Source of the DNA: Faunimonas pinastri
GTDB taxonomy: Bacteria > Pseudomonadota > Alphaproteobacteria > Rhizobiales > Afifellaceae
Direction: 5' to 3'
NCBI RefSeq assembly: GCF_900110915.1
Contig: NZ_FOFG01000005.1
Span: 1-64,000 of the forward strand
Length of the DNA: 64,000 nt
Positions 1-64,000 of the stretch are shown in pieces. Position numbers and translations under genes: made by a program. The notes beneath the pieces were generated by a model. The model searched no databases and was not told the DNA's origin. It saw nothing but the letters and a program-made list of their open reading frames with translations. The first letter of the stretch is position 1. Every line of letters begins with the position of its first letter.

Positions 1-345
1 CCCGCTTACCTTCGGGCCGTAGATCAGCGGAGCGCCGGCGCCTGCCGTCTGCAGATAGAACTGACCGTCGACGCCGTCGTCATCGTCGGGTTCGGCCGTG
101 CCGTAGAGGACGCCAAGACCGCGCGAGCCCTGGTTGCCGGGGCTGCCCTTGGTGCCCTTCAGCTTCCAGAGCGTGACCCAGGTCCCGCTCTTGCGCCGGA
201 ACAGCAGCGAGGTGTTCTGGTTCAACCAGAAATCGCCGTCGCGGCCGTCTGCCGTGGTGGGATTGCGGGCCGTATCCGCGCTGAGCACGGCAAAGCCCAT
301 CGCGGCCGGCTGGACCGGCCGTTCCACAGTGATAGCGTTCGCCAT
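1..345 (-). CDS. Tail fibre protein with collagen-like stretch (partial)
   Basis: Starts with ATG at 345 and is open to the left edge, giving 115 visible codons. The N-terminal region has the sequence DGDFWLNQN and a Trp-rich patch, then a short Gly-X-Y collagen-like run (GTKGSPGNQGSRGLG) and an acidic DDDDG spacer. Collagen-like repeats of this kind are common in trimeric phage tail fibres. It lies 5 bp after the preceding minus-strand gene, at the distal end of the tail module where receptor-binding proteins are expected. The receptor-binding C-terminus is outside the window. Confidence 0.65.
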   Translation of the reverse strand, partial: MANAITVERPVQPAAMGFAVLSADTARNPTTADGRDGDFWLNQNTSLLFRRKSGTWVTLWKLKGTKGSPGNQGSRGLGVLYGTAEPDDDDGVDGQFYLQTAGAGAPLIYGPKVSG

Positions 346-350
346 GATGC

Positions 351-713
351 CTACCGGGTGATGCCCTGGACGACGGTGACGTCGCCGCGGCCGATGAAGA
401 TTGTTTCGGTGTCTCGGACGAAGAGGACGTCGCGGATGTAGGAGCCGGCCGGAACGCCGCTCATCAGCGTGGCGTTCGGGGCGATCGTGAAGGAAGTGCC
501 GTCCGTCGCGATCGCGATGCCGTCGGCCGGCGACTGGAGATCGAGATAGGCGGTCGCCGCGTCAGCCGTCTTGCGAAGCTGCATCCGCACGGTGCCGGCG
601 GTGAAATCGACCGCGACGCCATCGGTGCCGGTCACCGCAAAGCTTTCCGGCGGCCAGTCGGCATTGTTCGCGACCGTGATCGCGTCGAGATCCGGAGCGC
701 CGGATGTCGTCAT
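351..713 (-). CDS. Small baseplate- or fibre-associated phage protein
   Basis: This 120-residue protein has no family I can name with certainty. Its pattern, a beta-rich region with VRMQLRKTADA then SPADGIAI and a closing AGSYIRDVLFVRD segment, resembles the small Ig-like BppU N-terminal modules that attach fibres to baseplates. That comparison is inference from pattern. It sits between the T-rich protein at 717-1271 and the collagen-like fibre gene, separated by 3 and 5 bp, so it is translated in the tail-fibre operon. A structural adaptor for the fibre is the likeliest role. Confidence 0.5.
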   Translation of the reverse strand: MTTSGAPDLDAITVANNADWPPESFAVTGTDGVAVDFTAGTVRMQLRKTADAATAYLDLQSPADGIAIATDGTSFTIAPNATLMSGVPAGSYIRDVLFVRDTETIFIGRGDVTVVQGITR

Positions 714-716
714 GGC

Positions 717-1271
717 TTACTCCGAGGTGGTCGTGGTGCTTGCGGCCGTGCCCGTGGTCGTGCCCGTGGACGTGCTCTCGACCGAGGCCAGGGTGATCTT
801 CGCGACTGCCGTGGGATCGGTGAACGCGGCGCGGAAGAGATCGTCGATCTGCACCGAGGTCAGGCCGAGGGCGGTGCCCAGTGTCGTGAAGAGCGAATTG
901 CTCCGCTCCCACGTTCCCGCGTCGTACTGCAGCTGGGAATCCTCGCGGGCGATATCGTCGGAGATCGCCGCGAGTGCCGCCTCGACGGCCGACTTGATGC
1001 CGGCATAAAGCAGCGTCCGCTTGCCCTGCGTGGAGGTGACGCTTTCCGGGACCGGCATGACGTAACCGGCCATGAAGGCGGCGGAAAGCTTGCCCTGCGT
1101 CTGGACCCCGGTCGCCCTGTCGATAGTGGTAATCGGCGGGATGGCGCTGTCCTCCATGATGAAGGACCTGACCGTCTGGCCGTTGAAAGCGTAGGCGTCG
1201 GAGGAGACGGCCTGATCGACGTCATGGACGGAGATCAGGGTCCCGTCCTCGGTCGTGAAGACCTCTTTCAT
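717..1271 (-). CDS. Phage tail-region protein with Thr/Ser/Gly-rich C-terminal tail
   Basis: A 184-residue protein if it starts at ATG 1271 (MKEVFTTEDG). An upstream TTG at 1286 in the same frame overlaps the preceding stop codon and is a less likely start. The body is globular with no recognised family. The last 20 or so residues are low-complexity Thr/Ser/Ala/Gly (STSTGTTTGT...TTTTSE), very like the tail of the DUF2635-like protein at 13367-13681. It lies just downstream of the beta-helix fibre gene. A fibre-assembly or fibre-associated role fits the position, but there is no direct evidence for it. Confidence 0.55.
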   Translation of the reverse strand: MKEVFTTEDGTLISVHDVDQAVSSDAYAFNGQTVRSFIMEDSAIPPITTIDRATGVQTQGKLSAAFMAGYVMPVPESVTSTQGKRTLLYAGIKSAVEAALAAISDDIAREDSQLQYDAGTWERSNSLFTTLGTALGLTSVQIDDLFRAAFTDPTAVAKITLASVESTSTGTTTGTAASTTTTSE

Positions 1272-1282
1272 GGTGCACCCGC

Positions 1283-2458
1283 TCAATGGCTGTAGATGTA
1301 GGAGTTCTGGTTGCCGATCGTGTTGACCGTCGGCGAGCAGGTCGGCGTCGTCACCGAGCCGGAGACGTCCATGGTCGCGCCGATCTGCGCCAGGAGGTCG
1401 CCGCTCGTGTTGGTCCCGCCGTCATAGGTGTAGACGAGCGCGAAGCCGCCCTGGCTGGCGGTGATCCCGTAGGTGCCGTTCGCCTTGCAGCGCAGCGCCG
1501 TCGCCCCGCCCGACTGGAAGTTCGAGTTGTTGTTGGCGGAAATGCCGTCGTAGCCGTTGTTGCGGAAATCACCGGCGCCGGAGAAGAGCTCGGCGAAGGA
1601 ATTGTCGGTGATCGAGAGGCCCTGATAGCCGTTGTACATCGAGATCCAGGTGTCGAGGACCTGGATCGCACTCATGTTGGCGGCGAGGAACCCGCATTGC
1701 GTGTTGTGGGTAGCGCCGACGCGGTAGGCCTGCACGGCCGAGGCATAGTTGATGCGCAGGCCGGTGTTGCCGAAATGGTGGAACCAGCACTGCTCGATGC
1801 GGGTGTAGCCGGTGCCGATCTGGTTCTGCCAGTCGCCGATCAGGAAGCCGACCTGTCCGGCAGTCTTGTCGCCGACGAACAGCAGATCCTTGATGGTGCC
1901 GAAGCCGCCGCCGGTCATGTAGAAGCCGGCCTTCACCGCCCCGGTGACGACGATGCGGGTCGTGAAGATCGCGCGCAGCGACGCCTCGACATTGGCCGCG
2001 GTGGCATCGTTCACCGTGGCATAGGTCGGAAAGGCGTTCGCCAGCGCCTGCCCGCGGATGGAGATCTGCGAGCCGTAGGGATGGTTCAGCACCACCGGCC
2101 CGGTCGAGACGTTGATCGTGTGATCGCCGGCGTCGAGCACGATTTCCACGGTCACGTCGCTGGGGATGATCTTGTCGGAGAGCGCGAGCAGGCAGTCCTG
2201 CACCGGGTCGTAGTCGCCGGAGACGTAAAGGGTCGTGGTCTCCGTGATCCGGTGCAGCGCGATCACCGCGTCGGTCACCTGGGTGAAGACGTCGGCATCC
2301 GGCGTCAGGCCGGCGGCGGTCACCAGGTTGGCGAGCTCGCGCAGCATCATCTCATAGGAAGAGGCGCGCGGAATGGAGCCGCTGACGCCGGCGGCGAGAT
2401 CGCCATCGACGTAGGACGCATCCTCGTCGTCGACGCCATAGGGCTGGATATACTTCAT
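1283..2458 (-). CDS. Tail fibre/tailspike-like protein, probable right-handed beta-helix
   Basis: A 391-residue protein with an N-terminal helical region (MKYIQPYGVDDED... to about residue 70). It is followed by short repeating strands rich in Asn, Gly and small residues (GDFRNNGYDGISANNNSN, TGLRINYAS, YQGLSITDNS), typical of a parallel beta-helix as in tailspikes and pectate-lyase-like folds. Such proteins bind or cleave surface polysaccharide. No catalytic residues can be assigned. It follows the DUF2313 baseplate gene, the usual place for a receptor-binding protein in Mu-like tails. An 85-bp gap separates it from that gene. Confidence 0.7.
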   Translation of the reverse strand: MKYIQPYGVDDEDASYVDGDLAAGVSGSIPRASSYEMMLRELANLVTAAGLTPDADVFTQVTDAVIALHRITETTTLYVSGDYDPVQDCLLALSDKIIPSDVTVEIVLDAGDHTINVSTGPVVLNHPYGSQISIRGQALANAFPTYATVNDATAANVEASLRAIFTTRIVVTGAVKAGFYMTGGGFGTIKDLLFVGDKTAGQVGFLIGDWQNQIGTGYTRIEQCWFHHFGNTGLRINYASAVQAYRVGATHNTQCGFLAANMSAIQVLDTWISMYNGYQGLSITDNSFAELFSGAGDFRNNGYDGISANNNSNFQSGGATALRCKANGTYGITASQGGFALVYTYDGGTNTSGDLLAQIGATMDVSGSVTTPTCSPTVNTIGNQNSYIYSH

Positions 2459-2543
2459 GGGGGATCGGCTCCGCGCGACGGATCGAAGGATCTGGAGGTG
2501 GATGGATGCTGGCCGGATGGATGCTGGTCGAACCGGCGCGGCG

Positions 2544-3308
2544 TCAGGCGCCGAGAGCCAGGTACTGGCTGTTGTCGGCGTCGGAGAAATCGAGCGAGGC
2601 GCTGGTGTTGTAGCGGAACAGCAGGATGGTGTGGGGAGGAGCCGCCGGGTTGAGCAGCGCCTCCAGGACGGGATCGCGCACGAAGCCGTGCAGCGGATCC
2701 ACGCCGAAATGGCCGCCGCCCTCGCCGAAGCGGAAGGCGGTGGTCCTTGCCGTCAGGCTGACGATCCAGCTGGCCTCGATGGAGGGCGGCCCGAACCCGG
2801 TATCGCCGCCGAACGAACTCTCGCCGAAGCGGAAGACCTTCGGCTCCTCGATGGTCAGGTTCTCGTAGCCGGCGGCGAGCGCCAGGCAGAGGAAGTAGGA
2901 CGGGCTGGCATTGCCGGCGGCCCCGAACTTGGAGCGGAGCGACAGCTTGCGGTTATCGAAGGTCGGCGCTGAGCCCAGCGACGGGTCCGGCAGGCCGAGC
3001 TCGTCTTCCCAGTCGGCCAGCGCGAACGCGTCGGCAACCGCCGACGGGAACGCCGCCTGGCTGGCGAGACTGAACTCCACCTTGTTGACGCCGGCGACCC
3101 AGGCCGCGATCGCCTTCCAGAACGAGCGCATCACGGGCGACGCGCGCCCGCCGTCACTGCCGATGTCCGAACCCCAGGCGGCGCCGCGCGGGGTCAGCGC
3201 GAGCACCTGCGGCAGGAGATCGTCGGCGCTCGGGTCGGCCTGCTTGTCGAGGACGGACGGGGGCGTCGACGGCAGCGCATTGCACGGCCATCCGGAAGAG
3301 GCGGTCAT
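2544..3308 (-). CDS. DUF2313/YmfQ-like tail protein (Mu gp48 family)
   Basis: A 254-residue protein with the family's layout: an N-terminal region containing LLPQVLALTPRGAAWG, then RSFWKAIAAWVAGV, then ADWEDELGLPD. Mu gp48 and YmfQ-like proteins lie between baseplate protein J and the fibres and are thought to form the baseplate arm that carries the fibres. The start at ATG 3308 leaves 6 bp after the baseplate J stop. The order J-like, DUF2313, fibre is the standard contractile-tail order and supports the call. Confidence 0.8.
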   Translation of the reverse strand: MTASSGWPCNALPSTPPSVLDKQADPSADDLLPQVLALTPRGAAWGSDIGSDGGRASPVMRSFWKAIAAWVAGVNKVEFSLASQAAFPSAVADAFALADWEDELGLPDPSLGSAPTFDNRKLSLRSKFGAAGNASPSYFLCLALAAGYENLTIEEPKVFRFGESSFGGDTGFGPPSIEASWIVSLTARTTAFRFGEGGGHFGVDPLHGFVRDPVLEALLNPAAPPHTILLFRYNTSASLDFSDADNSQYLALGA

Positions 3309-3314
3309 GATGGA

Positions 3315-4409
3315 TCAGCCGAGGTTGACCTTGCCCAGCACCGGGAACTGGCCGGGAACGGAGAAGGTGATGTCGTCGGAAGGCGAGGACAGCTTGTGGC
3401 GGTTCTCGCCCGTCGCCCGCGAGATCGCTTCATCGATCCAGGAGCGGGAGAGAACGAAGTCGGTGCCGGGGATCGCCGGCTCCATGCGCTCGGCAAAGAG
3501 GGCGGCGAGCTCGGCGTTGATGGCTTCCTGCACCGCGGCGTTGTTCGGCGACAGGCCGGAGACGGTCACCGGCACCGAGACGGGCGTCGGGGCAGTGACA
3601 TAGACCCGCGCCGTGATCGGCCGGACCGTGTCGTCGTCCAGGTAGGCCTGCACCGCCGCGACGTCGCTCGCCGTCGGGACGGCGTTGGTTCGGTCGCTGC
3701 GGGTGAAGGTGACCCAGACGCGGCGATCGTCATTGGTGAAGCCGGCGACCCAGACGTCGATGATGTCGCCGCTGACCTCCTTCACCCAACGCTGGAAGTC
3801 GGTCACCGAACCGCCCTGCGGCGGCTGGCGCTTGCGATCGAGAATTCGCGTGCGGAACGCCTCCATCGTCTCCTCGTCCGAGCCATTGCCGAGGCTGGAT
3901 GCATCCACGGTGGCCGTGGAGCCCAACCCGTCCGGTGCGCCGGAGCCCTCCACCAGCGTCAGTTCGGTCTCCGCATCCGTGTTGCCGTCCTCGCCGGCCG
4001 CCGTGGCGATGACGGCGAGCGTTACGCTGATGCCGTCGGCCCTGGTGGAGGTGCGCGTTTGGAATACGGCGCCATCGGCCCGGGTGAACTGCACGCCGGC
4101 GGGCACGACCAGGCCGGCGGCGGCCGAGACCGCGACATTGCCGGTGGCAAAAGTCGCGGCGGTCAGCGTCAGCCCGACCTCATAGCCGTGCCGCTTCAGC
4201 CAGGCGCTGTCAGTTGCGGTGGAGGCAAAGCTTTGCTGCCAGAGCCATTTGCGCCGGAGCTCGTGCTGGAAGTCCAGGAGCGCCAGAACCTTGCCGATGA
4301 CCCGCAGGTTGTTCGGCCAGAGATTGACGATCGCGCCGGGGATCTCCGACGTGATGGAGTTCCAGGCGAGCTTCGACAGGGTTGCAAGCGAACGGGTGCT
4401 ATACGCCAT
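3315..4409 (-). CDS. Baseplate J/gp47 family protein
   Basis: A 364-residue wedge component of the contractile-tail baseplate (Mu gp47, P2 gpJ family). Recognisable features are the long Ser/Ala/Gly beta-rich middle (GNVAVSAAAGLVVPAGVQFTRADG), the segment RTRILDRKRQPPQGGS, and the conserved DIIDVWVAGFTNDDRRVWVTF. Length is normal for the family. The gene overlaps the end of the gp46-like gene by 11 bp, indicating translational coupling. Together with gp46- and gp48-like neighbours it forms the outer baseplate that triggers sheath contraction. Confidence 0.9.
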   Translation of the reverse strand: MAYSTRSLATLSKLAWNSITSEIPGAIVNLWPNNLRVIGKVLALLDFQHELRRKWLWQQSFASTATDSAWLKRHGYEVGLTLTAATFATGNVAVSAAAGLVVPAGVQFTRADGAVFQTRTSTRADGISVTLAVIATAAGEDGNTDAETELTLVEGSGAPDGLGSTATVDASSLGNGSDEETMEAFRTRILDRKRQPPQGGSVTDFQRWVKEVSGDIIDVWVAGFTNDDRRVWVTFTRSDRTNAVPTASDVAAVQAYLDDDTVRPITARVYVTAPTPVSVPVTVSGLSPNNAAVQEAINAELAALFAERMEPAIPGTDFVLSRSWIDEAISRATGENRHKLSSPSDDITFSVPGQFPVLGKVNLG

Positions 4410-4932
4410 CCGTCCGCCTCCACAGCATGTCGAACTCCGCCGAATAGGTCACGGTACCGTCGCGGCCATAGACGCCGATCTGCATCAGCACCCTGCCCCC
4501 GACCTGGTCGACTGTCGGCGTCGCCACGATCTTCGCGGCCGCGCCCTCGTCGATAAGCGGCTGCAGCGCGCGCACGCATTCGTTCGCCATCTGCGTTCCC
4601 GTGCGGTCGTTGAGGATGCTGCGGCGGTAAAGCCAGAGCTTGGAGCCCAGCGCCGCCTCGCCGCGCGCGGTGTCGAGATCGAAGCTGTCTCCGATCCAGC
4701 CGCGGGCATCGCCGCCATGCTCCGGCAGGAGCTCCCAGGCATCGGCTTTGCCGTCGGTGAAGAGCAGCATGATCAGCGCCGTGGTGAGCGGGTGCGCGGC
4801 CACCAGGCCGCCGACGCCACCCTCGGCCGGATCGGTGGAGATGGCGAAGTCGCCGCTAGTGCCGTTCCAGACGATATCCGGCGGCAGCACTTCGGCGCCG
4901 GCGTCGGCCAGCGGCGTGATCGTCAGTTGCAT
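4399..4932 (-). CDS. Phage GP46 family baseplate protein
   Basis: A 177-residue protein with the gp46 signature GLVAAHPLTTALIMLLFTDGKA near residue 45, followed by GWIGDSF and LGSKLWLYRRSIL. This is the gp25-like wedge component of Mu-type contractile tails, which links the baseplate to the sheath. It lies directly between the PAAR tip gene and baseplate J, as in Mu-like prophages. The 14-bp gap upstream and 11-bp overlap downstream indicate one operon. Confidence 0.88.
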   Translation of the reverse strand: MQLTITPLADAGAEVLPPDIVWNGTSGDFAISTDPAEGGVGGLVAAHPLTTALIMLLFTDGKADAWELLPEHGGDARGWIGDSFDLDTARGEAALGSKLWLYRRSILNDRTGTQMANECVRALQPLIDEGAAAKIVATPTVDQVGGRVLMQIGVYGRDGTVTYSAEFDMLWRRTDGV

Positions 4933-4946
4933 CAGAAATCCGCCTC

Positions 4947-5210
4947 TCAGGCGATGGAGAACCAGTCGGCGCCGGAGGAGGCATGGCCGCAGCTGGCGAG
5001 ATCGCCGGCGCGGCAGACACCGACGCCGTTGATCTGGAAGATCGAGGAGGCCTGAACCATGGTCGCCGCGTCGTGCGGCGCCTTGCCGTGCGACTGGACG
5101 GGATCACCGAGGAGCACCACCGGCTGGCCGTCCACGGTGAAGAATGCCTGCCCGCCGGCAAGCTGCTCGCCGCCGGCGCTGTCGAGCGCCTTGCGCACGA
5201 TACCGGGCAT
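4947..5210 (-). CDS. PAAR-motif spike tip protein
   Basis: An 87-residue protein starting at ATG 5210 (MPGIVRKALDSAGG). Reading further upstream in the same frame gives only shadow sequence. It has the PAAR-like arrangement GGQAFFTVDGQPVVLLGDPVQSHG then GVGVCRAGDLASCGH, with His and Cys residues able to hold a metal ion at the needle tip. PAAR proteins cap the central spike of contractile tails and help pierce the cell envelope. The start codon overlaps the stop of the gp45-like spike gene by one base, so the spike and its tip are made together. Confidence 0.82.
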   Translation of the reverse strand: MPGIVRKALDSAGGEQLAGGQAFFTVDGQPVVLLGDPVQSHGKAPHDAATMVQASSIFQINGVGVCRAGDLASCGHASSGADWFSIA

Positions 5211-5632
5211 CAGGCCTGCTGCCAGTCGACGCCGGAGGCCGTGAAGGCCATCTTGCCGTCCTTGGTGATGACGATCGAGGCGGAGCCGCAAACCAGCGCG
5301 ATCTGCTCGGCATGCACGATGCGGAGGCTCTGCTGCACCAGCGAGACCACGTTGCCGTGCATGTCATAGATCGCCGTCGAACCGGTCTCGCGGTTGCGCA
5401 GCCGGTAATCCGGATGCTCGAGGCCGAGCGCGGCGACCAGGCTGCGCTGGCCGCGCATGGCGACCGCCAAAGCGTGCGAGCCGGCCGGCGCGAAGCTGGC
5501 GAGCCCGAACGGCATCACGCGGTGCACGCCGGTGAGTTCCTCGCTGGCATAGCCGAGACCCTTCAGCGTCTGCATCGCCCCGTCATCCTGGGTCTCGGAG
5601 ACCTGGAAGCGGAAGAGATCGGCGGCGTGCAT
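5210..5632 (-). CDS. Baseplate assembly/spike protein, Mu gp45 (gpV) family
   Basis: A 140-residue protein starting at ATG 5632 (MHAADLFRFQVSETQDDGAMQTLKGLGYASEELTGV). The region further upstream in frame is shadow sequence. The family signatures are DDGAMQTLKGLGY near the start, HRVMPFGLASFAPAGSHALAV and ALGLEHPDYR. This is the central membrane-piercing spike under the tube, homologous to P2 gpV. It sits between a small helical protein and the PAAR tip and overlaps the PAAR start by one base. Confidence 0.85.
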   Translation of the reverse strand: MHAADLFRFQVSETQDDGAMQTLKGLGYASEELTGVHRVMPFGLASFAPAGSHALAVAMRGQRSLVAALGLEHPDYRLRNRETGSTAIYDMHGNVVSLVQQSLRIVHAEQIALVCGSASIVITKDGKMAFTASGVDWQQA

Positions 5633-5633
5633 G

Positions 5634-5897
5634 TCAGGCAGCCTTTTGGGCAGCGGCGACGACGCCGTCGAAGAGCGGATCGCGCAGGATTTGCGCCATG
5701 GCGGCGGGATCATCGATGCCGTGCCGGCGAAGGTGCTCGACCTGCTTCCGCAACCGCTTGATCTTGGCCGTCAGGATCGCCGCATGCGGCGCCTCGAACG
5801 GCCGTTGCGAACGTGCGGCCCGCTCCGCTTGCACCTGGTGGCGCCGGGCCAGATGCTGGAGATAGGGGCCGACATTCTCCGGGCTGAGCTTCGTCAT
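5634..5897 (-). CDS. Small helical phage protein in the baseplate operon
   Basis: An 87-residue basic, mostly helical protein (MTKLSPENVGPYLQHLARRH) that I do not assign to a family. Two ATGs are possible, at 5900 and 5897. The second has GGAGG four bases upstream and overlaps the previous stop as TGATG, so it is preferred. It lies between the gp44-like hub gene and the gp45-like spike gene with a single-base overlap on one side and a 1-bp gap on the other. That points to a function in tail assembly, possibly as a spike chaperone; this is inference from position only. Confidence 0.6.
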   Translation of the reverse strand: MTKLSPENVGPYLQHLARRHQVQAERAARSQRPFEAPHAAILTAKIKRLRKQVEHLRRHGIDDPAAMAQILRDPLFDGVVAAAQKAA

Positions 5898-7000
5898 CAT
5901 TCCTCCAGCCCGTCGCCGGGATCGTAAACGGCATCCGCCGTGCCCTGGGGCTTCTTGCCGCCATGGGTGCGCGGATCCACAAAGGTCAGGTCGGCGCGGG
6001 TGCCTGCGCCTTCCCCGTCCGATTGCGAGAAGGTCACCGAGGACAGCGTCATGTCCTGGTCGATGTCCTCTTGCCTGTTCTTGATCGCCATCAGGAGCCC
6101 GGGCGTCCAAAGCGCGCCGGCCTCGTCGCGCCAGGAGGAAACCCGCGCGGTGATCTGGATGCCGTTGCCGGCCATGCGAAGGCGCTGCCACTTGCCACGC
6201 GTCTTCAGCTGCTCGGCCGTGTAATCCCCCTCGGGGATGACCAGGTGCGGGCGATAGGTCCCGCTCTCCTCGTCATATTCGTAATGCTCCTGCCGGAGCG
6301 CTTGCCTGTCGGTGCCGAGCGAGCGCTGGCCGCGCACGACGATCGGCGAGCGCTTCGCCTTGGGGCTGATCTGCACCCCCATCTTGTTGACGGGCGCCTG
6401 GCCCAACACCAGCGCGCCGGCGTGCCGCTTCGTGCCGGCCCGGGTGATGTTCACCGAGCCGTCGGGCTGGCCGACCAGCATCAGGCCCTGGTGCCGCGCC
6501 TCATTCTCCAGCGTCCGGAACATGGAGAGACCCGGGATCAGCTGGATCTTGTCGATCACCTTCAGCACCTGGTCGGTGGCGAAGCCGATGCCGAACTCAT
6601 CGAATTCCTGGGCGGCTTGCAGCAGCGTCTTCTTCTCGACCCGCCCGGTCCGGTGCTTCACCGGCGGGCAGTCGATGCCGTCGCGCGCCTTGGACCGGCC
6701 CTCGATCCGGATTTCCTTGTTTTCGCCCTCGCCGTAATCGGCCGCATAGGTGTCAACCGCCCCGGTGCAAAGGAGATCGCCACTACCGGGCGCACCGGTC
6801 TGGCTCACCGGCGTGGTGCGGATTTCGATCTTGCGCCCGTAGCGCAGCACCTTCGCCTCCGGGCTCCAGCTGGCGTTCGTGGCCTTCATCGCGAACGAGA
6901 TCGCCGCCTGCTCCATGGAGCGGGTGATGTTCACGTCCTGCCAGCCCTGCAGGCTGACGCCATCGGCGATGATGGCGACGGTCTCGAGGATGACAGGCAT
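5897..7000 (-). CDS. Baseplate hub protein, Mu gp44 (gpP) family
   Basis: A 367-residue protein matching the gp44/gpP hub family. The N-terminal domain has GWQDVNITRSMEQAAISFAMK, the middle has GQPDGSVNITRAG, and the C-terminus has GGKKPQGTADAVYDPGDG. The hub trimer joins the tube to the spike in contractile tails. It ends in an ATGA-type overlap with the next small gene and starts 12 bp after the gp43-like C-terminal fragment, which fits the Mu order 43-44-45. Confidence 0.85.
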   Translation of the reverse strand: MPVILETVAIIADGVSLQGWQDVNITRSMEQAAISFAMKATNASWSPEAKVLRYGRKIEIRTTPVSQTGAPGSGDLLCTGAVDTYAADYGEGENKEIRIEGRSKARDGIDCPPVKHRTGRVEKKTLLQAAQEFDEFGIGFATDQVLKVIDKIQLIPGLSMFRTLENEARHQGLMLVGQPDGSVNITRAGTKRHAGALVLGQAPVNKMGVQISPKAKRSPIVVRGQRSLGTDRQALRQEHYEYDEESGTYRPHLVIPEGDYTAEQLKTRGKWQRLRMAGNGIQITARVSSWRDEAGALWTPGLLMAIKNRQEDIDQDMTLSSVTFSQSDGEGAGTRADLTFVDPRTHGGKKPQGTADAVYDPGDGLEE

Positions 7001-7012
7001 GGACTATCCCGA

Positions 7013-7753
7013 TCAGGAACTGGAAGACGGCGACAGCGCCTCGATCGTCGCCGGCATGAAGAGCGGGGTGCCGCAACGATTGCGCGTCACCAGATCCTCC
7101 GCCTCGGTCGGATCGGAATAGAGCATCCAGGCGACGAGCGCCGCCGGGAGTGAGAGTTTCGCAGAGACCTTCACCACCGGTTTCAGGTCGGTGGCGAGCG
7201 TGACCAGCTGCGCATTGCAGTTCTGCGCGACGTCGGCGAGCACGCCGAAGATCTCGATGCCGGCGGCATCTGCGATCCGGTCCGAGGCATCTTCCATCGC
7301 GTCGGCAATGCGCTGCCGCGCCTCGGCCGCCGATTGCCGGTCGGCATATTGCGTCTGGGCTTCCGCGAGAAACGCCTGACCGAGAAACGCCGCCTCGACG
7401 CAAGCTGCGAGCGCCCGGGCCAGACTGCCGTGCCGGGTGAGCCCCGGTGAAGCCGTTAAGGCCACCGCGCCCGCGGCCGACGTTGCCGCCGCATAAAGCG
7501 GGATGGCGATGTCGCCGGCACCCGCATCGTCGCCGATCGCGCCGATCGCGGTAGCGAGCGCAACGCCGATCTCCGCCGCGCGGGTGAGCGTGGTCAGCTG
7601 CGGCGCCAGCACATTACGCACCAGGTCGGTTGAGGCCGTGAGATTGCTGGCGACCGCGGAAGACAGCGGGATCTTGCCCGCGGCCGTCTCCAGCGCATCG
7701 GCCAGCACGATCGCGGCATCGTAGGCCATGGCATAGGAACCGGTGAAGCTCAC
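7013..7753 (-). CDS. C-terminal half of a gp43-like tail/DNA circularization protein (split gene)
   Basis: A 246-residue Ala-rich helical protein starting at GTG 7753. It is in the same frame as the upstream DNA_circ_N fragment (7799-8272), separated by a TAG, 45 bases and an intervening TGA. The combined length, about 400 residues, is close to what I expect for intact gp43-like proteins. The gene may be translated from the GTG, with AGGA about 11 bases upstream, or be the downstream piece of a broken gene. It sits just before the gp44-like hub gene, where Mu carries gp43. Confidence 0.55.
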   Translation of the reverse strand: MSFTGSYAMAYDAAIVLADALETAAGKIPLSSAVASNLTASTDLVRNVLAPQLTTLTRAAEIGVALATAIGAIGDDAGAGDIAIPLYAAATSAAGAVALTASPGLTRHGSLARALAACVEAAFLGQAFLAEAQTQYADRQSAAEARQRIADAMEDASDRIADAAGIEIFGVLADVAQNCNAQLVTLATDLKPVVKVSAKLSLPAALVAWMLYSDPTEAEDLVTRNRCGTPLFMPATIEALSPSSSS

Positions 7754-7798
7754 GAGATCTGCAATCCTGATGTGAAAAATTCAGATCCTATTCCGCGC

Positions 7799-8272
7799 CT
7801 ACTGCCCGAAGGCGGAAAGCGCGGAGGAGATCAGGGCGGGCAGCGTGGCGAGAGAGCTCGCGGCGATGCGATCGCCGATCGCCGTCGCCTGCACCGTGCT
7901 GGTTCCGCCCGCCTCCACGAAGCTCATCTCGATCTTGATGGTGCCGAGCTGATCCTTGCTTCCGGTTGTGCTGCACTCGGTGCAGCGCACCTGCAGCGAT
8001 CCGGAAAACGGCAGGATCAGCGTACCGACACCATCGGTCGAGCATGCCTCGACCAGCGCGAGCGCATCGGTGTCGGCGGTGTCGCCGGCGACATAGGCGC
8101 TGACTTTCCAGCGGCGGACCTTGCGGCCCATGTCTTCGGTCGCATGGTCCTCCGCCTTGACGAACTCATGGACGGCAACGCGCCGCCCACTATCCGCCAG
8201 GCCCTCTTCCGACACCTGGAACGACACGCCCCGGTACGATGCCGGCAGCAGGGTTTTCGGCCAGTTGCGCAT
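7799..8272 (-). CDS. DNA circularization N-terminal domain protein (Mu gp43-like, N-terminal half)
   Basis: A 157-residue protein with the DNA_circ_N signature: LLPASYRGVSFQVSEE near the start, then VAVHEFVKAEDHATEDMGRKVRRWKVSAYVAGD and LILPFSG. In Mu-like phages the same domain begins a protein of about 400-490 residues required for the tail; the name is historical. Here the frame stops at TAG (7799-7801) and the missing C-terminal part appears as a separate reading frame further on. Its start overlaps the tape-measure stop (TGATG). Confidence 0.72.
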   Translation of the reverse strand: MRNWPKTLLPASYRGVSFQVSEEGLADSGRRVAVHEFVKAEDHATEDMGRKVRRWKVSAYVAGDTADTDALALVEACSTDGVGTLILPFSGSLQVRCTECSTTGSKDQLGTIKIEMSFVEAGGTSTVQATAIGDRIAASSLATLPALISSALSAFGQ

Positions 8273-10863
8273 CAGTGGTTCGTGCTCGCTCCGCCATCAG
8301 CGGTCCCCGCCATGGAGGTGCCGACGCTTGCCTTGATGTTGCCGACCGAGACGGCCGAGGTGGACGTGACAGCTGCCGGGCCATCGACCTTGATGCCGAT
8401 GTTCACGTTCGCCTGTCCCTTGAGCTCGACGGGATCGAGCTTGCCGGTGACGTCGACAGGTTCGGCGATGCGGGCATTCAGCGGCGCACCGTGAAGCAGC
8501 TGCTCGAAGTCGGACCGGTTCCCGATCGCAGCTGGCGACGCGACGTGCGGCGGGTTCACCATGTTGTCGAGCACCCGCTCCTGGTGTGCAGTTACCGGCG
8601 GCGCGAGAAGCGGGTTTTGATCGGGCATCTTGCCGGGCGCGACCCAGCCGAGATGCGTGCTGTTGAGCCATCCCTTGATGACGCCGTCCAGGGCCTTAGC
8701 CCCTTCATAGTTGCCGGCGATGAACTTCTTGCCATCGTCCGCATTCGTCGGGATCTGAGAGCCGATGCCAGCCACGTTCAGGAAGTTCAGGAAAAGCCGC
8801 CACTTTCCGAGCCCGGGCACGTCGCCAGCTTTGTCGCCGAACTTGCTCTTGATCTCCTGCGAGGTTGCCGCGCCGCCCAATTTGCCGGCAGCACCGGTCA
8901 GAGCAGCTGCCGCACCGTCGAGCAAACCGGCAGATCCATCCAGGGCGGCGGCCGAGCCTTGAAGGCCGAAGCCGCCGAACAGAACGCCGGCGCTTTTTAC
9001 GGCGCCCCAACCAGCGGCCAGAGCGGCGATGCCGGCGCCGATCCTCTGCAGGGTCGGATTTGCCTCCGCCATGTACTGCACGATCTCCCCGGCCTTCTCG
9101 GTCAGGTTCGTCAGCATGCCGCCACTGCCGTTGTTGTCAAACGCACGGGCAACGGCCGTCTGCAGATTGAGAACAGCGCCCTCGAACTTGCTCACCGCAC
9201 CGTCAAAGCCGGACATCCGCTCGTCCGCGACCTTCTGGGCGTAACCTTGCGAGTCGTTCAGGATCTCTTCCAGCATGTGCTGGAACGTCGCGGGATCACC
9301 GAGCGCGGTTGCGATGCGACCACCCTGCTTTGATCCGAAGATCGCGTTCGCCAACGCCGGGTTGCTTGCGATCTTCGACATGAGGTCGGACACGAACCGG
9401 GGCATGTCGACGCCGAGCATGGAAGCATCCCGGTACCGGTTCGCGGCACCGGCGATGCTCTTCAGGCTCTTGGCATCATCGCCACGGAGAGAACCCTTCA
9501 GCGCCCGCACCACAGCCGGGGCAAATTTCGAAGGGTCAGCAATCAGCTTCTTGTCGGCGAAGATCCGCCCGAGCGCCGCCTGGGACCTCGCATTTAGGTC
9601 TATACCATACGATGCCGAGATGTTCTTGACGAAGGCGTCCCTGTCGAGGTGATCGGGGTTCCTTTGGTAATTCTTGTAGTCGAGCCCGTTGGCGAGCATC
9701 GACTCCTTCGCCTTGCGGGTCGGTGACAATCCGGCCGCGACGAGAGCGCGGAACGCGACACCGGATTCGTCGCCGCCCATGTTGGCCTTCTTCAGAATGC
9801 CGGAGAACGCGAGCAGTTGCTCCTCGCTCAGTCCAGCCAGGCGCGCCGGCGTCGCCCCATATTTATAGGCCTGCTGGATATCCTCGGCGGACATGCCGGA
9901 GATCTTCGCGGCCTTGACTTGGACATCCGCTGTGCGCTGGGCAGACGCGATCGCCGCCGGCAGGTTGGAGACGTCCTTTTTGAAGCCGAAAATGGCGCTT
10001 TCCATCATCGTGGCCGCTTCAGGCAACGTGAGGTCGAGCGACTGGCCCAGATTGGCCGCCTGCCCTGTCAATCCAAGAACCTGATCTCGGTTCAGACCGC
10101 GCGCTGCGAGCCCGCGCTGCGCTTCCAGCCACTGGATATCGTTGTATTTGGTCGTGCCGCCGCCGTGGATGGCCTGCTGCACCAAGGGCAGCTGCTGTTC
10201 ATCGGTGAGGCCCATCACGACCTTGGCGTATCGACGTTCCTTATCGAACTCCCGATAGGTCTCGACCGAACGCTCGGCAAAATGCTCGGCGCCGTAGGCG
10301 AAGGCGCCGCCAGCCAGCGCGCCGACGTGTCGGAGCTCCTGGTGCCGCGCCGCACGCCGCTCGGCGATCCGCTGCTGCTTCGCCAGCGCTGCGGTTGCAC
10401 CCTCGACCGCATGCTCGAGCCGTTTCTGCTCGGATGCGAGATGCCCGATATCCACGCCTTCAGCCTTGAGGGCACGCTGCGCGCGATGGACGGCATCCGC
10501 CTGTTTTTCATAGGCAGCGCTGGCGCGCACAACTGCCGCCTGGGCAGTTTTCAACGCGGTTTCCAGCTTCCGGGTCGGCTTCTCCGCCATCTCCATGGCG
10601 CGCGCAGCACCCTGGACCGACTTTTGCGCACCATCGAGCCGCTTACGGAACTCGACAAGCTGGTTCCTGCCGCGCCCGAAGCGGTCAATCGCTTCCAGCT
10701 GCTTCCCGGCTTTGCCGATCGCGGTGGAAAGACGCTCAATATTCTGCGCGCCTTTGGTCGCCTTTCCGATCTTGTCGATACGGCCGGCGATCTTCTCAAA
10801 GACGCCATTGGTGGCGTCCTTTGCTGTAATCCGGGCTTCTGCCGAAATGATGCGGTTCGACAT
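8272..10863 (-). CDS. Phage tail tape measure protein
   Basis: An 863-residue protein, by far the longest in the tail module. It has a coiled-coil N-terminus (about residues 1-170), a TP901-type central domain with KVVMGLTDEQ, GGGTTKYNDIQWLEAQRGLAARG and MESAIFGFKKD, then a Gly/Ala-rich hydrophobic segment around residues 630-700. It sets tail length and is threaded through the tube. It lies directly after the frameshifted chaperone gene; its ATG follows the chaperone-fusion stop with no gap (TAGATG). This order is nearly universal in long-tailed phages. Confidence 0.93.
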   Translation of the reverse strand: MSNRIISAEARITAKDATNGVFEKIAGRIDKIGKATKGAQNIERLSTAIGKAGKQLEAIDRFGRGRNQLVEFRKRLDGAQKSVQGAARAMEMAEKPTRKLETALKTAQAAVVRASAAYEKQADAVHRAQRALKAEGVDIGHLASEQKRLEHAVEGATAALAKQQRIAERRAARHQELRHVGALAGGAFAYGAEHFAERSVETYREFDKERRYAKVVMGLTDEQQLPLVQQAIHGGGTTKYNDIQWLEAQRGLAARGLNRDQVLGLTGQAANLGQSLDLTLPEAATMMESAIFGFKKDVSNLPAAIASAQRTADVQVKAAKISGMSAEDIQQAYKYGATPARLAGLSEEQLLAFSGILKKANMGGDESGVAFRALVAAGLSPTRKAKESMLANGLDYKNYQRNPDHLDRDAFVKNISASYGIDLNARSQAALGRIFADKKLIADPSKFAPAVVRALKGSLRGDDAKSLKSIAGAANRYRDASMLGVDMPRFVSDLMSKIASNPALANAIFGSKQGGRIATALGDPATFQHMLEEILNDSQGYAQKVADERMSGFDGAVSKFEGAVLNLQTAVARAFDNNGSGGMLTNLTEKAGEIVQYMAEANPTLQRIGAGIAALAAGWGAVKSAGVLFGGFGLQGSAAALDGSAGLLDGAAAALTGAAGKLGGAATSQEIKSKFGDKAGDVPGLGKWRLFLNFLNVAGIGSQIPTNADDGKKFIAGNYEGAKALDGVIKGWLNSTHLGWVAPGKMPDQNPLLAPPVTAHQERVLDNMVNPPHVASPAAIGNRSDFEQLLHGAPLNARIAEPVDVTGKLDPVELKGQANVNIGIKVDGPAAVTSTSAVSVGNIKASVGTSMAGTADGGASTNH

Positions 10864-11324
10864 CTAGCGCCGGTCCTTTTTCTTTCGCTCTTCCGTGACC
10901 TTGACCGCGGCCTGATACCAGAACCCGAGTTCGGTCAGGCTGAGCCGGCCGATGCTCTCGAAGCTGTTGGAGCCTATTCCGGCGAAGGCGAGGTCGACGG
11001 CGAGGTCTTCGAGGCCGCGTTGTCCTCGTCGTCGGACTGGAAAAAATCGATCACGGCTTGTTTGAGATCGCGAGCCAAACGGATGCCGCCCATTTCGAGG
11101 ATCAGATGATCTTTCGGCTCGACCAGGCAGCGTTCCACATAGCCGCGGATGGCCTCCAGGTTCTCCGCATAGATCATGGTGCCGGATGGGGTACGTCCCA
11201 CAGCGACAGGATCGCCGAATTCCAGAACGTCGGAGACCGTTGGTTCCCGCAACACCACCCGGTGGATGGGACCGTCATGGCCGACCAGAGGGTCGTGCAA
11301 CTTGATGATGGTGGTTTTTGCCAA
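10864..11324 (-). CDS. Tail assembly chaperone, predicted -1 frameshift fusion product (about 153 aa)
   Basis: The predicted long form of the tail chaperone. Ribosomes would slip back one base at T-TTT-TTC (minus strand, 11046-11040) in the preceding frame. They would then read 58 further codons with no stop, ending at TAG 10866-10864, directly before the tape-measure ATG. The extension ends with LSLTELGFWYQAAVKVTEERKKKDRR, like the downstream chaperone domains of other phages (a short acidic-aromatic motif then a basic tail). The slippery site, open -1 frame and position all agree with the conserved frameshift of tail chaperones; actual slippage is inferred. Confidence 0.7.
10974..11324 (-). 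CDS. Tail assembly chaperone, zero-frame short form (Mu gp41-like)
   Basis: A 116-residue protein if it starts at TTG 11324, which has GAGG six bases upstream; another TTG at 11336 is in frame but less well placed. It carries IIKLHDPLVGHDGPIHRVVLREPTVSDVLEFGDP, a pattern found in gp41-type tail assembly proteins. The C-terminus is an unstructured Ser/Pro-rich tail (SPSTSPSPE). The gene lies between the tail tube and the tape measure. It contains the slippery heptamer that gives the longer fusion form described separately. Confidence 0.8.
   Translation of the reverse strand: MAKTTIIKLHDPLVGHDGPIHRVVLREPTVSDVLEFGDPVAVGRTPSGTMIYAENLEAIRGYVERCLVEPKDHLILEMGGIRLARDLKQAVIDFFQSDDEDNAASKTSPSTSPSPE
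11040..11046 (-). promoter_or_regulatory. Programmed -1 frameshift slippery heptamer T-TTT-TTC
   Basis: On the minus strand the codons GAT TTT TTC form the X-XXY-YYZ heptamer T TTT TTC in the correct reading phase (Asp93-Phe94-Phe95 of the chaperone). Both tRNAs could re-pair after a one-base backward slip. The -1 frame is then open for 58 codons. The site is about 66 bases before the zero-frame stop. I did not establish a downstream stimulatory structure. Confidence 0.65.
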
Positions 11325-11371
11325 TGTCGGCCTCAAAAGGTTGGAAGCTTAGGTTCGGAGCGCCGCGCCGA

Positions 11372-11740
11372 TCAGGCGTAGCGCTGGTATTGGTCGGATT
11401 CGAGCTTGAGCCCGGAAACCTCGCCGGTGGCGGTATCGATCTCCGGCTTGCCGCCCCAGCGAGCCGCCGTGAAGAGATGCGTCACGCCGTAATCGTCTTC
11501 CTTGAAGGTGACGTTGACCTTGGAAAGCAGCATGTCCTCGGTCCACTTGATCGAGGTGCTGCCGCGATCGAGCGAAAGCTCGATGGAGGCGAGTTCCGGC
11601 TTCACGGTGGAGTAGCCGGAGCCATCCATGTTGGCGCCGTTCTCCAGCGACACGAGGGACGGATTGATCTTGGCCGCGCCGCGGGCGTGATAGGTCACGC
11701 CGTCGATGGTGAGCGAGACGCGCCCGCCTTTGGTGTCCAT
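11372..11740 (-). CDS. Phage tail tube protein
   Basis: A 122-residue protein matching the Mu-type tail tube family: VSLTIDGVTYHARGAAKINPS at the start and EDMLLSKVNVTFKEDDYGVTHLFTAARW in the second half. It forms the inner tube through which DNA passes. It follows the sheath gene, separated by 48 bp, and precedes the chaperone, as in other contractile tails. Length is normal. Confidence 0.88.
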   Translation of the reverse strand: MDTKGGRVSLTIDGVTYHARGAAKINPSLVSLENGANMDGSGYSTVKPELASIELSLDRGSTSIKWTEDMLLSKVNVTFKEDDYGVTHLFTAARWGGKPEIDTATGEVSGLKLESDQYQRYA

Positions 11741-11788
11741 CTATGGATTCCTTGTGTGGGTACGATGTCGGGGGATGCTGGCGGCCGA

Positions 11789-13336
11789 TCAGGCCGTCGC
11801 TGCGCTCGCGGCGGCGTCGTTGTCGAACTGCAGGAAGACCGTGACGTTGGCCGCGAAGACGCGGAGCTGGTTCGTGACGTCGACCGGAATGTAGGCGTTG
11901 AGCCGGCAGCTGTCGGACGAACGCTCCACGATCAGCGCGTCGGCGAACACGTCGAGATTCTCGCAGATGCCGGCGAGGTTGCAGAGTTCCGCATAGGCGT
12001 GGACGATCGTGGCCTTTGCATCCGCCGGCGTCACGATGCCCTGGATGCCACGCGGGTTTTCATCCTTCAGCGCGTGGCGCGGATAGGTCTCCTCAACCCG
12101 CTGGCGCAGATAGCGCCCGACATACATGGAGATGGCGAGCGTCTCGACATCCAGCCAAGTCGTGTCGGCGGTGCCGTAGGCGTTGACCTGGTAGGTCGTG
12201 CAGATCCGCTCCAGCTGCACCGTGCCGTCGGCGGCGACTGTGAAGCCTGCGATGCCGTTTTCGTAGAGCGACTGGCGGTCGCTCTGGGCCCAGCGGTCGT
12301 TCTCGTCCTTCGGCGCGCGGATGCCGTCCAGCGACAGCGTCTGCAGCGGCCGGGCGATCTCAATCGCTTCGGTCACCGCCGCGCCCATGTTCTTCGACAG
12401 GGCGATGCGGCCGTTCAAGGCCGCCGTCACGCACCAGAGCGGATGCGGGGAATTGTAGATCCCGAGCACCGTGGCATGCGGATCGTTGCGCACCGCGCCG
12501 AAGGCGGTCAGCGTCGCCAGCGTCCCGTCCATGGCCGTGGTGTAGTGGCCCTGCTTCTGCACGGTGGGCGACCAGCGACCGCTGCCGGAATTGGACAGGT
12601 AGTCCTTCACCGCGTCGAGGTGGGCGACGGAATTGAACGGGCTGGCGATCCAGGTCGCTTCGGCATTGCCGATCAGCGCCAGGGCGGCCGCCATGTCCAC
12701 TTCGCCGGAGCCGCCGGTCGGCTGCACCACGGTGACCGTCACGCCAGTCGGATCGACCTCGTCGCCGTCCAGGCCGCTCTCGACGCGGATCTGGTTGCCG
12801 ACGGACCCGCCATGGCGCGCTGTCAGGGTGACCACGGCGCCCGCCACGGTAGCGGTGACCGGGAACGCCATCTTGCGGCTGAAACGGGTGTAGCCCTTGG
12901 CGACGGCGGCGGCAAAGCGCGTGGCGATCGCGGTGGCGGTGTCACCGGCGGCAACGGCGATGGAAACCGCTTCGCCGGCGACATAGCGCACCAGCGTGCC
13001 GGAGGCCGTGGCCGGACCGGTGAAGGTGAGCGTGCCCGCGGCCTTCACGGCGCCGTCGGGTTCGGCAACCGGCAACACGTAGATGGCGCCGACCGGATCA
13101 TGCCAGCGGGCGAACTGCGCCTGGTCGGCCAGCGTGGAGCCGGCGCCGAACAGCCCGTTCGGGTCGCGCGAGCTCAGGATCTGCAGCTTGCCGAGAGTGG
13201 CGGCGCCGCCCGTCAGCATATGGCCGATCAGGACCTGGGTGGACTTGCCGGAATAGGGAGCGGCGCCGGCGTTGAACTCGGCGAAGAAAAGGCTCGTCCG
13301 CATGTCGGACGGCATCTGATTGAAAGCGACCGTCAT
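11789..13336 (-). CDS. Phage tail sheath protein (Mu gp39/L family)
   Basis: A 515-residue contractile sheath subunit. The N-terminus MTVAFNQMPSDMRTSLFFAEFNAGAA is characteristic of Mu L-type sheaths. The middle carries WHDPVGAIYVLP and PVTATVAGAVVTLTARHGG, and the C-terminal part has KDENPRGIQGIVTPADAKATIVHAYAEL. The sheath contracts to drive the tube into the host. It lies between DUF2635 and the tail tube, the Mu gp38-gp39-gp40 order. Confidence 0.92.
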   Translation of the reverse strand: MTVAFNQMPSDMRTSLFFAEFNAGAAPYSGKSTQVLIGHMLTGGAATLGKLQILSSRDPNGLFGAGSTLADQAQFARWHDPVGAIYVLPVAEPDGAVKAAGTLTFTGPATASGTLVRYVAGEAVSIAVAAGDTATAIATRFAAAVAKGYTRFSRKMAFPVTATVAGAVVTLTARHGGSVGNQIRVESGLDGDEVDPTGVTVTVVQPTGGSGEVDMAAALALIGNAEATWIASPFNSVAHLDAVKDYLSNSGSGRWSPTVQKQGHYTTAMDGTLATLTAFGAVRNDPHATVLGIYNSPHPLWCVTAALNGRIALSKNMGAAVTEAIEIARPLQTLSLDGIRAPKDENDRWAQSDRQSLYENGIAGFTVAADGTVQLERICTTYQVNAYGTADTTWLDVETLAISMYVGRYLRQRVEETYPRHALKDENPRGIQGIVTPADAKATIVHAYAELCNLAGICENLDVFADALIVERSSDSCRLNAYIPVDVTNQLRVFAANVTVFLQFDNDAAASAATA

Positions 13337-13366
13337 GGGTCTGGTCTCCGATGCGGACGGAAGGAT

Positions 13367-13681
13367 TTACTTGGAAGCGGCGGCCGTCGTGGCCGTGGTC
13401 GTTCCGGTGGAGGCGGTGGTTCCGGCCGTGGTCGTGCCGGCAGCAGCGGTGCTGGCCGTGGACGCAGTTCCGGACGTGCTGCTGGAGCTCGTGTCGGGCG
13501 CGGCTGCGGCGCTCGATGCCGCCGAGGTGTCCTGCACCTCCACGACATCGCCGCGGTTCTTCAGCCGGAGCCAGAACGCATTGCGCGGCTTGGTCTCGCC
13601 GGCGCTCGCGAGCAGGTCGCCGGTCACGGGGTCTCGGAGCCGCGCGCCATCGACGCCCGGCTTGATGTTGAAGGTGTCCAT
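13367..13681 (-). CDS. DUF2635-like protein with Ala/Ser/Thr-rich tail (Mu gp38 position)
   Basis: A 104-residue protein starting at ATG 13681. The first 45 residues carry the DUF2635 pattern (FNIKPGVDGARLRDPVTGDLLASAGETKPRNAFWLRLKNRGDV). DUF2635 genes lie just before the sheath in Mu-like phages and their role is unknown. The remaining half is low-complexity Ala/Ser/Thr/Gly (SSSSTSGTAST...TTATTAAASK), longer than I expect for this family. A very similar tail is present on the protein at 717-1271, suggesting a shared surface property or an exchanged segment. Confidence 0.75.
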   Translation of the reverse strand: MDTFNIKPGVDGARLRDPVTGDLLASAGETKPRNAFWLRLKNRGDVVEVQDTSAASSAAAAPDTSSSSTSGTASTASTAAAGTTTAGTTASTGTTTATTAAASK

Positions 13682-13692
13682 GGAAGTCCCGG

Positions 13693-14463
13693 TCAGGAAA
13701 GGGTGATGGTCTCGCCGAAGGTGGTTCCGGCCGCTTCGGCATCGGCTTCCGAGATCGGCCCGGTTTCCGGGTCGAACTGGACCTGCGGCGCAATCGTCAG
13801 GTCGATGCCGACGGAGCTGCACGCGAGCGTGCTGCCCGGCATCCTGGCGTCGATCATCTGGCAAAGGAGCTCGCCGGAGGAGCCGGCCGGCATTGCCAGG
13901 CAGACGATGCGCAGCGGATCCGGCAGCGCGGCATAGGTGCCGGTGGCGAACGGGTCTGGCTCATAGGCCGTCATGACCGTGCCCAGCGTGATCAGCCGGA
14001 TCGCCAGCCGCTCGCCCGTCTCATCGGTGGCGTATCGCGCCGATTTCACGGTGTTGAAGCGACGCGCCACCTTGCGCACGAGCGCTGCCTCGGCTGTTTC
14101 GCCAACGGTGATGATCTCGATTGCCCGATGTTCCAGGAGGTCGAGGTGGGCCTCGAGCTCGCGGTCCGTCACTGGCGCGGCGATGCCGACAGGCTGCCCC
14201 TCGTCATTGACGGCAAGCGACTGCATCGCGATTTCCAGCACCAGGTCGCAGCGGCGATCGAACGGGACCCCGCCATTGTTGGCGCTGAATGCTTCGCCCG
14301 CATCGTCCTCGGTGGTGACGATGATCACCGGCACCGGTTCCTGATGGTCAAGATCCGGGATGCGGGAATCATCGATCCGGTCGCCGCAGAGATCGGCAAT
14401 CACCGGATCGCTCTTCAGCGCCTCGATGACGGCCAGGCGGAGCGCCGTGCGGGCAAGGCTCAT
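13693..14463 (-). CDS. Putative tail terminator/neck protein (Mu gp37 position)
   Basis: A 256-residue protein (MSLARTALRLAVIEALKSDPVIADLCGDRIDDSRIPDL) with a tail-terminator-like layout: an initial helix, beta strands with PVPVIIVTTEDD and RRCDLVLEIAMQSL, and a helix ELEAHLDLLEHRAIEII. It lies between the connector gene and DUF2635/sheath, where contractile-tail phages encode the protein that caps the tube and joins it to the head. The family is not certain; position supports the role. Confidence 0.6.
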   Translation of the reverse strand: MSLARTALRLAVIEALKSDPVIADLCGDRIDDSRIPDLDHQEPVPVIIVTTEDDAGEAFSANNGGVPFDRRCDLVLEIAMQSLAVNDEGQPVGIAAPVTDRELEAHLDLLEHRAIEIITVGETAEAALVRKVARRFNTVKSARYATDETGERLAIRLITLGTVMTAYEPDPFATGTYAALPDPLRIVCLAMPAGSSGELLCQMIDARMPGSTLACSSVGIDLTIAPQVQFDPETGPISEADAEAAGTTFGETITLS

Positions 14464-14466
14464 GAG

Positions 14467-14856
14467 CTATCTCGCGAGGTGAACGGCCAGGCGGCCGACG
14501 TCGATCGGAATGACGATCTCGATGCGATACCGCTCGCCGGTGCTCTTGCGGACGATCTCGTCATTGGTCTGCGGGCGACCGGCGGCGAACACAGCGGCGG
14601 CCACGTCGACGGCCGGCTTGCCCCCGGCTATCAGCGTCGAGGCATCGTCGGAGCGGGCGCCTCGCGTCTTGGCATGAAGCACAGCCCCATCCACGACGAA
14701 GACGCCCCGGAAGTCGAAGGATGCCCGGCTGGCGTCGTTCGCCGGCCGGGCATTCCGTTCCGCCTTCGCTTTGGGGACGAAGGTGAGGTCCTCGGCAAAG
14801 ACGGCATCGCTGGTCGCCCCGGCCGCGAAGGCCAGGGAATCGAACAGCGACGGCAT
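14467..14856 (-). CDS. Putative head-tail connector protein
   Basis: A 129-residue protein (MPSLFDSLAFAAGATSDAVFAEDLTFVPKA). Its beta-rich layout with YRIEIVIPIDVGRLAVHLAR at the end, and its position between the capsid decoration gene and the tail terminator, fit a head-tail joining protein of the lambda FII type. I rate the family as probable rather than certain. It overlaps the DUF2190 stop by one base and ends 3 bp before the next gene. Confidence 0.55.
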   Translation of the reverse strand: MPSLFDSLAFAAGATSDAVFAEDLTFVPKAKAERNARPANDASRASFDFRGVFVVDGAVLHAKTRGARSDDASTLIAGGKPAVDVAAAVFAAGRPQTNDEIVRKSTGERYRIEIVIPIDVGRLAVHLAR

Positions 14857-15185
14857 CAGAAGGACATGTTCAGGCGGACGCGACCGATGTCGGAGGGATT
14901 AGCGGCCACAAGGGCAGCCACGCCGATATAGGTGTTGCCCGAGGCGGTGGTGGTGGCGCCCTTGTTGGTGGCGTCCCAGTAGATCTTCGCGCCCTGCGTC
15001 CAGGCCTGGGCGCTGGACTTGGTCAGATCGTAGACGCCACCGATCTTGATCTCGACGTCGTCACCGGAGGCCGCATTGGAAGCGGCAATGCCGAACATGT
15101 TGCCGACGATCACGAGATCGCCGGACAGGACGTCGGCGGGGGCCGTGACGGTGAGAACCGCGCCCGGCTGGATGAAATTCTGCAT
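14856..15185 (-). CDS. DUF2190 family capsid-associated protein
   Basis: A 109-residue protein with the DUF2190 pattern: NFIQPGAVLTVTAPADVLSGDLVIVGNMFGIA at the start, then WTQGAKIYWDATNKGAT and YIGVAALVA. Members are small beta proteins encoded next to major capsid genes and probably act as head decoration proteins. Here it follows the protease-capsid fusion across an 81-bp gap that contains a terminator-like hairpin. Confidence 0.82.
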   Translation of the reverse strand: MQNFIQPGAVLTVTAPADVLSGDLVIVGNMFGIAASNAASGDDVEIKIGGVYDLTKSSAQAWTQGAKIYWDATNKGATTTASGNTYIGVAALVAANPSDIGRVRLNMSF

Positions 15186-15220
15186 GGAAGAAACCCTCTT
15201 GGATGGTCCGCAAAAGCAAA

Positions 15221-15239
15221 GGGCCGCTCACGGCGGCCC
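15221..15239 (-). terminator. Terminator-like hairpin after the capsid gene
   Basis: A perfect 7-bp GC stem (GGGCCGC / GCGGCCC) with a 5-base loop. On the minus strand it is followed by a T-rich stretch (TTTGCTTTTGC). It lies between the protease-capsid fusion and DUF2190. It may partially end or process transcripts so that capsid mRNA exceeds that of downstream tail genes; the effect is inferred. Confidence 0.5.
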
Positions 15240-15266
15240 CTTGCTGGTCAGGTCAGGCGGTTGCGA

Positions 15267-17333
15267 TCAGACGGGGTTCTTGTAGAGGCCACGCCAGTCG
15301 ATGACCTTGGCGCCGACGTCCTGGCGAACCTTCACCTCGATGCCGTCCACGTCGAAGCCCATTCGGGTTTCCGTGTAGAGGCCCTGCGCACCTTCCAGAT
15401 ACGCCAGCTCGATCACGTCGATCTGGCCGGGATCGCCGGCGAGATACCAATTCGTGCTGGAGGCGGCGTCGAGGCGCGGCTCGGAGATCGGCACCAGCTT
15501 CTTCATCGACGTGGTGACCACGTCGGCGGCCTTGGTCGGGAAGATCTGCCCGAGGAACTGCTCGGTCGTCGTCTCCAGCGCGGTCGGAACCAGCAGATAA
15601 GTCGGCGTGATGTTGAGGAGCGTCTTGCCGTCGAGCCCCTTCTGCACCCGCATCGACTGGCGCCCGGCACCGACGCTGTCGGCGGCGATCGCGGCGGCGG
15701 TGCCGAGATTGCCATGCTTGGCATGGAACAGCGTCAGGCCGTCTGCCATCACGGGATTGCCGGTGATCTGGCCCCAGACGAGATCGCTCTCAAGGTTTGC
15801 GGCCGCGACACCGAACGAGCGCGGGATGCGCGTGAAGGCGTCGAGATCGTCGTTGATCAGGACCTGACGGGTGATGCCGACGATCTTGCCGTAGGTCGAG
15901 ACGGCGTATTTCTCGGCCGCATCCCCCATGCTGCCGCGCTTGAACTCGCCGTGCTCGTTCACCTTCTCCAGCTGCGGGGCTTCGCCCAGCTGGACCCGGG
16001 AAACCTGCTTGAAGTCCGGCACCGTCACGACGCGCACCAGCGACCGGAACGTCTGCGGGGCGGCCTGGTAGCCGGCGCGCAGCGTCTTATTCGCGACATT
16101 GGCAAGGACGTTCGGGAAGTCGCCGGTCGACAGCATGCCACCGGAGCGCATGGCCATCATGGAGGTGTCGGAGCGCATGGACAGCATGGCGCCGGCGAGT
16201 TCGTTCTTGGACAGGCCGCGGGTCCGGACACCGGCCGCTTCCAGGCAGTCGCGGCCCATCTCGAGGATGGTCATGCCGCGGAAGGTCCGGCCGTGCTCGG
16301 TCAGCTCGTACTTCGTCGGGTCGAAGCGATGCAGGAGAGCGTTTTCGAGCGCTCCGCCGCGCTTTTCCTCTTCGGAGGCACCGGTAATCTGCGCGCGAGC
16401 GGACGGCCGGGTGTGGGTCTTCTCGGCTTCGTCAGCCATGTGGTCGAAGCCACGGGCGCGGAAGGCGTCCGCGGACGTGCCGTCCGCAATCGCCGTGCTG
16501 ATGATCTCCGGCGAAAGACCGGCGCGCTGGCCGATGGTCAGGATCGTCGCGCTACGCTCGCGCTCGGCGCGGATCTGGGCCTGCGCGTCAACCGGTGCGG
16601 GCTGAGGGGCCGCGGTGGTGCCGGGCTGCGGTGCAATGACCGTCGGGTTGCCGGCCACGGGCGCGGCGCGGTTTTCGGTCGTGAGGTCGGGCTGTGCGTC
16701 GACTTCGGGGGGCATGCGGTTCTCCAGTTGGGGGGCCGCCGGAGCGGCAGAAGGTGCGTCGGCCCGACTGACGACGCAGGGGAAAAGGTCGGGGTCTCCG
16801 GGGCGGGAGCCTGCGGAGCGCATCTGGGCGCCGGGGTCGGCGCCAACGGGCACCGCGGAGATCTCCAGCGGCTCCCAGTCGGTCACTCGCCAAACGGGGA
16901 CAGAGCCGTCATCGGCCTCCCGCTTCTCCACCTCGTGGATCAGGTAGCCGGCGGAGACGTTGCGGATGACGCCGTCGCGGATCTTGCCGACGGTATCGGC
17001 ATCGCTCGGCGCATTGGACAGCTTCACCGTCGCAATGCCGCGACCGTTCTCGATCTTTGCCGTGCCGGGCACGATGGAGCCGATGACGTCGCTCAGATCG
17101 TAGGAGCTGTGGGTGTTGAGGAACGGCGCACCGTTGTTCAGCCGCTCCAGCCGGACATTCTCGGGGGCAACGATCAGCTGCTCGTCGTAAAGCCCGTCGC
17201 GCCAGGAGTTCCGGCGCACCGTGGCGCCGGTCGTCCAGATGATCTCGATCGTGTTCGCTTCTTCGTCGAAGGTGGACGAGCGGACGACCGCCGTCCGCGT
17301 CTGCAGCGGAAGCTGAATGATTTCCGGAGGCAT
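15267..17333 (-). CDS. Prohead protease-major capsid protein fusion
   Basis: A 688-residue protein starting at ATG 17333 (MPPEIIQLPL), with GAGAG upstream. The first 170 or so residues look like an HK97/S78-type prohead protease, with candidate catalytic His75 (FLNTHSSYD) and Ser127 (NVSAGYLIHEVE). A Pro/Ala-rich linker follows, then a scaffold-like and coat region containing DFPNVLANVANKTLRAGYQAAP and a C-terminus typical of capsid proteins. Fused protease-capsid proteins are known in this class of phage. The protease would cut itself off during head maturation. Confidence 0.88.
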   Translation of the reverse strand: MPPEIIQLPLQTRTAVVRSSTFDEEANTIEIIWTTGATVRRNSWRDGLYDEQLIVAPENVRLERLNNGAPFLNTHSSYDLSDVIGSIVPGTAKIENGRGIATVKLSNAPSDADTVGKIRDGVIRNVSAGYLIHEVEKREADDGSVPVWRVTDWEPLEISAVPVGADPGAQMRSAGSRPGDPDLFPCVVSRADAPSAAPAAPQLENRMPPEVDAQPDLTTENRAAPVAGNPTVIAPQPGTTAAPQPAPVDAQAQIRAERERSATILTIGQRAGLSPEIISTAIADGTSADAFRARGFDHMADEAEKTHTRPSARAQITGASEEEKRGGALENALLHRFDPTKYELTEHGRTFRGMTILEMGRDCLEAAGVRTRGLSKNELAGAMLSMRSDTSMMAMRSGGMLSTGDFPNVLANVANKTLRAGYQAAPQTFRSLVRVVTVPDFKQVSRVQLGEAPQLEKVNEHGEFKRGSMGDAAEKYAVSTYGKIVGITRQVLINDDLDAFTRIPRSFGVAAANLESDLVWGQITGNPVMADGLTLFHAKHGNLGTAAAIAADSVGAGRQSMRVQKGLDGKTLLNITPTYLLVPTALETTTEQFLGQIFPTKAADVVTTSMKKLVPISEPRLDAASSTNWYLAGDPGQIDVIELAYLEGAQGLYTETRMGFDVDGIEVKVRQDVGAKVIDWRGLYKNPV

Positions 17334-17343
17334 GGATGGTCTC

Positions 17344-18834
17344 TCAGTTGGCCGCGTCGGCAGCCGGTTTCTCGTTCGCGGCATCGGCCTGGGCGACGCC
17401 AAGCTGCGAGGTGCGACGCGGATCGATATCGAGGACGAGATTTTCCGCGTCGATGATCTTCAGGAACGCGGACGTGTCCTTGATCACCTTGCGCCAGTCC
17501 TCGCCCCATGCGGAGATGAAGGTCTGCGGCGTCATGCGTCCGGCGCGAACGGCCAGAATGTCGGCTTCCAGATCCTTGCGGGGATCGATCGGCTCGACCG
17601 CCGGCATGACGTAATCGAAGCGCCAGCCATCCCGGCGAGGCTTGATAACGTCGGCCAAGATGGCGGCATCGACGAACCAGTTCGTCACCCGCCGCATCAT
17701 CTGCGGCACCAGGACGTTGTATTGCGTCTGCTCGGTCAGCCGGCGCTGCTCGATCTTGCCGGCCCGGAGGCTGGAATAGTTCGCCTGGCGCAGGTCGCCG
17801 GTCAGCTGGTCGTAGGTGATGCCCGCGCCGGCGGCCATGCCGAACAGGGTGGAAAGCCAGACCTGCTCATATTGGCCCGAGCTGGTTGGCTGGGCGAAGC
17901 TGATCTTCTCCCCTTCCTGCAGGTACGCGATCATGCCCGGCCGCATCTCCTCGATGCGCGCGTCGTCGCGGCTCGGACTGAGCGGGCTGGTTCGCTCGCC
18001 CTCCAGGGTGACGAAGCCGGTATAACAGGCCTCGGTCTTGGCCTTCATGATGACGGCGTCGACCAGATCGCCCAGATCGCGGCTCGGCATCAGGATCGGA
18101 GCAAAGACGGGGACGCCCCTCACCTGCCCGGCTCGCAATGGCCTGAAGAGGTGAATGACGTCCTCGACCGGAACGAAGGTCGAATTGAATGGCGCGCCGC
18201 GGAACGTGTATTCGCCGGGGTGCTGGCTGTGCAGCCACAGGCCCGTGCGCGCATCCCAGGTGCCGAGACCAACGCCCAGGCGGCTATATTGGTTGTCGAA
18301 GGTCCCAAGATCACGGCTTTCGTCGATCAGATCCCCTTCCAGAACCTGCAGCGCGAGCTTGACGCGGCGGCGATCGCCGCTGCGGAGCGGAATGCGCCGC
18401 ATCACCGCGTCGCCGCCTTCCAGCGCGCTGGAATAAAGCAGCGCCTGCTGTCCCGCGAAGTTGTTGATCCCCTCCACGTCCGAGGTGTCGCACCACTCCA
18501 GCCACGCGTCCCCCAGCTGGCGATCGGTGCGATCCGAGCCGGTGGCCGGGACGGCATTGATGCCGGTGCCGATCGTGTGGCCGACATGGACGTCGAGGAT
18601 GCGGCGACCGGCCCAAGTGTTGCGGGCAAGATCACGCGACCGATCGCGCAGTCGGGCAAGCGCCGGGCCGATCTCCACGTTGGCGGACGTGGCGGCGGCG
18701 GTGAAGGAATCTCCCCGCCGGCCAACGCGCGCGCCGTCATAGGCCCGCTTCTGATCGAGGGCGCTGAAGGCCCGCGCGCGCTTCATCGCGGCGCCCGGGG
18801 CGATCCAGGCGAGCGCCTGTAATGCTCGGGACAT
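17344..18834 (-). CDS. Phage portal protein (lambda gpB family)
   Basis: A 496-residue protein with lambda-type portal features: RSRDLARNTWAGRRILDVHVGHTIGTGI near the N-terminus, GGDAVMRRIPL, DVIHLFRPLRAGQVRGVPVFAPILM, and AGAGITYDQLTGDLRQANYSSLRAG. The portal is the dodecameric ring at one head vertex through which DNA enters and leaves. It lies 3 bp after gpW and 10 bp before the capsid fusion, the lambda-like order A-W-B-C/E. Confidence 0.93.
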   Translation of the reverse strand: MSRALQALAWIAPGAAMKRARAFSALDQKRAYDGARVGRRGDSFTAAATSANVEIGPALARLRDRSRDLARNTWAGRRILDVHVGHTIGTGINAVPATGSDRTDRQLGDAWLEWCDTSDVEGINNFAGQQALLYSSALEGGDAVMRRIPLRSGDRRRVKLALQVLEGDLIDESRDLGTFDNQYSRLGVGLGTWDARTGLWLHSQHPGEYTFRGAPFNSTFVPVEDVIHLFRPLRAGQVRGVPVFAPILMPSRDLGDLVDAVIMKAKTEACYTGFVTLEGERTSPLSPSRDDARIEEMRPGMIAYLQEGEKISFAQPTSSGQYEQVWLSTLFGMAAGAGITYDQLTGDLRQANYSSLRAGKIEQRRLTEQTQYNVLVPQMMRRVTNWFVDAAILADVIKPRRDGWRFDYVMPAVEPIDPRKDLEADILAVRAGRMTPQTFISAWGEDWRKVIKDTSAFLKIIDAENLVLDIDPRRTSQLGVAQADAANEKPAADAAN

Positions 18835-18837
18835 GGA

Positions 18838-19041
18838 TCAGTCCCTGCGGAAAGAAGCGAGAGTGACGCGCGGCGCCGTAACCGTGCCGCCAAGCGCCGC
18901 CGCGATGTCCCGGCGCACCGAGCGCATCTCAGCCAGCGAGCGGTAGAACACCTCGCGATTGTCAGCGAAGCGCACGCGCGAGGCGCCCGTGGCGATCGCC
19001 GCGTCGATGGCAGCGAGGTCAGCTTGCGTCCAGGTGGTCAT
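18838..19041 (-). CDS. Head-tail joining protein gpW
   Basis: A 67-residue protein with the gpW pattern: TQADLAAIDAAIATGASRVRFADNREVFYRSLAEM. Length is normal for the family (about 68 residues). gpW attaches beneath the portal after packaging and lets the tail join. The start overlaps the terminase stop by one base (TGATG), and the gene lies between terminase and portal exactly as in lambda. Confidence 0.9.
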   Translation of the reverse strand: MTTWTQADLAAIDAAIATGASRVRFADNREVFYRSLAEMRSVRRDIAAALGGTVTAPRVTLASFRRD

Positions 19042-20963
19042 CAGCGATCCAGCCAGCCTTTTGTTCGATCGCCGAACCAGCCCTGGGAGGCCGGCCGCGA
19101 TGCTGTTTCCTTGGGTTCCGGCTGGCGCACCGGCACGTCTTCCACAGGTTCAGGAGCCCGCTCCCGGTCCGCTTCGAGGCGGTCCCACACCGCATCCGGC
19201 ATGCCGCGAAGGCCGAGCTTGATGGCCGCCGCCTCCGCCTGCAGGTGCGTGTCCAAGCCTTCGTTCGCCTGGTTTGGATCCTTCTCCCAGCGATAGACCG
19301 TGAAGCCGTGACGCTTCACAGGCTGCCGGCGCTCGGCCGTCAGCTGCCGGAAATATTCGTCCTCAAGACCACGCGCGAAGCCGATGAAGCCGCGCTCCTG
19401 CGGATCCACCTTCATGAGGTTGCGATAGAGCGCCATCTTCAGGACCGAGGTCCCGAAGTTGTGGAACCGCCGGGAGTACGCAAGCAGCTTGCCGGCCGCG
19501 TTGCGCTCCTTGGCGACCCGCGCCAGCAGCGGCGCCGATTCCGATGGCACGCCGCGAACCATGATCACGCGCGACGACGGATGCTGCTGGGCCCAGGACC
19601 AAACGTCCTCGGTCCAGGCATTGCCGTCGATCGCGGCCAGATCGATGCCGATCCGCCGGCCGAGCGTGTTCGGCCAGGTCTGCTCCATCAGGTCGTTGAG
19701 GCGCGCCTGGGTGGCGGGCTCGCTGATGTGGCCGGGAATGATCCGGTAATCGATGACGAAACGCCGCCCGTCTCGGCCGAAGCCGACCAGCTGCGTTTCG
19801 ACGCGATCAAGCTGGCAGTCCAAACCGAGCGTCAACAGCAGCGCCCCTAGGGGAATAGTGCCGATCGCGTAATCCGATTCCGCAGCGCGGTCGCGCAACC
19901 CTTCCCAGGGCGGCGCCTCGCTCTGGGCCCGGAAAGCTTTCCCCACGGTATCGTTCAGGAAAGTCTGCTCGGCGGCCGGGTCACCGCGCGCCTTCAGCCA
20001 TTCCAGGGCGATCTGCCGCCACGACTGCAGGAGCGAATAGGCCGACCACAAATAGAAGGAGCGGTGGAACCGCTTCATCTTCGGGTTGTCGGCCCGCCAC
20101 TCCCCCCGCGGCAGCATTGCGGAGCGATGATGCTCCTCGATCTCGCAGCCGCAGGCGACGCAGGTGAAGTGCGCGGCTTCCGGCCGGTCCTCATCGAAGT
20201 CGGCCAGCAGGTTTTCCCATTCAAGGGACTGCATCGTGTCGCAGTGCGGACACGGCACATAAAGCCGTTCCTGGCTGCCGGCGTCATAGCTCTTCGTGAT
20301 CCGGCAACCGGGCATGACCAGCGGCGTGGAGATCTTGAAGATCTTGGCGAAGGTGATGGCGCGGGAGCGGCTGTCGGCCTGGCTCTCGGGATCGCCACCG
20401 GAATTGTTCTCCCACTTCGACAGATCGTCCTGCACCTGACGGGGCATGGTGACCTGCGAAAGCGATGCCGGCGAATTGGCGCCGGAGATCAGGATGGCGC
20501 CGAGGCCGTCCGCACGTTCCTTGTAGAGGGTGCTGTCACCTCCGTCCCGGCTCTTCTCCGGAAAGATCGCCTTCAGCGCGGACGTATTCCGCAGCATTGG
20601 CCGAAGCTTCATCTTCGACCAACGCTCGGCGTTGTTCTCCGTCGGATGGACGTACATCAGGTCGCCCGGGTCCATCTCCATGGAGCCGCAGGTGAAGATG
20701 TTCGCCAGCACCGTGCCGCCGAGCTGGGCGGACTTGGCGAGGGTGACGATCCGGCAGGGATCCTCAGGGCTGAGCGCCTTCAGGATCTCGGTGAAATACG
20801 CGAACCGGTCGGGGTTGTAGGGTCCCGGCTCCGGCGATTCACGCTTGGTGAAGCTGATGTTCTTCACCGCCCAGGCGAGATAATCGACGGGCGGCGGTGG
20901 CATGAGCGCGGCCGCGACCGCCTCGTGCCGGAGGCGATCCGGGTTCGCCAGCATAGCGACCAT
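19041..20963 (-). CDS. Terminase large subunit, GpA family
   Basis: A 640-residue ATPase/nuclease that packages DNA into the prohead. It has the GpA signature WAVKNISFTKRESPEPGPYNPDRFAYF, a Walker A-like site RIVTLAKSAQLGGTVLANI, paired zinc-binding cysteines (CPHCDTMQSLEWENL, then CVACGCEIEEHHR), and a C-terminal nuclease region with LGLDCQLDRVETQLVGFGRDG and IGIDLAAIDGNAWTEDVW. Length matches lambda gpA (641). It follows the Nu1-like small subunit by 3 bp. Confidence 0.93.
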   Translation of the reverse strand: MVAMLANPDRLRHEAVAAALMPPPPVDYLAWAVKNISFTKRESPEPGPYNPDRFAYFTEILKALSPEDPCRIVTLAKSAQLGGTVLANIFTCGSMEMDPGDLMYVHPTENNAERWSKMKLRPMLRNTSALKAIFPEKSRDGGDSTLYKERADGLGAILISGANSPASLSQVTMPRQVQDDLSKWENNSGGDPESQADSRSRAITFAKIFKISTPLVMPGCRITKSYDAGSQERLYVPCPHCDTMQSLEWENLLADFDEDRPEAAHFTCVACGCEIEEHHRSAMLPRGEWRADNPKMKRFHRSFYLWSAYSLLQSWRQIALEWLKARGDPAAEQTFLNDTVGKAFRAQSEAPPWEGLRDRAAESDYAIGTIPLGALLLTLGLDCQLDRVETQLVGFGRDGRRFVIDYRIIPGHISEPATQARLNDLMEQTWPNTLGRRIGIDLAAIDGNAWTEDVWSWAQQHPSSRVIMVRGVPSESAPLLARVAKERNAAGKLLAYSRRFHNFGTSVLKMALYRNLMKVDPQERGFIGFARGLEDEYFRQLTAERRQPVKRHGFTVYRWEKDPNQANEGLDTHLQAEAAAIKLGLRGMPDAVWDRLEADRERAPEPVEDVPVRQPEPKETASRPASQGWFGDRTKGWLDR

Positions 20964-20966
20964 GGA

Positions 20967-21662
20967 TCATGTCTCTGTTGTCGCGACCTCCTGGGCGGCC
21001 ACGAACTCCGGCAGCGCTTCGGCCGCCAGCTTGTTGCTCTCCGCCACTTGCTGGCGGACCTTGCGGAAGAGCTCGTTGAGCTTCTGCAGGACCTCGCGGT
21101 CCTCCGCCCTGAAGTCTGCGGCGAGCGCCGTCGCCATTTCCGGGAGCGCACCCTCAAAGGCGCGCATCACCTGGACGGCGATGGTGGTCAGCTGCCGGCG
21201 CACGGCAGCGGTCTCGGTATAGAGCCCCTTGCGGGCTGCCTCATCTTCCTCGCCGATGCGGTTGCGCCGCTGCCACTCGGCCAACTTCTCGCGCTTGAGG
21301 AGCTCGTCCAGCTGGTCGCTGGCGATCTCGTCCTCATCATCGTCGGCATCCGCGCGTGGGTTCGGCTCTCGTCGCGAGGTTGTCGGCTCAGCCGGTGCGC
21401 CCGGGCTCTGACCCGTGAGCCTGGTCGTGATGCCGTTGCCGAGCGCCTGGCTGATGTCGCGGCGCTTGCGCAGCTGCTTCTGCGCGGCAGCAACATTGAT
21501 GCGGGCGGTCCGGCCGGCGCCGATCAGGGCATCGCCGTCGATCAGCTTCTCGGCGATCCACTGCGTCACCCGGCCCGGCGAGACGCCGCAAATCCGGGCG
21601 AATTCGCTCTTCGATACGATGGCTGCGGAAGTGGCTGGTGCGCTGGCGCCGGGCTTGGACAT
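20967..21662 (-). CDS. Terminase small subunit, Nu1-like DNA-binding protein
   Basis: A 231-residue protein. The N-terminal 70 residues form a winged helix-turn-helix (VSKSEFARICGVSPGRVTQWIAEKLIDGDALIG...RINVAAAQKQL) like lambda Nu1, which binds the packaging site. An acidic linker (DADDDEDEIASDQL) leads to a helical C-terminal region. The iterons and GC palindrome at 21707-21891 lie just upstream and are the natural binding-site candidates. ATG 21662 is the only plausible start. Confidence 0.85.
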   Translation of the reverse strand: MSKPGASAPATSAAIVSKSEFARICGVSPGRVTQWIAEKLIDGDALIGAGRTARINVAAAQKQLRKRRDISQALGNGITTRLTGQSPGAPAEPTTSRREPNPRADADDDEDEIASDQLDELLKREKLAEWQRRNRIGEEDEAARKGLYTETAAVRRQLTTIAVQVMRAFEGALPEMATALAADFRAEDREVLQKLNELFRKVRQQVAESNKLAAEALPEFVAAQEVATTET

Positions 21663-21706
21663 GGATGGTTTTCCGGGCGCTGCAGCCGCTTTCTCTTTCT
21701 AGGAGC

Positions 21707-21825
21707 CTTTTTAGCCCCTCTTTTTAGCTCGCTTTTTAGCCCGGCCGGCCTGCAAGCGGTGCCGGAATGGCGGAACTCCGCCGATCCAGCCTGCCCGCGG
21801 GCCGACTTTTTAGCCGCTTTTTAGG
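21707..21825. repeat. Five CTTTTTAG(C/G) iterons beside the terminase gene
   Basis: Five copies of CTTTTTAG followed by C or G lie at 21707-21715, 21720-21728, 21732-21740, 21806-21814 and 21817-21825, all in the same orientation. Two sets are spaced by 11-13 bp, close to one DNA helix turn, and separated by about 66 bp. They lie in the 274-bp gap directly upstream of the Nu1-like gene. In lambda the small terminase subunit binds repeated R sites at the same position (cosB). A promoter-operator function is the alternative. Confidence 0.6.
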
Positions 21826-21875
21826 CTTTCAAAACCGGGTCAGACTGGCGAAAATCCGGGGGTTTTACGCCCGCA

Positions 21876-21891
21876 GGGGGGCCGGCCCCCG
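21876..21891. other. GC palindrome, candidate cosN-like site
   Basis: A run of G, then GCCGGC, then a run of C forms a strong GC-only palindrome at about 21876-21891. It lies 51 bp from the last iteron, in the gap between the gpZ-like and Nu1-like genes. Lambda-type cosN sites are GC-rich imperfect palindromes beside the terminase-binding repeats, so this is a possible nicking site. The role is inferred from position and composition. Confidence 0.35.
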
Positions 21892-21899
21892 GGAGGGAC

Positions 21900-21917
21900 C
21901 CGCGCCCTCCGGCGCGG
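21900..21917 (-). terminator. Hairpin after the gpZ-like gene
   Basis: A perfect 7-bp stem (CCGCGCC / GGCGCGG) with a CTCC/GGAG loop, 20 bp after the gpZ-like stop on the minus strand. No T-run follows, so it may be a pause or RNA-stabilising hairpin rather than a true intrinsic terminator, or part of the packaging site. Confidence 0.3.
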
Positions 21918-21936
21918 TCGGCGGCGGCGCCGCGCG

Positions 21937-22533
21937 TCAGCGCCCGCCCTCGAGCAGGCGGCCGACCTCGTGGACCAGGCGATCGGTGAGGTCGCTCTCG
22001 ACGACCTCGAAGAACGCCGCCTCGCTCTCCCCCGTGATCATCTCTTCGGGGATGAAGAGGCCCGACCGCTGCTCGGCGATCGGTATGCGCTTCCTGCCCA
22101 GGCGCTTGTAGACGTGGCCGCCGAGCTTCAACCTCGTCCGGTTCGGCCACCGGCCGCCGGTCATGAAGGCATGGTCGTCGTGCCAGGACTTCCCGCGAAC
22201 CTTGGCGGTCACCCCGCCCGGCCCTTCCTTCGCCCCGAAGAACTTCAGGGAGATGTCCCCGCCTCGCGAGCGGATGACGTAGGCCGAGCGCGCACCGTTG
22301 CCCTTGGGGCCACCGGTCGATGCCCGGTCAACCTTGAGGGCCCGCACGATCACCTTGCGTTTCAGCCCGGTCTGGGCGGTCAGGGTCCTGACCATCCGGG
22401 TGCGCGCCTTGTCGCCGGTGTGGTTGACCGCGCGAACGATGGCCTTACCGGCGTTCTTGCCGGCGGCGCCCAGCAGATTGGCCATGCGGGCCAGCTGGGC
22501 GTCGTCGAGCTTTACCTCGAGCAGTCCGGACAT
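21937..22533 (-). CDS. Minor tail protein Z-like (gpZ family)
   Basis: A 198-residue basic protein with the gpZ-type pattern AGKAIVRAVNHTGDKARTRMVRTLTAQTGLKRKVIVRALKV, then GGDISLKFFGAKEG and GVTAKVRGKSW, ending in an acidic helix (TDRLVHEVGRLLEGGR). Lambda gpZ lies in the tail module, near the tail terminator. Here the gene lies on the other side of the terminase gene, at the early end of the structural operon, which is unusual. A role in head-tail joining is the family expectation. Confidence 0.75.
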   Translation of the reverse strand: MSGLLEVKLDDAQLARMANLLGAAGKNAGKAIVRAVNHTGDKARTRMVRTLTAQTGLKRKVIVRALKVDRASTGGPKGNGARSAYVIRSRGGDISLKFFGAKEGPGGVTAKVRGKSWHDDHAFMTGGRWPNRTRLKLGGHVYKRLGRKRIPIAEQRSGLFIPEEMITGESEAAFFEVVESDLTDRLVHEVGRLLEGGR

Positions 22534-22564
22534 CGGCGATTACTCCGGCTGCCGGTCGGCAGGG

Positions 22565-22870
22565 TCAGAAGCTGGTGGACGTTTCGATCAGGGAAGCATC
22601 CACCGGCGAAATGGTGTCGGCATCGGTGATCGGCGTCTCGCCCGATGCACCGCTGACCGTGTCGGTGGTCGAGGCGGCCGGCGTGACGGCATAGGTCATC
22701 GAAACCAGCGAGACGTGACCGTCGACGTTGTTGTCGGCCCAGCTCTGCGCCTCTTCCATGCTGGAAAAGTGGCCGGTGCGCTCCGGCGCGGTGCCGTTCT
22801 TCACGGTGAGCGAGACGCCGGCGAGATCGCCGGGGATCAGGATCAGGGTCTGGGCAGCAATCTTCGGCAT
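22565..22870 (-). CDS. Unknown small phage protein
   Basis: A 101-residue protein starting at ATG 22870 (MPKIAAQTLILIPGDLAGVSLTVKNG), with GAGG seven bases upstream. The next ATG upstream in frame lacks a binding site. The middle has ERTGHFSSMEEAQSWADNN and the C-terminus is Thr/Ser/Ala-rich. No family is recognised. It lies 31 bp before the gpZ-like gene and is likely to be cotranscribed with it. Confidence 0.55.
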   Translation of the reverse strand: MPKIAAQTLILIPGDLAGVSLTVKNGTAPERTGHFSSMEEAQSWADNNVDGHVSLVSMTYAVTPAASTTDTVSGASGETPITDADTISPVDASLIETSTSF

Positions 22871-22906
22871 GTGAAACCTCATTCGGTTGGGGAGAGGAGA
22901 GGCCGG

Positions 22907-23101
22907 TCAGTCGGTCAGGCGAGCGATCGACTGCTCGACGGCATCGACTTCGGCGCGGAATCGCAGTTCGTCCTGCTGCGCGTCGCGAGCCGCGGAAACA
23001 TGATGCTGCCGCTTGCGCATCGCGCTTTCGGCGCGGCGTTGCGCGACCTCGCGGGCATCGTAAAGCGCCCGCAGCCGGGCGGGATCGTTCTCGTAGGGCA
23101 T
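22907..23101 (-). CDS. Unknown small coiled-coil phage protein
   Basis: A 64-residue, highly charged, probably all-helical protein (MPYENDPARLRALYDAREVAQRRAESAMRKR). Its heptad-like pattern suggests a coiled coil. No family is recognised. It lies among several short same-strand genes between the early region and the gpZ-like gene. Confidence 0.5.
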   Translation of the reverse strand: MPYENDPARLRALYDAREVAQRRAESAMRKRQHHVSAARDAQQDELRFRAEVDAVEQSIARLTD

Positions 23102-23124
23102 GGCGGTAAGCCTTCGAAGCGGGA

Positions 23125-23334
23125 TTAAACCGTTGCGAGGGGACCGCTCTCGCTGCCCAGCCGCGGCCCGTAGACCTTGGCGGCAGCCCCACGGACCTCT
23201 TTAAGGTCACGCAACGGCTTGCGGATCGCGAGCAGATCCACGGTTGGCTGATGGAGGAGCGTCCGCACCGGTCGTTCCGCCTCGACCACCTGGCGGAGGA
23301 TCACCGGCAGGCGCTGCAGCTGGGCGTCCGTCAT
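23125..23334 (-). CDS. Unknown small phage protein
   Basis: A 69-residue protein (MTDAQLQRLPVILRQVVEAERPVRTLLHQ) with a helical start and a basic C-terminal part. No family is recognised. It begins 4 bases inside the end of the upstream 74-residue gene (23331-23555), an ATGA-type overlap that supports both being real. Confidence 0.5.
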   Translation of the reverse strand: MTDAQLQRLPVILRQVVEAERPVRTLLHQPTVDLLAIRKPLRDLKEVRGAAAKVYGPRLGSESGPLATV

Positions 23335-23555
23335 GCGTAAAACACGCGGCGAACCGGCACTTCTTTGACCATCGGCCGCTTACGCCGCCGGTGGTGGTGA
23401 TACGCCACTTCGCGCGGGCCAGCTCGGCCCGTTGCCTTCGCCTGGTGGAGCGGTCGGGTCACCGGAGCGAGTTCCGTCTGGACACCAAGGGTGACATCCA
23501 TGCCGATCACGTAAAGACCGGCGGCAGCTGCCGCCCCGAGATTGAGAAAGCGCAT
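23331..23555 (-). CDS. Unknown small protein with hydrophobic N-terminus
   Basis: A 74-residue protein starting MRFLNLGAAAAAGLYVIGMDVTLG, which could be a signal peptide or single membrane segment. It is followed by a very basic region (YHHHRRRKRP). No family is recognised. It overlaps the next gene by 4 bp. The combination of a membrane anchor and basic tail could suit a membrane-associated early phage protein, but this is only a guess. Confidence 0.5.
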   Translation of the reverse strand: MRFLNLGAAAAAGLYVIGMDVTLGVQTELAPVTRPLHQAKATGRAGPREVAYHHHRRRKRPMVKEVPVRRVFYA

Positions 23556-23705
23556 CCGAACCTCGTCATGCTTTGCGAAAGGGCACTGGTGAGGAAGGCG
23601 CTCACGCCTCCTGGGTGGTTATGCTGCACCCCACCCCGGCCTTGGGTCCTAGCCCACAGCGTCAGGCCGACACGCGCCGCGGCAATGCCGGGCGGCTTAC
23701 GTGCG

Positions 23706-23751
23706 TCTCACCAGATCGGTTTGGTGAGAGACAACGGCCGTTGCCTCTCAC
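23706..23751. promoter_or_regulatory. Near-perfect 28-bp palindrome with a competing hairpin
   Basis: A dyad at 23724-23751 has two 14-base arms (GTGAGAGACAACGG and its partner) with one mismatch and no spacer. A second inverted repeat, TCTCACCA (23706-23713) with TGGTGAGA (23722-23729), overlaps its left arm, so the two RNA hairpins are mutually exclusive. The motif GTGAGA occurs three times. It lies in the 202-bp gap between small phage genes, just beyond the stop of the 87-residue gene. It could be an operator, terminator or attenuator. Confidence 0.5.
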
Positions 23752-23757
23752 GGATGT

Positions 23758-24021
23758 TTATCGAAGGCGCTCCAGCAGCTCTTCAAGCTTGAAGACGATC
23801 TCGCCACGATCGACGTGAAAGCGCTCGGGATCGCGGCGCGACACCGTCAGCCGTTTCACCTCGCCGGCGATCTTCTCCAGGTCCTCGCGGATGGCGCGGA
23901 CGGTGGGCGGCTTCACCGCCGGCCCGTTTGCGACATAGACCGCCTGCCCAGTCGACCGACGCTCGACACGAACGTCGCAGCCGTTCGCGGCACGGATCGT
24001 GGAGCGGGAGGGGCGAAGCAA
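23758..24021 (-). CDS. Unknown small phage protein, TTG start
   Basis: An 87-residue protein (LRPSRSTIRAANGCDVRVERR at the start, then a helical, charged C-terminus AIREDLEKIAGEVKRLTV...EIVFKLEELLERLR). TTG at 24021 is chosen because GAAGAG lies about eight bases upstream; the reading frame stays open further upstream but there looks like shadow sequence. No family is recognised. It lies between the methyltransferase cassette and the other small phage genes. Confidence 0.5.
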   Translation of the reverse strand: MLRPSRSTIRAANGCDVRVERRSTGQAVYVANGPAVKPPTVRAIREDLEKIAGEVKRLTVSRRDPERFHVDRGEIVFKLEELLERLR

Positions 24022-24365
24022 GGGCGATCTCTTCTGAAAAGCCAACGAGGCCGGCGCGGCGTTTTGCCGGCCGGCCCTCGTCTGTGGCGCAGCCGAAGCT
24101 GCCGAGCCTGCGCTCGAAGTGAAGCCCCAGCAGGTTGCGGGTGGCGGGCTACTGTGTGGCGCAGGAACACGAAAAGCCGGCACCGCGAGAGCGGCCCGGC
24201 AGATGACGCGGTTACGTGATCGGGATCCAGGTGGTGAGGGCAGCCATGATGCCAACCCTGAGGGCACCCCAGAAACGGAAACGCCCGGCGGCTGGAAGCC
24301 CCGGGCGCATCACTCGAACGGTGAATTTCTCGCAGGTTCTACGCGGCGGGTCAAGCCCAACTCGT
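24022..24365. other. 344-bp gap before the methyltransferase cassette
   Basis: No convincing gene. It holds a terminator-like hairpin (24282-24307). A 32-codon frame on the minus strand (24310-24212) overlaps that hairpin and was not accepted. Base composition changes here from the GC-rich phage genes to the AT-richer cassette on the right. Confidence 0.5.
24282..24307 (-). terminator. Terminator-like hairpin after the methyltransferase gene
   Basis: The 7-base arms CGCCCGG and CCGGGCG are extended by GGCT/AGCC across a one-base bulge, around a 3-base loop. On the minus strand the stem is followed by TTTCCGTTTC. It lies about 60 bp after the methyltransferase stop and would isolate the cassette from downstream phage genes. 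Confidence 0.5.
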
Positions 24366-25451
24366 TCACTTCACTGCTTCAAAGACAAAGTCGAACTCAC
24401 GACGGGTTCCTTCTGCGTTCGGTCTGAATGACCGCAATTGGCCATTCCGAATGTCAGATGTTGAGCTTGAAAGACAGTTCACAAAAGGGAAGGCACGTTC
24501 CAAACCTGCCTGGAGGCCGAGTTGCGCCGCCTCGAGAGATAGCTTCTTTCCGCCGATCCGAATTACTATTCGAGCACGTCGCTTCAGAAGAGGTGCAATT
24601 CCCAGCCATGTCTCAGTTAAGAAGTTCCAGTAATTATCTGGATTCGAATGCCTGTCGTCACCTTCTGTCGCGCTACAGGGAAACGGGTCTCCCCCAAGAA
24701 ACCAGACGCGAAGCCATTGATCCTCGCGAAAATGTGTCACATCCAAGTAAGGAGGAGAGGTGAGAACAACATCGACCTTCCCCTCCCAATCCGAAAGGAG
24801 TTCACTCGACAGCCGGGAGTCGCCTTCCACGACGTGTCCAGTTCGGATTGGAGGTGCACTTACATACCGGAAATCCGCTTCTTCTCTTAAGATTGAGAAA
24901 ACATCTCGCTCTGGAGGCAATAAGCCGTGCTGTCTCCACCAGCGAACAGAATAGGAGGGCTTCGTGGAAATCGTCCTCGGCATCCTGTTACTAAATACGC
25001 GACGGCTCCGGTGGCTCTCACCGTGCAGACACCCTGCAGCCATTGCTGCGAGGAAGCAATCTACAGCGTTGTTTCTCCAATCCAACTCCCGTCTGATAAA
25101 CAGAATCTGTTGAAGGGTGGTTTCGGAAAAGCACATCCGAAAGAATTCATCCGACAACAACGGATCAACTGTTGTGACGAAGGACCTCTCCAGGTCATCA
25201 AGCCGCGCGCGGATTGCGCCGATTGACGGTGCTTTGCTCTTAGCGCGAGACACACATACCGCGAGAGGATTCACATCCACCCCCAGCGCCTCATGCCCCA
25301 TCTGCAACGCCTCAAACACGGTTGTTCCACGGCCGCTGAAACAATCCAGAACCACTGAGTTTTCCTCAGCCAATGAGAGGTGCTTTCGAACAAAAGCTTC
25401 AGGGAACATCGCAAAATACGGACAGATCGAGTGGAATCTATGCCGGCTCAT
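24366..25451 (-). CDS. DNA methyltransferase with SPPY motif (N4-cytosine or N6-adenine type)
   Basis: A 361-residue protein from ATG 25451 (MSRHRFHSICPYFAMFPEAF); a GTG at 25487 would add 12 residues and deepen the overlap with the preceding gene. SAM-binding motif I is DCFSGRGTTVFEALQMG at about residues 36-52, followed by GVDVNPLAV. Catalytic motif IV is TSPPYLDV at about 231. The gap of nearly 190 residues between them holds the probable target-recognition region. SPPY motifs occur mostly in N4-cytosine enzymes. It is last in the ParB-like cassette and overlaps the preceding gene by 14 bp. Visibly AT-richer than the phage structural genes. Confidence 0.85.
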   Translation of the reverse strand: MSRHRFHSICPYFAMFPEAFVRKHLSLAEENSVVLDCFSGRGTTVFEALQMGHEALGVDVNPLAVCVSRAKSKAPSIGAIRARLDDLERSFVTTVDPLLSDEFFRMCFSETTLQQILFIRRELDWRNNAVDCFLAAMAAGCLHGESHRSRRVFSNRMPRTISTKPSYSVRWWRQHGLLPPERDVFSILREEADFRYVSAPPIRTGHVVEGDSRLSSELLSDWEGKVDVVLTSPPYLDVTHFREDQWLRVWFLGGDPFPCSATEGDDRHSNPDNYWNFLTETWLGIAPLLKRRARIVIRIGGKKLSLEAAQLGLQAGLERAFPFVNCLSSSTSDIRNGQLRSFRPNAEGTRREFDFVFEAVK

Positions 25452-26424
25452 AGGAGTACACTTCGGCTGGGGACCGCCGGAAGGCACGAAGCCACCGCCA
25501 GATCAACGAGGCAGCGGCCGCGCAATCGACAGCCGTGCCAGCGTGGTTCAATTGAAGCCCTTGCCATGCCAATAACGGCGTACGCGTGCGATCAAGAATC
25601 GCTCCATGTTTGAAATGATTACGTCTCATCTCATCTTCGCTCAGCCGATACGGAACTATAGTGTAATAAACAGTATTGCAATTCGGTTTGTCTAGAAAGT
25701 AATTCCGCATTAATAATTCGCTGTCTATTCGAGCTGACTTCTGCGGCCAATCATGTCCGCTGGCAGTTTGACCGAACGCGAAGAATGCAGGTGGCGGGCC
25801 ATCCAGAAACGGGTTCCAAGCCAAGACATCTATTCCGCTGTCTTTGTCGTACTCTCCAGCACCTGGCCCGGGCACGTCTCGACCTGAGCCCGTTCCGGCC
25901 AGCTGACAGGTTCGACGTACGACCTCGAGGATTGATTCGTCTGTGGGTCGCGGCCACCCGAGCCAAACAGCTGGCCCTTGAACTTGCCCCGCTAAAGCCA
26001 GCGTGGCGACACATTGAAAATGGTGGTTCCGCGCAGCCCTTACGGCACTTGGATGTGGGGCCGTTTCAAGTATCCGAGACCGGGTGACATGTGAGAGGAC
26101 GAGGCAAAACAGGTAGAAGCGCCCGCCCCGGCGATCATTCCTGTCCTTCAGTCCAAGCACTTCTCCAGACGCCGACAGGCAGAAAGGGTAAGTATTCCCC
26201 AGTGCTTTCTCACGGGCACCGATCTCTTGCTCGATCTCCAAACGTAGATCTTCCACCTGGAGGTCGCGCTCACCAATGTCATCCTCGATCTCGTCAGCCT
26301 GTATATCTAACGCCCCGATCAACTCGTCCAGTTTAGACTGATGATAGATATCGAAAAAGGCATTCAGCTCCAGCCAGTCGACTTTTTCGAAAACCGTGGC
26401 ATTCACCGCTGGCGCTTTCAACAT
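25438..26424 (-). CDS. Unknown protein with degenerate PD-(D/E)XK-like motif, in ParB-methyltransferase cassette
   Basis: A 328-residue protein with no family I can name. Residues 31-75 form an acidic coiled coil (LDELIGALDIQADEIEDDIGERD). The segment GEYDKDSGIDVLAW (190-203) followed by PAFFAFGQTASGHDW (212-226) resembles the core strands of PD-(D/E)XK nucleases: Asp199 would be the metal ligand, while Gln219 stands where Glu or Lys normally appears. Other conserved-looking features are LLAWQGLQL near 284. It starts directly after the ParB-like stop (TGA-ATG) and overlaps the methyltransferase by 14 bp, so the three are coupled. A restriction or sensing role is inferred. Confidence 0.6.
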   Translation of the reverse strand: MLKAPAVNATVFEKVDWLELNAFFDIYHQSKLDELIGALDIQADEIEDDIGERDLQVEDLRLEIEQEIGAREKALGNTYPFCLSASGEVLGLKDRNDRRGGRFYLFCLVLSHVTRSRILETAPHPSAVRAARNHHFQCVATLALAGQVQGPAVWLGWPRPTDESILEVVRRTCQLAGTGSGRDVPGPGAGEYDKDSGIDVLAWNPFLDGPPPAFFAFGQTASGHDWPQKSARIDSELLMRNYFLDKPNCNTVYYTIVPYRLSEDEMRRNHFKHGAILDRTRTPLLAWQGLQLNHAGTAVDCAAAASLIWRWLRAFRRSPAEVYSYEPA

Positions 26425-27606
26425 TCAACGAGAATCCTCGGCAGGGCTGGCCGGCCTCTGCAGCTCGGGATGATGGTCCGCGGCTTCCATCTCCATTGAT
26501 CGATGGATTGTTCGCGCTTTTGACAGGATCTGCTGGGCGATCGTGAGTAGCGTTCGATCCTTACCATCGTACCCGTCCAAGGATGCCTGAACATCCCGCA
26601 GGTGCTCATTCGCCTTCACAAGGTGCTCCTCTAGCCGCGAGCTAGCCGGGATTGTGCTGACTTCCGCTGCATCCAGGTCGCTGCTCTCAAGCATGATCCG
26701 AGTTGAGACCGGATCGGATAGCACTCGCTTGAGTCGAGCGATGTCGGGATTCTGACGCCGGATCGCTGGCTCTATCGCTTCCGACTTCTGACCGTACAAC
26801 CACCGGAGCAACTGGCGCAGGTTATCGAGATTGGATTCCGGTATCGGATTCCGAGCAGGGTCTGCGCTTCGATCCCAAGTCGTATACCCAAGGAACTCCC
26901 GATATTCAGGATAAGTCAGAGCGGTATATAAATGGGAGAAGCTAAAATTCTTTGTGGCTCGGTCTACGACGAAGAAAACGCCATTTTCCTCCGCCTGATC
27001 TAAAACGTAGATGGCGCTGACCAAGCGGTAGATCGTATCGTTCTTGTCTCCCATGCTTCTGGCGATTTCGCTAAGGGAGAGACCCTGCCTGCCTTCTTCG
27101 CGTTTCCGGCGCTCGTCATCAAGCCATCGTGCAGCGTAGATTCCCTTCGCATGTGCATCCCAAGCTTGAGGACCATTGATGTGCTTGAAGCCAATCAAGG
27201 TGCGGGCTTCGTCTTGGGACACAACTCGATAGACGGAGACACTCTTCAGAGTTGCGCGTATTGGCTCCGAGAGAGGTGGGATCGACAGTTTCGCGCGCTT
27301 TGCAAGGTCGGCGCTACGCAACGCCTTCAGCGCAGCTAGCCGTCTATTCCCTTCCAGAACGACTAGATCGTCACCTTCGCCGATAACGATCAAAGGTTCG
27401 ATGTCGATATAACCGCTAGTGGAGATCGACTCGATCAGCTCGGCCAAATCGGCGGACGCGGCCAGCTCAGCGATGAAAGCAGCATCGCTGTCACTCGACG
27501 GCTTCTTCTCAGGGGTGAAGCGAGGGTTGTGTCGATCAAAGGTCAGGCTGTCGACAGGAACCTCGACGCGCTCCCGTGCTGCGACTTCCTGCTCCCACCA
27601 AGGCAT
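26425..27606 (-). CDS. ParB/Srx-domain protein
   Basis: A 393-residue protein from ATG 27606, with GAAGAG about eight bases upstream; the TTG just before it is unlikely. The N-terminal domain is ParB/sulfiredoxin-like: VEVPVDSLTFDRHNPRF (14-30), SGYIDIEPLIVI, then the phosphate-binding motif VLEGNRRLAALKAL (83-96). A helix-turn-helix follows near 172-200 (LSLSEIARSMGDKNDTIYRLVSAI). ParB-like domains bind CTP or ATP and can clamp, cut or modify DNA. No ParA partner is nearby, so partitioning is unlikely. First gene of a three-gene cassette with its own candidate promoter. Confidence 0.8.
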   Translation of the reverse strand: MPWWEQEVAARERVEVPVDSLTFDRHNPRFTPEKKPSSDSDAAFIAELAASADLAELIESISTSGYIDIEPLIVIGEGDDLVVLEGNRRLAALKALRSADLAKRAKLSIPPLSEPIRATLKSVSVYRVVSQDEARTLIGFKHINGPQAWDAHAKGIYAARWLDDERRKREEGRQGLSLSEIARSMGDKNDTIYRLVSAIYVLDQAEENGVFFVVDRATKNFSFSHLYTALTYPEYREFLGYTTWDRSADPARNPIPESNLDNLRQLLRWLYGQKSEAIEPAIRRQNPDIARLKRVLSDPVSTRIMLESSDLDAAEVSTIPASSRLEEHLVKANEHLRDVQASLDGYDGKDRTLLTIAQQILSKARTIHRSMEMEAADHHPELQRPASPAEDSR

Positions 27607-27633
27607 CAATATTCTCTTCGGCTGCTATGCTCA

Positions 27634-27661
27634 TGCTTACACGGCAGAAAGCTACCGGCAA
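27634..27661 (-). promoter_or_regulatory. Candidate promoter of the ParB-like cassette
   Basis: On the minus strand TTGCCG (27661-27656) and TAAGCA (27639-27634) are separated by 16 bp and end 28 bases before the ParB-like ATG. The match to a sigma-70 promoter is weak. If real, it would let the cassette be expressed from the lysogen independently of phage genes. Confidence 0.28.
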
Positions 27662-27679
27662 AGCGTCAACAAGGGGTTC

Positions 27680-28339
27680 TCAATGAGATCTTCCGGGGCG
27701 CGTTCTTGGCTCGGCCCGTCCCGCCCAAGCTTCTGAGATCTCCTCAAGCATCCAGCGGAAGCGGTCTCCAGCATAGGCGGCTCCTCGATCCCGCCCCTTT
27801 CCGCGTGCTGCCCCTTCGCTCGCGAAGCTTGCCTCACCCATGATCAGGCGGCGAAGGAACTTTGCCCCTACCTCGCCCACCACCTTCTCGATCCGCTTCA
27901 CGTAGTCGTCGGCCAACCGAGCCTTCGCCAGCGTCCGGATTAACCGGATCTCGTCTTCCGTTGCAGCGTCCACCTTCTCACCACCGGCCCAGCCGCCCCC
28001 CATGCGAACGCCTGCCGCCTGTTCGAATACCGCCTGGATGATGCGCCCCACCATGTAGGCAGCTTCGGAGATCCGGCCGTGCGACCGCTCGAGCTCGAGC
28101 AGGTCGACGTTTCGGTTCACCCGGGCGAGGATGCGCTCTTTCGGGTTTTCGGGATCCGGCACCGCGATTTGCGCTGTGGGCAGGTTCGGTGACAGCGGCC
28201 GCCGCGCAACGCCGCCGATCGGTGGCACGGCATCGGCCGTGTCATAGCGGCTGGTGCGCACCGGCCGCTCCGTTAAAGCGGTCGAGCGAACGCCCACCGC
28301 CGGATAAATCGCTGCTTTCCGTTTGCGTCCTGCGCTCAT
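27680..28339 (-). CDS. Unknown phage protein
   Basis: A 219-residue protein starting at ATG 28339 (MSAGRKRKAAIYPAVGVRSTALTERPV), chosen because an upstream in-frame ATG would overlap the preceding gene. The N-terminal 70 residues are basic and probably disordered; the middle is helical (ERSHGRISEAAYMVGRIIQAVFEQAAG, EIRLIRTLAKARLADDYVKRI). No family is recognised. It follows the DUF6362-like gene by 16 bp. A DNA-associated early function is possible but not shown. Confidence 0.6.
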   Translation of the reverse strand: MSAGRKRKAAIYPAVGVRSTALTERPVRTSRYDTADAVPPIGGVARRPLSPNLPTAQIAVPDPENPKERILARVNRNVDLLELERSHGRISEAAYMVGRIIQAVFEQAAGVRMGGGWAGGEKVDAATEDEIRLIRTLAKARLADDYVKRIEKVVGEVGAKFLRRLIMGEASFASEGAARGKGRDRGAAYAGDRFRWMLEEISEAWAGRAEPRTRPGRSH

Positions 28340-28355
28340 GTTCGCACCCGTTCCC

Positions 28356-28760
28356 TCAGGCCGGGATGGGTCGGAGGCAATTGGGCTCAGACGCAAGAGA
28401 TTTCTTCGAGAGCGCCTCGACGCGCTGTAGGCTCAGATATTCGGCCACCTGGCGAGCCGCCTCGTTACGATCTCGCTTGAAACTTGCGTACGCCCACCCG
28501 CGCTGCCGGCAGGTTTCGCGCACCGAGATCCCGACCGCCCGAGCGCGGGCCCATGTCAGGATCTTCACCCGCAGTGTGGACGACCGGCCGAGCGCGCGGC
28601 TTGTCGCCTCGATCAGCGCCAGGCCCGCGATCGGCGTGTCATCGAGGGCAATGAAGCTGTTTCGCGTCGGGCTGTAGATTGGCGTGTCAGGCAGTCGGCG
28701 GAAGGAGTCGACCAGCCGCTCCGACACAAGCTCCGGCGTCCAGTCGTGTTCAGTGAGCAT
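28356..28760 (-). CDS. DUF6362-like phage protein with helix-turn-helix
   Basis: A 134-residue protein. The start WTPELVSERLVDSFRRLPDTPI and a later LTWARARAVGISVRETCRQRGWAYASFKRDRNEAARQVAEYL, which looks like a helix-turn-helix, resemble the DUF6362 family of alphaproteobacterial phages. Such proteins probably act as regulators near the terminase region. It is the rightmost phage gene, about 310 bp from the candidate attachment site. Confidence 0.6.
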   Translation of the reverse strand: MLTEHDWTPELVSERLVDSFRRLPDTPIYSPTRNSFIALDDTPIAGLALIEATSRALGRSSTLRVKILTWARARAVGISVRETCRQRGWAYASFKRDRNEAARQVAEYLSLQRVEALSKKSLASEPNCLRPIPA

Positions 28761-29414
28761 TGCCCAGCGGCACGGCGGACCGCGAAGCGGCCTCGGTCCG
28801 GTGCACGCACCCCTCGCAGATTGAACCAGGATAGGACGGGATGGTGGCAGATGATGGCATGCCGGTTTTTATCATGGTTGATGACGGAGAACAAAGCGGG
28901 ATCGGGAATAAGGCTTTTCACAGGGCCAGTGTTCGTCTATGAGCTCGCCTCCCGAACGCGAACAGCCGAAGACCGTTATACAATTCGGTTTACATTTGCT
29001 TCTACGCCTTCGATTCCTCCCCTACCAGGACCGCCGAAAATCAGGGACTTTGCGAAGTTCACGGCGTTCGTTCGAATCCCCCTCCATCCGCCATATTTCT
29101 GCCGCCGCTGCTCCCCCACGCCGGGCGGAACCTGCGTTTCGGGTCGCTCTGGTGGTCCCCGTTCCTTCGGCCCTCTTTGCAGCGACCCGCGTCCGCTGTC
29201 CTTAGCGGCTGATACCGCTCGCCGATGGCTCATGGGACGATCTCCACAGCCGCCGACCCCGGACGGCGCTCGCTGTGCTGACCGCCACCTTGCCGCCGGC
29301 GTGCACGATGAGCAGGGCTTCAGCACTTCCTGGGAGTCTGCGAGGAAGGGCATTGACCCCGCGCGCCCTGCGTTCGATGGCTAGGCGAAACACCGCTATC
29401 AAAGGAACGCATCC
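28761..29414. other. Prophage-chromosome junction region without a convincing gene
   Basis: 654 bases without a credible gene. The left 308 bases are phage-side leader DNA, less GC-rich in places, and would carry the promoter for the DUF6362-like gene. The tRNA-derived attachment fragment lies at 29069-29093. The right 320 bases are chromosomal; no integrase remnant or tRNA is visible there. Confidence 0.55.
29069..29093 (+). other. Candidate right attachment site: tRNA 3'-end fragment
   Basis: The segment reads like the 3' end of a tRNA: T-loop TTCGAAT, a run of C for the T-stem, acceptor strand TCCATCC, discriminator G and CCA. The bases before it do not pair to form a T-stem, and no 5' part of a tRNA exists upstream, so it is a fragment. 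tRNA-integrating phages leave such a duplicate at the end away from the intact tRNA. This predicts a complete tRNA with the same 3' end (a serine tRNA is my guess) on the plus strand left of position 1. Confidence 0.65.
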
Positions 29415-29639
29415 ATGGCACGTCGTCCTTCCGATCCTCGCGACGCCGCGGAAGCGGCGTTCAAGGCCGCGACCACCCGGCCGCGCGAGGCCGCTCCCAA
29501 GCCGACCGCCATTCCCGGCGTTAAGGAGATGGTCAGCATCCGGCTGGACCAGGACGTGCTGCTGCATTTCCAGGAAGACGGCCCGGGCTGGCAGGACCGC
29601 ATCAACGCCGCTCTACGGCAGGCCGCCGGCCTGGACTGA
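29415..29639 (+). CDS. BrnA family antitoxin-like protein (no BrnT partner)
   Basis: A 74-residue protein starting at ATG 29415 with AAAGGA eight bases upstream. The C-terminal part MVSIRLDQDVLLHFQEDGPGWQDRINAALRQAAG is the ribbon-helix-helix DNA-binding pattern of BrnA antitoxins. BrnA normally follows the toxin gene brnT and neutralises it. No BrnT-like frame precedes it here, so this is an orphan, perhaps a pure repressor or an antitoxin acting on a distant toxin. It is the first host gene after the prophage. Confidence 0.78.
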   Translation: MARRPSDPRDAAEAAFKAATTRPREAAPKPTAIPGVKEMVSIRLDQDVLLHFQEDGPGWQDRINAALRQAAGLD

Positions 29640-29661
29640 CCTCTTCAGGACGCCGCACGAG

Positions 29662-29694
29662 GCCGAACGGGGCCCGAACGGGGCCCGAACGGGG
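29662..29694. repeat. Short tandem repeat, 11-bp unit, three copies
   Basis: Three copies of an 11-bp unit (GGGGCCCGAAC phase) just after the BrnA-like stop. GGGGCCC is self-complementary, so the copies can form small hairpins. It lies in the 222-bp gap before the MscS gene; no function is evident. Confidence 0.6.
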
Positions 29695-29861
29695 AAGCAT
29701 CCGCAGGCATCCGGCGGAACCAAAGCGCGGCCTTGTTCCTTTGGGAGCGACAGGACTTCCAGTCCCGCACCTTCCCCTGGGTTTTCCGCTGCCGGCGCGG
29801 TTCGGCATGTCGTCCGGCGGTGGCGGCCGGGCACGGGGGTCCGCCGCTTCCGGATAGGCCC

Positions 29862-30956
29862 ATGCCCGACGTCCTTGCCCAGACCGCGACCGATGCAGCC
29901 GCCCATGCGGCGGCGGCGAATGCGGTTGCCAACAGCGCCGCGACGGTGCCGGGGGCGCCGGTCGCGGCCGCCCCTCATACCGTCGGTCAGGCCGTCAACA
30001 TCAACCCCGCCTTCGTCCTCTCCAAGGTCGAGACCTGGGTGGTTGGCTTTCAGCGGCTCCTGCCCAACATCATCGTGGCCGTGGTGCTGTTCGCGATCAC
30101 CTTTGGGGTCGCCTGGCTGATCGAGCGCGCATTTCGCAAATGGGCGGACCAGCATGACCGCGCCAATCTCGGCGCGGTGCTCGGATCACTTCTGAAATGG
30201 ATCGTCGTGCTTTTCGGCCTCGTCCTGGCGCTGACGATCGTCATTCCGTCGCTGCATCCGAGCGATCTGGTTGCCGGCCTCGGCATCGGCTCGGTCGCCA
30301 TCGGCTTCGCCTTCAAGGACATCCTGCAGAACTGGCTCGCGGGGCTCCTGATCCTGCTGCAGCGTCCCTTCTCCGTCGGCGACCAGATCGTCGTCAACGG
30401 CTTCGAAGGGACCGTGGAATGGATCGAGACGCGCGCCACCATCATCGCCACGTATGACGGGCGGCGCGCGATCATCCCGAATTCCGACGTTTATTCCCAT
30501 TCCGTGGTGGTCAACACCGCGCGGCCCACGCGGCGGTCGCAGTACGACATCGGGATCGGCTATGGCGACGACATCGAGCATGCACGCAGCGTCATCCTGG
30601 AGGTGCTCGCCAAGGTCGATGGCGTCGAGGCGAAGCCGGCTCCGGAGGTGCTGGTCTGGGACCTCGCCTCTTCCACCGTGAACCTGCGCGCCCGCTGGTG
30701 GACGGACAGCAAGCGAACGGATGTCGTGCACACGCAGGCGCGGGTGCTGGAAGGCGTCAAGGTCGCGCTGGACGGAGCCGGGATCGACATGGCTTTCCCG
30801 ACGCAGGTGATGCTGTTCCACGACCAGACGGAAGAAACGGACGGCCGCCGCGGCAAGCAGCGGGAAGGCTGGCCCCGCCGCCCTTCCGGCGAGCAGCCGC
30901 AGCCCGCGCGCGAGGCCTTGTCCTTTCAGCCGCAAAACGAAAAACGGCCCGGCTGA
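29862..30956 (+). CDS. Mechanosensitive ion channel, MscS family
   Basis: A 364-residue inner-membrane protein starting at ATG 29862 (MPDVLAQTATDAAAHAAAANAVAN). After an Ala-rich N-terminus come hydrophobic helices (NIIVAVVLFAITFGVAWLI, LLKWIVVLFGLVLALTIVI). The pore-helix region is DLVAGLGIGSVAIGFAFKDILQNWLAGLLILLQRPFSVGD, with Gly/Ala packing typical of MscS, followed by the beta domain (ATYDGRRAIIPNSDVY). The channel opens under hypo-osmotic stress to release solutes. The upstream in-frame extension lacks protein-like character and was not used. Confidence 0.88.
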   Translation: MPDVLAQTATDAAAHAAAANAVANSAATVPGAPVAAAPHTVGQAVNINPAFVLSKVETWVVGFQRLLPNIIVAVVLFAITFGVAWLIERAFRKWADQHDRANLGAVLGSLLKWIVVLFGLVLALTIVIPSLHPSDLVAGLGIGSVAIGFAFKDILQNWLAGLLILLQRPFSVGDQIVVNGFEGTVEWIETRATIIATYDGRRAIIPNSDVYSHSVVVNTARPTRRSQYDIGIGYGDDIEHARSVILEVLAKVDGVEAKPAPEVLVWDLASSTVNLRARWWTDSKRTDVVHTQARVLEGVKVALDGAGIDMAFPTQVMLFHDQTEETDGRRGKQREGWPRRPSGEQPQPAREALSFQPQNEKRPG

Positions 30957-30965
30957 GCCGGACCG
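30934..30965 (-). terminator. Intrinsic terminator of the minus-strand gene at 30995
   Basis: An 8-bp stem (CGGTCCGG / CCGGGCCG on the minus strand, one G-U pair) with a CTCAG loop, followed by TTTTTCGTTTT. It begins 30 bp after the stop of the minus-strand gene and overlaps the end of the MscS gene. It supports transcription of the unknown gene. Confidence 0.7.
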
Positions 30966-30994
30966 CTTCAGGCAATGTCGCCGATCTTTGAGGT

Positions 30995-31354
30995 TCAGAG
31001 CACCGTCATCGCCGGGAGGCCACGAAACAGCGGCAATCGGGCGGCGCGTTCCGTCAGTCGTTCCTGCGGGCGGCGGTTGCGCTCCATGGTCTTTCCGCCG
31101 GAAACCCGGGTTGGCGCTTCGACGCCGACGGAAGCGTCGATGAAGTCGCGGAACAGGGTCTGCGCCACCGGATCCTGGAGCGAGTTCCTGCCCCCCATCC
31201 GTTCGGTGCAGAGACGCACTTCGCGAAGGTACGTCACGCCGGTATCGTCCAGATTGTGCACGGACCGCGTCGGCTTGTGGACGATCTTCGCCCGGCCGAA
31301 CAATCCGACCCGAACTTGGTGGGCATCGTCTTCGAAGAGCACGCGATCCAGCAT
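30995..31354 (-). CDS. Unknown conserved-looking protein
   Basis: A 119-residue protein from ATG 31354 (MLDRVLFEDDAHQVRVGLFGRAKIVHKPTR). The same frame opens further upstream (ATG 31432), but the codons there have much lower third-position GC, so the shorter start is preferred. A G/C preference at third positions and a strong terminator downstream support this strand over the overlapping plus-strand frame. No family is recognised; the protein is basic and without membrane segments. Confidence 0.55.
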   Translation of the reverse strand: MLDRVLFEDDAHQVRVGLFGRAKIVHKPTRSVHNLDDTGVTYLREVRLCTERMGGRNSLQDPVAQTLFRDFIDASVGVEAPTRVSGGKTMERNRRPQERLTERAARLPLFRGLPAMTVL

Positions 31355-31466
31355 TTCAAACCACCCGTTTACGCCTTTACAGAAACCGCGACGGGGATGA
31401 CGAGGGTCGCCGCCGCGTTTGCTTGAAAGCATTTAGGCCGGGAAGTGAGGTCGATTTGGGCTTCGT

Positions 31467-31513
31467 TTAAGGCGGTAGCCATCCCATTTTGTGGCAAAAG
31501 TTTGCCGCCTTAA
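31467..31513. promoter_or_regulatory. Inverted repeat upstream of the minus-strand gene
   Basis: TTAAGGCGG (31467-31475) and CCGCCTTAA (31505-31513) form a perfect 9-bp inverted repeat with a 29-bp spacer. The right arm overlaps a second dyad, GGCAAA-AG-TTTGCC (31493-31506). It lies about 110-160 bp upstream of the gene at 30995-31354 and may be its regulatory site. Confidence 0.4.
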
Positions 31514-31580
31514 CGAATCTGAACAAGAGCTTAACGGCAGGGTTACCGAGTGCCGTTTCGGAACAGCCCGCAAAGCAAAA

Positions 31581-31605
31581 CCGCCGCGGCTGGTGCGCGC
31601 GGCGG
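31581..31605 (-). terminator. Intrinsic terminator of the SleB-like gene
   Basis: A perfect 8-bp stem (CCGCCGCG / CGCGGCGG) with a 9-base loop, followed on the minus strand by TTTTGCTTTG. It lies 27 bp after the stop of the cell wall hydrolase gene. Confidence 0.75.
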
Positions 31606-31632
31606 CAAGGCTTTTCGCAGAATGTCAGACGG

Positions 31633-32331
31633 TCAGTAGCGGCCGGGGCGTTCCGAACTTTCCAGCAGCGCCGTCAGCATGACGCGATCGGAATCGGCCG
31701 GGGCCGGAGCGGTCGGACGGAAGGACGGAGCCGGACGATAGGCGGGCGCCGGATTGCGGCTGGGCCGGAAGGCGCCGGGTGCGGGCGCCAGTTCGGGCCG
31801 CTTGGTGAAGTTCTGCGCCACCATGACGGTCGGCGCGTCGTAGGACGGCCAGCCTCCCGGAGGCGCCTTGCGCTTCTCGTAGAAGGCGTTGCCGCCGGCC
31901 ACCGTCATGTAGTGCATGTTGCTGTAGGGATAGTGGTAGCCGGCCGTGTGGAAGAACATGGTGGTCGACGTCACGCCCGTATGACGCGCGCCGCGCATCA
32001 CGCGGTCGGCGTTCTGGTAGGCGCGCTCGCGGCCGGCATCGTTCATCGGCCGCGTCAGCACGCCCGGGGCGAACTGGTTCGGCTGGCCGACCACGCCGCA
32101 GATCGTGTCGGGATAGCGGCCCGACTTCAGGCGGTTCATCACCACTGTGCCGACGGCGATCATGCCGTCGTCGCTGGAGCGGTTGGATTCGAAGTACATC
32201 ACGCGCGCCAAACAGTCGCGCTGCGTCAGCCGGGGCGCGACCTCCCTGGAAGAGAACATGGCGCAGCCCGCCAGGGACGCTGCGACGGCGGCGATGGAGA
32301 CCATCCGGATGATATGACTGAGAAGACGCAT
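31633..32331 (-). CDS. Cell wall hydrolase, SleB-like lipoprotein
   Basis: A 232-residue lipoprotein. The signal peptide ends with the lipobox SLAGC (Cys23). The SleB/Hydrolase_2 domain follows: CLARVMYFESNRSSDDGMIAVGTVVMNRLKSGRYPDTICGVV, with Glu48 the likely catalytic residue of a lytic transglycosylase. The C-terminal 50 residues are Pro/Ala-rich and disordered. In alphaproteobacteria these enzymes act in peptidoglycan remodelling in the periplasm. Confidence 0.85.
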   Translation of the reverse strand: MRLLSHIIRMVSIAAVAASLAGCAMFSSREVAPRLTQRDCLARVMYFESNRSSDDGMIAVGTVVMNRLKSGRYPDTICGVVGQPNQFAPGVLTRPMNDAGRERAYQNADRVMRGARHTGVTSTTMFFHTAGYHYPYSNMHYMTVAGGNAFYEKRKAPPGGWPSYDAPTVMVAQNFTKRPELAPAPGAFRPSRNPAPAYRPAPSFRPTAPAPADSDRVMLTALLESSERPGRY

Positions 32332-32506
32332 ACGCTCGCTCGAAACTCCGACCCGTGCGCGGCAGGACCCTCAGAGAAAGTCATGGCTGAGTTAACAGGT
32401 GATTGACGGAAAGGAGATTCCACCGCGCTTTGAAGCGATGGCTAACAACCTCTTGCCCGTCAAGCGAAGACAGCCCTTGCCAACAGCCTCGCCATTACAG
32501 AAATAG

Positions 32507-32530
32507 GGACATAAAGATATGGTTATGTCC
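32507..32530. promoter_or_regulatory. AT-rich inverted repeat upstream of metH, SahR-like operator candidate
   Basis: GGACATAA (32507-32514) and TTATGTCC (32523-32530) form a perfect 8-bp inverted repeat around AGATATGG, about 80 bp before the metH start. The ATAAAGATAT core recalls the operator described for the ArsR-family regulator SahR, which controls methionine and SAM-cycle genes in Proteobacteria. That comparison is from memory. No SAM or SAH riboswitch was recognised here. Confidence 0.45.
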
Positions 32531-32610
32531 ACTGGACGGTTGCGGCCGCCGGCGTTTGCTGAGAAGCGTGACGCCTGGGCGGATCTGCGGCGACACGGAG
32601 CTTTGGCAGA

Positions 32611-36366
<3,756 letters not shown>

Positions 36367-36473
36367 AAGGCGGATAAACGCGATGTGATACCGGGACCGG
36401 CCCAGACGCTTCGGCAATTAAACCTTCGGTAATGACGACATGGGAAGCTCGATCCTCTTGAATCGGACTTCTG

Positions 36474-38066
36474 ATGACCAGATCTCGCCTGACCGTTCTG
36501 ATGATCCTGGTTATCTTCACAACCTTCGGCTTGTCGTATATCTGGGAGAATGGGCTGGAGGGCATCGTCGATCATGCCCTCGGCATTCCCTATGACGGTG
36601 ACTTCGAGGTCAGCGAGCGCTGGAACTTCATCCTGACCTCGACGGCCTTTTCCATCATCTCGCTGGTCGTTCCGGCCGCCTTGTCGTTTCGGGCCTTCAG
36701 CTCGCTGCAGCGGGCCCATGGAGAGCTGATCGAGGCGCAGAAGCGCACCGAGGCCATCGCCCGGCACGATTCGCTCACCGGCCTGCCCAATCGCCGGGTC
36801 TTCGCCGAATGCGTCGGGAACGCCATCGTCGCGGCGCGTGCGAAGGGCACGGAAGTGGCGGTCCTGATCATCGACCTCGATCGCTTCAAGGGCGTCAACG
36901 ATGCCTATGGCCACGGACTCGGCGACATGGTCCTGGTCGAGGTGGCGGAACGCCTGCGGTCCCTGGTCGGCCAGAATACGCTGTTCGCCCGGCTGGGCGG
37001 CGACGAATTTGCGGCCGTGATGGAATATCCGGCCGGATCAAACCGATCCTTCCGCTTGGCCCAACGCGTCGGTGAGGAAATCCGCCGGCCGCTCCAGGCC
37101 GACGGCATCGAACGGCAGATGGAGGCAACGATCGGCGTCGCGCTCTCGTCGCAGGGCACAATGGGGTCTGACGACCTGATCCGCGCCGCCGATCTTGCAC
37201 TGACCCGCGGCAAGCGGGAGGAGCGCGGCAGCATCCGCTTCTTCGAAGCCGGAATGGACGAGGAGGTGCGCCGGCGCGCGACTGCCGAAGCGGATCTCCG
37301 GCGAGCGCTGGCGGAAGGACAGATCCACCCGGCCTACCAACCTCTCGTTGCCTTGGCCGACGGCTCCCTCGCCGGTTTCGAGATGCTGGCGCGCTGGAAG
37401 CATCCGACGCGTGGACCCGTCCCGCCGTCGGAGTTCATTCCGCTCGCCGAGGAACTGAACCTGATCGGCAAGCTGACGGACGGAATGGTCCGGCAGGCAT
37501 GCCTGGAAGCGAAGAACTGGCCGGAGCACCTCACGCTCGCCTTCAACCTGTCGCCCGCGCAGCTGAGCGACGCCAGCCTGCCCCAGCGCCTCCTGAGCAT
37601 CATGGATGAGAGCGGCTTCGCACCCTCGCGCATGGAGGTGGAGATTACCGAGAACGCGCTGATGGAGGGTACCGAAGTCGCCGGCCTCGTGCTGGACGCC
37701 TTGCGCGCGGCAGGACTGCGCGTCGTGATCGACGATTTCGGCACCGGCTATTCCAGCCTCGGCTATCTGCGGGACCGCCGGTTCGACAAGGTCAAGATCG
37801 ACCGCGCCTTCGTGCAATCCATGCTGGAATCGCACGAAAGCGCCAAGATCGTGGAAGCGGTGATCGGCCTCTGCTCCAGTCTCAACCTGCCGACGACCGG
37901 GGAAGGCATCGAGACCGGGGCGGTGCTGCGCGAGCTCGTCCGGCTCGGCTGCACCTATGGGCAGGGCTATTATCTTGGCCGGCCCGTCTCCGCAGCTGAT
38001 ATCGCCCGGCTGCTCGCCGGCCAGACCGCCTTCGACATGGAAGGCGAGGGCCGGCCGTTATCCTGA
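36474..38066 (+). CDS. GGDEF/EAL domain c-di-GMP signalling protein
   Basis: A 530-residue membrane protein with two hydrophobic segments (about 5-22 and 52-74), a GGDEF domain with an intact RLGGDEF active site (175-179), and an EAL domain. The EAL signature reads EML (303-305), a tolerated variant, and the catalytic DDFGTGYSSLG (420-430) and KVKID (439-443) are present. Both synthesis and breakdown of c-di-GMP are therefore possible. No RxxD inhibitory site precedes the GGDEF motif. It is transcribed after metH but 107 bp away, probably as its own unit. Confidence 0.9.
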   Translation: MTRSRLTVLMILVIFTTFGLSYIWENGLEGIVDHALGIPYDGDFEVSERWNFILTSTAFSIISLVVPAALSFRAFSSLQRAHGELIEAQKRTEAIARHDSLTGLPNRRVFAECVGNAIVAARAKGTEVAVLIIDLDRFKGVNDAYGHGLGDMVLVEVAERLRSLVGQNTLFARLGGDEFAAVMEYPAGSNRSFRLAQRVGEEIRRPLQADGIERQMEATIGVALSSQGTMGSDDLIRAADLALTRGKREERGSIRFFEAGMDEEVRRRATAEADLRRALAEGQIHPAYQPLVALADGSLAGFEMLARWKHPTRGPVPPSEFIPLAEELNLIGKLTDGMVRQACLEAKNWPEHLTLAFNLSPAQLSDASLPQRLLSIMDESGFAPSRMEVEITENALMEGTEVAGLVLDALRAAGLRVVIDDFGTGYSSLGYLRDRRFDKVKIDRAFVQSMLESHESAKIVEAVIGLCSSLNLPTTGEGIETGAVLRELVRLGCTYGQGYYLGRPVSAADIARLLAGQTAFDMEGEGRPLS

Positions 38067-38090
38067 GCGGCTCGCCCGGCGCTCCGGCCT

Positions 38091-38594
38091 TCAGGAGGCG
38101 CGTTGCCAGATCTGGCTGCGGCCGAAGAGCGGCACGAGGAGATAGCCCCGCAAGGTGAGGCTCTGTCCGTCGGGCGAGAGCTTCATCTGGGCGTGGTAGT
38201 CGTCGCCCGAATCCGGATCGGTGATCGTGCCGTCCTTGTAGGACCCGTCGCCCTGCGGGATCATGCCGCGGATCAGGGTGAAGCCCACCAGCGGCGTGTT
38301 CTTCTCCTCGCCCTTGCAGCCGGTGCAGACGGGATTGGGCGGATCGCCGGGCGCGGGGTAGATCTTGATGATCTTGCCCGAAACGGTCCCGTCCTGGTCT
38401 TCGAACCGGATCAGCGCCCCCACCGCATGCGTCTTGTCGTCGATCTGCTTCCAGACGCCATTGATGGGATCGGCCGGCCTTGCCGGAGCGGGAGCCGGAA
38501 CCGGCGGGGCGGAGGCGGCAAAGCCAACTGCGGGAGATACCAGCGCCAGGCCGGGAAACAGGGTCAGGCTGAGAAGAAGTCCAGGCAGGCGCAT
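38091..38594 (-). CDS. DUF2147 family secreted protein
   Basis: A 167-residue protein starting at ATG 38594 (MRLPGLLLSLTLFPGLALVSPAVGFAAS), a clear signal peptide. The mature part carries the DUF2147 pattern: INGVWKQIDDKTHAVGALIRFEDQDGTVSGKIIKIYP, a CTGC pair, NTPLVGFTLIRGM, and DPDSGDDYHAQMKLSPDGQSLTLRGYL. The family is periplasmic or outer-membrane linked and of unknown function. It converges with the GGDEF/EAL gene. Confidence 0.85.
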   Translation of the reverse strand: MRLPGLLLSLTLFPGLALVSPAVGFAASAPPVPAPAPARPADPINGVWKQIDDKTHAVGALIRFEDQDGTVSGKIIKIYPAPGDPPNPVCTGCKGEEKNTPLVGFTLIRGMIPQGDGSYKDGTITDPDSGDDYHAQMKLSPDGQSLTLRGYLLVPLFGRSQIWQRAS

Positions 38595-38755
38595 GCACGA
38601 GGCCTCCGAAACCAGTCCGGCCAGAGTGCGCGATGAGATTGCGGGAGACAAGGCGCTGTATTCGTCGCAGGCTCGCCAGCAGCTCCGTTCCGCTCGTCTT
38701 CCGGGACCGCGCGCCCTGTGCTAGCGTAAGTTCCTGTTCGCCCGACCTATCCTGA

Positions 38756-39688
38756 ATGCCTTTGAAATCCACGCCCACAGACCGCTGCCGCTTCCTGCCG
38801 GTGCCCTTTCCCGCGCTCTGGCTGGCGCTCGGCATGGGCGTGGGCGCCGTTCCCCCCGTCCTGGCGCAGACGGCGCCGTCGGATGCCGTGGGACAGCATG
38901 CCGCGCCGCCATCTCCCGGCCGTGCGTCCGATTCCGTTCTCTTTTCTCCCGAGCGGCTGACGGACAATCCCGCGCCCCTCGTCCCGCCGGGCGCCTCCGG
39001 CCCCGCGATTTCCTCGCCCGAAGGCATCGCCAACCCGAAAGACCCGCTGATTTCGTCGCCGCCGGTTGCGCCGCCCGTTGCGTCCGGGCCTCCGGTTGCG
39101 CCCGCACCGGCAAGGCCGGCCACGTCAGCGCCCCAGCCGACGACGGGCCCCGCTGCAAACCCGCCGGCGCGGCCGGCCGCCATTCCGGAAGACGAATCCC
39201 GGTCCGGTCTCGCCTGGATCTGCTTCGGGCTGTTCGGCTTGGCCGGCCTGGGTTTCCTGGGCCTCTGGCTCTTCCGAAGCCGTCCGAATGGACACACCGC
39301 GCGCTGGCCCTCCGTTCCGGCCACCGTGCTGGCGAGCATCGCCAGGCCCGCTCCCAGACCGGAGGTCGCGACGCCCGACGACGCCGGCACGGAAGACGAG
39401 GCGGCCGACCGCTTCGTGCCTTCCGTCCATTACCGCTACAGCGTCGATGGCGAGAGCTTCTATGGCGACCGGTTGCGCGCCGGCGAGGGAGATGCCGCGC
39501 CGATCGAGGACGTCCGGCGCGTTCTGGCGCGCTATCCCGAGGGCGGCATGCTGGAAATCCGCTACGATCCGAAGGCACCGGCGGAAAGCACGCTAGACGT
39601 GCCGGAGCCCCGCTCGCCCGCGCCCCTGATGGCCGCCGTGATCGCCCTTGTGGTGGCATTGGCGGCGCTCGCCTACGCCCTGATCTGA
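38756..39688 (+). CDS. DUF3592 domain membrane protein
   Basis: A 310-residue protein. The N-terminus is hydrophobic (FPALWLALGMGVGAVPPVLAQ), possibly a signal peptide. A long Pro/Ala/Ser-rich stretch (about 40-145) leads to a membrane helix (LAWICFGLFGLAGLGFLGLWLF). The DUF3592 domain follows with VPSVHYRYSVDGESFYGDRLRAG and EIRYDPKAPAES, and a C-terminal helix ends the protein (LMAAVIALVVALAALAYALI). DUF3592 proteins are of unknown function. It is transcribed divergently from the DUF2147 gene. Confidence 0.75.
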   Translation: MPLKSTPTDRCRFLPVPFPALWLALGMGVGAVPPVLAQTAPSDAVGQHAAPPSPGRASDSVLFSPERLTDNPAPLVPPGASGPAISSPEGIANPKDPLISSPPVAPPVASGPPVAPAPARPATSAPQPTTGPAANPPARPAAIPEDESRSGLAWICFGLFGLAGLGFLGLWLFRSRPNGHTARWPSVPATVLASIARPAPRPEVATPDDAGTEDEAADRFVPSVHYRYSVDGESFYGDRLRAGEGDAAPIEDVRRVLARYPEGGMLEIRYDPKAPAESTLDVPEPRSPAPLMAAVIALVVALAALAYALI

Positions 39689-39850
39689 CCCTTCGACAAA
39701 AAGTTTTCGCCGATCGGCGCTGCGGTGGGCGGCTTTTCCCCGCTGACGGCGGAATTGGGGAACCCGTCTTTGCCCTCTCCCGGAAACCGGCCTACATCAG
39801 GTGACCGGCCGGACTGCGCATGGCGCGGCGGGCGAACTTGGGAGACTGAC

Positions 39851-40492
39851 ATGGCGAACGCATTGCTCATCGGCGACGAGGCGCCCGACTTCGAGGCGGA
39901 AACGACCGAGGGTCACATCCGCTTTCACGATTTCATCGACGGGCATTGGGCGGTCCTGTTCTCGCATCCCAAGAACTTCACCCCGGTCTGCACCACCGAA
40001 CTCGGCTACACCGCCCGCCTGAAGCCGGAATTCGACAAGCGCGACGTGAAGGTGGTCGGCCTCTCCATCGACCCCATCGAGAACCACGACCAGTGGGCTA
40101 CGGATATCCGGGAGACGCAGGGCTATGCGCTGAATTTCCCGCTGATCGCGGACGCCAGCGGCAAGATCGCGGAACTCTACGGAATGATCCACCCGAATGC
40201 GAGCAACACGCTGACCGTGCGCTCCGTCTTCGTGATCGGTCCCGACAAGAAGGTGAAGCTGACGCTGCAGTACCCGGCATCCACCGGCCGCAACTTCGAC
40301 GAGATCCTGCGCGTGATCGACTCGCTGCAGCTCACCGCCAAGGAAAACGTCGCGACGCCGGTGAACTGGCAGAAGGGCGACGACGTCATCATCCCGACCT
40401 CCGTCTCCGACGAGGACGCGAAGAAGAAGTATCCGCAGGGCTGGAACGAGCAGCGCCCCTATCTGCGCGTCGTCACCCTGCCGACCGCATAG
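39851..40492 (+). CDS. Peroxiredoxin, 1-Cys (Prx6) type
   Basis: A 213-residue enzyme starting at ATG 39851 (MANALLIGDEAPDFEAETTEG). It reduces peroxides using peroxidatic Cys47 in the motif HPKNFTPVCTTELG. The C-terminal extension with KENVATPVNWQKGDDVIIPTSVSDEDAKKKYPQGW is typical of the Prx6 group. The upstream in-frame extension is not protein-like. It is followed by a strong bidirectional terminator. Confidence 0.93.
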   Translation: MANALLIGDEAPDFEAETTEGHIRFHDFIDGHWAVLFSHPKNFTPVCTTELGYTARLKPEFDKRDVKVVGLSIDPIENHDQWATDIRETQGYALNFPLIADASGKIAELYGMIHPNASNTLTVRSVFVIGPDKKVKLTLQYPASTGRNFDEILRVIDSLQLTAKENVATPVNWQKGDDVIIPTSVSDEDAKKKYPQGWNEQRPYLRVVTLPTA

Positions 40493-40530
40493 TCGCGGCA
40501 CCAGAAACCATGGGCACACGCCCAGCAAAA

Positions 40531-40560
40531 AGGGCCGGGAAGCCTCCGCTTCCCGGCCCT
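40531..40560. terminator. Bidirectional intrinsic terminator
   Basis: A perfect 12-bp stem (AGGGCCGGGAAG / CTTCCCGGCCCT) with a 6-base loop. On the minus strand it is followed by TTTTTG; on the plus strand by TCTCGTT. It separates the peroxiredoxin gene from the convergent DUF1328 gene and can stop both. Confidence 0.85.
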
Positions 40561-40617
40561 TCTCGTTCAGCCTTCTCGTCCGGCCTTCTCGTCCGGCCTT
40601 CTCGTCCGGCCTTTCGG
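40559..40617. repeat. 13-bp tandem repeat beside the terminator
   Basis: Four consecutive copies of a 13-bp unit (CTTCTCGT-CCGGC phase; the first copy has CTTCTCGTTCAGC), starting in the right arm of the terminator hairpin and ending in CTTTCGG. It is non-coding and probably arose by slippage; such arrays vary between strains. Confidence 0.7.
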
Positions 40618-40628
40618 CCGACCTGTCG

Positions 40629-40805
40629 CTAGACCGCCAGATGCGCGCCGGCCGTGAGGGCCAGGATCAGCAGCACGATGAAGATGATCAGGAACAGGAA
40701 GAACAGGATGCGGGCGATACCCGCCGCACCGCGCGCCACTCCGGTGAAGCCGAAGGCACCGGCGATGATCGAGATCACGAAGAAGATAAGAGCATATTTC
40801 AGCAT
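40629..40805 (-). CDS. DUF1328 family small membrane protein
   Basis: A 58-residue protein from ATG 40805 ([47 protein letters not shown]). It has two membrane segments with the characteristic [17 protein letters not shown] turn of the DUF1328/YtjA family. Function is unknown. It converges on the peroxiredoxin gene. The frame is open further upstream, but nothing there looks like protein. Confidence 0.85.
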
Positions 40806-41100
40806 GTGGTCGCCCCAGATTGCCCGTTTCGCCGCAATCGTGCTCTTGAGGGACGATCCCGGCGTCGTTAGCAACTCGGCCGCCGCCACCCGGTTCCCTG
40901 AGCCGGCTCCACAGTTTCCGAAAAGCCCGAAACGGGGTTCGGCCTCGCGCGGTCGAGCAGAAAGTTCTTCCCGCATCTGGAACAAGGCCGCTTCTCGCCA
41001 TTTTCTCATGTCAACGGCTGGTTCCGATGAAGGAGCCGCATCCCGGCCGATTCGCATCGCATTCCATGCCGCGGGCAAGCGGCCCTCACAGGAGTTGAAT

Positions 41101-42447
41101 TTGCGCAACGGAGCTTTGAGCGCCGCCCTTCTTGCGGGGGTCCTCGGTCTGGCGGGTGCCGGAACGGTCGGCACAGGCGTAGCCGCTGCGCAGGACCGCT
41201 CGGTGGAGGATCTGGTACAGAAGGCCATTGCCCGCCATCAGAGGACCATCCAGCAGGCCCAGGTCCAGGATCAGGCCCCGTCCCAAGATCGCGTTCCGGG
41301 CCAGGACGACGACCAGCAGGGCGATAATGGCTGGAACGGCGACCAGGACGGCGCGCCCGATGCGCCGGACGCGCAGCCCGATACCGAGCGACCGCCGCCG
41401 CCTTACGTCCCCCCGGTGTCCAGCCAGGGACCGGCCGATCCGAACGAGACGCTGGAACCCGGCCAGCCGGCTCAGCCCTCCGCCGTGCCGTCGCCCGCGC
41501 AGCAATCGGCGGCCGACAGTGTCGGCATGCGCGCCGAGAACCTGACGGCCGAACTCGTGAACTCCACCCAGTTCCATCCGGGCGCCGAGCAGGTGCGCGG
41601 CGTGAGCCCCCTGCTCCTCAAGACGCAGGTGCTGCTCGACCGCGCCAACGCCTCCCCCGGCGTGATCGATGGCCGCTACGGCAAGAATGTCAGTAAGGCG
41701 ATCTCCTCCTACCAGCAGGAACTCGGCCTGCCCGTGGACGGGAAGCTTTCCGCCGATCTCTGGAACGCCATCGGCGGCAATCTCGATCACCCCATCCTGA
41801 TCGACTACACCGTGACGCCGGAAGACGTCGCCGGCCCGTTCTATCCGAGCCTGCCGCACGATTATGCCGAGCAGGCCAAGCTGCCGAACCTCGGCTACCG
41901 CGATCCCTGGGAAGAACTCGCCGAGCGCTTTCACATGGACGAGAAGCTCTTCCGAGAGATCAATCACGGCCGCGATCCGAGCGTGCCCGGCACGGTGCTG
42001 ACCGTCGCCGATACCAAGGGGCCGCCGATCAAGGGCGTGATCGCCCGCATCGAGGCCGACAAGAAGCACGGGCAGGTGCGCGCCTATGACGACAAGGGCT
42101 GGCTGGTCGTCGCCTATCCCGCCACGATCGGGAGCAGCGACACGCCGTCTCCCTCCGGCGAGGTAACCATCCGCGCCGTCGCGCAGAACCCGGTCTATTA
42201 TTACAGCCCCTCCAACTTCGTGCAGGGCAACAACACGAAGAACCTCCAATTGCCGCCGGGCCCTAACAATCCCGTGGGCATGGTCTTCATCGCGCTGTCC
42301 AAGCCGACATACGGCATCCACGGGACGCCGGAGCCGTCGGCCATCGACAAGACGTTCTCGCATGGCTGCGTGCGCCTGACGAACTGGGACGCTGAGGAAC
42401 TGTCGAAGCTGGTTCACCCCGGCATCCCGGTCGTATTCACGGAGTAG
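41101..42447 (+). CDS. L,D-transpeptidase (YkuD domain) with peptidoglycan-binding domain
   Basis: A 448-residue secreted protein. TTG at 41101 is chosen because AGGAG lies six bases upstream and the peptide ([31 protein letters not shown]) is a signal sequence. A Gln/Asp/Pro-rich linker follows, then a peptidoglycan-binding helical domain ([25 protein letters not shown]...[12 protein letters not shown]), a LysM-like part ([19 protein letters not shown]), and the YkuD catalytic domain with HGTPEPS and [11 protein letters not shown] (nucleophile Cys423). It forms 3-3 cross-links or attaches proteins to peptidoglycan. It overlaps functionally with the next gene, 2 bp away. Confidence 0.9.
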
Positions 42448-42449
42448 GC

Positions 42450-43646
42450 TTGTCCTTTCCGCGCCTCACACTCGCTGCGGCAGCCATCATCTTCGCTGCG
42501 GCGACAGGTGCGAGCGGCGCAAGGGAGTTGCCGAGACCCCGCCCGTCGCCGCCGGCGGACATGGCTCCGCCTCCGGCGGCCCTCCCGTCCACGGCCCCGT
42601 CCACGGCCCCGTCCACGGCCCCGTCCACGGCCCCGGCCACGGCCCCGTCCACGGCCCCGGCCACGGCCACGAATCCGTCGGCGCCTCCGGCGGCGGAAGA
42701 CGACGAGCAGGTTCTCGCGAAGGGTTTGCCGCATCCGCGGCCCGTGCCGCCGGGCGCGGCGACGGCGAGCCCGGCCGGCCCCGAAGAGCTAGGCCCCGAA
42801 GAGCCAAGCCACGAGCAGCAGGGCCACGAGCAGCAGGGCCCCTCCCGGCGGACGCCTAGGCAGGAGGCCGCTCCGGCCGGAACCGGCTGCGGCGGCGTGC
42901 CGGCGGGCGCCAACGGCCCGCATTCCGTGCCGCCGCCGATTCCGCCGACATCGACTGCAGAAATCGAGCCGCAACCTTCCGGCATTGCGATGCCCCATCC
43001 GCGCCCGGAGCAGCGCCAAGTCCCTGCCGCCATAAACCCGGCGAAACCGCCGCAGCTCACCGCGCCCGTCCCGGTGCCCGTCGTAGATACCAGGGAGGAG
43101 GCGCGCTGCCGCGACCATCTCCACAGCCTCGGTGTTTCCTTCAAGGACGTGCCCCCGCTACCCCAGACCGGCGCCTGCGGCATTCCTTCACCCGTCAGCC
43201 TTTCCACCGTCGGTCCGGGCATCAGGATAGGCCCGGAAACCGTGATCTCCTGCCAGGAAGCGGAAGCGCTGGCGACCTGGGTGCATGATTCCGTCATCCC
43301 GGAAGCGAAGAACGGACTCAAGGCGACGCTGACAGGTATCGGCCAGGCCTCCGCCTATGTCTGCCGCACGCGCTACCGCAACGTGCACGAGAAGGTCAGC
43401 GAGCACGCGACGGGTAATGCCATCGACATTTCCAGCTTCCAGTTCTCCGGCCACGCCGACATCCCGGTGAAGATCCGCTCGAACGATGCGCAGAGCGATC
43501 CCGAGCGCACGTTTCAGTACGCGGTCCGCGAGGCGTCCTGCCGCTACTTCACCACCGTGCTCGGACCGGGCTCCAACGCGGCGCATGCCACGCACTTTCA
43601 CCTCGACCGCATGCAGCGGAAGAATGGCTACCGCATCTGCGAATGA
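42450..43646 (+). CDS. Extensin-family protein
   Basis: A 398-residue secreted protein starting at TTG 42450 with GGAG five bases upstream. A signal sequence (MSFPRLTLAAAAIIFAAATGASG) is followed by about 190 residues of Pro/Ala/Ser/Thr-rich sequence, including a repeated TAPS motif. The extensin-like C-terminal domain (about 215-398) carries CRDHLHSLGVSFKDVP, conserved cysteines, and HATGNAIDISSF and HFHLDRM, which resemble the zinc site of M15-type peptidases. A role in the cell envelope is likely. It is coupled to the L,D-transpeptidase gene. Confidence 0.85.
   Translation: MSFPRLTLAAAAIIFAAATGASGARELPRPRPSPPADMAPPPAALPSTAPSTAPSTAPSTAPATAPSTAPATATNPSAPPAAEDDEQVLAKGLPHPRPVPPGAATASPAGPEELGPEEPSHEQQGHEQQGPSRRTPRQEAAPAGTGCGGVPAGANGPHSVPPPIPPTSTAEIEPQPSGIAMPHPRPEQRQVPAAINPAKPPQLTAPVPVPVVDTREEARCRDHLHSLGVSFKDVPPLPQTGACGIPSPVSLSTVGPGIRIGPETVISCQEAEALATWVHDSVIPEAKNGLKATLTGIGQASAYVCRTRYRNVHEKVSEHATGNAIDISSFQFSGHADIPVKIRSNDAQSDPERTFQYAVREASCRYFTTVLGPGSNAAHATHFHLDRMQRKNGYRICE
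42589..42670. repeat. 12-bp coding tandem repeat (TCC-ACG-GCC-CCG phase)
   Basis: About six 12-bp units within the extensin-family gene encode the Ser/Ala-Thr-Ala-Pro repeat. Since the unit is a multiple of three, copy-number change would keep the frame. The array encodes the flexible linker. Confidence 0.8.
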
Positions 43647-43670
43647 GGCCCGCCCGGATGGGCGAGAGGA

Positions 43671-44081
43671 TCAGGGCCTCGCGCCGAAGACGAAGCGCGA
43701 ATAGCCGAGAAAGGAAATTCCGACCGAGAAGGCCGAGGAAAACGCCGTGGCGAAGGTCGGCGGCAGCGCGGGCACCGTGACGAGGAGCGCGGTATAGAGG
43801 CTGTAATTGATCGACGAACTCAGCGCCGCCACCATCGCGTAGCGCATGCCCTCATGCGCCGGATGCTTGCCCGAGGGCTCGAAGGTGATGCGGCGGTTGA
43901 GCTGCCACGCGATCAGCGTGGCGAGAGCGATGGAGATCAGCCGCGACGTGAAGGGATCCTGCCCGGCGCCGTAGTGCAGCGCCGTGAGCACGCCGATATC
44001 CACGAAGAAGGCGACGCCGCCGACAAAGGCGAAGCCGAAGACCCGGCGGATCAGCCGGGGAGAAAGAGACGTCTGAATCAT
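43671..44081 (-). CDS. GtrA family membrane protein
   Basis: A 136-residue protein starting at ATG 44081 (MIQTSLSPRLIRRVFGFAFVGG). Four membrane helices with the GtrA pattern (FAFVGGVAFFVDIGVLTALHY, IALATLIAWQLNRRITFE, YAMVAALSSSINYSLYTALL, SSAFSVGISFLGYSRFVF). GtrA proteins move lipid-linked sugars across the inner membrane or assist glycosyltransferases. No glycosyltransferase gene is adjacent. Confidence 0.87.
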   Translation of the reverse strand: MIQTSLSPRLIRRVFGFAFVGGVAFFVDIGVLTALHYGAGQDPFTSRLISIALATLIAWQLNRRITFEPSGKHPAHEGMRYAMVAALSSSINYSLYTALLVTVPALPPTFATAFSSAFSVGISFLGYSRFVFGARP

Positions 44082-44299
44082 GGGTCCTGCCACATGCGCC
44101 GGTTTGGGCCGGAGCGAAAGGGGGGCGGCAGGAAAGTGATCGAGATCCGCGCCATTGCCCGTGGAAAGACCCCGGCGATCGACGCCGCGCCGACCGAGTT
44201 CGCCTCTTCCGGGTCGACAAGGCCGCATTGCCATGACTCCGCCATGAGTACAGGGTTTGTGGGATGCATGATCGGCGCGCAGCCGCTGAAAGGACCCTG

Positions 44300-45238
44300 A
44301 TGATCCGCTCCCTTGCGACGGCCCTCCTGCTCCTCACGACCGGGGTCGCCACGGTCGAGGCCGCTCCCAATTCCGATCCACGGCCGGCCAAGCAGACCTT
44401 CGCGGCGGAGAAACTTCCCTCCGCCATGCAGTCCCAGCCGATCGGTTTCTATACGCGCGGCTGCCAGGCGGGCGCGGTTCCCCTGCCGCCGGACGGGCCG
44501 ACGTGGCAGGTCATGCGCCTGTCGCGCAACCGCAACTGGGGCCAGCCGACCCTGATCAATTATCTGGAAGGCCTGGCGGCCAAGGCGCCGCGCGTCGGTT
44601 GGCCGGGCCTGCTCGTCGGCGATCTCGCCATGCCGCGCGGCGGACCCCTGCCCTTCGGCCATGCCGCCCACAATCTCGGCCTCGAAGCGGACATCTGGCT
44701 GACGCCGATGCCGAACCGCCGCATGAGCTATGCCGAGCGGGAGAAACGCGATCCGCAGGTGCTCGCCGAGCCCGGCCCGCACGAGATCGACCGCGCCGCC
44801 TGGAACTCGGCCATGCACGCCAACATCATTCACCTGGCCGCCGACGATCCGCGCGTCGACCGCATTTTCGTCGCCCCCGCGATCAAGAAGGAGCTTTGCG
44901 CCACGGCCACCGGCGACCGCAGCTGGCTGCGCGTGATCCGTCCCTGGTACGGCCATAACGAGCACATGCATGTGCGCCTGAAATGCCCGGCCGGCACGGC
45001 CTGCAAGCCGCAGACGCCGCTGCCGCCCGGCGACGGCTGCGGCGCGCCGCTCGCTTACTGGTACACCGACCAGCCCTATGCCAAGCCGAAGCCGGCCAAG
45101 CCCACCACGCCGCCGAAGCCGCCGCGGGTCGTCACCGTCGGCGATCTTCCCGCCGCCTGCGAAGCGGTGCTGCAGGCGCCGAACAAGGCGGGCACGATGA
45201 CGGCGACGGAGATGTTCCAGGCAGCGGGCGGGCGCTAG
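44300..45238 (+). CDS. mepA: Penicillin-insensitive murein endopeptidase
   Basis: A 312-residue periplasmic enzyme starting at ATG 44300 with AAAGGA upstream and a signal peptide (MIRSLATALLLLTTGVATVEA). The LAS-type zinc endopeptidase motifs are FGHAAHNLGLEADIWLTPMPNRRMSY and WYGHNEHMHVRLKCP. It cleaves D-Ala-meso-DAP cross-links of peptidoglycan. A Pro/Lys-rich segment lies near the C-terminus. It precedes the trp operon by 99 bp. It is slightly longer than the E. coli enzyme. Confidence 0.92.
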   Translation: MIRSLATALLLLTTGVATVEAAPNSDPRPAKQTFAAEKLPSAMQSQPIGFYTRGCQAGAVPLPPDGPTWQVMRLSRNRNWGQPTLINYLEGLAAKAPRVGWPGLLVGDLAMPRGGPLPFGHAAHNLGLEADIWLTPMPNRRMSYAEREKRDPQVLAEPGPHEIDRAAWNSAMHANIIHLAADDPRVDRIFVAPAIKKELCATATGDRSWLRVIRPWYGHNEHMHVRLKCPAGTACKPQTPLPPGDGCGAPLAYWYTDQPYAKPKPAKPTTPPKPPRVVTVGDLPAACEAVLQAPNKAGTMTATEMFQAAGGR

Positions 45239-45337
45239 GGGCCGGAGAGCAGACACCGGGGGCGCAGATGCAGGATCGGCGGCTTGAAACCGGGCGCGCG
45301 ATTGGACATTTCTCCGCTTTCGTGTCACGGAACGGCC

Positions 45338-46078
45338 ATGCGCACCGAGATCAAGATCTGCGGGCTTTCGAAGCGTGAAGAGATCGACGCGGTCATGGAG
45401 GCCGGCGGCGATCTCGTCGGGTTCGTGCTGTTCGAGAAGAGCCCCCGCAACGTGTCGCTCGGCCACGCCGCAGCGCTGGCGGGGCGCACCTGCGGCAAGC
45501 TCGGCGTGGTGCCTCTGACCGTCAACGCCTCCGACGAACTGGTCGCCAGGATCGCCGAGGACCTTCGCCCTGACCTGATCCAGCTGCATGGCTCCGAAAG
45601 CGTGGAACGCGTGCGCGAGATCCGCTCGCGCTGGAACCTGCGCGTCATGAAGGCGATCGGCGTCGCCGGCCCAAAGGATCTGGAGGCCGCGCGCGCCTAT
45701 GCTCCCTTCGTTGAGCGCCTGCTGCTCGATGCCAAGCCGCCGAAAGACGCGACCCGGCCCGGCGGCAACGGCGCGCCCTTCGACTGGTCGCTGCTCGACG
45801 GCTTCGACCCCGGCGTGCCCTGGATGCTCTCCGGGGGATTGACGCCGGAGACGGTGACCGAGGCGCTGTCCCGCACGGCGGCGTCCGGCATCGACGTATC
45901 CTCGGGCGTGGAAAGCGCGCCCGGCGTCAAGGATCTCGGCCGTATCCGTTCTTTCATCGGCGCGGTCCGGGACGCCGACCGTCATGGCCGCCCCCTTGCG
46001 GCGGCCGCCCTCGCCCGGAGCCTCCGGGTCCGGGAACCTGCGAATCCGACTACGGCCTCCGGCAGCCGCGCCGCCTGA
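45338..46078 (+). CDS. trpF: Phosphoribosylanthranilate isomerase
   Basis: A 246-residue enzyme starting at ATG 45338 ([16 protein letters not shown]). It converts phosphoribosylanthranilate to the ribulose form in tryptophan synthesis. The KICGL motif carries the catalytic Cys8, and [10 protein letters not shown] and [12 protein letters not shown] plus [16 protein letters not shown] form the phosphate-binding half of the barrel. The last 30 residues, after [11 protein letters not shown], are an extra Ala/Arg-rich extension. First gene of the trp operon here; trpB follows with a 20-bp gap. Confidence 0.95.
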
Positions 46079-46098
46079 CATTGGAAAGGCCTTTCCCA

Positions 46099-47319
46099 GT
46101 GAACGCCACGCAATCTCCGAATTCCTTCCGCAGCGGGCCGGACGACCAGGGCCATTTCGGCCTGTTCGGCGGCCGCTTCGTCGCGGAAACCCTGATGCCG
46201 CTGATCCTGGAGCTGGACGAGGCCTATACAGCGGCCAAGGCCGATCCGGCGTTCCAGGCGGAACTGGAATCGCTGGGCAAACACTATATCGGCCGGCCGA
46301 GCCCGTTGTATTTCGCCGAGCGGCTGACGCAGCATCTCGGCGGCGCCAAGATCTACTTCAAGCGCGAGGAGCTGAACCACACCGGCTCCCACAAGGTGAA
46401 CAACTGCATCGGGCAGATCCTGCTCGCCCGCCGCATGGGCAAGACGCGGATCATCGCGGAGACCGGCGCGGGCCAGCATGGCGTGGCGTCCGCCACCGTT
46501 TCCGCCCGCTTCGGCTATCCTTGCGTCGTCTACATGGGCGCCACCGACGTGGAGCGGCAGAAGCCCAACGTCTTCCGCATGAAGCTGCTGGGCGCGGAGG
46601 TGAAGCCCGTCACCGCCGGCGCGGGCACGCTCAAGGACGCCATGAACGAGGCGCTCCGCGACTGGGTCTCCAATGTCGAGGACACCTATTACCTCATCGG
46701 CACGGCCGCCGGCCCGCATCCCTATCCCGCCATGGTCCGCGACTTCCAGTCGGTGATCGGCATCGAGACGCGCGCGCAGATCCTCGAGGCGGAAGGCCGC
46801 CTGCCGGATGTGCTGGTCGCGGCGGTCGGCGGCGGCTCCAACGCCATCGGCCTGTTCCACCCCTTCCTCGACGACCCCGACGTGCAGATCTACGGCGTGG
46901 AAGCCGGCGGACGGGGGCTGGAGGGCGAAGAGCACTGCGCCTCGCTGAATGCCGGCCGCCCCGGCGTCCTCCACGGCAACCGAACCTATCTCCTGCAGAA
47001 CGCCGACGGGCAGATCCTGGAAGGCCATTCCATCTCCGCCGGGCTCGATTATCCCGGCGTGGGCCCGGAGCATTCCTTCCTGAAGGATACCGGCCGCGTC
47101 ACCTATGTGCCGATCACCGACGACGAGACGCTGGAAGCCTTCGGGCTCTGCACGCGGCTGGAAGGCATCATCCCGGCGCTGGAGCCCAGCCATGCTCTGG
47201 CGCAGGTGATCAAGCTCGCGCCCACCATGGGCAAGGACCAGATTCTCGTGATGAATCTCTCCGGTCGCGGCGACAAGGACGTTCACACCGTCGCCGCCCA
47301 TCTCGGCATGGAACTTTGA
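46099..47319 (+). CDS. trpB: Tryptophan synthase beta chain
   Basis: A 406-residue enzyme that joins indole and serine. GTG 46099 is preferred as start because the peptide [21 protein letters not shown] matches rhizobial TrpB starts and AAAGG lies upstream; a TTG at 46081 would add six residues. The PLP lysine is Lys99 in HTGSHKVNN, and the phosphate-binding GGGSNAIG is present. The stop codon overlaps the start of the next gene, an unknown protein between trpB and trpA. Confidence 0.96.
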
Positions 47320-47807
47320 ACGCGGCCAGACCTGTCATTGCCGACCGTTATGCCCCGCGCGCCATCGGCACCGCTGCGGCGTGGCAGCTCGGCGGCTGGC
47401 GTTTCAAGAACTACCGACTTGCCGCCGATGGCAAGCTGGACGACTTCACGGCAATCGAGGCCGCGGCCCGACGCACGGCCGAGGCTGTCTTGCCGGAACT
47501 GGACGCGACCGCGCACCACGGCGTCGGCTTCGCGATCCTGCATCGCGGCGAAGAGGGCATCTGGTTGCTCTTGAACTGGTGGCTGTCCGGTGGAATATGC
47601 GCGGGGCTGCTATGGCGCGCACCCGTGGACGAACCCGATCGATGGGAGCGGCCCGACGGGTTCGAGCGCGTGGAGCGCCCGTTGCTTGCGTGCGTCTGGG
47701 AGCTGTCGCCCATCGCTTTCGAGCGCGATGCCTGGGTGGACACTGTAATGAATGGCGGCTCGGTGGATGACTACCTGGCTCGGACCTACTCGCGGAGAAC
47801 CTGCTGA
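47316..47807 (+). CDS. Unknown protein encoded between trpB and trpA
   Basis: A 163-residue protein starting at TTG 47316, which overlaps the trpB stop as TTGA. It contains [61 protein letters not shown] and [24 protein letters not shown], a Trp-rich, beta-type pattern I cannot assign to a family. It ends one base before the trpA ATG. Most trp operons have trpB and trpA adjacent, so this is unusual. Tight overlap on both sides means it is translated with tryptophan synthase; its role is unknown. Confidence 0.75.
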
Positions 47808-47808
47808 C

Positions 47809-48651
47809 ATGACCGGAACCCGCATCGACCGTCGCTTCAAGGCGCTTGCCGCCGCCGCCCGCCCGGCTCTGGTCACCTTCGTCACCGCCGGCGACCCGGA
47901 TTACGACACTTCGCTGAAGATCCTGCAGGCCTTGCCGGAAGCCGGGGCCGACATCATCGAGCTCGGCATGCCGTTCTCCGATCCCATGGCCGACGGTCCC
48001 GCGATCCAGGCGGCGGGCCTGCGCGCGCTGAAGGCTGGGCAGACGCTGGTCAGGACGCTGGAGATGGTCCGCATCTTCCGCCTCGGCGACGATACGACCC
48101 CGATCGTGCTGATGGGCTACTTCAACCCGATCTATTCCTACGGCCCCGAGCGCTTCGTGACGGACGCGCATGCGGCCGGCGTGGACGGGCTGATCATCGT
48201 CGACCTGCCGCCGGAAGCCGATGACGAGCTCTGCCTGCCGGCGCTCAATGCCGGGCTGAACTTCATCCGTCTGGCCACCCCCACGACGGACGAGAAGCGG
48301 CTGCCCTCCGTACTCCGCAACACGTCCGGCTTCGTCTATTACGTCTCGATCCTCGGCGTGACCGGCACGGCGGCTCCCGACAGCGCGCGCGTTTCCGCCG
48401 CCGTGGAGCGCATCAAGGCGCATACGGACCTGCCGGTCGCCGTGGGCTTCGGCGTCAAGACGCCCGAGCAGGCGGCCTCCATCGGCCGAACTGCCGATGC
48501 CGTGGTCGTGGGTTCCGCGATCGTCGCCGCAGTGGCCGACAGCCTCGACGCGGACGGCCGGGCGACCGAAAGTACCGTCGGCGGCGTTGCCGACCTCGTG
48601 CGCTCGCTGTCGCAAGGCGTCCGCGCCGCGCGGCTCCTGGCCGCCGAATAA
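47809..48651 (+). CDS. trpA: Tryptophan synthase alpha chain
   Basis: A 280-residue enzyme starting at ATG 47809 ([31 protein letters not shown]). It cleaves indole-3-glycerol phosphate to indole, which passes to TrpB. The catalytic Glu51 ([14 protein letters not shown]) and Asp62 are present, and the phosphate-binding [10 protein letters not shown] and VGSAIV follow. It is followed by accD with a 70-bp gap, the rhizobial order. Confidence 0.96.
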
Positions 48652-48721
48652 ACCGCGCCACCACTTCGTCTCAACACAGAGTTACAGGTCCCGGACGGGC
48701 CGCCTCATAGGAGTACCGACC

Positions 48722-49738
48722 ATGGCCGAAGAAGACGCTTCGAAAGGGAGCCTTTCCTTGAACTGGATTTCCAACGTCGTCCGCCCGAAAATCCGGGGCT
48801 TCTGGCCCAAGCGGGACGTGCCGGAGAACCTTTGGGTAAAGAACCCGGAGACCGGCGAGATGGTGTTCCACCAGGAGCTGGAAGCCAACCAGTTCGTCTT
48901 TCCGGGCTCCGGCTTCCACCAGCGCATCGATGCGCGCACCCGGCTGCGACTGCTGTTCGACAACGCGACATGGGAAAACATCACCTTCCGGGGCGTTGCG
49001 ACCGATCCGCTGAAGTTCCGCGACGAGCGCCGCTATACCGACCGCCTCAAGGCCGCCAAGGCCAAGACCGGGCATGAGGACGCGATCACCGTCGGCGCCG
49101 GCACGGTCGAGGGCGTCGAGATCGTCGCCGCCGTGCAGGATTTCGACTTCATGGGCGGCTCGCTCGGCATGGCCGCCGGCGAGGCGATCGTGGCGGCGGC
49201 CGAGGCGGCGGTCGAGCGGCACCGTCCGCTGATCCTCTTCGCGGCATCGGGCGGCGCGCGCATGCAGGAGGGCATCCTGTCGCTGATGCAGCTGCCGCGC
49301 ACCACGGTTGCCGTGGAGATGGTCAAGGAAGCGGGCCTGCCCTACATCGTCGTCCTGACCAACCCGACGACCGGCGGCGTCACGGCCTCCTACGCCATGC
49401 TGGGCGACGTCCATATCGCGGAGCCCGGCGCGCTGATCGGCTTTGCCGGCCCGCGCGTCATCGAGCAGACGATCCGCGAGAAGCTGCCGGAAGGCTTCCA
49501 GCGCGCCGAATACCTCAAGGACCACGGCATGGTGGACATGGTGGTCCATCGCCACGACCTCCGGCCGACGCTCGCCCGCCTCTGCCGCATGTTCATGAAG
49601 CTGCCGGCCGCCGCCGCACCCGCGACCGAGGAGGAAGCGCCGGAGGAGGCCACCGTGGCCGAGGCCAAGCGCAAGAAGCCGGCCGGCGTGCCCACCGTGC
49701 TGGACGACGCCGCAGCCGCCGCCGGCAAGACCCCCTAG
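48722..49738 (+). CDS. accD: Acetyl-CoA carboxylase carboxyltransferase subunit beta
   Basis: A 338-residue protein starting at ATG 48722 ([20 protein letters not shown]). It transfers CO2 from biotin to acetyl-CoA to begin fatty acid synthesis, together with AccA. The carboxyltransferase fold has [18 protein letters not shown] and [19 protein letters not shown]. The usual N-terminal zinc ribbon with four Cys is degenerate here: the stretch [19 protein letters not shown] to [13 protein letters not shown] has no Cys at all. The C-terminal 40 residues are an acidic, Ala/Pro-rich extension. Confidence 0.96.
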
Positions 49739-49746
49739 GCCCGGCA

Positions 49747-51066
49747 GTGCCCTCGCTGGAGGCCATGCTCGCGGGGTTGCAGTCGCTGCATCCCCGGCTG
49801 ATCGACCTGTCGCTGGACCGGATATCTGGCCTGCTGGAACGCCTGGGGCGGCCGCAGGACCGGATGCCGCCGGCGATCCATGTCGCGGGCACCAACGGCA
49901 AGGGCTCCACGACGGCCTTCCTGCGCGCCATGCTGGAGGCCAGCGGCGCGCGGGTCCACGTCTACACCTCGCCGCATCTCGTCCGCTTCAACGAGCGCAT
50001 CCGGCTCGGCCGCGCGGGCGGCGGCAGGATCGTCGACGATGAAACGCTGAGGGACGCGATTGCCGAGATCGAGCGGGTGAATGCGGGCGAACCCATCACC
50101 TTCTTCGAGGTGACGACCGCGCTGGCCTTGCATCTCTACGCCGAGCACCCCGCCGACTACGCCCTGATCGAAGTCGGCCTGGGCGGGCGCTTCGACGCGA
50201 CCAACGTCATCGACCATCCCCTCGCCTCGGTGATCACGCCGGTCAGCTACGACCATGCCGAGTTCCTGGGCGACGAACTCACCGGCATCGCTGCGGAAAA
50301 GGCCGGCATCCTCAAGCGCGGCCGGCCCGGCATCATCGGCCCGCAGGACGAGCATGCGATGGCCATGATCCAGCTGGAGGCCGATGCGCTGCGCGCGCCC
50401 CTCTTCAAGCATGGCGAGGACTGGACCTCGCATCGCGAGCGTGGCCGGCTCGTCTACCAGGATCTGGACGGGCTTCTCGACCTGCCCCTGCCGCGGCTGG
50501 AAGGCGGCCACCAGATCGACAATGCGGGCCTCGCGATCGCCACCGTGCGACGCGCCGGGCTGAACCTGCCGCTCGCCGCCATCGAGCGGGGACTCGCCGA
50601 GGTGGAATGGCCGGGCCGCATGCAGCGGCTGAAATCCGGTCCGCTGGTCGCGCTTGCTCCGCCGGATTCCGACGTCTGGCTGGACGGCGGCCACAACCCG
50701 GCCGCGGGCATCGTGCTCGCCACCGCCATGGCGGAGATGGCCGACCGGGTGCCGCGCCCGCTGGTGATGATCACAGGCATGCTGACCACCAAGGATCCGC
50801 ATGGCTTCTTCCAGCCTTTTGCCGATCTCGCCCGCCACGTGATGACCGTGCCCGTGCCCGACAGCCACGCGGGGTTCGAGCCGGCGCAGCTGGCCGCCGT
50901 CGCGATGGATGCCGGCGTGCCCGCCCGCGCCTACCCGAACGTCCGCGCGGCCATGCTGGCGATCGCGGAAAACTTCAAGGGCGAGGTGGCCCCGCGGATC
51001 CTGATCTGCGGCTCGCTCTATCTGGCCGGCCTCGTTTTGAAAGAAAACGGGCCGCAACCGGTCTGA
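49747..51066 (+). CDS. folC: Folylpolyglutamate synthase / dihydrofolate synthase
   Basis: A 439-residue enzyme starting at GTG 49747, 8 bp after accD. It adds glutamate to dihydropteroate and to folates. The ATP-binding P-loop AGTNGKGSTT (47-56) and the second signature PADYALIEVGLGGRFDATNVI are intact. WLDGGHNPAAG and the C-terminal MLTTKDPHGFF match the ligase domain. Last gene of the trpF-to-folC operon; it ends in the stem of a hairpin used by the convergent trxA gene. Confidence 0.94.
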   Translation: MPSLEAMLAGLQSLHPRLIDLSLDRISGLLERLGRPQDRMPPAIHVAGTNGKGSTTAFLRAMLEASGARVHVYTSPHLVRFNERIRLGRAGGGRIVDDETLRDAIAEIERVNAGEPITFFEVTTALALHLYAEHPADYALIEVGLGGRFDATNVIDHPLASVITPVSYDHAEFLGDELTGIAAEKAGILKRGRPGIIGPQDEHAMAMIQLEADALRAPLFKHGEDWTSHRERGRLVYQDLDGLLDLPLPRLEGGHQIDNAGLAIATVRRAGLNLPLAAIERGLAEVEWPGRMQRLKSGPLVALAPPDSDVWLDGGHNPAAGIVLATAMAEMADRVPRPLVMITGMLTTKDPHGFFQPFADLARHVMTVPVPDSHAGFEPAQLAAVAMDAGVPARAYPNVRAAMLAIAENFKGEVAPRILICGSLYLAGLVLKENGPQPV

Positions 51067-51079
51067 CCGGCGCGGCCCG
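51039..51079 (-). terminator. Intrinsic terminator of trxA, overlapping the end of folC
   Basis: An 8-bp outer stem (CGGGCCGC / GCGGCCCG) and a 5-bp inner stem (CCGGT / ACCGG) separated by small bulges. On the minus strand the structure is followed by TTTTCTTTC. It lies 26 bp after the trxA stop; the folC stop is in its loop, so it may also affect the folC transcript. Confidence 0.7.
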
Positions 51080-51104
51080 CGCTTGTCGGTTGTGACGCTG
51101 TCGC

Positions 51105-51428
51105 TTACGCGGCGGCGTTCTGGACCCACTTCTGCAGCTCGCTCTTCGGGCCGGCGCCGACCTTCATGTCGACGGCCTGGCCGTCCTTGAACATGATCAG
51201 CGTCGGGATGGAGCGCACGCCGTACTTGGCGGCGGTCTGCTGGTTCTCGTCGACATTGAGCTTCACGATCTTGACCTTGCCCTGGAGCTCGTTGGCGATC
51301 TCCTCCAGATGCGGGGCGATCATCTTGCAGGGGCCGCACCATTCCGCCCAGAAATCCACGAGGACGGGTTCGGACGAGCCGAGGACGTTGGTCTGGAAAT
51401 CGGCGTCTGTGACGTGGTCGGTGGCCAT
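51105..51428 (-). CDS. trxA: Thioredoxin
   Basis: A 107-residue protein starting at ATG 51428 ([36 protein letters not shown]). It carries the redox motif WCGPC (30-34) and the cis-proline [12 protein letters not shown]. It reduces protein disulfides in the cytoplasm. It lies 53 bp downstream of addA on the same strand, as in rhizobia, and is followed by an intrinsic terminator. Confidence 0.96.
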
Positions 51429-51481
51429 GATTCTCTCCTGATGAGCGGTTGAACCAAACGTAGAAAGCGAACCCACCGGAA

Positions 51482-54400
51482 TCAAGGAGCGGCGACCGTA
51501 ACGCCGATGCGGGTCAGTGCCGCATCCAGCGCATGGTCGGGGATGTCCATGAGGGAAGCACGCGCCGTCCAGACGAGGCTGGCGCGGATCGCCTTGCCGG
51601 GATGGATCTCGGCCAGCAACCGGCGGTAAAGCGCCAGCTGCAGGATATAGCCGGGATCGACCGCCTCCAGCGTGGCGGGGACGAAACGGTTGGTCTTGAA
51701 GTCTACGATGTGCAGGATCTCCGGCGTGGCGAGCAGCCGGTCGATCTGTCCCGAGACGGCATAGGTCTCCCCCGCCGCCTTCACCTCGCCGACGATCGCC
51801 AGCTCCGCCCGACTTTCCGGCCCGAAGATGTCGGCCAGATCGGGATGGCGGAGAACCTCCAGCACTTCCGCCGCCAGCGTTTCGTGCAGGTCCGGTCGCT
51901 CGGCGAGATCGCGGGCAAGGAACGCCTCGGTGGCGGCTTCCCAGCGCTCGGGCGGCAGTCGCGGCAGGATCTGCAGGAGTTTGTGAACGGCGCGACCGCG
52001 AATCAGTGCGTCGGACGGCAGCGGCGACGGCGACGGGCGCGCGGCGATGTCGCCTGTGGCTTCCGGTTCGGCAAGCCCGCGCGAGGGACGCAGCGGCTCC
52101 GGCCCCGGCAACGGGGACGGGGCGGCGCGGTGCAGCCATTCGAACACCTGCGCCTCAGCCTCCTCGCCGCGTGCTGCTTCCCCGGCCGGAGGAACGGCTT
52201 CGCGCGGCGGCACCGGCCAGTGATAGGGCGCTTCCAGTTCCCCGGTTTCGGGGTCGCGCGGCGCATCCTCCGGCACCAGCGCATTGGCGATCAGCCCGTG
52301 CCAGCAATCGTCCTCGGTGCGCTCGCCGGCAATGCCGCAGACATGGAGCACGTCGCGCGCCCGCGTCATCGCGACGTAGAGAAGCCTGGCATATTCGTCC
52401 TTGGCGTCGCGACCGGCCTCGGCATCCGCCTTCGCCTGCTCCGGCGGCGCCTCGGCCGACTTCCTGCGCCAGAGGAAGGCTTCCCCGCTCACCTGGTCGC
52501 CGACTGGAACAAGCGCATCGCGGTGCTGCGTCGGCACAATCTGGCCGCCGGTATCGACGAGGAAGACCACGTCGGCCTCAAGCCCCTTGGAGCCGTGCAC
52601 GGTCATGACGCGGACGCCGGCGCTGCCTTCGTCCAGCTCTCGCTTGATGTCGCGCTCGCTCGCCCGCAGAAAGGCGGTGAAGCCCTGCAAGGACGGCGCT
52701 TCCGTGCCTTCATAGGCCAGCGTCTGGCTGACGAATGTGTCGAGCACGTCCTCCGCTTCCGAGCCCAGCCGCTCGCGGAAGGCGCGGCGGCCCCCATCCG
52801 GCCCGAGCACCGTTGCGAAGAAGCGGAAGGGCGTCACCTGGTCCGCCATTCCCCGCCAGCCGCGCAGGCGCTCGTAACCCTTTCGGCAGGCCACCACCTC
52901 CGATCCCTGCAACGCCTCCCACAGCGACATCCGTCCGCGCCGCGCCGCGACCTCCATCAGCTGCGCTTCGGAAAGGCCGATCAGCGGCGATTTCAGCACC
53001 GCGGCGAGTTGCAGGTCGTTTTCCGGCAGCAGCATCACGTCGGCCAGCGCCAGAAGGTCGAGCACGGCGATGTGGCGCGACAGCGGGATGCGGTCCGCGC
53101 CGGCCGTCGGAATGCGGCGGTTCTTCAGCTCCCGGTTCATCGCCGCGACGAAGGCGTCGCGCTTGCGCGACAGGATCATGATTTCGCCCGGCCTGATCCG
53201 CTTGCCGGAACGCAGCACCGGATCGGCGAGAAGCCGCTGGATCTCCCCGGCGATCTGCTGCGCCAGCGCGCTTTCCGCGGCCGTCGGCGCGTCGAAGGGC
53301 GTCGTCCAGTCTTCCGGCGTCTCACGCTTCGGCTTCAGGCAGCGCGGCCAGACCAACACCTCGCCCGGCGCCAGATGCCGGTGCGCGGCATGCATCTCGT
53401 AGTCGGACGCGGTGATGCGGCCGGCGAGATCGCCATGAAAAACCCCATCCACCGCGTCCAGCACTTCCCTGGTGGAGCGGAAGGACAGGAAAAGCGGCGT
53501 CGCGACAAAGGAAGCTTCGGCGCGGGAGGCGGAGGAGCGGAAATGCTCCTTCATCTCGTTCAGCATGCGCGGCGCCGCGCCCTGAAAGCCGTAGATCGAC
53601 TGCTTGTCGTCACCCACCGCGAAGATCGTGCGATCACGCCGGCCCGCCGTTTCCCCGGCAAAGAAATCGCCGGCCAGCGCGCGCACGATCGCCCATTGGT
53701 TGGGGCTCGTATCCTGCGCCTCGTCCACAAGGATATGCCGCAGCCGCGCGTCGAGCTTGTAGAGCACCCAGGCCGCCGCGCCGGATCGCTCCAGCAGATT
53801 GCGCGTGCGAACGATCAGGTCGTCGTAATCGAGATAGCCGGCGCGGCTCTTGGCCGTTCCGTAGCGTTGCAGGATCGCGTCGCCGACGGTCAGCAGCGCC
53901 TCGGTCGCGGTGACGGCCTTCGCCGCGTTGAGCTTCGCCGCGAGGGGCAGCAGGCGCTCGATTTCGTCTTCTACCAGTTCGTCGAGTCCAGTGTTCTTTT
54001 TGCGAAAAGCAGCGCTGAACCGCCGATTGGCTACACGAGGTGACCACCCATCCTCCTTTTTCGTCAAGAAAAAGGCCAGACGTGCCGCACTCTCCGCTTG
54101 CTCATGGCCTGCTTCCGCAATGGCTTGCAGTCCAACATGAGCAGACCGGTCATTGTCCTTGCCGCCGTCCGACAGCAGCGCATCCAAACCTTCGATCAGA
54201 GTGCTGCAATGCGTGCCCAGCCACTTCGCGGCTTGGCAGATTTGCTTGTGCAGCGAGGCCTCCGTCTCGTCCGCGCGAAGTCCGAGCCTATGACGGAGAT
54301 CCGCCATGGCATCACCGATCGTGCCCTCGGCGCTTTCGCCGCCGCCGTCGGATCCGGAACCCACAGTGGCAAGCCAGCCTCGTAGTGCATCGCGCTTGCG

Positions 54401-55003
54401 GATCACCGCATCGAGACCATCGTGGATAGCCTTGTCGCTCGCGGTCTCCGCGAGAAAGCGCATGGCGCGGCCGAGCGGGGCGGAAAGATCCAGCGCCTCC
54501 GAGAGCACCGCGTGGCGCGCTTCCGCCATCAATGCGTCGGCCGCGACGTCGTCGAGGATCTCGAAATGCGCGGGGACATTCGCCTCGAAGGGAAACTGGT
54601 GCAGCAGGCGCTCGCAGAAAGCGTGGATCGTCTGGATCTTGAGGCCGCCCGGCGTTTCCAGCGCGCGGGCGAAGAGCTGGCGGGCCCGGCGCATCTCGGC
54701 CGGTGTCGGGGCGCGGCCCTGCACCGCCTTCATCTTCTCCGCCAGCTCGGCTGCCGGAGCCGTCGCCCAGCCGCCCAGCGTGTCGAAGATGCGGCGCGAC
54801 ATTTCCGCCGCCGCCGCCTTGGTGAAGGTGACGCAGAGGATCGAGGCCGGGTCGGAGCCGGACAGCAGCAGTCGTATGACGCGGAGCGTCAGCACATGCG
54901 TCTTGCCGGAGCCGGCATTGGCGATCACCCAGGCGGACGCTTCCGGGTCGGACGCGGCCCACTGGTTCTGCTGGGTGCGGGTGAGCGGCGCGATCTCGTT
55001 CAT
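51482..55003 (-). CDS. addA: Double-strand break repair helicase-nuclease AddA
   Basis: A 1173-residue protein starting at ATG 55003 ([20 protein letters not shown]) with GGAGG six bases upstream; a longer start would enter addB. The UvrD-type helicase motifs include [15 protein letters not shown] (Walker A) and [13 protein letters not shown] (Walker B), and motif [21 protein letters not shown] is present. The C-terminal nuclease has [22 protein letters not shown]. With AddB it resects broken DNA ends for RecA. The start overlaps the addB stop (ATGA). Confidence 0.95.
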
Positions 55004-58000
55004 TCCTCGCCCTCCAGCGTCCATTCCTGCACGCGGGCAAGGTGGTCGTAGTCACCCGCGAATTCCCGGCCGGGCCTGGGGATCTTGCGGGAGAGATAGC
55101 CGGTCTCCTCGCGTCCGTACTCGCCGGCGAGCTGCCGCAGCCGCTCGCCGGTGCGCTCGATCGTTTCGCGCAGGGTCACCTCAGGCTTGTCGCGGCCGGC
55201 CTTGCGCGCCCCGCGCTCCGCAATTTCGCCGCCCTCGCCCTGTCCGGAGAGACGGTAGTAATCCAGTCGTTCCACCTCGCCCGGATCGTCGAGCCCCTCG
55301 AAGCCGCCGGCTTCCGCAATCAGCGCCTCCAGCGGCAATTGCGGGGACAGGGTGAGAACTTCATCCACGCTCGGCGGATTGCCGGTCTTGTAATCGACGA
55401 TGCCGAGACCGCCGCCGACGAGCCGGTCCACGCGGTCGGCGCGAGCCGTGAGGCGGAATTCCGGCGTCACCTGCAGCACGCCGCTCCGCTCGAGCAGCCG
55501 CTCCTCGATATCGACGCGCTCCGCCTCGCGCGCGACGAACCAGCCGGCGATCTTCTCGAAACGCGGCCACCAGAGCGTCGCGATTTCCGGAAAGTCGGTG
55601 AATTTCGCGAAAGCGGCGCGGCCGAGATCCAGCAGCCGGTCCCGCGCGGCATCGTCGAAAGGACCGGCGGGCCGCTCCTCGACGAAAGCTTGCAGGATGT
55701 CGTGGATCAGCGTGCCGCGCTCGGAGGCGTCGGGCAGGCGCGCCAGATCCTCGAAGGGCCTGAGCTTGAGGACGTGGCGCGCATAGATCGCATAGGGGTC
55801 GCGGATCAGCGTCTCGATCTGCGTCGCCGACAGCGACTTCGGCCGAAGCGCCAAAGGCGGGCGCGGATTCGGGCGCTCGGTCGGCGCCACGGCGGCGCGC
55901 GGCGCATCGATGGCACGAGCGGCCGCGAGGATCGGCTCGCCACGCTGGCCGAGATCCTTCGCCAAGCCCTCGCCCGCCAGCGCCAGCAGCCGCTGCAGCC
56001 AGCGGGAGGCGACGCGCGGTTCTCCGTTCTCGCGGTCGGAGCGGGTGAGCCACACTTCCTTCTGCCCGAGCGCCTGGGCAAAATCATGCGCGGCGAGGCC
56101 AACGCGGCGCTCCGGCGGCTCCAGTTCCAGCGCGGCTCGCATCGGTCGCGAGAGCAGCGGATCGAGGCGGGTCTGCGAGGGCCACGTGCCCTCGTTCAGG
56201 CCCGAAAGCACCATCACGTCGACGCGCTGCAACCGCGCTTCCAGCGCACCCCAGATATGGATGCGGGGGTCGGTGCCGCCGGGCTGGCGCACGACGAGCC
56301 CGTCCAGCAACGCGAGAAAGAGCGCGGGATACAGGAAGGGCTTCACATCCGGCCCATGTCCGGCCGCGGCTTGCAGTTCTTCCAGCGTATGGCGCAGCAC
56401 CTCGCCCGCTTCTCCCGCAAACAGCGCGTCCGCCTGCCCGCCCGCATCGGCGGCGACGGCCTCCAGCGCTTCGCAATGTGCGGCAACCAGCGCCTCCAGC
56501 GGCACCGGACCGTCCGCATCCCGCAGCACTTCCAGCGGCGCCAGCGCACCACGCAACCGCTCGACCAGATCGGCGGCGGCATTCCAGTCGGCGCCGGAGA
56601 GGCCGCTCGCGGCAGGACCCAGCCGCTCGGTGCCGCTGCCGTCCTCCTGCGCCGCGCGGACGTCGGAGCGGACCGAAAGGGCATGGGCAAGCGCGTCCAG
56701 CCCCGGCTTCAGCTGCGGGCCGCGCAGGACGGCCCGTTCCAGCGCGCGAGCGGCGGCGCGGGTTTCCGGCGCGGCAAGTCCCAGCGTCGTGAGCGGATGG
56801 CGAAGCAGCGCCAGCAGCGTTTCCGCCCGGCAACCGCCAAGCGCCACGTCGGCGACTAGCCGGGCCAGCACGCCCGGCCGGGTGCGCGCGAAGGGAATGC
56901 CGCCGGAATCGTCGACGCGGATATCCCAGCGGCGAAGCTCGACGGCCACGCGGCGCGCCAATCCGCGGTCCGGCGTCACCAGAGCCGCGACCTGCCCGGG
57001 AATTTCCAGGCTCCCGCGCAGGATCAGGGCCACGGCGAGCGCTTCCTCCCGCTCGCTGGCGGCCTCGACCAGCCTCAAGCCGCCGAGCGCCTCCGCCCGA
57101 TCCGCCGGGGAAAGCGGCTTCTGCGTCCAGAGCTCCGTCGTATCGGCGGGCCGCATCGCTTCGGAGACGGTGCGGGTTCTAAGCGCCATGGCCGGGGCGA
57201 CCTCGCCGAGGCTGCGCACCTCGTGCCGCGGGACCTCCAGCTTCTCCAGAAGAAGCTTCAGGCCGTATTGCGGATGGCCGAGCCCGGCCGGGCCCTCCGC
57301 CTCCGCACCGATCGCCTCGAAGCTCGGGGCGTCGAGGTCGGTATCGAGCCCGGGCAGCACCACGGCGCCATTCGGCAGGCGGGCGATGGCGGCCAGCAGC
57401 GCGGCAGTGGCCGCCACCGAGCCGGTCGAGCCGGCGGCGATCACCGGGCCGCGCGGGGGGTGGGCGGCAAGCCGCTCCGCTTCCGCGCGCACCAGCCGGT
57501 CACGCCGGATGCCGGGATCGATGAGGCCCTGCTCCCGGAGATGCTGCGGCCACGCTTCCGTCGCGATCCTGAGGAAGCTCAGCGTGATTTCCCAGTATCG
57601 GGCGAGTTCGCCGCGATCGAGCACGCCTTCCAGCGCCTGCCAGCCGGGGCCGCCGGAACCTACCTGATCGATGGACTGCGCCAGCGCCGCCGCGAGGCGG
57701 ACCGCATCGGCAGGCGAGGCCTGCACCAGCGGCGGCTCGTCACCGAGGCCCGCAGCTTGGCGGAACGTCGCGCCGGACCAGGCGAGCACCAGTGTGGAAA
57801 GCTCCAACTGGCGGCGCATGGCGGAGATCGCCGGGGGCAGGCCGAGGCCATCCGCATCCAGCGCGCCCGGCAGGCTTCCGTCGAGGCTGAACTCGTCTTC
57901 GTCCACGTCGCCCAGCGTGCGGATCGTCGGGAGCAGCACGGCCTTGCCGCACGCCTTGAGGAAGCTTTCGCGAATGGCGCGCGCGGCACGCCGGGTCGGC

Positions 58001-58143
58001 AGGTAGATCGTGGCGTCGGCCAGGGCAAAGGGATCGGCCGAGGCGCTGAACCCCTCGATCAGCTCACCGCCGAGGAATGCGTCGACCAGCGTGTCGAGAA
58101 AGGGAGCACCCGGCGGGATCGTGAAGACGTGGCTTGGCCGCAT
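55000..58143 (-). CDS. addB: Double-strand break repair protein AddB
   Basis: A 1047-residue partner of AddA, alphaproteobacterial type. It starts at ATG 58143 (MRPSHVFTIPPGAPFLDTLVDAFLGG). The inactive helicase-like core (LPTRRAARAIRESFLKA, WGALEARLQRVDVMVLSGLNEGTWPSQ) is followed by the C-terminal nuclease (LTARADRVDRLVGGGLGIVDYKTGNPP). It recognises Chi-like sites and cuts one strand. addA follows with a 4-bp overlap. Confidence 0.94.
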   Translation of the reverse strand: MRPSHVFTIPPGAPFLDTLVDAFLGGELIEGFSASADPFALADATIYLPTRRAARAIRESFLKACGKAVLLPTIRTLGDVDEDEFSLDGSLPGALDADGLGLPPAISAMRRQLELSTLVLAWSGATFRQAAGLGDEPPLVQASPADAVRLAAALAQSIDQVGSGGPGWQALEGVLDRGELARYWEITLSFLRIATEAWPQHLREQGLIDPGIRRDRLVRAEAERLAAHPPRGPVIAAGSTGSVAATAALLAAIARLPNGAVVLPGLDTDLDAPSFEAIGAEAEGPAGLGHPQYGLKLLLEKLEVPRHEVRSLGEVAPAMALRTRTVSEAMRPADTTELWTQKPLSPADRAEALGGLRLVEAASEREEALAVALILRGSLEIPGQVAALVTPDRGLARRVAVELRRWDIRVDDSGGIPFARTRPGVLARLVADVALGGCRAETLLALLRHPLTTLGLAAPETRAAARALERAVLRGPQLKPGLDALAHALSVRSDVRAAQEDGSGTERLGPAASGLSGADWNAAADLVERLRGALAPLEVLRDADGPVPLEALVAAHCEALEAVAADAGGQADALFAGEAGEVLRHTLEELQAAAGHGPDVKPFLYPALFLALLDGLVVRQPGGTDPRIHIWGALEARLQRVDVMVLSGLNEGTWPSQTRLDPLLSRPMRAALELEPPERRVGLAAHDFAQALGQKEVWLTRSDRENGEPRVASRWLQRLLALAGEGLAKDLGQRGEPILAAARAIDAPRAAVAPTERPNPRPPLALRPKSLSATQIETLIRDPYAIYARHVLKLRPFEDLARLPDASERGTLIHDILQAFVEERPAGPFDDAARDRLLDLGRAAFAKFTDFPEIATLWWPRFEKIAGWFVAREAERVDIEERLLERSGVLQVTPEFRLTARADRVDRLVGGGLGIVDYKTGNPPSVDEVLTLSPQLPLEALIAEAGGFEGLDDPGEVERLDYYRLSGQGEGGEIAERGARKAGRDKPEVTLRETIERTGERLRQLAGEYGREETGYLSRKIPRPGREFAGDYDHLARVQEWTLEGEE

Positions 58144-58196
58144 GGAACTCCGCTTTCGAGGATTCGATCGTTGAGAATCCCTAGATTATATCGCGC

Positions 58197-58913
58197 TCAG
58201 GCACTTTCCAGGAGGGCCGTTTCCGCCACCGCGATGGCCGCCGGTGTTTCCACATTGATCCAGACGCCGTCGAGCCGGACGCCGAAGAGCCGCCCCTCGC
58301 GAATGGCCTTGTCGAAGAGGAGATTGAGCGAGAACGGCCCGTCCGGCGTGTCGCGGAAGAGGCGCGGATGCAGGATCGCCGCGCCGGCATAGACAAAGGG
58401 GGCAACGGTCCGCTCCGGCCGGCGGCTCAGCACGCCATGCTTGTCGAGCGTGAAGTCGCCGCGCCCCTGGTAGCCGACCGACGAGACGGTCGACGCGACC
58501 AGCAGCAGCGCGTCCATCCGGTCGTCGTCCCAGCCGGCGGAAAGCCAGTCGAGATTGCGGCGCACGCCTTCCAGCCAGAAGGAATCGGAGTTGCGGAGGA
58601 AGAACGGCTGTTCGCCGAGATGCGACAGCGCGCGCTTGATGCCGCCGCCGGTGTCCAGAAGCTGCTTGCGCTCGTCGGAAAACACGATCTCCGGGGCGCG
58701 GCGCTTGCCCAGATGCGCCTCGACCAGATCGGCGAGGTAATGGACGTTGACGATTGCGGTTTCGACGCCGGCCTCGACCAGGCCGTTCAGGCAATAATCG
58801 ATGAGCGAGCGACCGTTCACCCGCACCAGCGGCTTCGGTGTCGTGGTGGAGACGGGCCGCATCCGCTTGCCGTAGCCAGCAGCGAGAACCATAGCCGTTT
58901 TCGGCTGGATCAT
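58197..58913 (-). CDS. Nucleotidyltransferase, MurU-like (MurNAc-1-phosphate uridylyltransferase)
   Basis: A 238-residue protein with the sugar-phosphate nucleotidyltransferase motif MVLAAGYGKRMRPVSTTTPKPLVRVNG near the start and GVWINVETPAAI near the end. The tsaE-amgK fusion upstream ends 15 bp before it. In Pseudomonas, AmgK and MurU make UDP-MurNAc from recovered cell-wall MurNAc, so this gene is the probable MurU partner. The uridylyltransferase activity is inferred from the family and neighbour. Confidence 0.82.
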   Translation of the reverse strand: MIQPKTAMVLAAGYGKRMRPVSTTTPKPLVRVNGRSLIDYCLNGLVEAGVETAIVNVHYLADLVEAHLGKRRAPEIVFSDERKQLLDTGGGIKRALSHLGEQPFFLRNSDSFWLEGVRRNLDWLSAGWDDDRMDALLLVASTVSSVGYQGRGDFTLDKHGVLSRRPERTVAPFVYAGAAILHPRLFRDTPDGPFSLNLLFDKAIREGRLFGVRLDGVWINVETPAAIAVAETALLESA

Positions 58914-58928
58914 GGATGCCTCCGCATT

Positions 58929-60425
58929 TCAGAGATAGGGATCATACCAGGCCTTCAGGTCAGCCATCGCGGGATGCGCGAGATTGCGCCTGAGCAGGCC
59001 CTTAACATGCTCCCGATGGCGCTGGTATGTCGGCTTGCCCTCCACCACCGCAAATCGGGTGAAGGCGCCGAGCACCTTCGTGGCGCGCTGCGCGCCGAGG
59101 ATCGCATAGGCGGCGTCGAAGCCTTCCTCGTCGAAGGAGCCCAGCGCGCGACGCGCCTCAAGGTAATGCCGCTTCAGCCGCGCTTCCTCTTCCGCGCTCA
59201 TGGGGACGCGCGCATCCTGCGCCAGCGATGCCACGTCGTAAGCGGGGTGGCCGACCAGCGCGTCCTGAAAATCGATGATGCCGATCCGGTCGGTGCCTTC
59301 GGCCTCATCCTGCCAGAGGATATTGGGGGAATGGAAATCGCGCATCACCCAGGTGCGCGCCGTCCAGTCGAGCCGGCCGAGAACACCGCTCCATGCCGCG
59401 AGGAAGGGTTCGAGATCTTCCGACGGAAAGGCCCTCTCGCCCCGCACGCGGGAGAACCAGTCGGGGAAAAGCGAGATTTCCACAAGCAGGGCCTCGCGGT
59501 CGTAGGGCGGCACCTTGTGCGGACCGCCGGCGCCCTCGGCCGTATCCGGCCAGTCCACCGCGTGCATGGCGGCGAGGCACTCCATCGCTGCCTCATAGCG
59601 CGGCAGGATGGGCCGGCGTTCGGCGTCCAGCAGCCCGTCGCCACCGAGATCCTCCAGCAGCACCAGCCCCGCTTCCGCATCCGCCCTGAAGATTTCCGGC
59701 GCGCGGAAGCCGTGCTCTCGCAGCGCCGCGTCGATGGCCAGGAACGGCCGCACGTCCAGCGCCCGGTGCGCCAGCGCATCGTAGCTCCGGCCATCGTAGA
59801 GGGCGGGACCTTCGGGCCGGGCCGGCGCGTTCATCAGGATCGCCACGCGCCCGTCATGGCGGACACGCTCATAGGCGCGGCTGGAGGCATCGCCGACGAT
59901 GGGATTGCGCCCGGCGCCAATCCAGCCGGCGGCATCGAGGAAACGGCGCGCGGCGCGGCTGCGCGCCAGCCTCGCCTGCCAGTGCTCGCCGCCGGCAATC
60001 GCCACATTACGGCCGCTGCCCTCGGGTGTCAGGACGATTTCAAGACGCCGGGCCGACGGCCAGTCGGGGAACCGCTCCGGCCATTCCACGACAAGGGCGC
60101 CGTCTTCCAACACCTCTTCCAGACCGAGTTCTTCCGCCTCGTCCGGCCCGGCGACGCGGTAGAGGTCCACATGGGCGAGCTTCAGGCGGGGAAAGGCATA
60201 GTCGACACGGATCGGAAAAGTCGGGCTCGGCACCTCGTATTCGGCGTCGCCGGCGAGCGCGCGGACCAGGGCCCGGGCGAAGCTCGTCTTGCCGGCACCG
60301 AGATCACCGGAGAGAAGCACGAGATCGCCGGGCAGGAGCGCGGTCGCGAGATCCTGCGCCAGCCGGCCGGTGGCGTCCTCGTCCGGGAGATGCGCCTCCA
60401 GGATGGTGCGGAAATCGTGTGCCAT
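58929..60425 (-). CDS. TsaE-AmgK-type fusion protein (tRNA t6A ATPase plus sugar kinase)
   Basis: A 498-residue two-domain protein. Residues 1-150 are TsaE, with the P-loop SGDLGAGKTS (39-48), PSPTFPIRVDY and HVDLYRV; TsaE supports t6A37 tRNA modification with TsaB and TsaD. Residues 165-498 are an aminoglycoside-phosphotransferase-like kinase with catalytic MRDFHSPNIL (361-370) and metal site IIDFQDAL (383-390), as in the MurNAc/GlcNAc kinase AmgK. I know the fusion from rhizobia. The adjacent MurU-like gene supports cell-wall recycling for the second domain. Confidence 0.88.
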   Translation of the reverse strand: MAHDFRTILEAHLPDEDATGRLAQDLATALLPGDLVLLSGDLGAGKTSFARALVRALAGDAEYEVPSPTFPIRVDYAFPRLKLAHVDLYRVAGPDEAEELGLEEVLEDGALVVEWPERFPDWPSARRLEIVLTPEGSGRNVAIAGGEHWQARLARSRAARRFLDAAGWIGAGRNPIVGDASSRAYERVRHDGRVAILMNAPARPEGPALYDGRSYDALAHRALDVRPFLAIDAALREHGFRAPEIFRADAEAGLVLLEDLGGDGLLDAERRPILPRYEAAMECLAAMHAVDWPDTAEGAGGPHKVPPYDREALLVEISLFPDWFSRVRGERAFPSEDLEPFLAAWSGVLGRLDWTARTWVMRDFHSPNILWQDEAEGTDRIGIIDFQDALVGHPAYDVASLAQDARVPMSAEEEARLKRHYLEARRALGSFDEEGFDAAYAILGAQRATKVLGAFTRFAVVEGKPTYQRHREHVKGLLRRNLAHPAMADLKAWYDPYL

Positions 60426-60434
60426 GGCGGTCTT

Positions 60435-62912
60435 CTATTCGGCGGCGGCGGCGGCCGCGCTGGGCAGGACGGGCAACCGCACGGTTACGACTGTCCCCGT
60501 GCCTTCGTGCGACTGGATGTCGACGGCACCGCCATGCAGTTCCACGAGGCTCTTCACGATGGAAAGACCGAGGCCCGGGCCACGACGCCGACCGCCTGAG
60601 GCACGTCCCTCGAAGGGCTCGAAGACGCTGGGCAGCATGTCCGGTGCGATGCCCATGCCATCGTCGCGGACGGTGTAGGTCACCCAGCCGCCGCGCTTCT
60701 CGCCGGCGACCTCGATGCGCCCGCCCTCGCGGGAGAAACGGATCGCGTTGGACACCACGTTGAACAGGATCTGCCGGACGCGCTGCTCGTCCACGTGGAA
60801 GGTGCCGATGCCGGCGGGAATGGTGATGTCCAGCGTCAGCCGGCCCTCCGCCAGCCGGTCGCGCAGCCCCTCCACCGCGGCTTCGGCGACGGCGCGGATA
60901 TCGGCCTCGCGAATGTCGAGCGCCATGATGCCGGCGTCCACGGTCGCGAGGTCGAGGATATCGTTGATGATCGCCAGCAGCGCGGAGGACGAGGACGCGA
61001 TGTGGTCCATGTATTCGCGCTGCTGCGGGTTCAGGCCGCCGATCGTCTCGTCCGACAGCATCTCGGCGAAGCCGATGATGGAGGTCAGGGGCGAGCGGAG
61101 TTCGTAGGAGACATGCTGGATGAAGTCGGTCTTCAGCCGGTCCGCCGCTTCCAGCGCCTCGTTGCGCTCGCTCAGCGCCCGCTGCATGCGCGCGCTGTCG
61201 CTGACATCCACGAAGGTGACCATGGTCATGCCTTCCGGCAGCGCCACGGTGGCGAAATCGATCACGCTCTCGTCGGGCCGATGCATGCGGCCGGAAATCG
61301 TCTCGGCATGGTCGAGATTGGTGACGGCGTTGCGCACCGCGTCCCAGGTCCCGGCGTCCTTGTAGATCGCCGAGCACTCCCCGATGATATCGTTGATATG
61401 CGGCTCCTCGCGGAGCTTGGCGGGCGACAGGCGCCAGATATTCACGAAGACCGGGTTGAAGAGCCGGAGCCGGCCGTCGGTGCCGAACACCGCGACGGCC
61501 TCGGTCAGATGATCCAGCGTTTCACCCTGCAACTGCGACAGCGCGTTGACGCGGCTTTCCAGCGAAAGCTGCTCGGTGACGTTCTCGAAGATATAGGTCA
61601 GGCCGCCCTCGGCATTGGGCACCGCGACCATGCGCAGCGAGCGGCCGTCCGGCAGATACCACCATTCCTCGCGCGTCTCGACGGTGCGGTAGCCGTCGAG
61701 GTGGCGCTTGCGCCATTCGCGGTAATTCGCCTGTTCCGGCAGCTTCCGGTCGGCGCGCAGATGATCGAGGATCGACGCTTCGTCGGGATTGCCGGAGAGA
61801 AAGGCCGGCGCGATACCCCACAGCCGGCGATACGCCTCGTTGAAGAAGAGGAGCTTCTGCTCGCGGTTGAAGATCGCGACGGAGGCCGTCAGGAGATCCA
61901 GCGTCTTCGCATTGCTCTCCGTGACGCGCTTCAGCTCGGTGCGGACCACGTCGATCTCGGAAACGTCGACCGCGCCGCCGACGGAACCGTCGTCGATCAG
62001 GATATCGGACACCTGCAGCCTGCGCCGCTCCCCTGCCACGATGGCACCGGCGCTGCCGTCGTAGTTGCGGCCGGCGCGATGGGCCTCGCGGACGGCATCG
62101 CGCGCGCGGGCCGGCAAGAGCTCGATGCCCATGCTGAGCACGGCGTCCACATTGGCGGCTTCGGTCGCGGCGACATAGGCGCGGTTCACCCAGGTGAGCC
62201 GGCCGGTGCGGTTGCGCCGCCACAGGGGGAAGGGCAGCGCGTCGGCAAGCGTGCGGAGAGCCACCATCTCGTTGGCGACGTAGCCCGCCTGCTCCTTGAG
62301 CTCGGCGAGCGAGCGGCGCTCGCCGCTCAGTTCACGGAAGCGGACGAGGGAGCGCTTGCCGCTGGTGCGGCCGGTGACTTCAAGGAGCGCGTCGGCCGCC
62401 GTGCGGACCGGCATCTGGAAGCCTTCGCCCCCGCGGCGGAGACGGCTGACGGCCTCTTCCAGCGACTGCGCGCTCTCCGGCTGCAGCCAGCGGGAGATCG
62501 CCAGGAATTCGGAGCGGGCGAAGGGGGCGCCGACATGCTCGGGAAGCGAGCCCAGAACGTCCGCGCTGGCGGAGGCGCCGTCCCAGACGATGGTCTTCTG
62601 GTCGTCGGCGGCAAGCAGCGCTTCCGCTCGGTCCACCTGGCTGCGAAGATCGGCGATCTCGGCCTGCGCGGATCCGAGCCTGTTGTCGCGCCGCGAGCGG
62701 CCGAGAAGATAAAGCGAAGCCGCCGCGACCAGCACGGAGCCGGAGCAGACGGAAAAGGCCAGGACGGTGCCGAAGGCGGAGCCGCTGCCGGCCAGCGGCG
62801 CGGCGGATGCGGGGGTGGCGATGGCGGCGGTGCAGAGAAGCGAGCCGATGGTAGCGGCGCCGCGCCGATGTCCTCGCGATCCCATGCCCCGTGGAAGTCT
62901 CGTTGTCGCCAT
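60435..62912 (-). CDS. divL: DivL-like atypical PAS sensor kinase (Tyr in place of phospho-acceptor His)
   Basis: An 825-residue membrane protein. One or two N-terminal hydrophobic segments (about 22-38 and 46-70), several PAS regions (about 215-330, 335-450, 465-575), then a kinase core. The H-box reads FIQHVSYELRSPLTSIIGF, with Tyr603 where histidine kinases have His, the hallmark of DivL of Caulobacter. The ATPase domain is intact: FNVVSNAIRF (717-726), DDGMGIAP (750-757), GPGLGLSIVKSLV (778-790). DivL controls the CckA-CtrA cell-cycle pathway with DivK. It lies between ahcY and the tsaE fusion. Confidence 0.88.
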   Translation of the reverse strand: MATTRLPRGMGSRGHRRGAATIGSLLCTAAIATPASAAPLAGSGSAFGTVLAFSVCSGSVLVAAASLYLLGRSRRDNRLGSAQAEIADLRSQVDRAEALLAADDQKTIVWDGASASADVLGSLPEHVGAPFARSEFLAISRWLQPESAQSLEEAVSRLRRGGEGFQMPVRTAADALLEVTGRTSGKRSLVRFRELSGERRSLAELKEQAGYVANEMVALRTLADALPFPLWRRNRTGRLTWVNRAYVAATEAANVDAVLSMGIELLPARARDAVREAHRAGRNYDGSAGAIVAGERRRLQVSDILIDDGSVGGAVDVSEIDVVRTELKRVTESNAKTLDLLTASVAIFNREQKLLFFNEAYRRLWGIAPAFLSGNPDEASILDHLRADRKLPEQANYREWRKRHLDGYRTVETREEWWYLPDGRSLRMVAVPNAEGGLTYIFENVTEQLSLESRVNALSQLQGETLDHLTEAVAVFGTDGRLRLFNPVFVNIWRLSPAKLREEPHINDIIGECSAIYKDAGTWDAVRNAVTNLDHAETISGRMHRPDESVIDFATVALPEGMTMVTFVDVSDSARMQRALSERNEALEAADRLKTDFIQHVSYELRSPLTSIIGFAEMLSDETIGGLNPQQREYMDHIASSSSALLAIINDILDLATVDAGIMALDIREADIRAVAEAAVEGLRDRLAEGRLTLDITIPAGIGTFHVDEQRVRQILFNVVSNAIRFSREGGRIEVAGEKRGGWVTYTVRDDGMGIAPDMLPSVFEPFEGRASGGRRRGPGLGLSIVKSLVELHGGAVDIQSHEGTGTVVTVRLPVLPSAAAAAAE

Positions 62913-63016
62913 TCGCCCCGCCGCGTCCAGGCAGTCGGCCTGCCCGAATCATTGGCGGAGCTTATCGCGTCCCCGCCGTGCCGGGAAGCGTGCGGGCCGC
63001 CCAGCCGGTGGAGAAG

Positions 63017-63040
63017 CGGCGCGGGAACCGTCCCGCGCCG
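63017..63040 (-). terminator. Intrinsic terminator-like hairpin after ahcY
   Basis: A perfect 10-bp stem (CGGCGCGGGA / TCCCGCGCCG) with a 4-base loop, 19 bp after the ahcY stop on the minus strand, followed by CTTCTCC. The T-run is weak, so termination may be partial and allow readthrough into the divL-like gene. Confidence 0.55.
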
Positions 63041-63058
63041 CCCGATCGGGAGCCGACC

Positions 63059-64000
<942 letters not shown>

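What the first reader, a model, noticed from the sequence alone, without database searches (positions are those of the whole stretch)
24366..27661. Three-gene ParB-like / unknown nuclease-like / DNA methyltransferase cassette as prophage cargo
Seen: three minus-strand genes joined by TGA-ATG contact and a 14-bp overlap, with a candidate promoter before and a terminator-like hairpin after. Sampled lines are AT-richer (25 of 60 G+C at 25621-25680 and 29 of 60 at 26941-27000, against 39 of 60 in a capsid-gene line at 15301-15360). The methyltransferase has SPPY; the middle protein has an Asp199...Gln219 pattern resembling a degenerate PD-(D/E)XK core; the first has a ParB/Srx GNRRLAALKAL motif. 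No ParA or known restriction gene is nearby. Inference: a self-contained defence or modification system, with the methyltransferase protecting or marking DNA and the ParB-like and unknown proteins sensing or cutting. I know no named system with this exact composition.
Basis: partly seen in the sequence, partly recalled or inferred. Interest (0 to 1): 0.72.

Follow-up and report, generated by a model that had tools for sequence, protein, structure and literature searches.

The report
ParB-nuclease-methyltransferase restriction cassette in prophage
A bacterial virus integrated in this genome carries three linked genes that look like an unusual restriction system: a ParB-like DNA-binding sensor and a likely DNA-cutting partner that travel together, plus a DNA-methylating enzyme that evolution seems to have swapped several times for enzymes of other classes.

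Summary
The trio is real and recurs. Gene A (26425-27606) is a ParB/Srx-fold protein with a ParB-like DNA-binding region. Gene B (25438-26424) is a predicted PD-(D/E)XK nuclease whose catalytic lysine sits at one of two positions. Gene C (24366-25451) is an amino-methyltransferase with SPPY. Among 168 sequences (the best 160 of 659 collection hits, the window and 7 others), A and B are adjacent in 156, falling into 135 groups of near-identical A. In 117 groups with enough flank, 109 have a DNA methyltransferase within 1 kb, but of three different classes: D12 N6-adenine, C5-cytosine, or this window's SPPY class. A tree of A needs at least 7 class changes, apparently including one on the window's lineage. 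In 38 of 80 viral loci the cassette lies in the P2 phage defence hotspot; phage Wphi carries a trio (gp98-gp96-mth). The nearest named system, PD-lambda-5, shares the ParB-like N-terminus and the D12 methyltransferase but not B; in two loci AB stands directly before PD-lambda-5 genes. Best reading: a restriction-modification-type defence in which a ParB-fold sensor drives a nuclease and methylation marks self. No activity has been measured; the searches run showed no description of it.

The parts
26425..27606 (-). gene A: 393-aa ParB/Srx-fold protein with DNA-binding helical region; predicted NTP-binding DNA sensor
   Evidence: NPR and EGNRR in 153 of 153 aligned A proteins; model pLDDT 95.3; Foldseek best hits are CTP/CDP-bound ParB, prob 1.00; KorB Z 9.6
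25438..26424 (-). gene B: 328-aa predicted PD-(D/E)XK nuclease (D199, Q219, K229)
   Evidence: No Pfam, NCBIfam or PADLOC hit; model pLDDT 93.8; mostly restriction-endonuclease-like neighbours, Z up to 6.2; D/Q/K in 146 of 153; lysine at 221 or 229
24366..25451 (-). gene C: 361-aa amino-DNA methyltransferase (SPPY, N6_N4_Mtase; N4-cytosine or N6-adenine)
   Evidence: Pfam PF01555 E 1.9e-14; SPPY or SPPF in 40 of 40 family members of 250 aa or more, near-copies included
25438..25451 (-). 14-bp overlap of genes B and C (translational coupling possible)
24281..24308 (-). hairpin after gene C, possible terminator (weak)
   Evidence: fold of 24262-24345, z -1.3; not listed by the terminator scan
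1..28760 (.). prophage region, held by IMG/VR as a 28,760-bp viral contig; contractile-tail phage genes on the minus strand; trio at its right edge. The extent in window coordinates is inferred from the position of A in L088; the genome contig also begins at window base 1, so the prophage is probably cut there
   Evidence: L088 A 100% identical; tape measure, sheath, head protease, portal, terminase, baseplate; window is C29:1-64000

Best explanation
A three-gene restriction-modification-type anti-phage system carried as prophage cargo. Shown by sequence and models: A is a ParB-fold protein with intact nucleotide-pocket motifs and a ParB-like DNA-binding region; B is a predicted PD-(D/E)XK nuclease with a conserved active-site pattern; C is an amino-methyltransferase; A and B are a conserved unit, and a DNA methyltransferase is nearly always beside them in the loci examined. 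Inferred: C methylates a target in host and prophage DNA. A scans or loads on DNA in a nucleotide-dependent way and licenses B to cut DNA that lacks the mark. Methylation prevents A from loading or makes it release, as phosphorothioation does for the ParB-fold nuclease DndI. Because adenine-N6, cytosine-C5 and SPPY-type methyltransferases replace one another beside the same AB pair, I infer that AB is blocked by a methyl group at its site rather than reading one particular modified base.
For: A-B on one strand and adjacent in 156 of 168 sequences, 135 groups of near-identical A; one more locus (L010, a MAG) reads A and B as a single ORF. A and B identities correlate at r = 0.94 over 11,628 locus pairs. 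Methyltransferase within 1 kb in 124 of 132 loci with at least 1.2 kb on both sides: 51 D12, 39 C5, 34 SPPY class; by groups 109 of 117: 45, 30, 34. Catalytic motifs kept in family members of 250 aa or more: DPPY 72 of 72, PCQ 43 of 44, SPPY/SPPF 40 of 40. At least 7 class changes on the A tree of 95 labelled rows. In L046 a remnant of an SPPY-class gene lies between B and a D12 gene, the likely scar of a swap. B keeps D199, Q219 and K229 in 146 of 153; four more have the lysine at the canonical QxK place. In a draw of 398 genomes not chosen by best hits, the 5 with a strong A match (window included) all have B and then a methyltransferase, all three classes represented. AB lies between P2 portal and gpA genes in 38 of 80 viral loci, a hotspot known for defence cargo (PMC9122126, passages). 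AB stands directly before PD-lambda-5 genes in L033 and L042. DndI precedent: PMC11662687, passages.
Against: No activity, target site or phage protection has been measured. Two of 132 loci (L035, L059) show no convincing methyltransferase, and L039 keeps an intact-looking AB beside a methyltransferase with an internal deletion; L023's is broken: a free restriction nuclease should be harmful there unless another enzyme protects. Loci were chosen by similarity to A proteins from AB loci and only the best 160 of 659 were kept, so A without B may be under-sampled; L073 and L075 have A without B despite 2.6 and 8 kb of flank, and L047 has only a piece of B. B's structural matches are weak (no Foldseek E below 1e-3; best Z 6.2). 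Weaker A relatives have other partners: 14 of 19 A matches have no B; one is paired with an Mrr-type nuclease and no methyltransferase recognised in 8.5 kb, which fits a type IV logic instead.
Confidence: 0.68

Rival explanations
1. Modification-dependent (type IV-like) or SspE-like system: AB is triggered by modified DNA, and the local methyltransferase serves another purpose or sets the threshold.
For: GmrSD, SspE and DndI are ParB-fold plus nuclease restriction effectors that respond to modified DNA (PMC11662687, PMC12373910, PMC10952713, passages). B's top Foldseek hit is MspJI, a modification-dependent enzyme (recalled). A distant A relative pairs with Mrr and no recognised methyltransferase.
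Against: A methyltransferase of one of three classes, with its catalytic motif, sits beside AB in 124 of 132 loci; if AB cut methylated DNA, self-cutting would follow, and one family of readers would have to recognise several modified bases.
Confidence: 0.13
2. Abortive-infection version: AB is held off by methylation or by the methyltransferase and kills the infected cell when a phage disturbs modification.
For: [quoted passage not shown]
Against: PD-lambda-5 has another C-terminal region and no B: the B profile finds none beside six PD-lambda-5-style A matches. Nothing here tests the timing or target of cutting, so this is weakly excluded.
Confidence: 0.12
3. Phage-serving module: the methyltransferase protects phage DNA from host restriction and A-B act in prophage maintenance or regulation.
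For: ParB-fold proteins serve in partition; ParB fold fused to methyltransferase is enriched in prophage regions and was suggested to act perhaps in anti-defence (PMC12704722, passages).
Against: AB plus methyltransferase also occurs on contigs whose titles name 13 phyla in a genome collection and on large plasmid records (L005, L006); B keeps nuclease residues; P2-like carriers hold it in the hotspot for defence cargo. Whether the genome contigs copies lie in prophages was not checked.
Confidence: 0.05
4. Chance neighbourhood of unrelated cargo genes.
For: None found.
Against: Recurrent trio.
Confidence: 0.01

Closest known systems
PD-lambda-5 (Vassallo et al. 2022, PMC9519451)
   Same: Prophage-borne; ParB-like N-terminal domain homologous to A (PADLOC PD-Lambda-5_A, E 2.3e-19 over A residues 15-143); the one D12 methyltransferase of an AB locus first scanned matches PD-Lambda-5_B nearly end to end (L105), as do those of L033 and L042.
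   Different: Two genes; its A profiles are mostly 430-610 positions long with another C-terminal region and no B; the window's methyltransferase is of another class.
GmrSD / SspE / DndI restriction effectors
   Same: ParB-fold nucleotide-binding domain coupled to a nuclease that responds to DNA modification (passages).
   Different: They carry DUF262 with DGQQR and an HNH nuclease; A-B carry EGNRR, a ParB-like DNA-binding region and a separate PD-(D/E)XK-like nuclease, with a dedicated methyltransferase whose class changes.
Type II restriction-modification
   Same: Predicted nuclease and methyltransferase side by side.
   Different: There is a third, ParB-fold component; the AB unit stays while the methyltransferase class changes; one target for both enzymes is not shown.
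Canonical ParB, KorB, Noc
   Same: Fold of A, and GNRR aligned with the GERR of ParB.
   Different: Gene partner is a predicted nuclease; no partition role indicated.
Wphi gp98-gp96-mth (AY135739) and PHROGs 3694 / 14650 / 3984
   Same: Same A and B families by tblastn and motif; listed without function.
   Different: Wphi uses a C5-cytosine methyltransferase.

Membership tests
PD-lambda-5 | Full-length PD-Lambda-5_A | tested here: not met
   Window A matches only residues 15-143 to profile 5-132 of 454 in its best hit; a true member matches end to end (L042, 9-464 to 1-461 of 463)
PD-lambda-5 | PD-Lambda-5_B, a D12-class methyltransferase | tested here: not met
   Window C hits Pfam N6_N4_Mtase, not MethyltransfD12; PD-Lambda-5_B is not among the 25 of 51 PADLOC hits shown. 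Other AB loci do carry it
PD-(D/E)XK nuclease superfamily | D ... (D/E/Q) ... K active site, conserved | tested here: met
   D199, Q219, K229 in 146 of 153; of the 7 others, 4 have K at the canonical QxK place instead, L121 lacks Q219, and in L011 and L082 the region is truncated or gapped
PD-(D/E)XK nuclease superfamily | Core fold | tested here: inconclusive
   Model pLDDT 93.8; best Foldseek MspJI E 3.4e-3; top VIA rows mostly restriction-endonuclease-like, Z up to 6.2, below the level the tool calls safe
ParB/Srx NTP-binding fold | Fold and P-motif arginines | tested here: met
   Foldseek prob 1.00 to CTP/CDP-bound ParB; EGNRR 153 of 153
ParB/Srx NTP-binding fold | Binds or hydrolyses an NTP | not testable with these tools
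   Needs a binding assay
ParABS partition | ParA beside ParB | tested here: inconclusive
   No ParA among 10 window proteins scanned with PHROGs; not every ORF was scanned
GmrSD / SspE / DndI | DUF262 plus HNH (DUF1524) | tested here: not met
   No such Pfam match in A or B up to E 1
Restriction-modification | Nuclease and methyltransferase act on the same site; methylation protects | not testable with these tools
   Needs methylome and restriction assays
Restriction-modification | Stable genetic linkage of nuclease module and DNA methyltransferase | tested here: met
   Within 1 kb in 124 of 132 loci, 109 of 117 groups of near-identical A

The most novel reading that the evidence does not exclude
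A new restriction type built on a ParB-style nucleotide switch: A loads on unmethylated sites as a nucleotide-gated DNA clamp, slides or spreads, and delivers the PD-(D/E)XK nuclease B; the module is agnostic to modification chemistry, so any methyltransferase that blocks the loading site can serve as its self-mark.
Probability: 0.3. Interest if true: 0.85.

Novelty: new variant of a known kind. Interest (0 to 1): 0.62.

Why it matters
ParB-fold switches are known from DNA segregation and from modification-sensing nucleases. Here one is tied to a separate predicted nuclease and to methyltransferases of three classes, on contigs whose titles name 13 phyla (many of them metagenome-assembled) and in E. 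coli prophages (20 and 103 of 5,426 complete E. coli genomes for the two types looked up). If it restricts, it is a widespread restriction family without a name that I could find, and its methyltransferase swaps let one ask how a restriction module keeps self-recognition when the class of the marking enzyme changes. The trio in phage Wphi makes this testable in laboratory E. coli now.

Tried and rejected
Pattern search of genome contigs with B alone gave no relatives; the B alignment had no conserved stretch for patterns, so A was used instead. B by tblastn finds few relatives: none in phages, 4 plasmids, 2 of 384 other genomes of the class. PDB sequence search with B or its profile gave nothing useful. 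An early idea that PADLOC PDC-M38A was an A-methyltransferase or A-B fusion was dropped: a protein matching its C-terminal half is an AAA/AbiLi-like ATPase (L168), and a 720-aa example has AAA_21. The idea that PD-lambda-5_A is an A-B fusion was dropped after reading four homologues by eye and finding no B-profile match in six more loci. Not run: a structure of the A-B complex (no tool), a defence-island statistic with a control, a tree check by the careful method.

Literature: searches of the held library listed no paper that I recognised as describing the A-B-methyltransferase trio; I looked at listings and, for ten papers, inside. I saw passages only of PMC9122126, PMC12839542, PMC10853773, PMC12373910, PMC13190303, PMC10952713, PMC10799925 and PMC11662687; the abstract, the start of the introduction and passages of PMC12704722; one section and passages of PMC9519451. 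Supplements, where Rousset et al. and Vassallo et al. list hotspot cassettes, could not be opened here, and bioRxiv is not held; the trio may be listed there.
Full report
WHAT IS THERE. The trio has 54.4% G+C against 66.4% for the window, and none of 304 sliding 3.2-kb windows is lower. It lies at the right edge of a prophage with tape-measure, sheath, head-protease, portal, terminase and baseplate genes. IMG/VR holds a 28,760-bp viral contig with A at 100% identity; from the position of A in it, the contig corresponds to window 1-28760 (inference). The genome contig also begins at window base 1, so the prophage is probably cut there. The promoter and terminator are not above chance in the scan, though a hairpin exists at 24281-24308. 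The genome has one match for A and one for B.

GENE FAMILIES. A has no Pfam family above cut-off but hits PADLOC PD-Lambda-5_A models with its N-terminus and one PDC-M38A model. B hits nothing in Pfam, NCBIfam or PADLOC. C is Pfam N6_N4_Mtase. In PHROGs, A is 3694 and B is 14650/3984, all of unknown function.

CO-OCCURRENCE. An alignment of A from six loci that have B found 532 relatives in genome contigs and 127 in viral contigs; the best 80 of each were kept. With the window and 7 earlier loci this made 168 sequences. A profile of B, started from six sequences, finds B in 159 of the 168, and A is found in 166. A-B are on one strand and adjacent in 156; L010, a metagenome-assembled genome, reads both as one ORF of 707 codons, which may be a fusion or a sequence error. 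Three of the 156 are second copies of places already counted, leaving 153; near-copies remain, and by near-identical A they form 135 groups. Two loci have B without a full A (L004, lost beside a transposase-like gene; L123, A in two pieces). Of the 9 loci with A but no full-length B, four show a piece of B (L041, L056 and L084 at contig ends; L047 not), three end within 17 bp of A (L026, L113, L150), and two (L073, L075) lack it. A and B identities correlate at r = 0.94.

METHYLTRANSFERASE SWAPPING. Clustering of neighbours gave three large methyltransferase families: one with Pfam MethyltransfD12 (D12, N6-adenine), one with Pfam DNA_methylase (C5-cytosine) (one member of each scanned), and the SPPY family of the window. 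Among 132 loci with at least 1.2 kb on both sides, 124 have one within 1 kb: 51 D12, 39 C5, 34 SPPY; by groups, 109 of 117: 45, 30, 34. Orientation goes with class: in all loci counted, 39 of 39 SPPY genes are on the strand of B (34 behind it, 5 overlapping it as called), while 39 of 41 C5 and 43 of 59 D12 genes are convergent. The eight exceptions: L033 and L042 (a PD-lambda-5_A stands between B and the D12 gene), L046 (D12 at 1.2 kb behind an SPPY-family remnant), L007 (cytosine methyltransferase genes about 6 kb upstream in a stretch with DUF262, Z1 and PD-(D/E)XK motif genes), L023 (D12 gene broken), L039 (SPPY gene with internal deletion), L035 and L059 (none convincing; L059 gives only a 30% fragment). 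On a tree of 105 A proteins, 95 of them labelled, the fewest class changes are 7 (quick method, several long branches, 26 of 102 inner branches weak). The window's nearest relatives in A (L008, 54%) and B (L008, 46%) carry D12 genes, whereas its C is nearest to SPPY genes of other lineages (L028, 56%). The window itself thus looks like the product of a swap, although no well-supported set holds it on the tree.

DRAW OF GENOMES NOT CHOSEN BY BEST HITS. 398 genomes drawn across the phylum (own included) were searched with the A profile: 19 match at 1e-10. The five strongest (below 1e-80, window included) all have B next to A and then a methyltransferase: two D12, two SPPY, one C5. The other 14 have no B: six are followed directly by a D12 gene in PD-lambda-5 style, one (G620) is followed by a Pfam Mrr_cat nuclease, and seven show neither B nor one of the three methyltransferases in the stretch held; the one of these scanned has an A-like N-terminus fused to an AAA ATPase. 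The A profile was itself built from AB-type loci, so the draw is independent of the hit ranking but not of the family definition. So the N-terminal A module is shared by several systems, and B goes with the full-length A family.

STRUCTURE AND ACTIVE SITES. A models at pLDDT 95.3 with best matches to nucleotide-bound ParB (Foldseek prob 1.00) and to KorB through the DNA-binding region (Z 9.6, rmsd 5.3, 201 residues). NPR and EGNRR are present in 153 of 153; EGNRR aligns with the GERR of ParB. The arginine of this P motif is the one whose mutation abolished nucleotide binding in other ParB-fold proteins (PMC12704722, passages). B models at pLDDT 93.8. No PDB match is strong, but the listed structural neighbours are mostly PD-(D/E)XK enzymes (BsmI, FokI, N.BspD6I, SdaI, MspJI, Card1/Can2/Cdn1, NucC, HamA) at Z 4 to 6.2 (that these are PD-(D/E)XK enzymes is recalled). 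The pattern is KDxGID199 ... Q219xA[S/T]Gx[N/D]WxxK229. D199 is present in all 118 aligned sequences and Q219 in 117. In 153 pairs, 146 have K229 and not K221, four have K221 (the classical QxK) and not K229, one has both, and two have neither because the region is truncated or gapped. So every B that can be judged keeps a lysine at one of the two places; the five K221 sequences share QCKTG and may be related, so this is not five independent events. I read this as a migrated catalytic lysine, known for this superfamily (recalled, not from a call). Methyltransferases of 250 aa or more keep DPPY (72 of 72), PCQ (43 of 44) and SPPY/SPPF (40 of 40), near-copies included.

CONTEXT. In 38 of 80 viral loci (28 of 62 groups) AB lies between genes of the P2-type portal family and of the replication gene A family; the families are named from the annotation of the E. 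coli locus identical to L105 and from recall. That is the cos-proximal hotspot in which Rousset et al. found anti-phage systems (PMC9122126, passages). Coliphage Wphi has gp98 (A, by tblastn), gp96 (B by its motif, with D...QCG...K) and mth, a cytosine methyltransferase. Of 5,426 complete E. coli genomes, 20 carry the D12 type and 103 hold at least 80% of the Wphi trio. The titles of the 80 genome-contig loci name 13 phyla, with a methyltransferase within 1 kb in at least one locus of each.

HOW IT PROBABLY WORKS. Shown: conserved parts, intact motifs, strong linkage, swapping of methyltransferase class. Inferred: methylation marks self; A, a nucleotide-dependent DNA-binding protein, licenses the nuclease B on unmarked DNA. 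The closest worked precedent is DndI, a ParB-fold ATPase-nuclease released from self-DNA by phosphorothioate marks (PMC11662687, passages). Swapping of three classes argues against a dedicated reader of one modified base and for exclusion by a methyl group at the site. The main alternatives are a modification-dependent nuclease and an abortive-infection trigger.

KNOWN OR NEW. PD-lambda-5 is the nearest named system. It shares the ParB-like N-terminus and, with other AB loci, the D12 methyltransferase, but it has no B, and the window fails both of its component tests. In L033 and L042 the AB pair stands directly before PD-lambda-5 genes (complete in L042; in L033 the A match comes in two stretches), so two systems may share one methyltransferase there. 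I found no description of the AB-methyltransferase family in the searches listed; supplements and bioRxiv were out of reach. I call it a new variant of a known kind: restriction-modification with a ParB-fold switch.

Noticed in passing
L033:7962-12669 and L042:7977-12524: AB pair followed on the same strand by PD-lambda-5 genes (A-type and D12 methyltransferase): a four-gene compound that may share one methyltransferase. L012, L062, L068 and L086 also hold a second A-like ORF of 438-478 aa; of these only L068's was scanned (PD-Lambda-5_A).
   Followed up: partly
L010:7956-10079: A and B read as a single ORF in a Brevundimonas MAG: natural fusion or sequence error.
   Followed up: no
L194:9449-19468 (Neorhizobium plasmid NZ_CP147997.1): AB pair downstream of two cytosine methyltransferase genes, DUF262, Z1 and PD-(D/E)XK motif genes: AB beside another multi-gene modification system.
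   Followed up: partly
L215:3182-5135: A-like ParB protein paired with an Mrr_cat nuclease and no methyltransferase recognised in 8.5 kb; a possible type IV relative.
   Followed up: partly
L046:10032-12306: Remnant of an SPPY-class methyltransferase between B and a convergent D12 methyltransferase: likely scar of a methyltransferase replacement.
   Followed up: yes
L039:7947-10353: Intact-looking AB beside a methyltransferase with a large internal deletion; how the cell tolerates it is unexplained.
   Followed up: partly
L003, L115, L116, L120, L137 (gene B): A subgroup of B has the classical QCK motif and, in four of five, lacks K229: a natural case of lysine position switching.
   Followed up: yes
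L206 and PADLOC PDLC04607: A-like N-terminus fused to an AAA ATPase in a protein of 720 aa; the PDC-M38A model PDLC04607 has the same make-up: the same sensor with yet another effector.
   Followed up: partly
window 27680-28760: Two short phage-edge ORFs upstream of A without any PHROGs match at E 0.001.
   Followed up: no
L057, L058, L060, L065, L073: A further methyltransferase-like family near A in five loci (ORFs of 145 to 950 aa; the 920-aa one of L065 is N6_N4_Mtase, resembling type III Mod); in four of them an SPPY-class gene is present as well.
   Followed up: no
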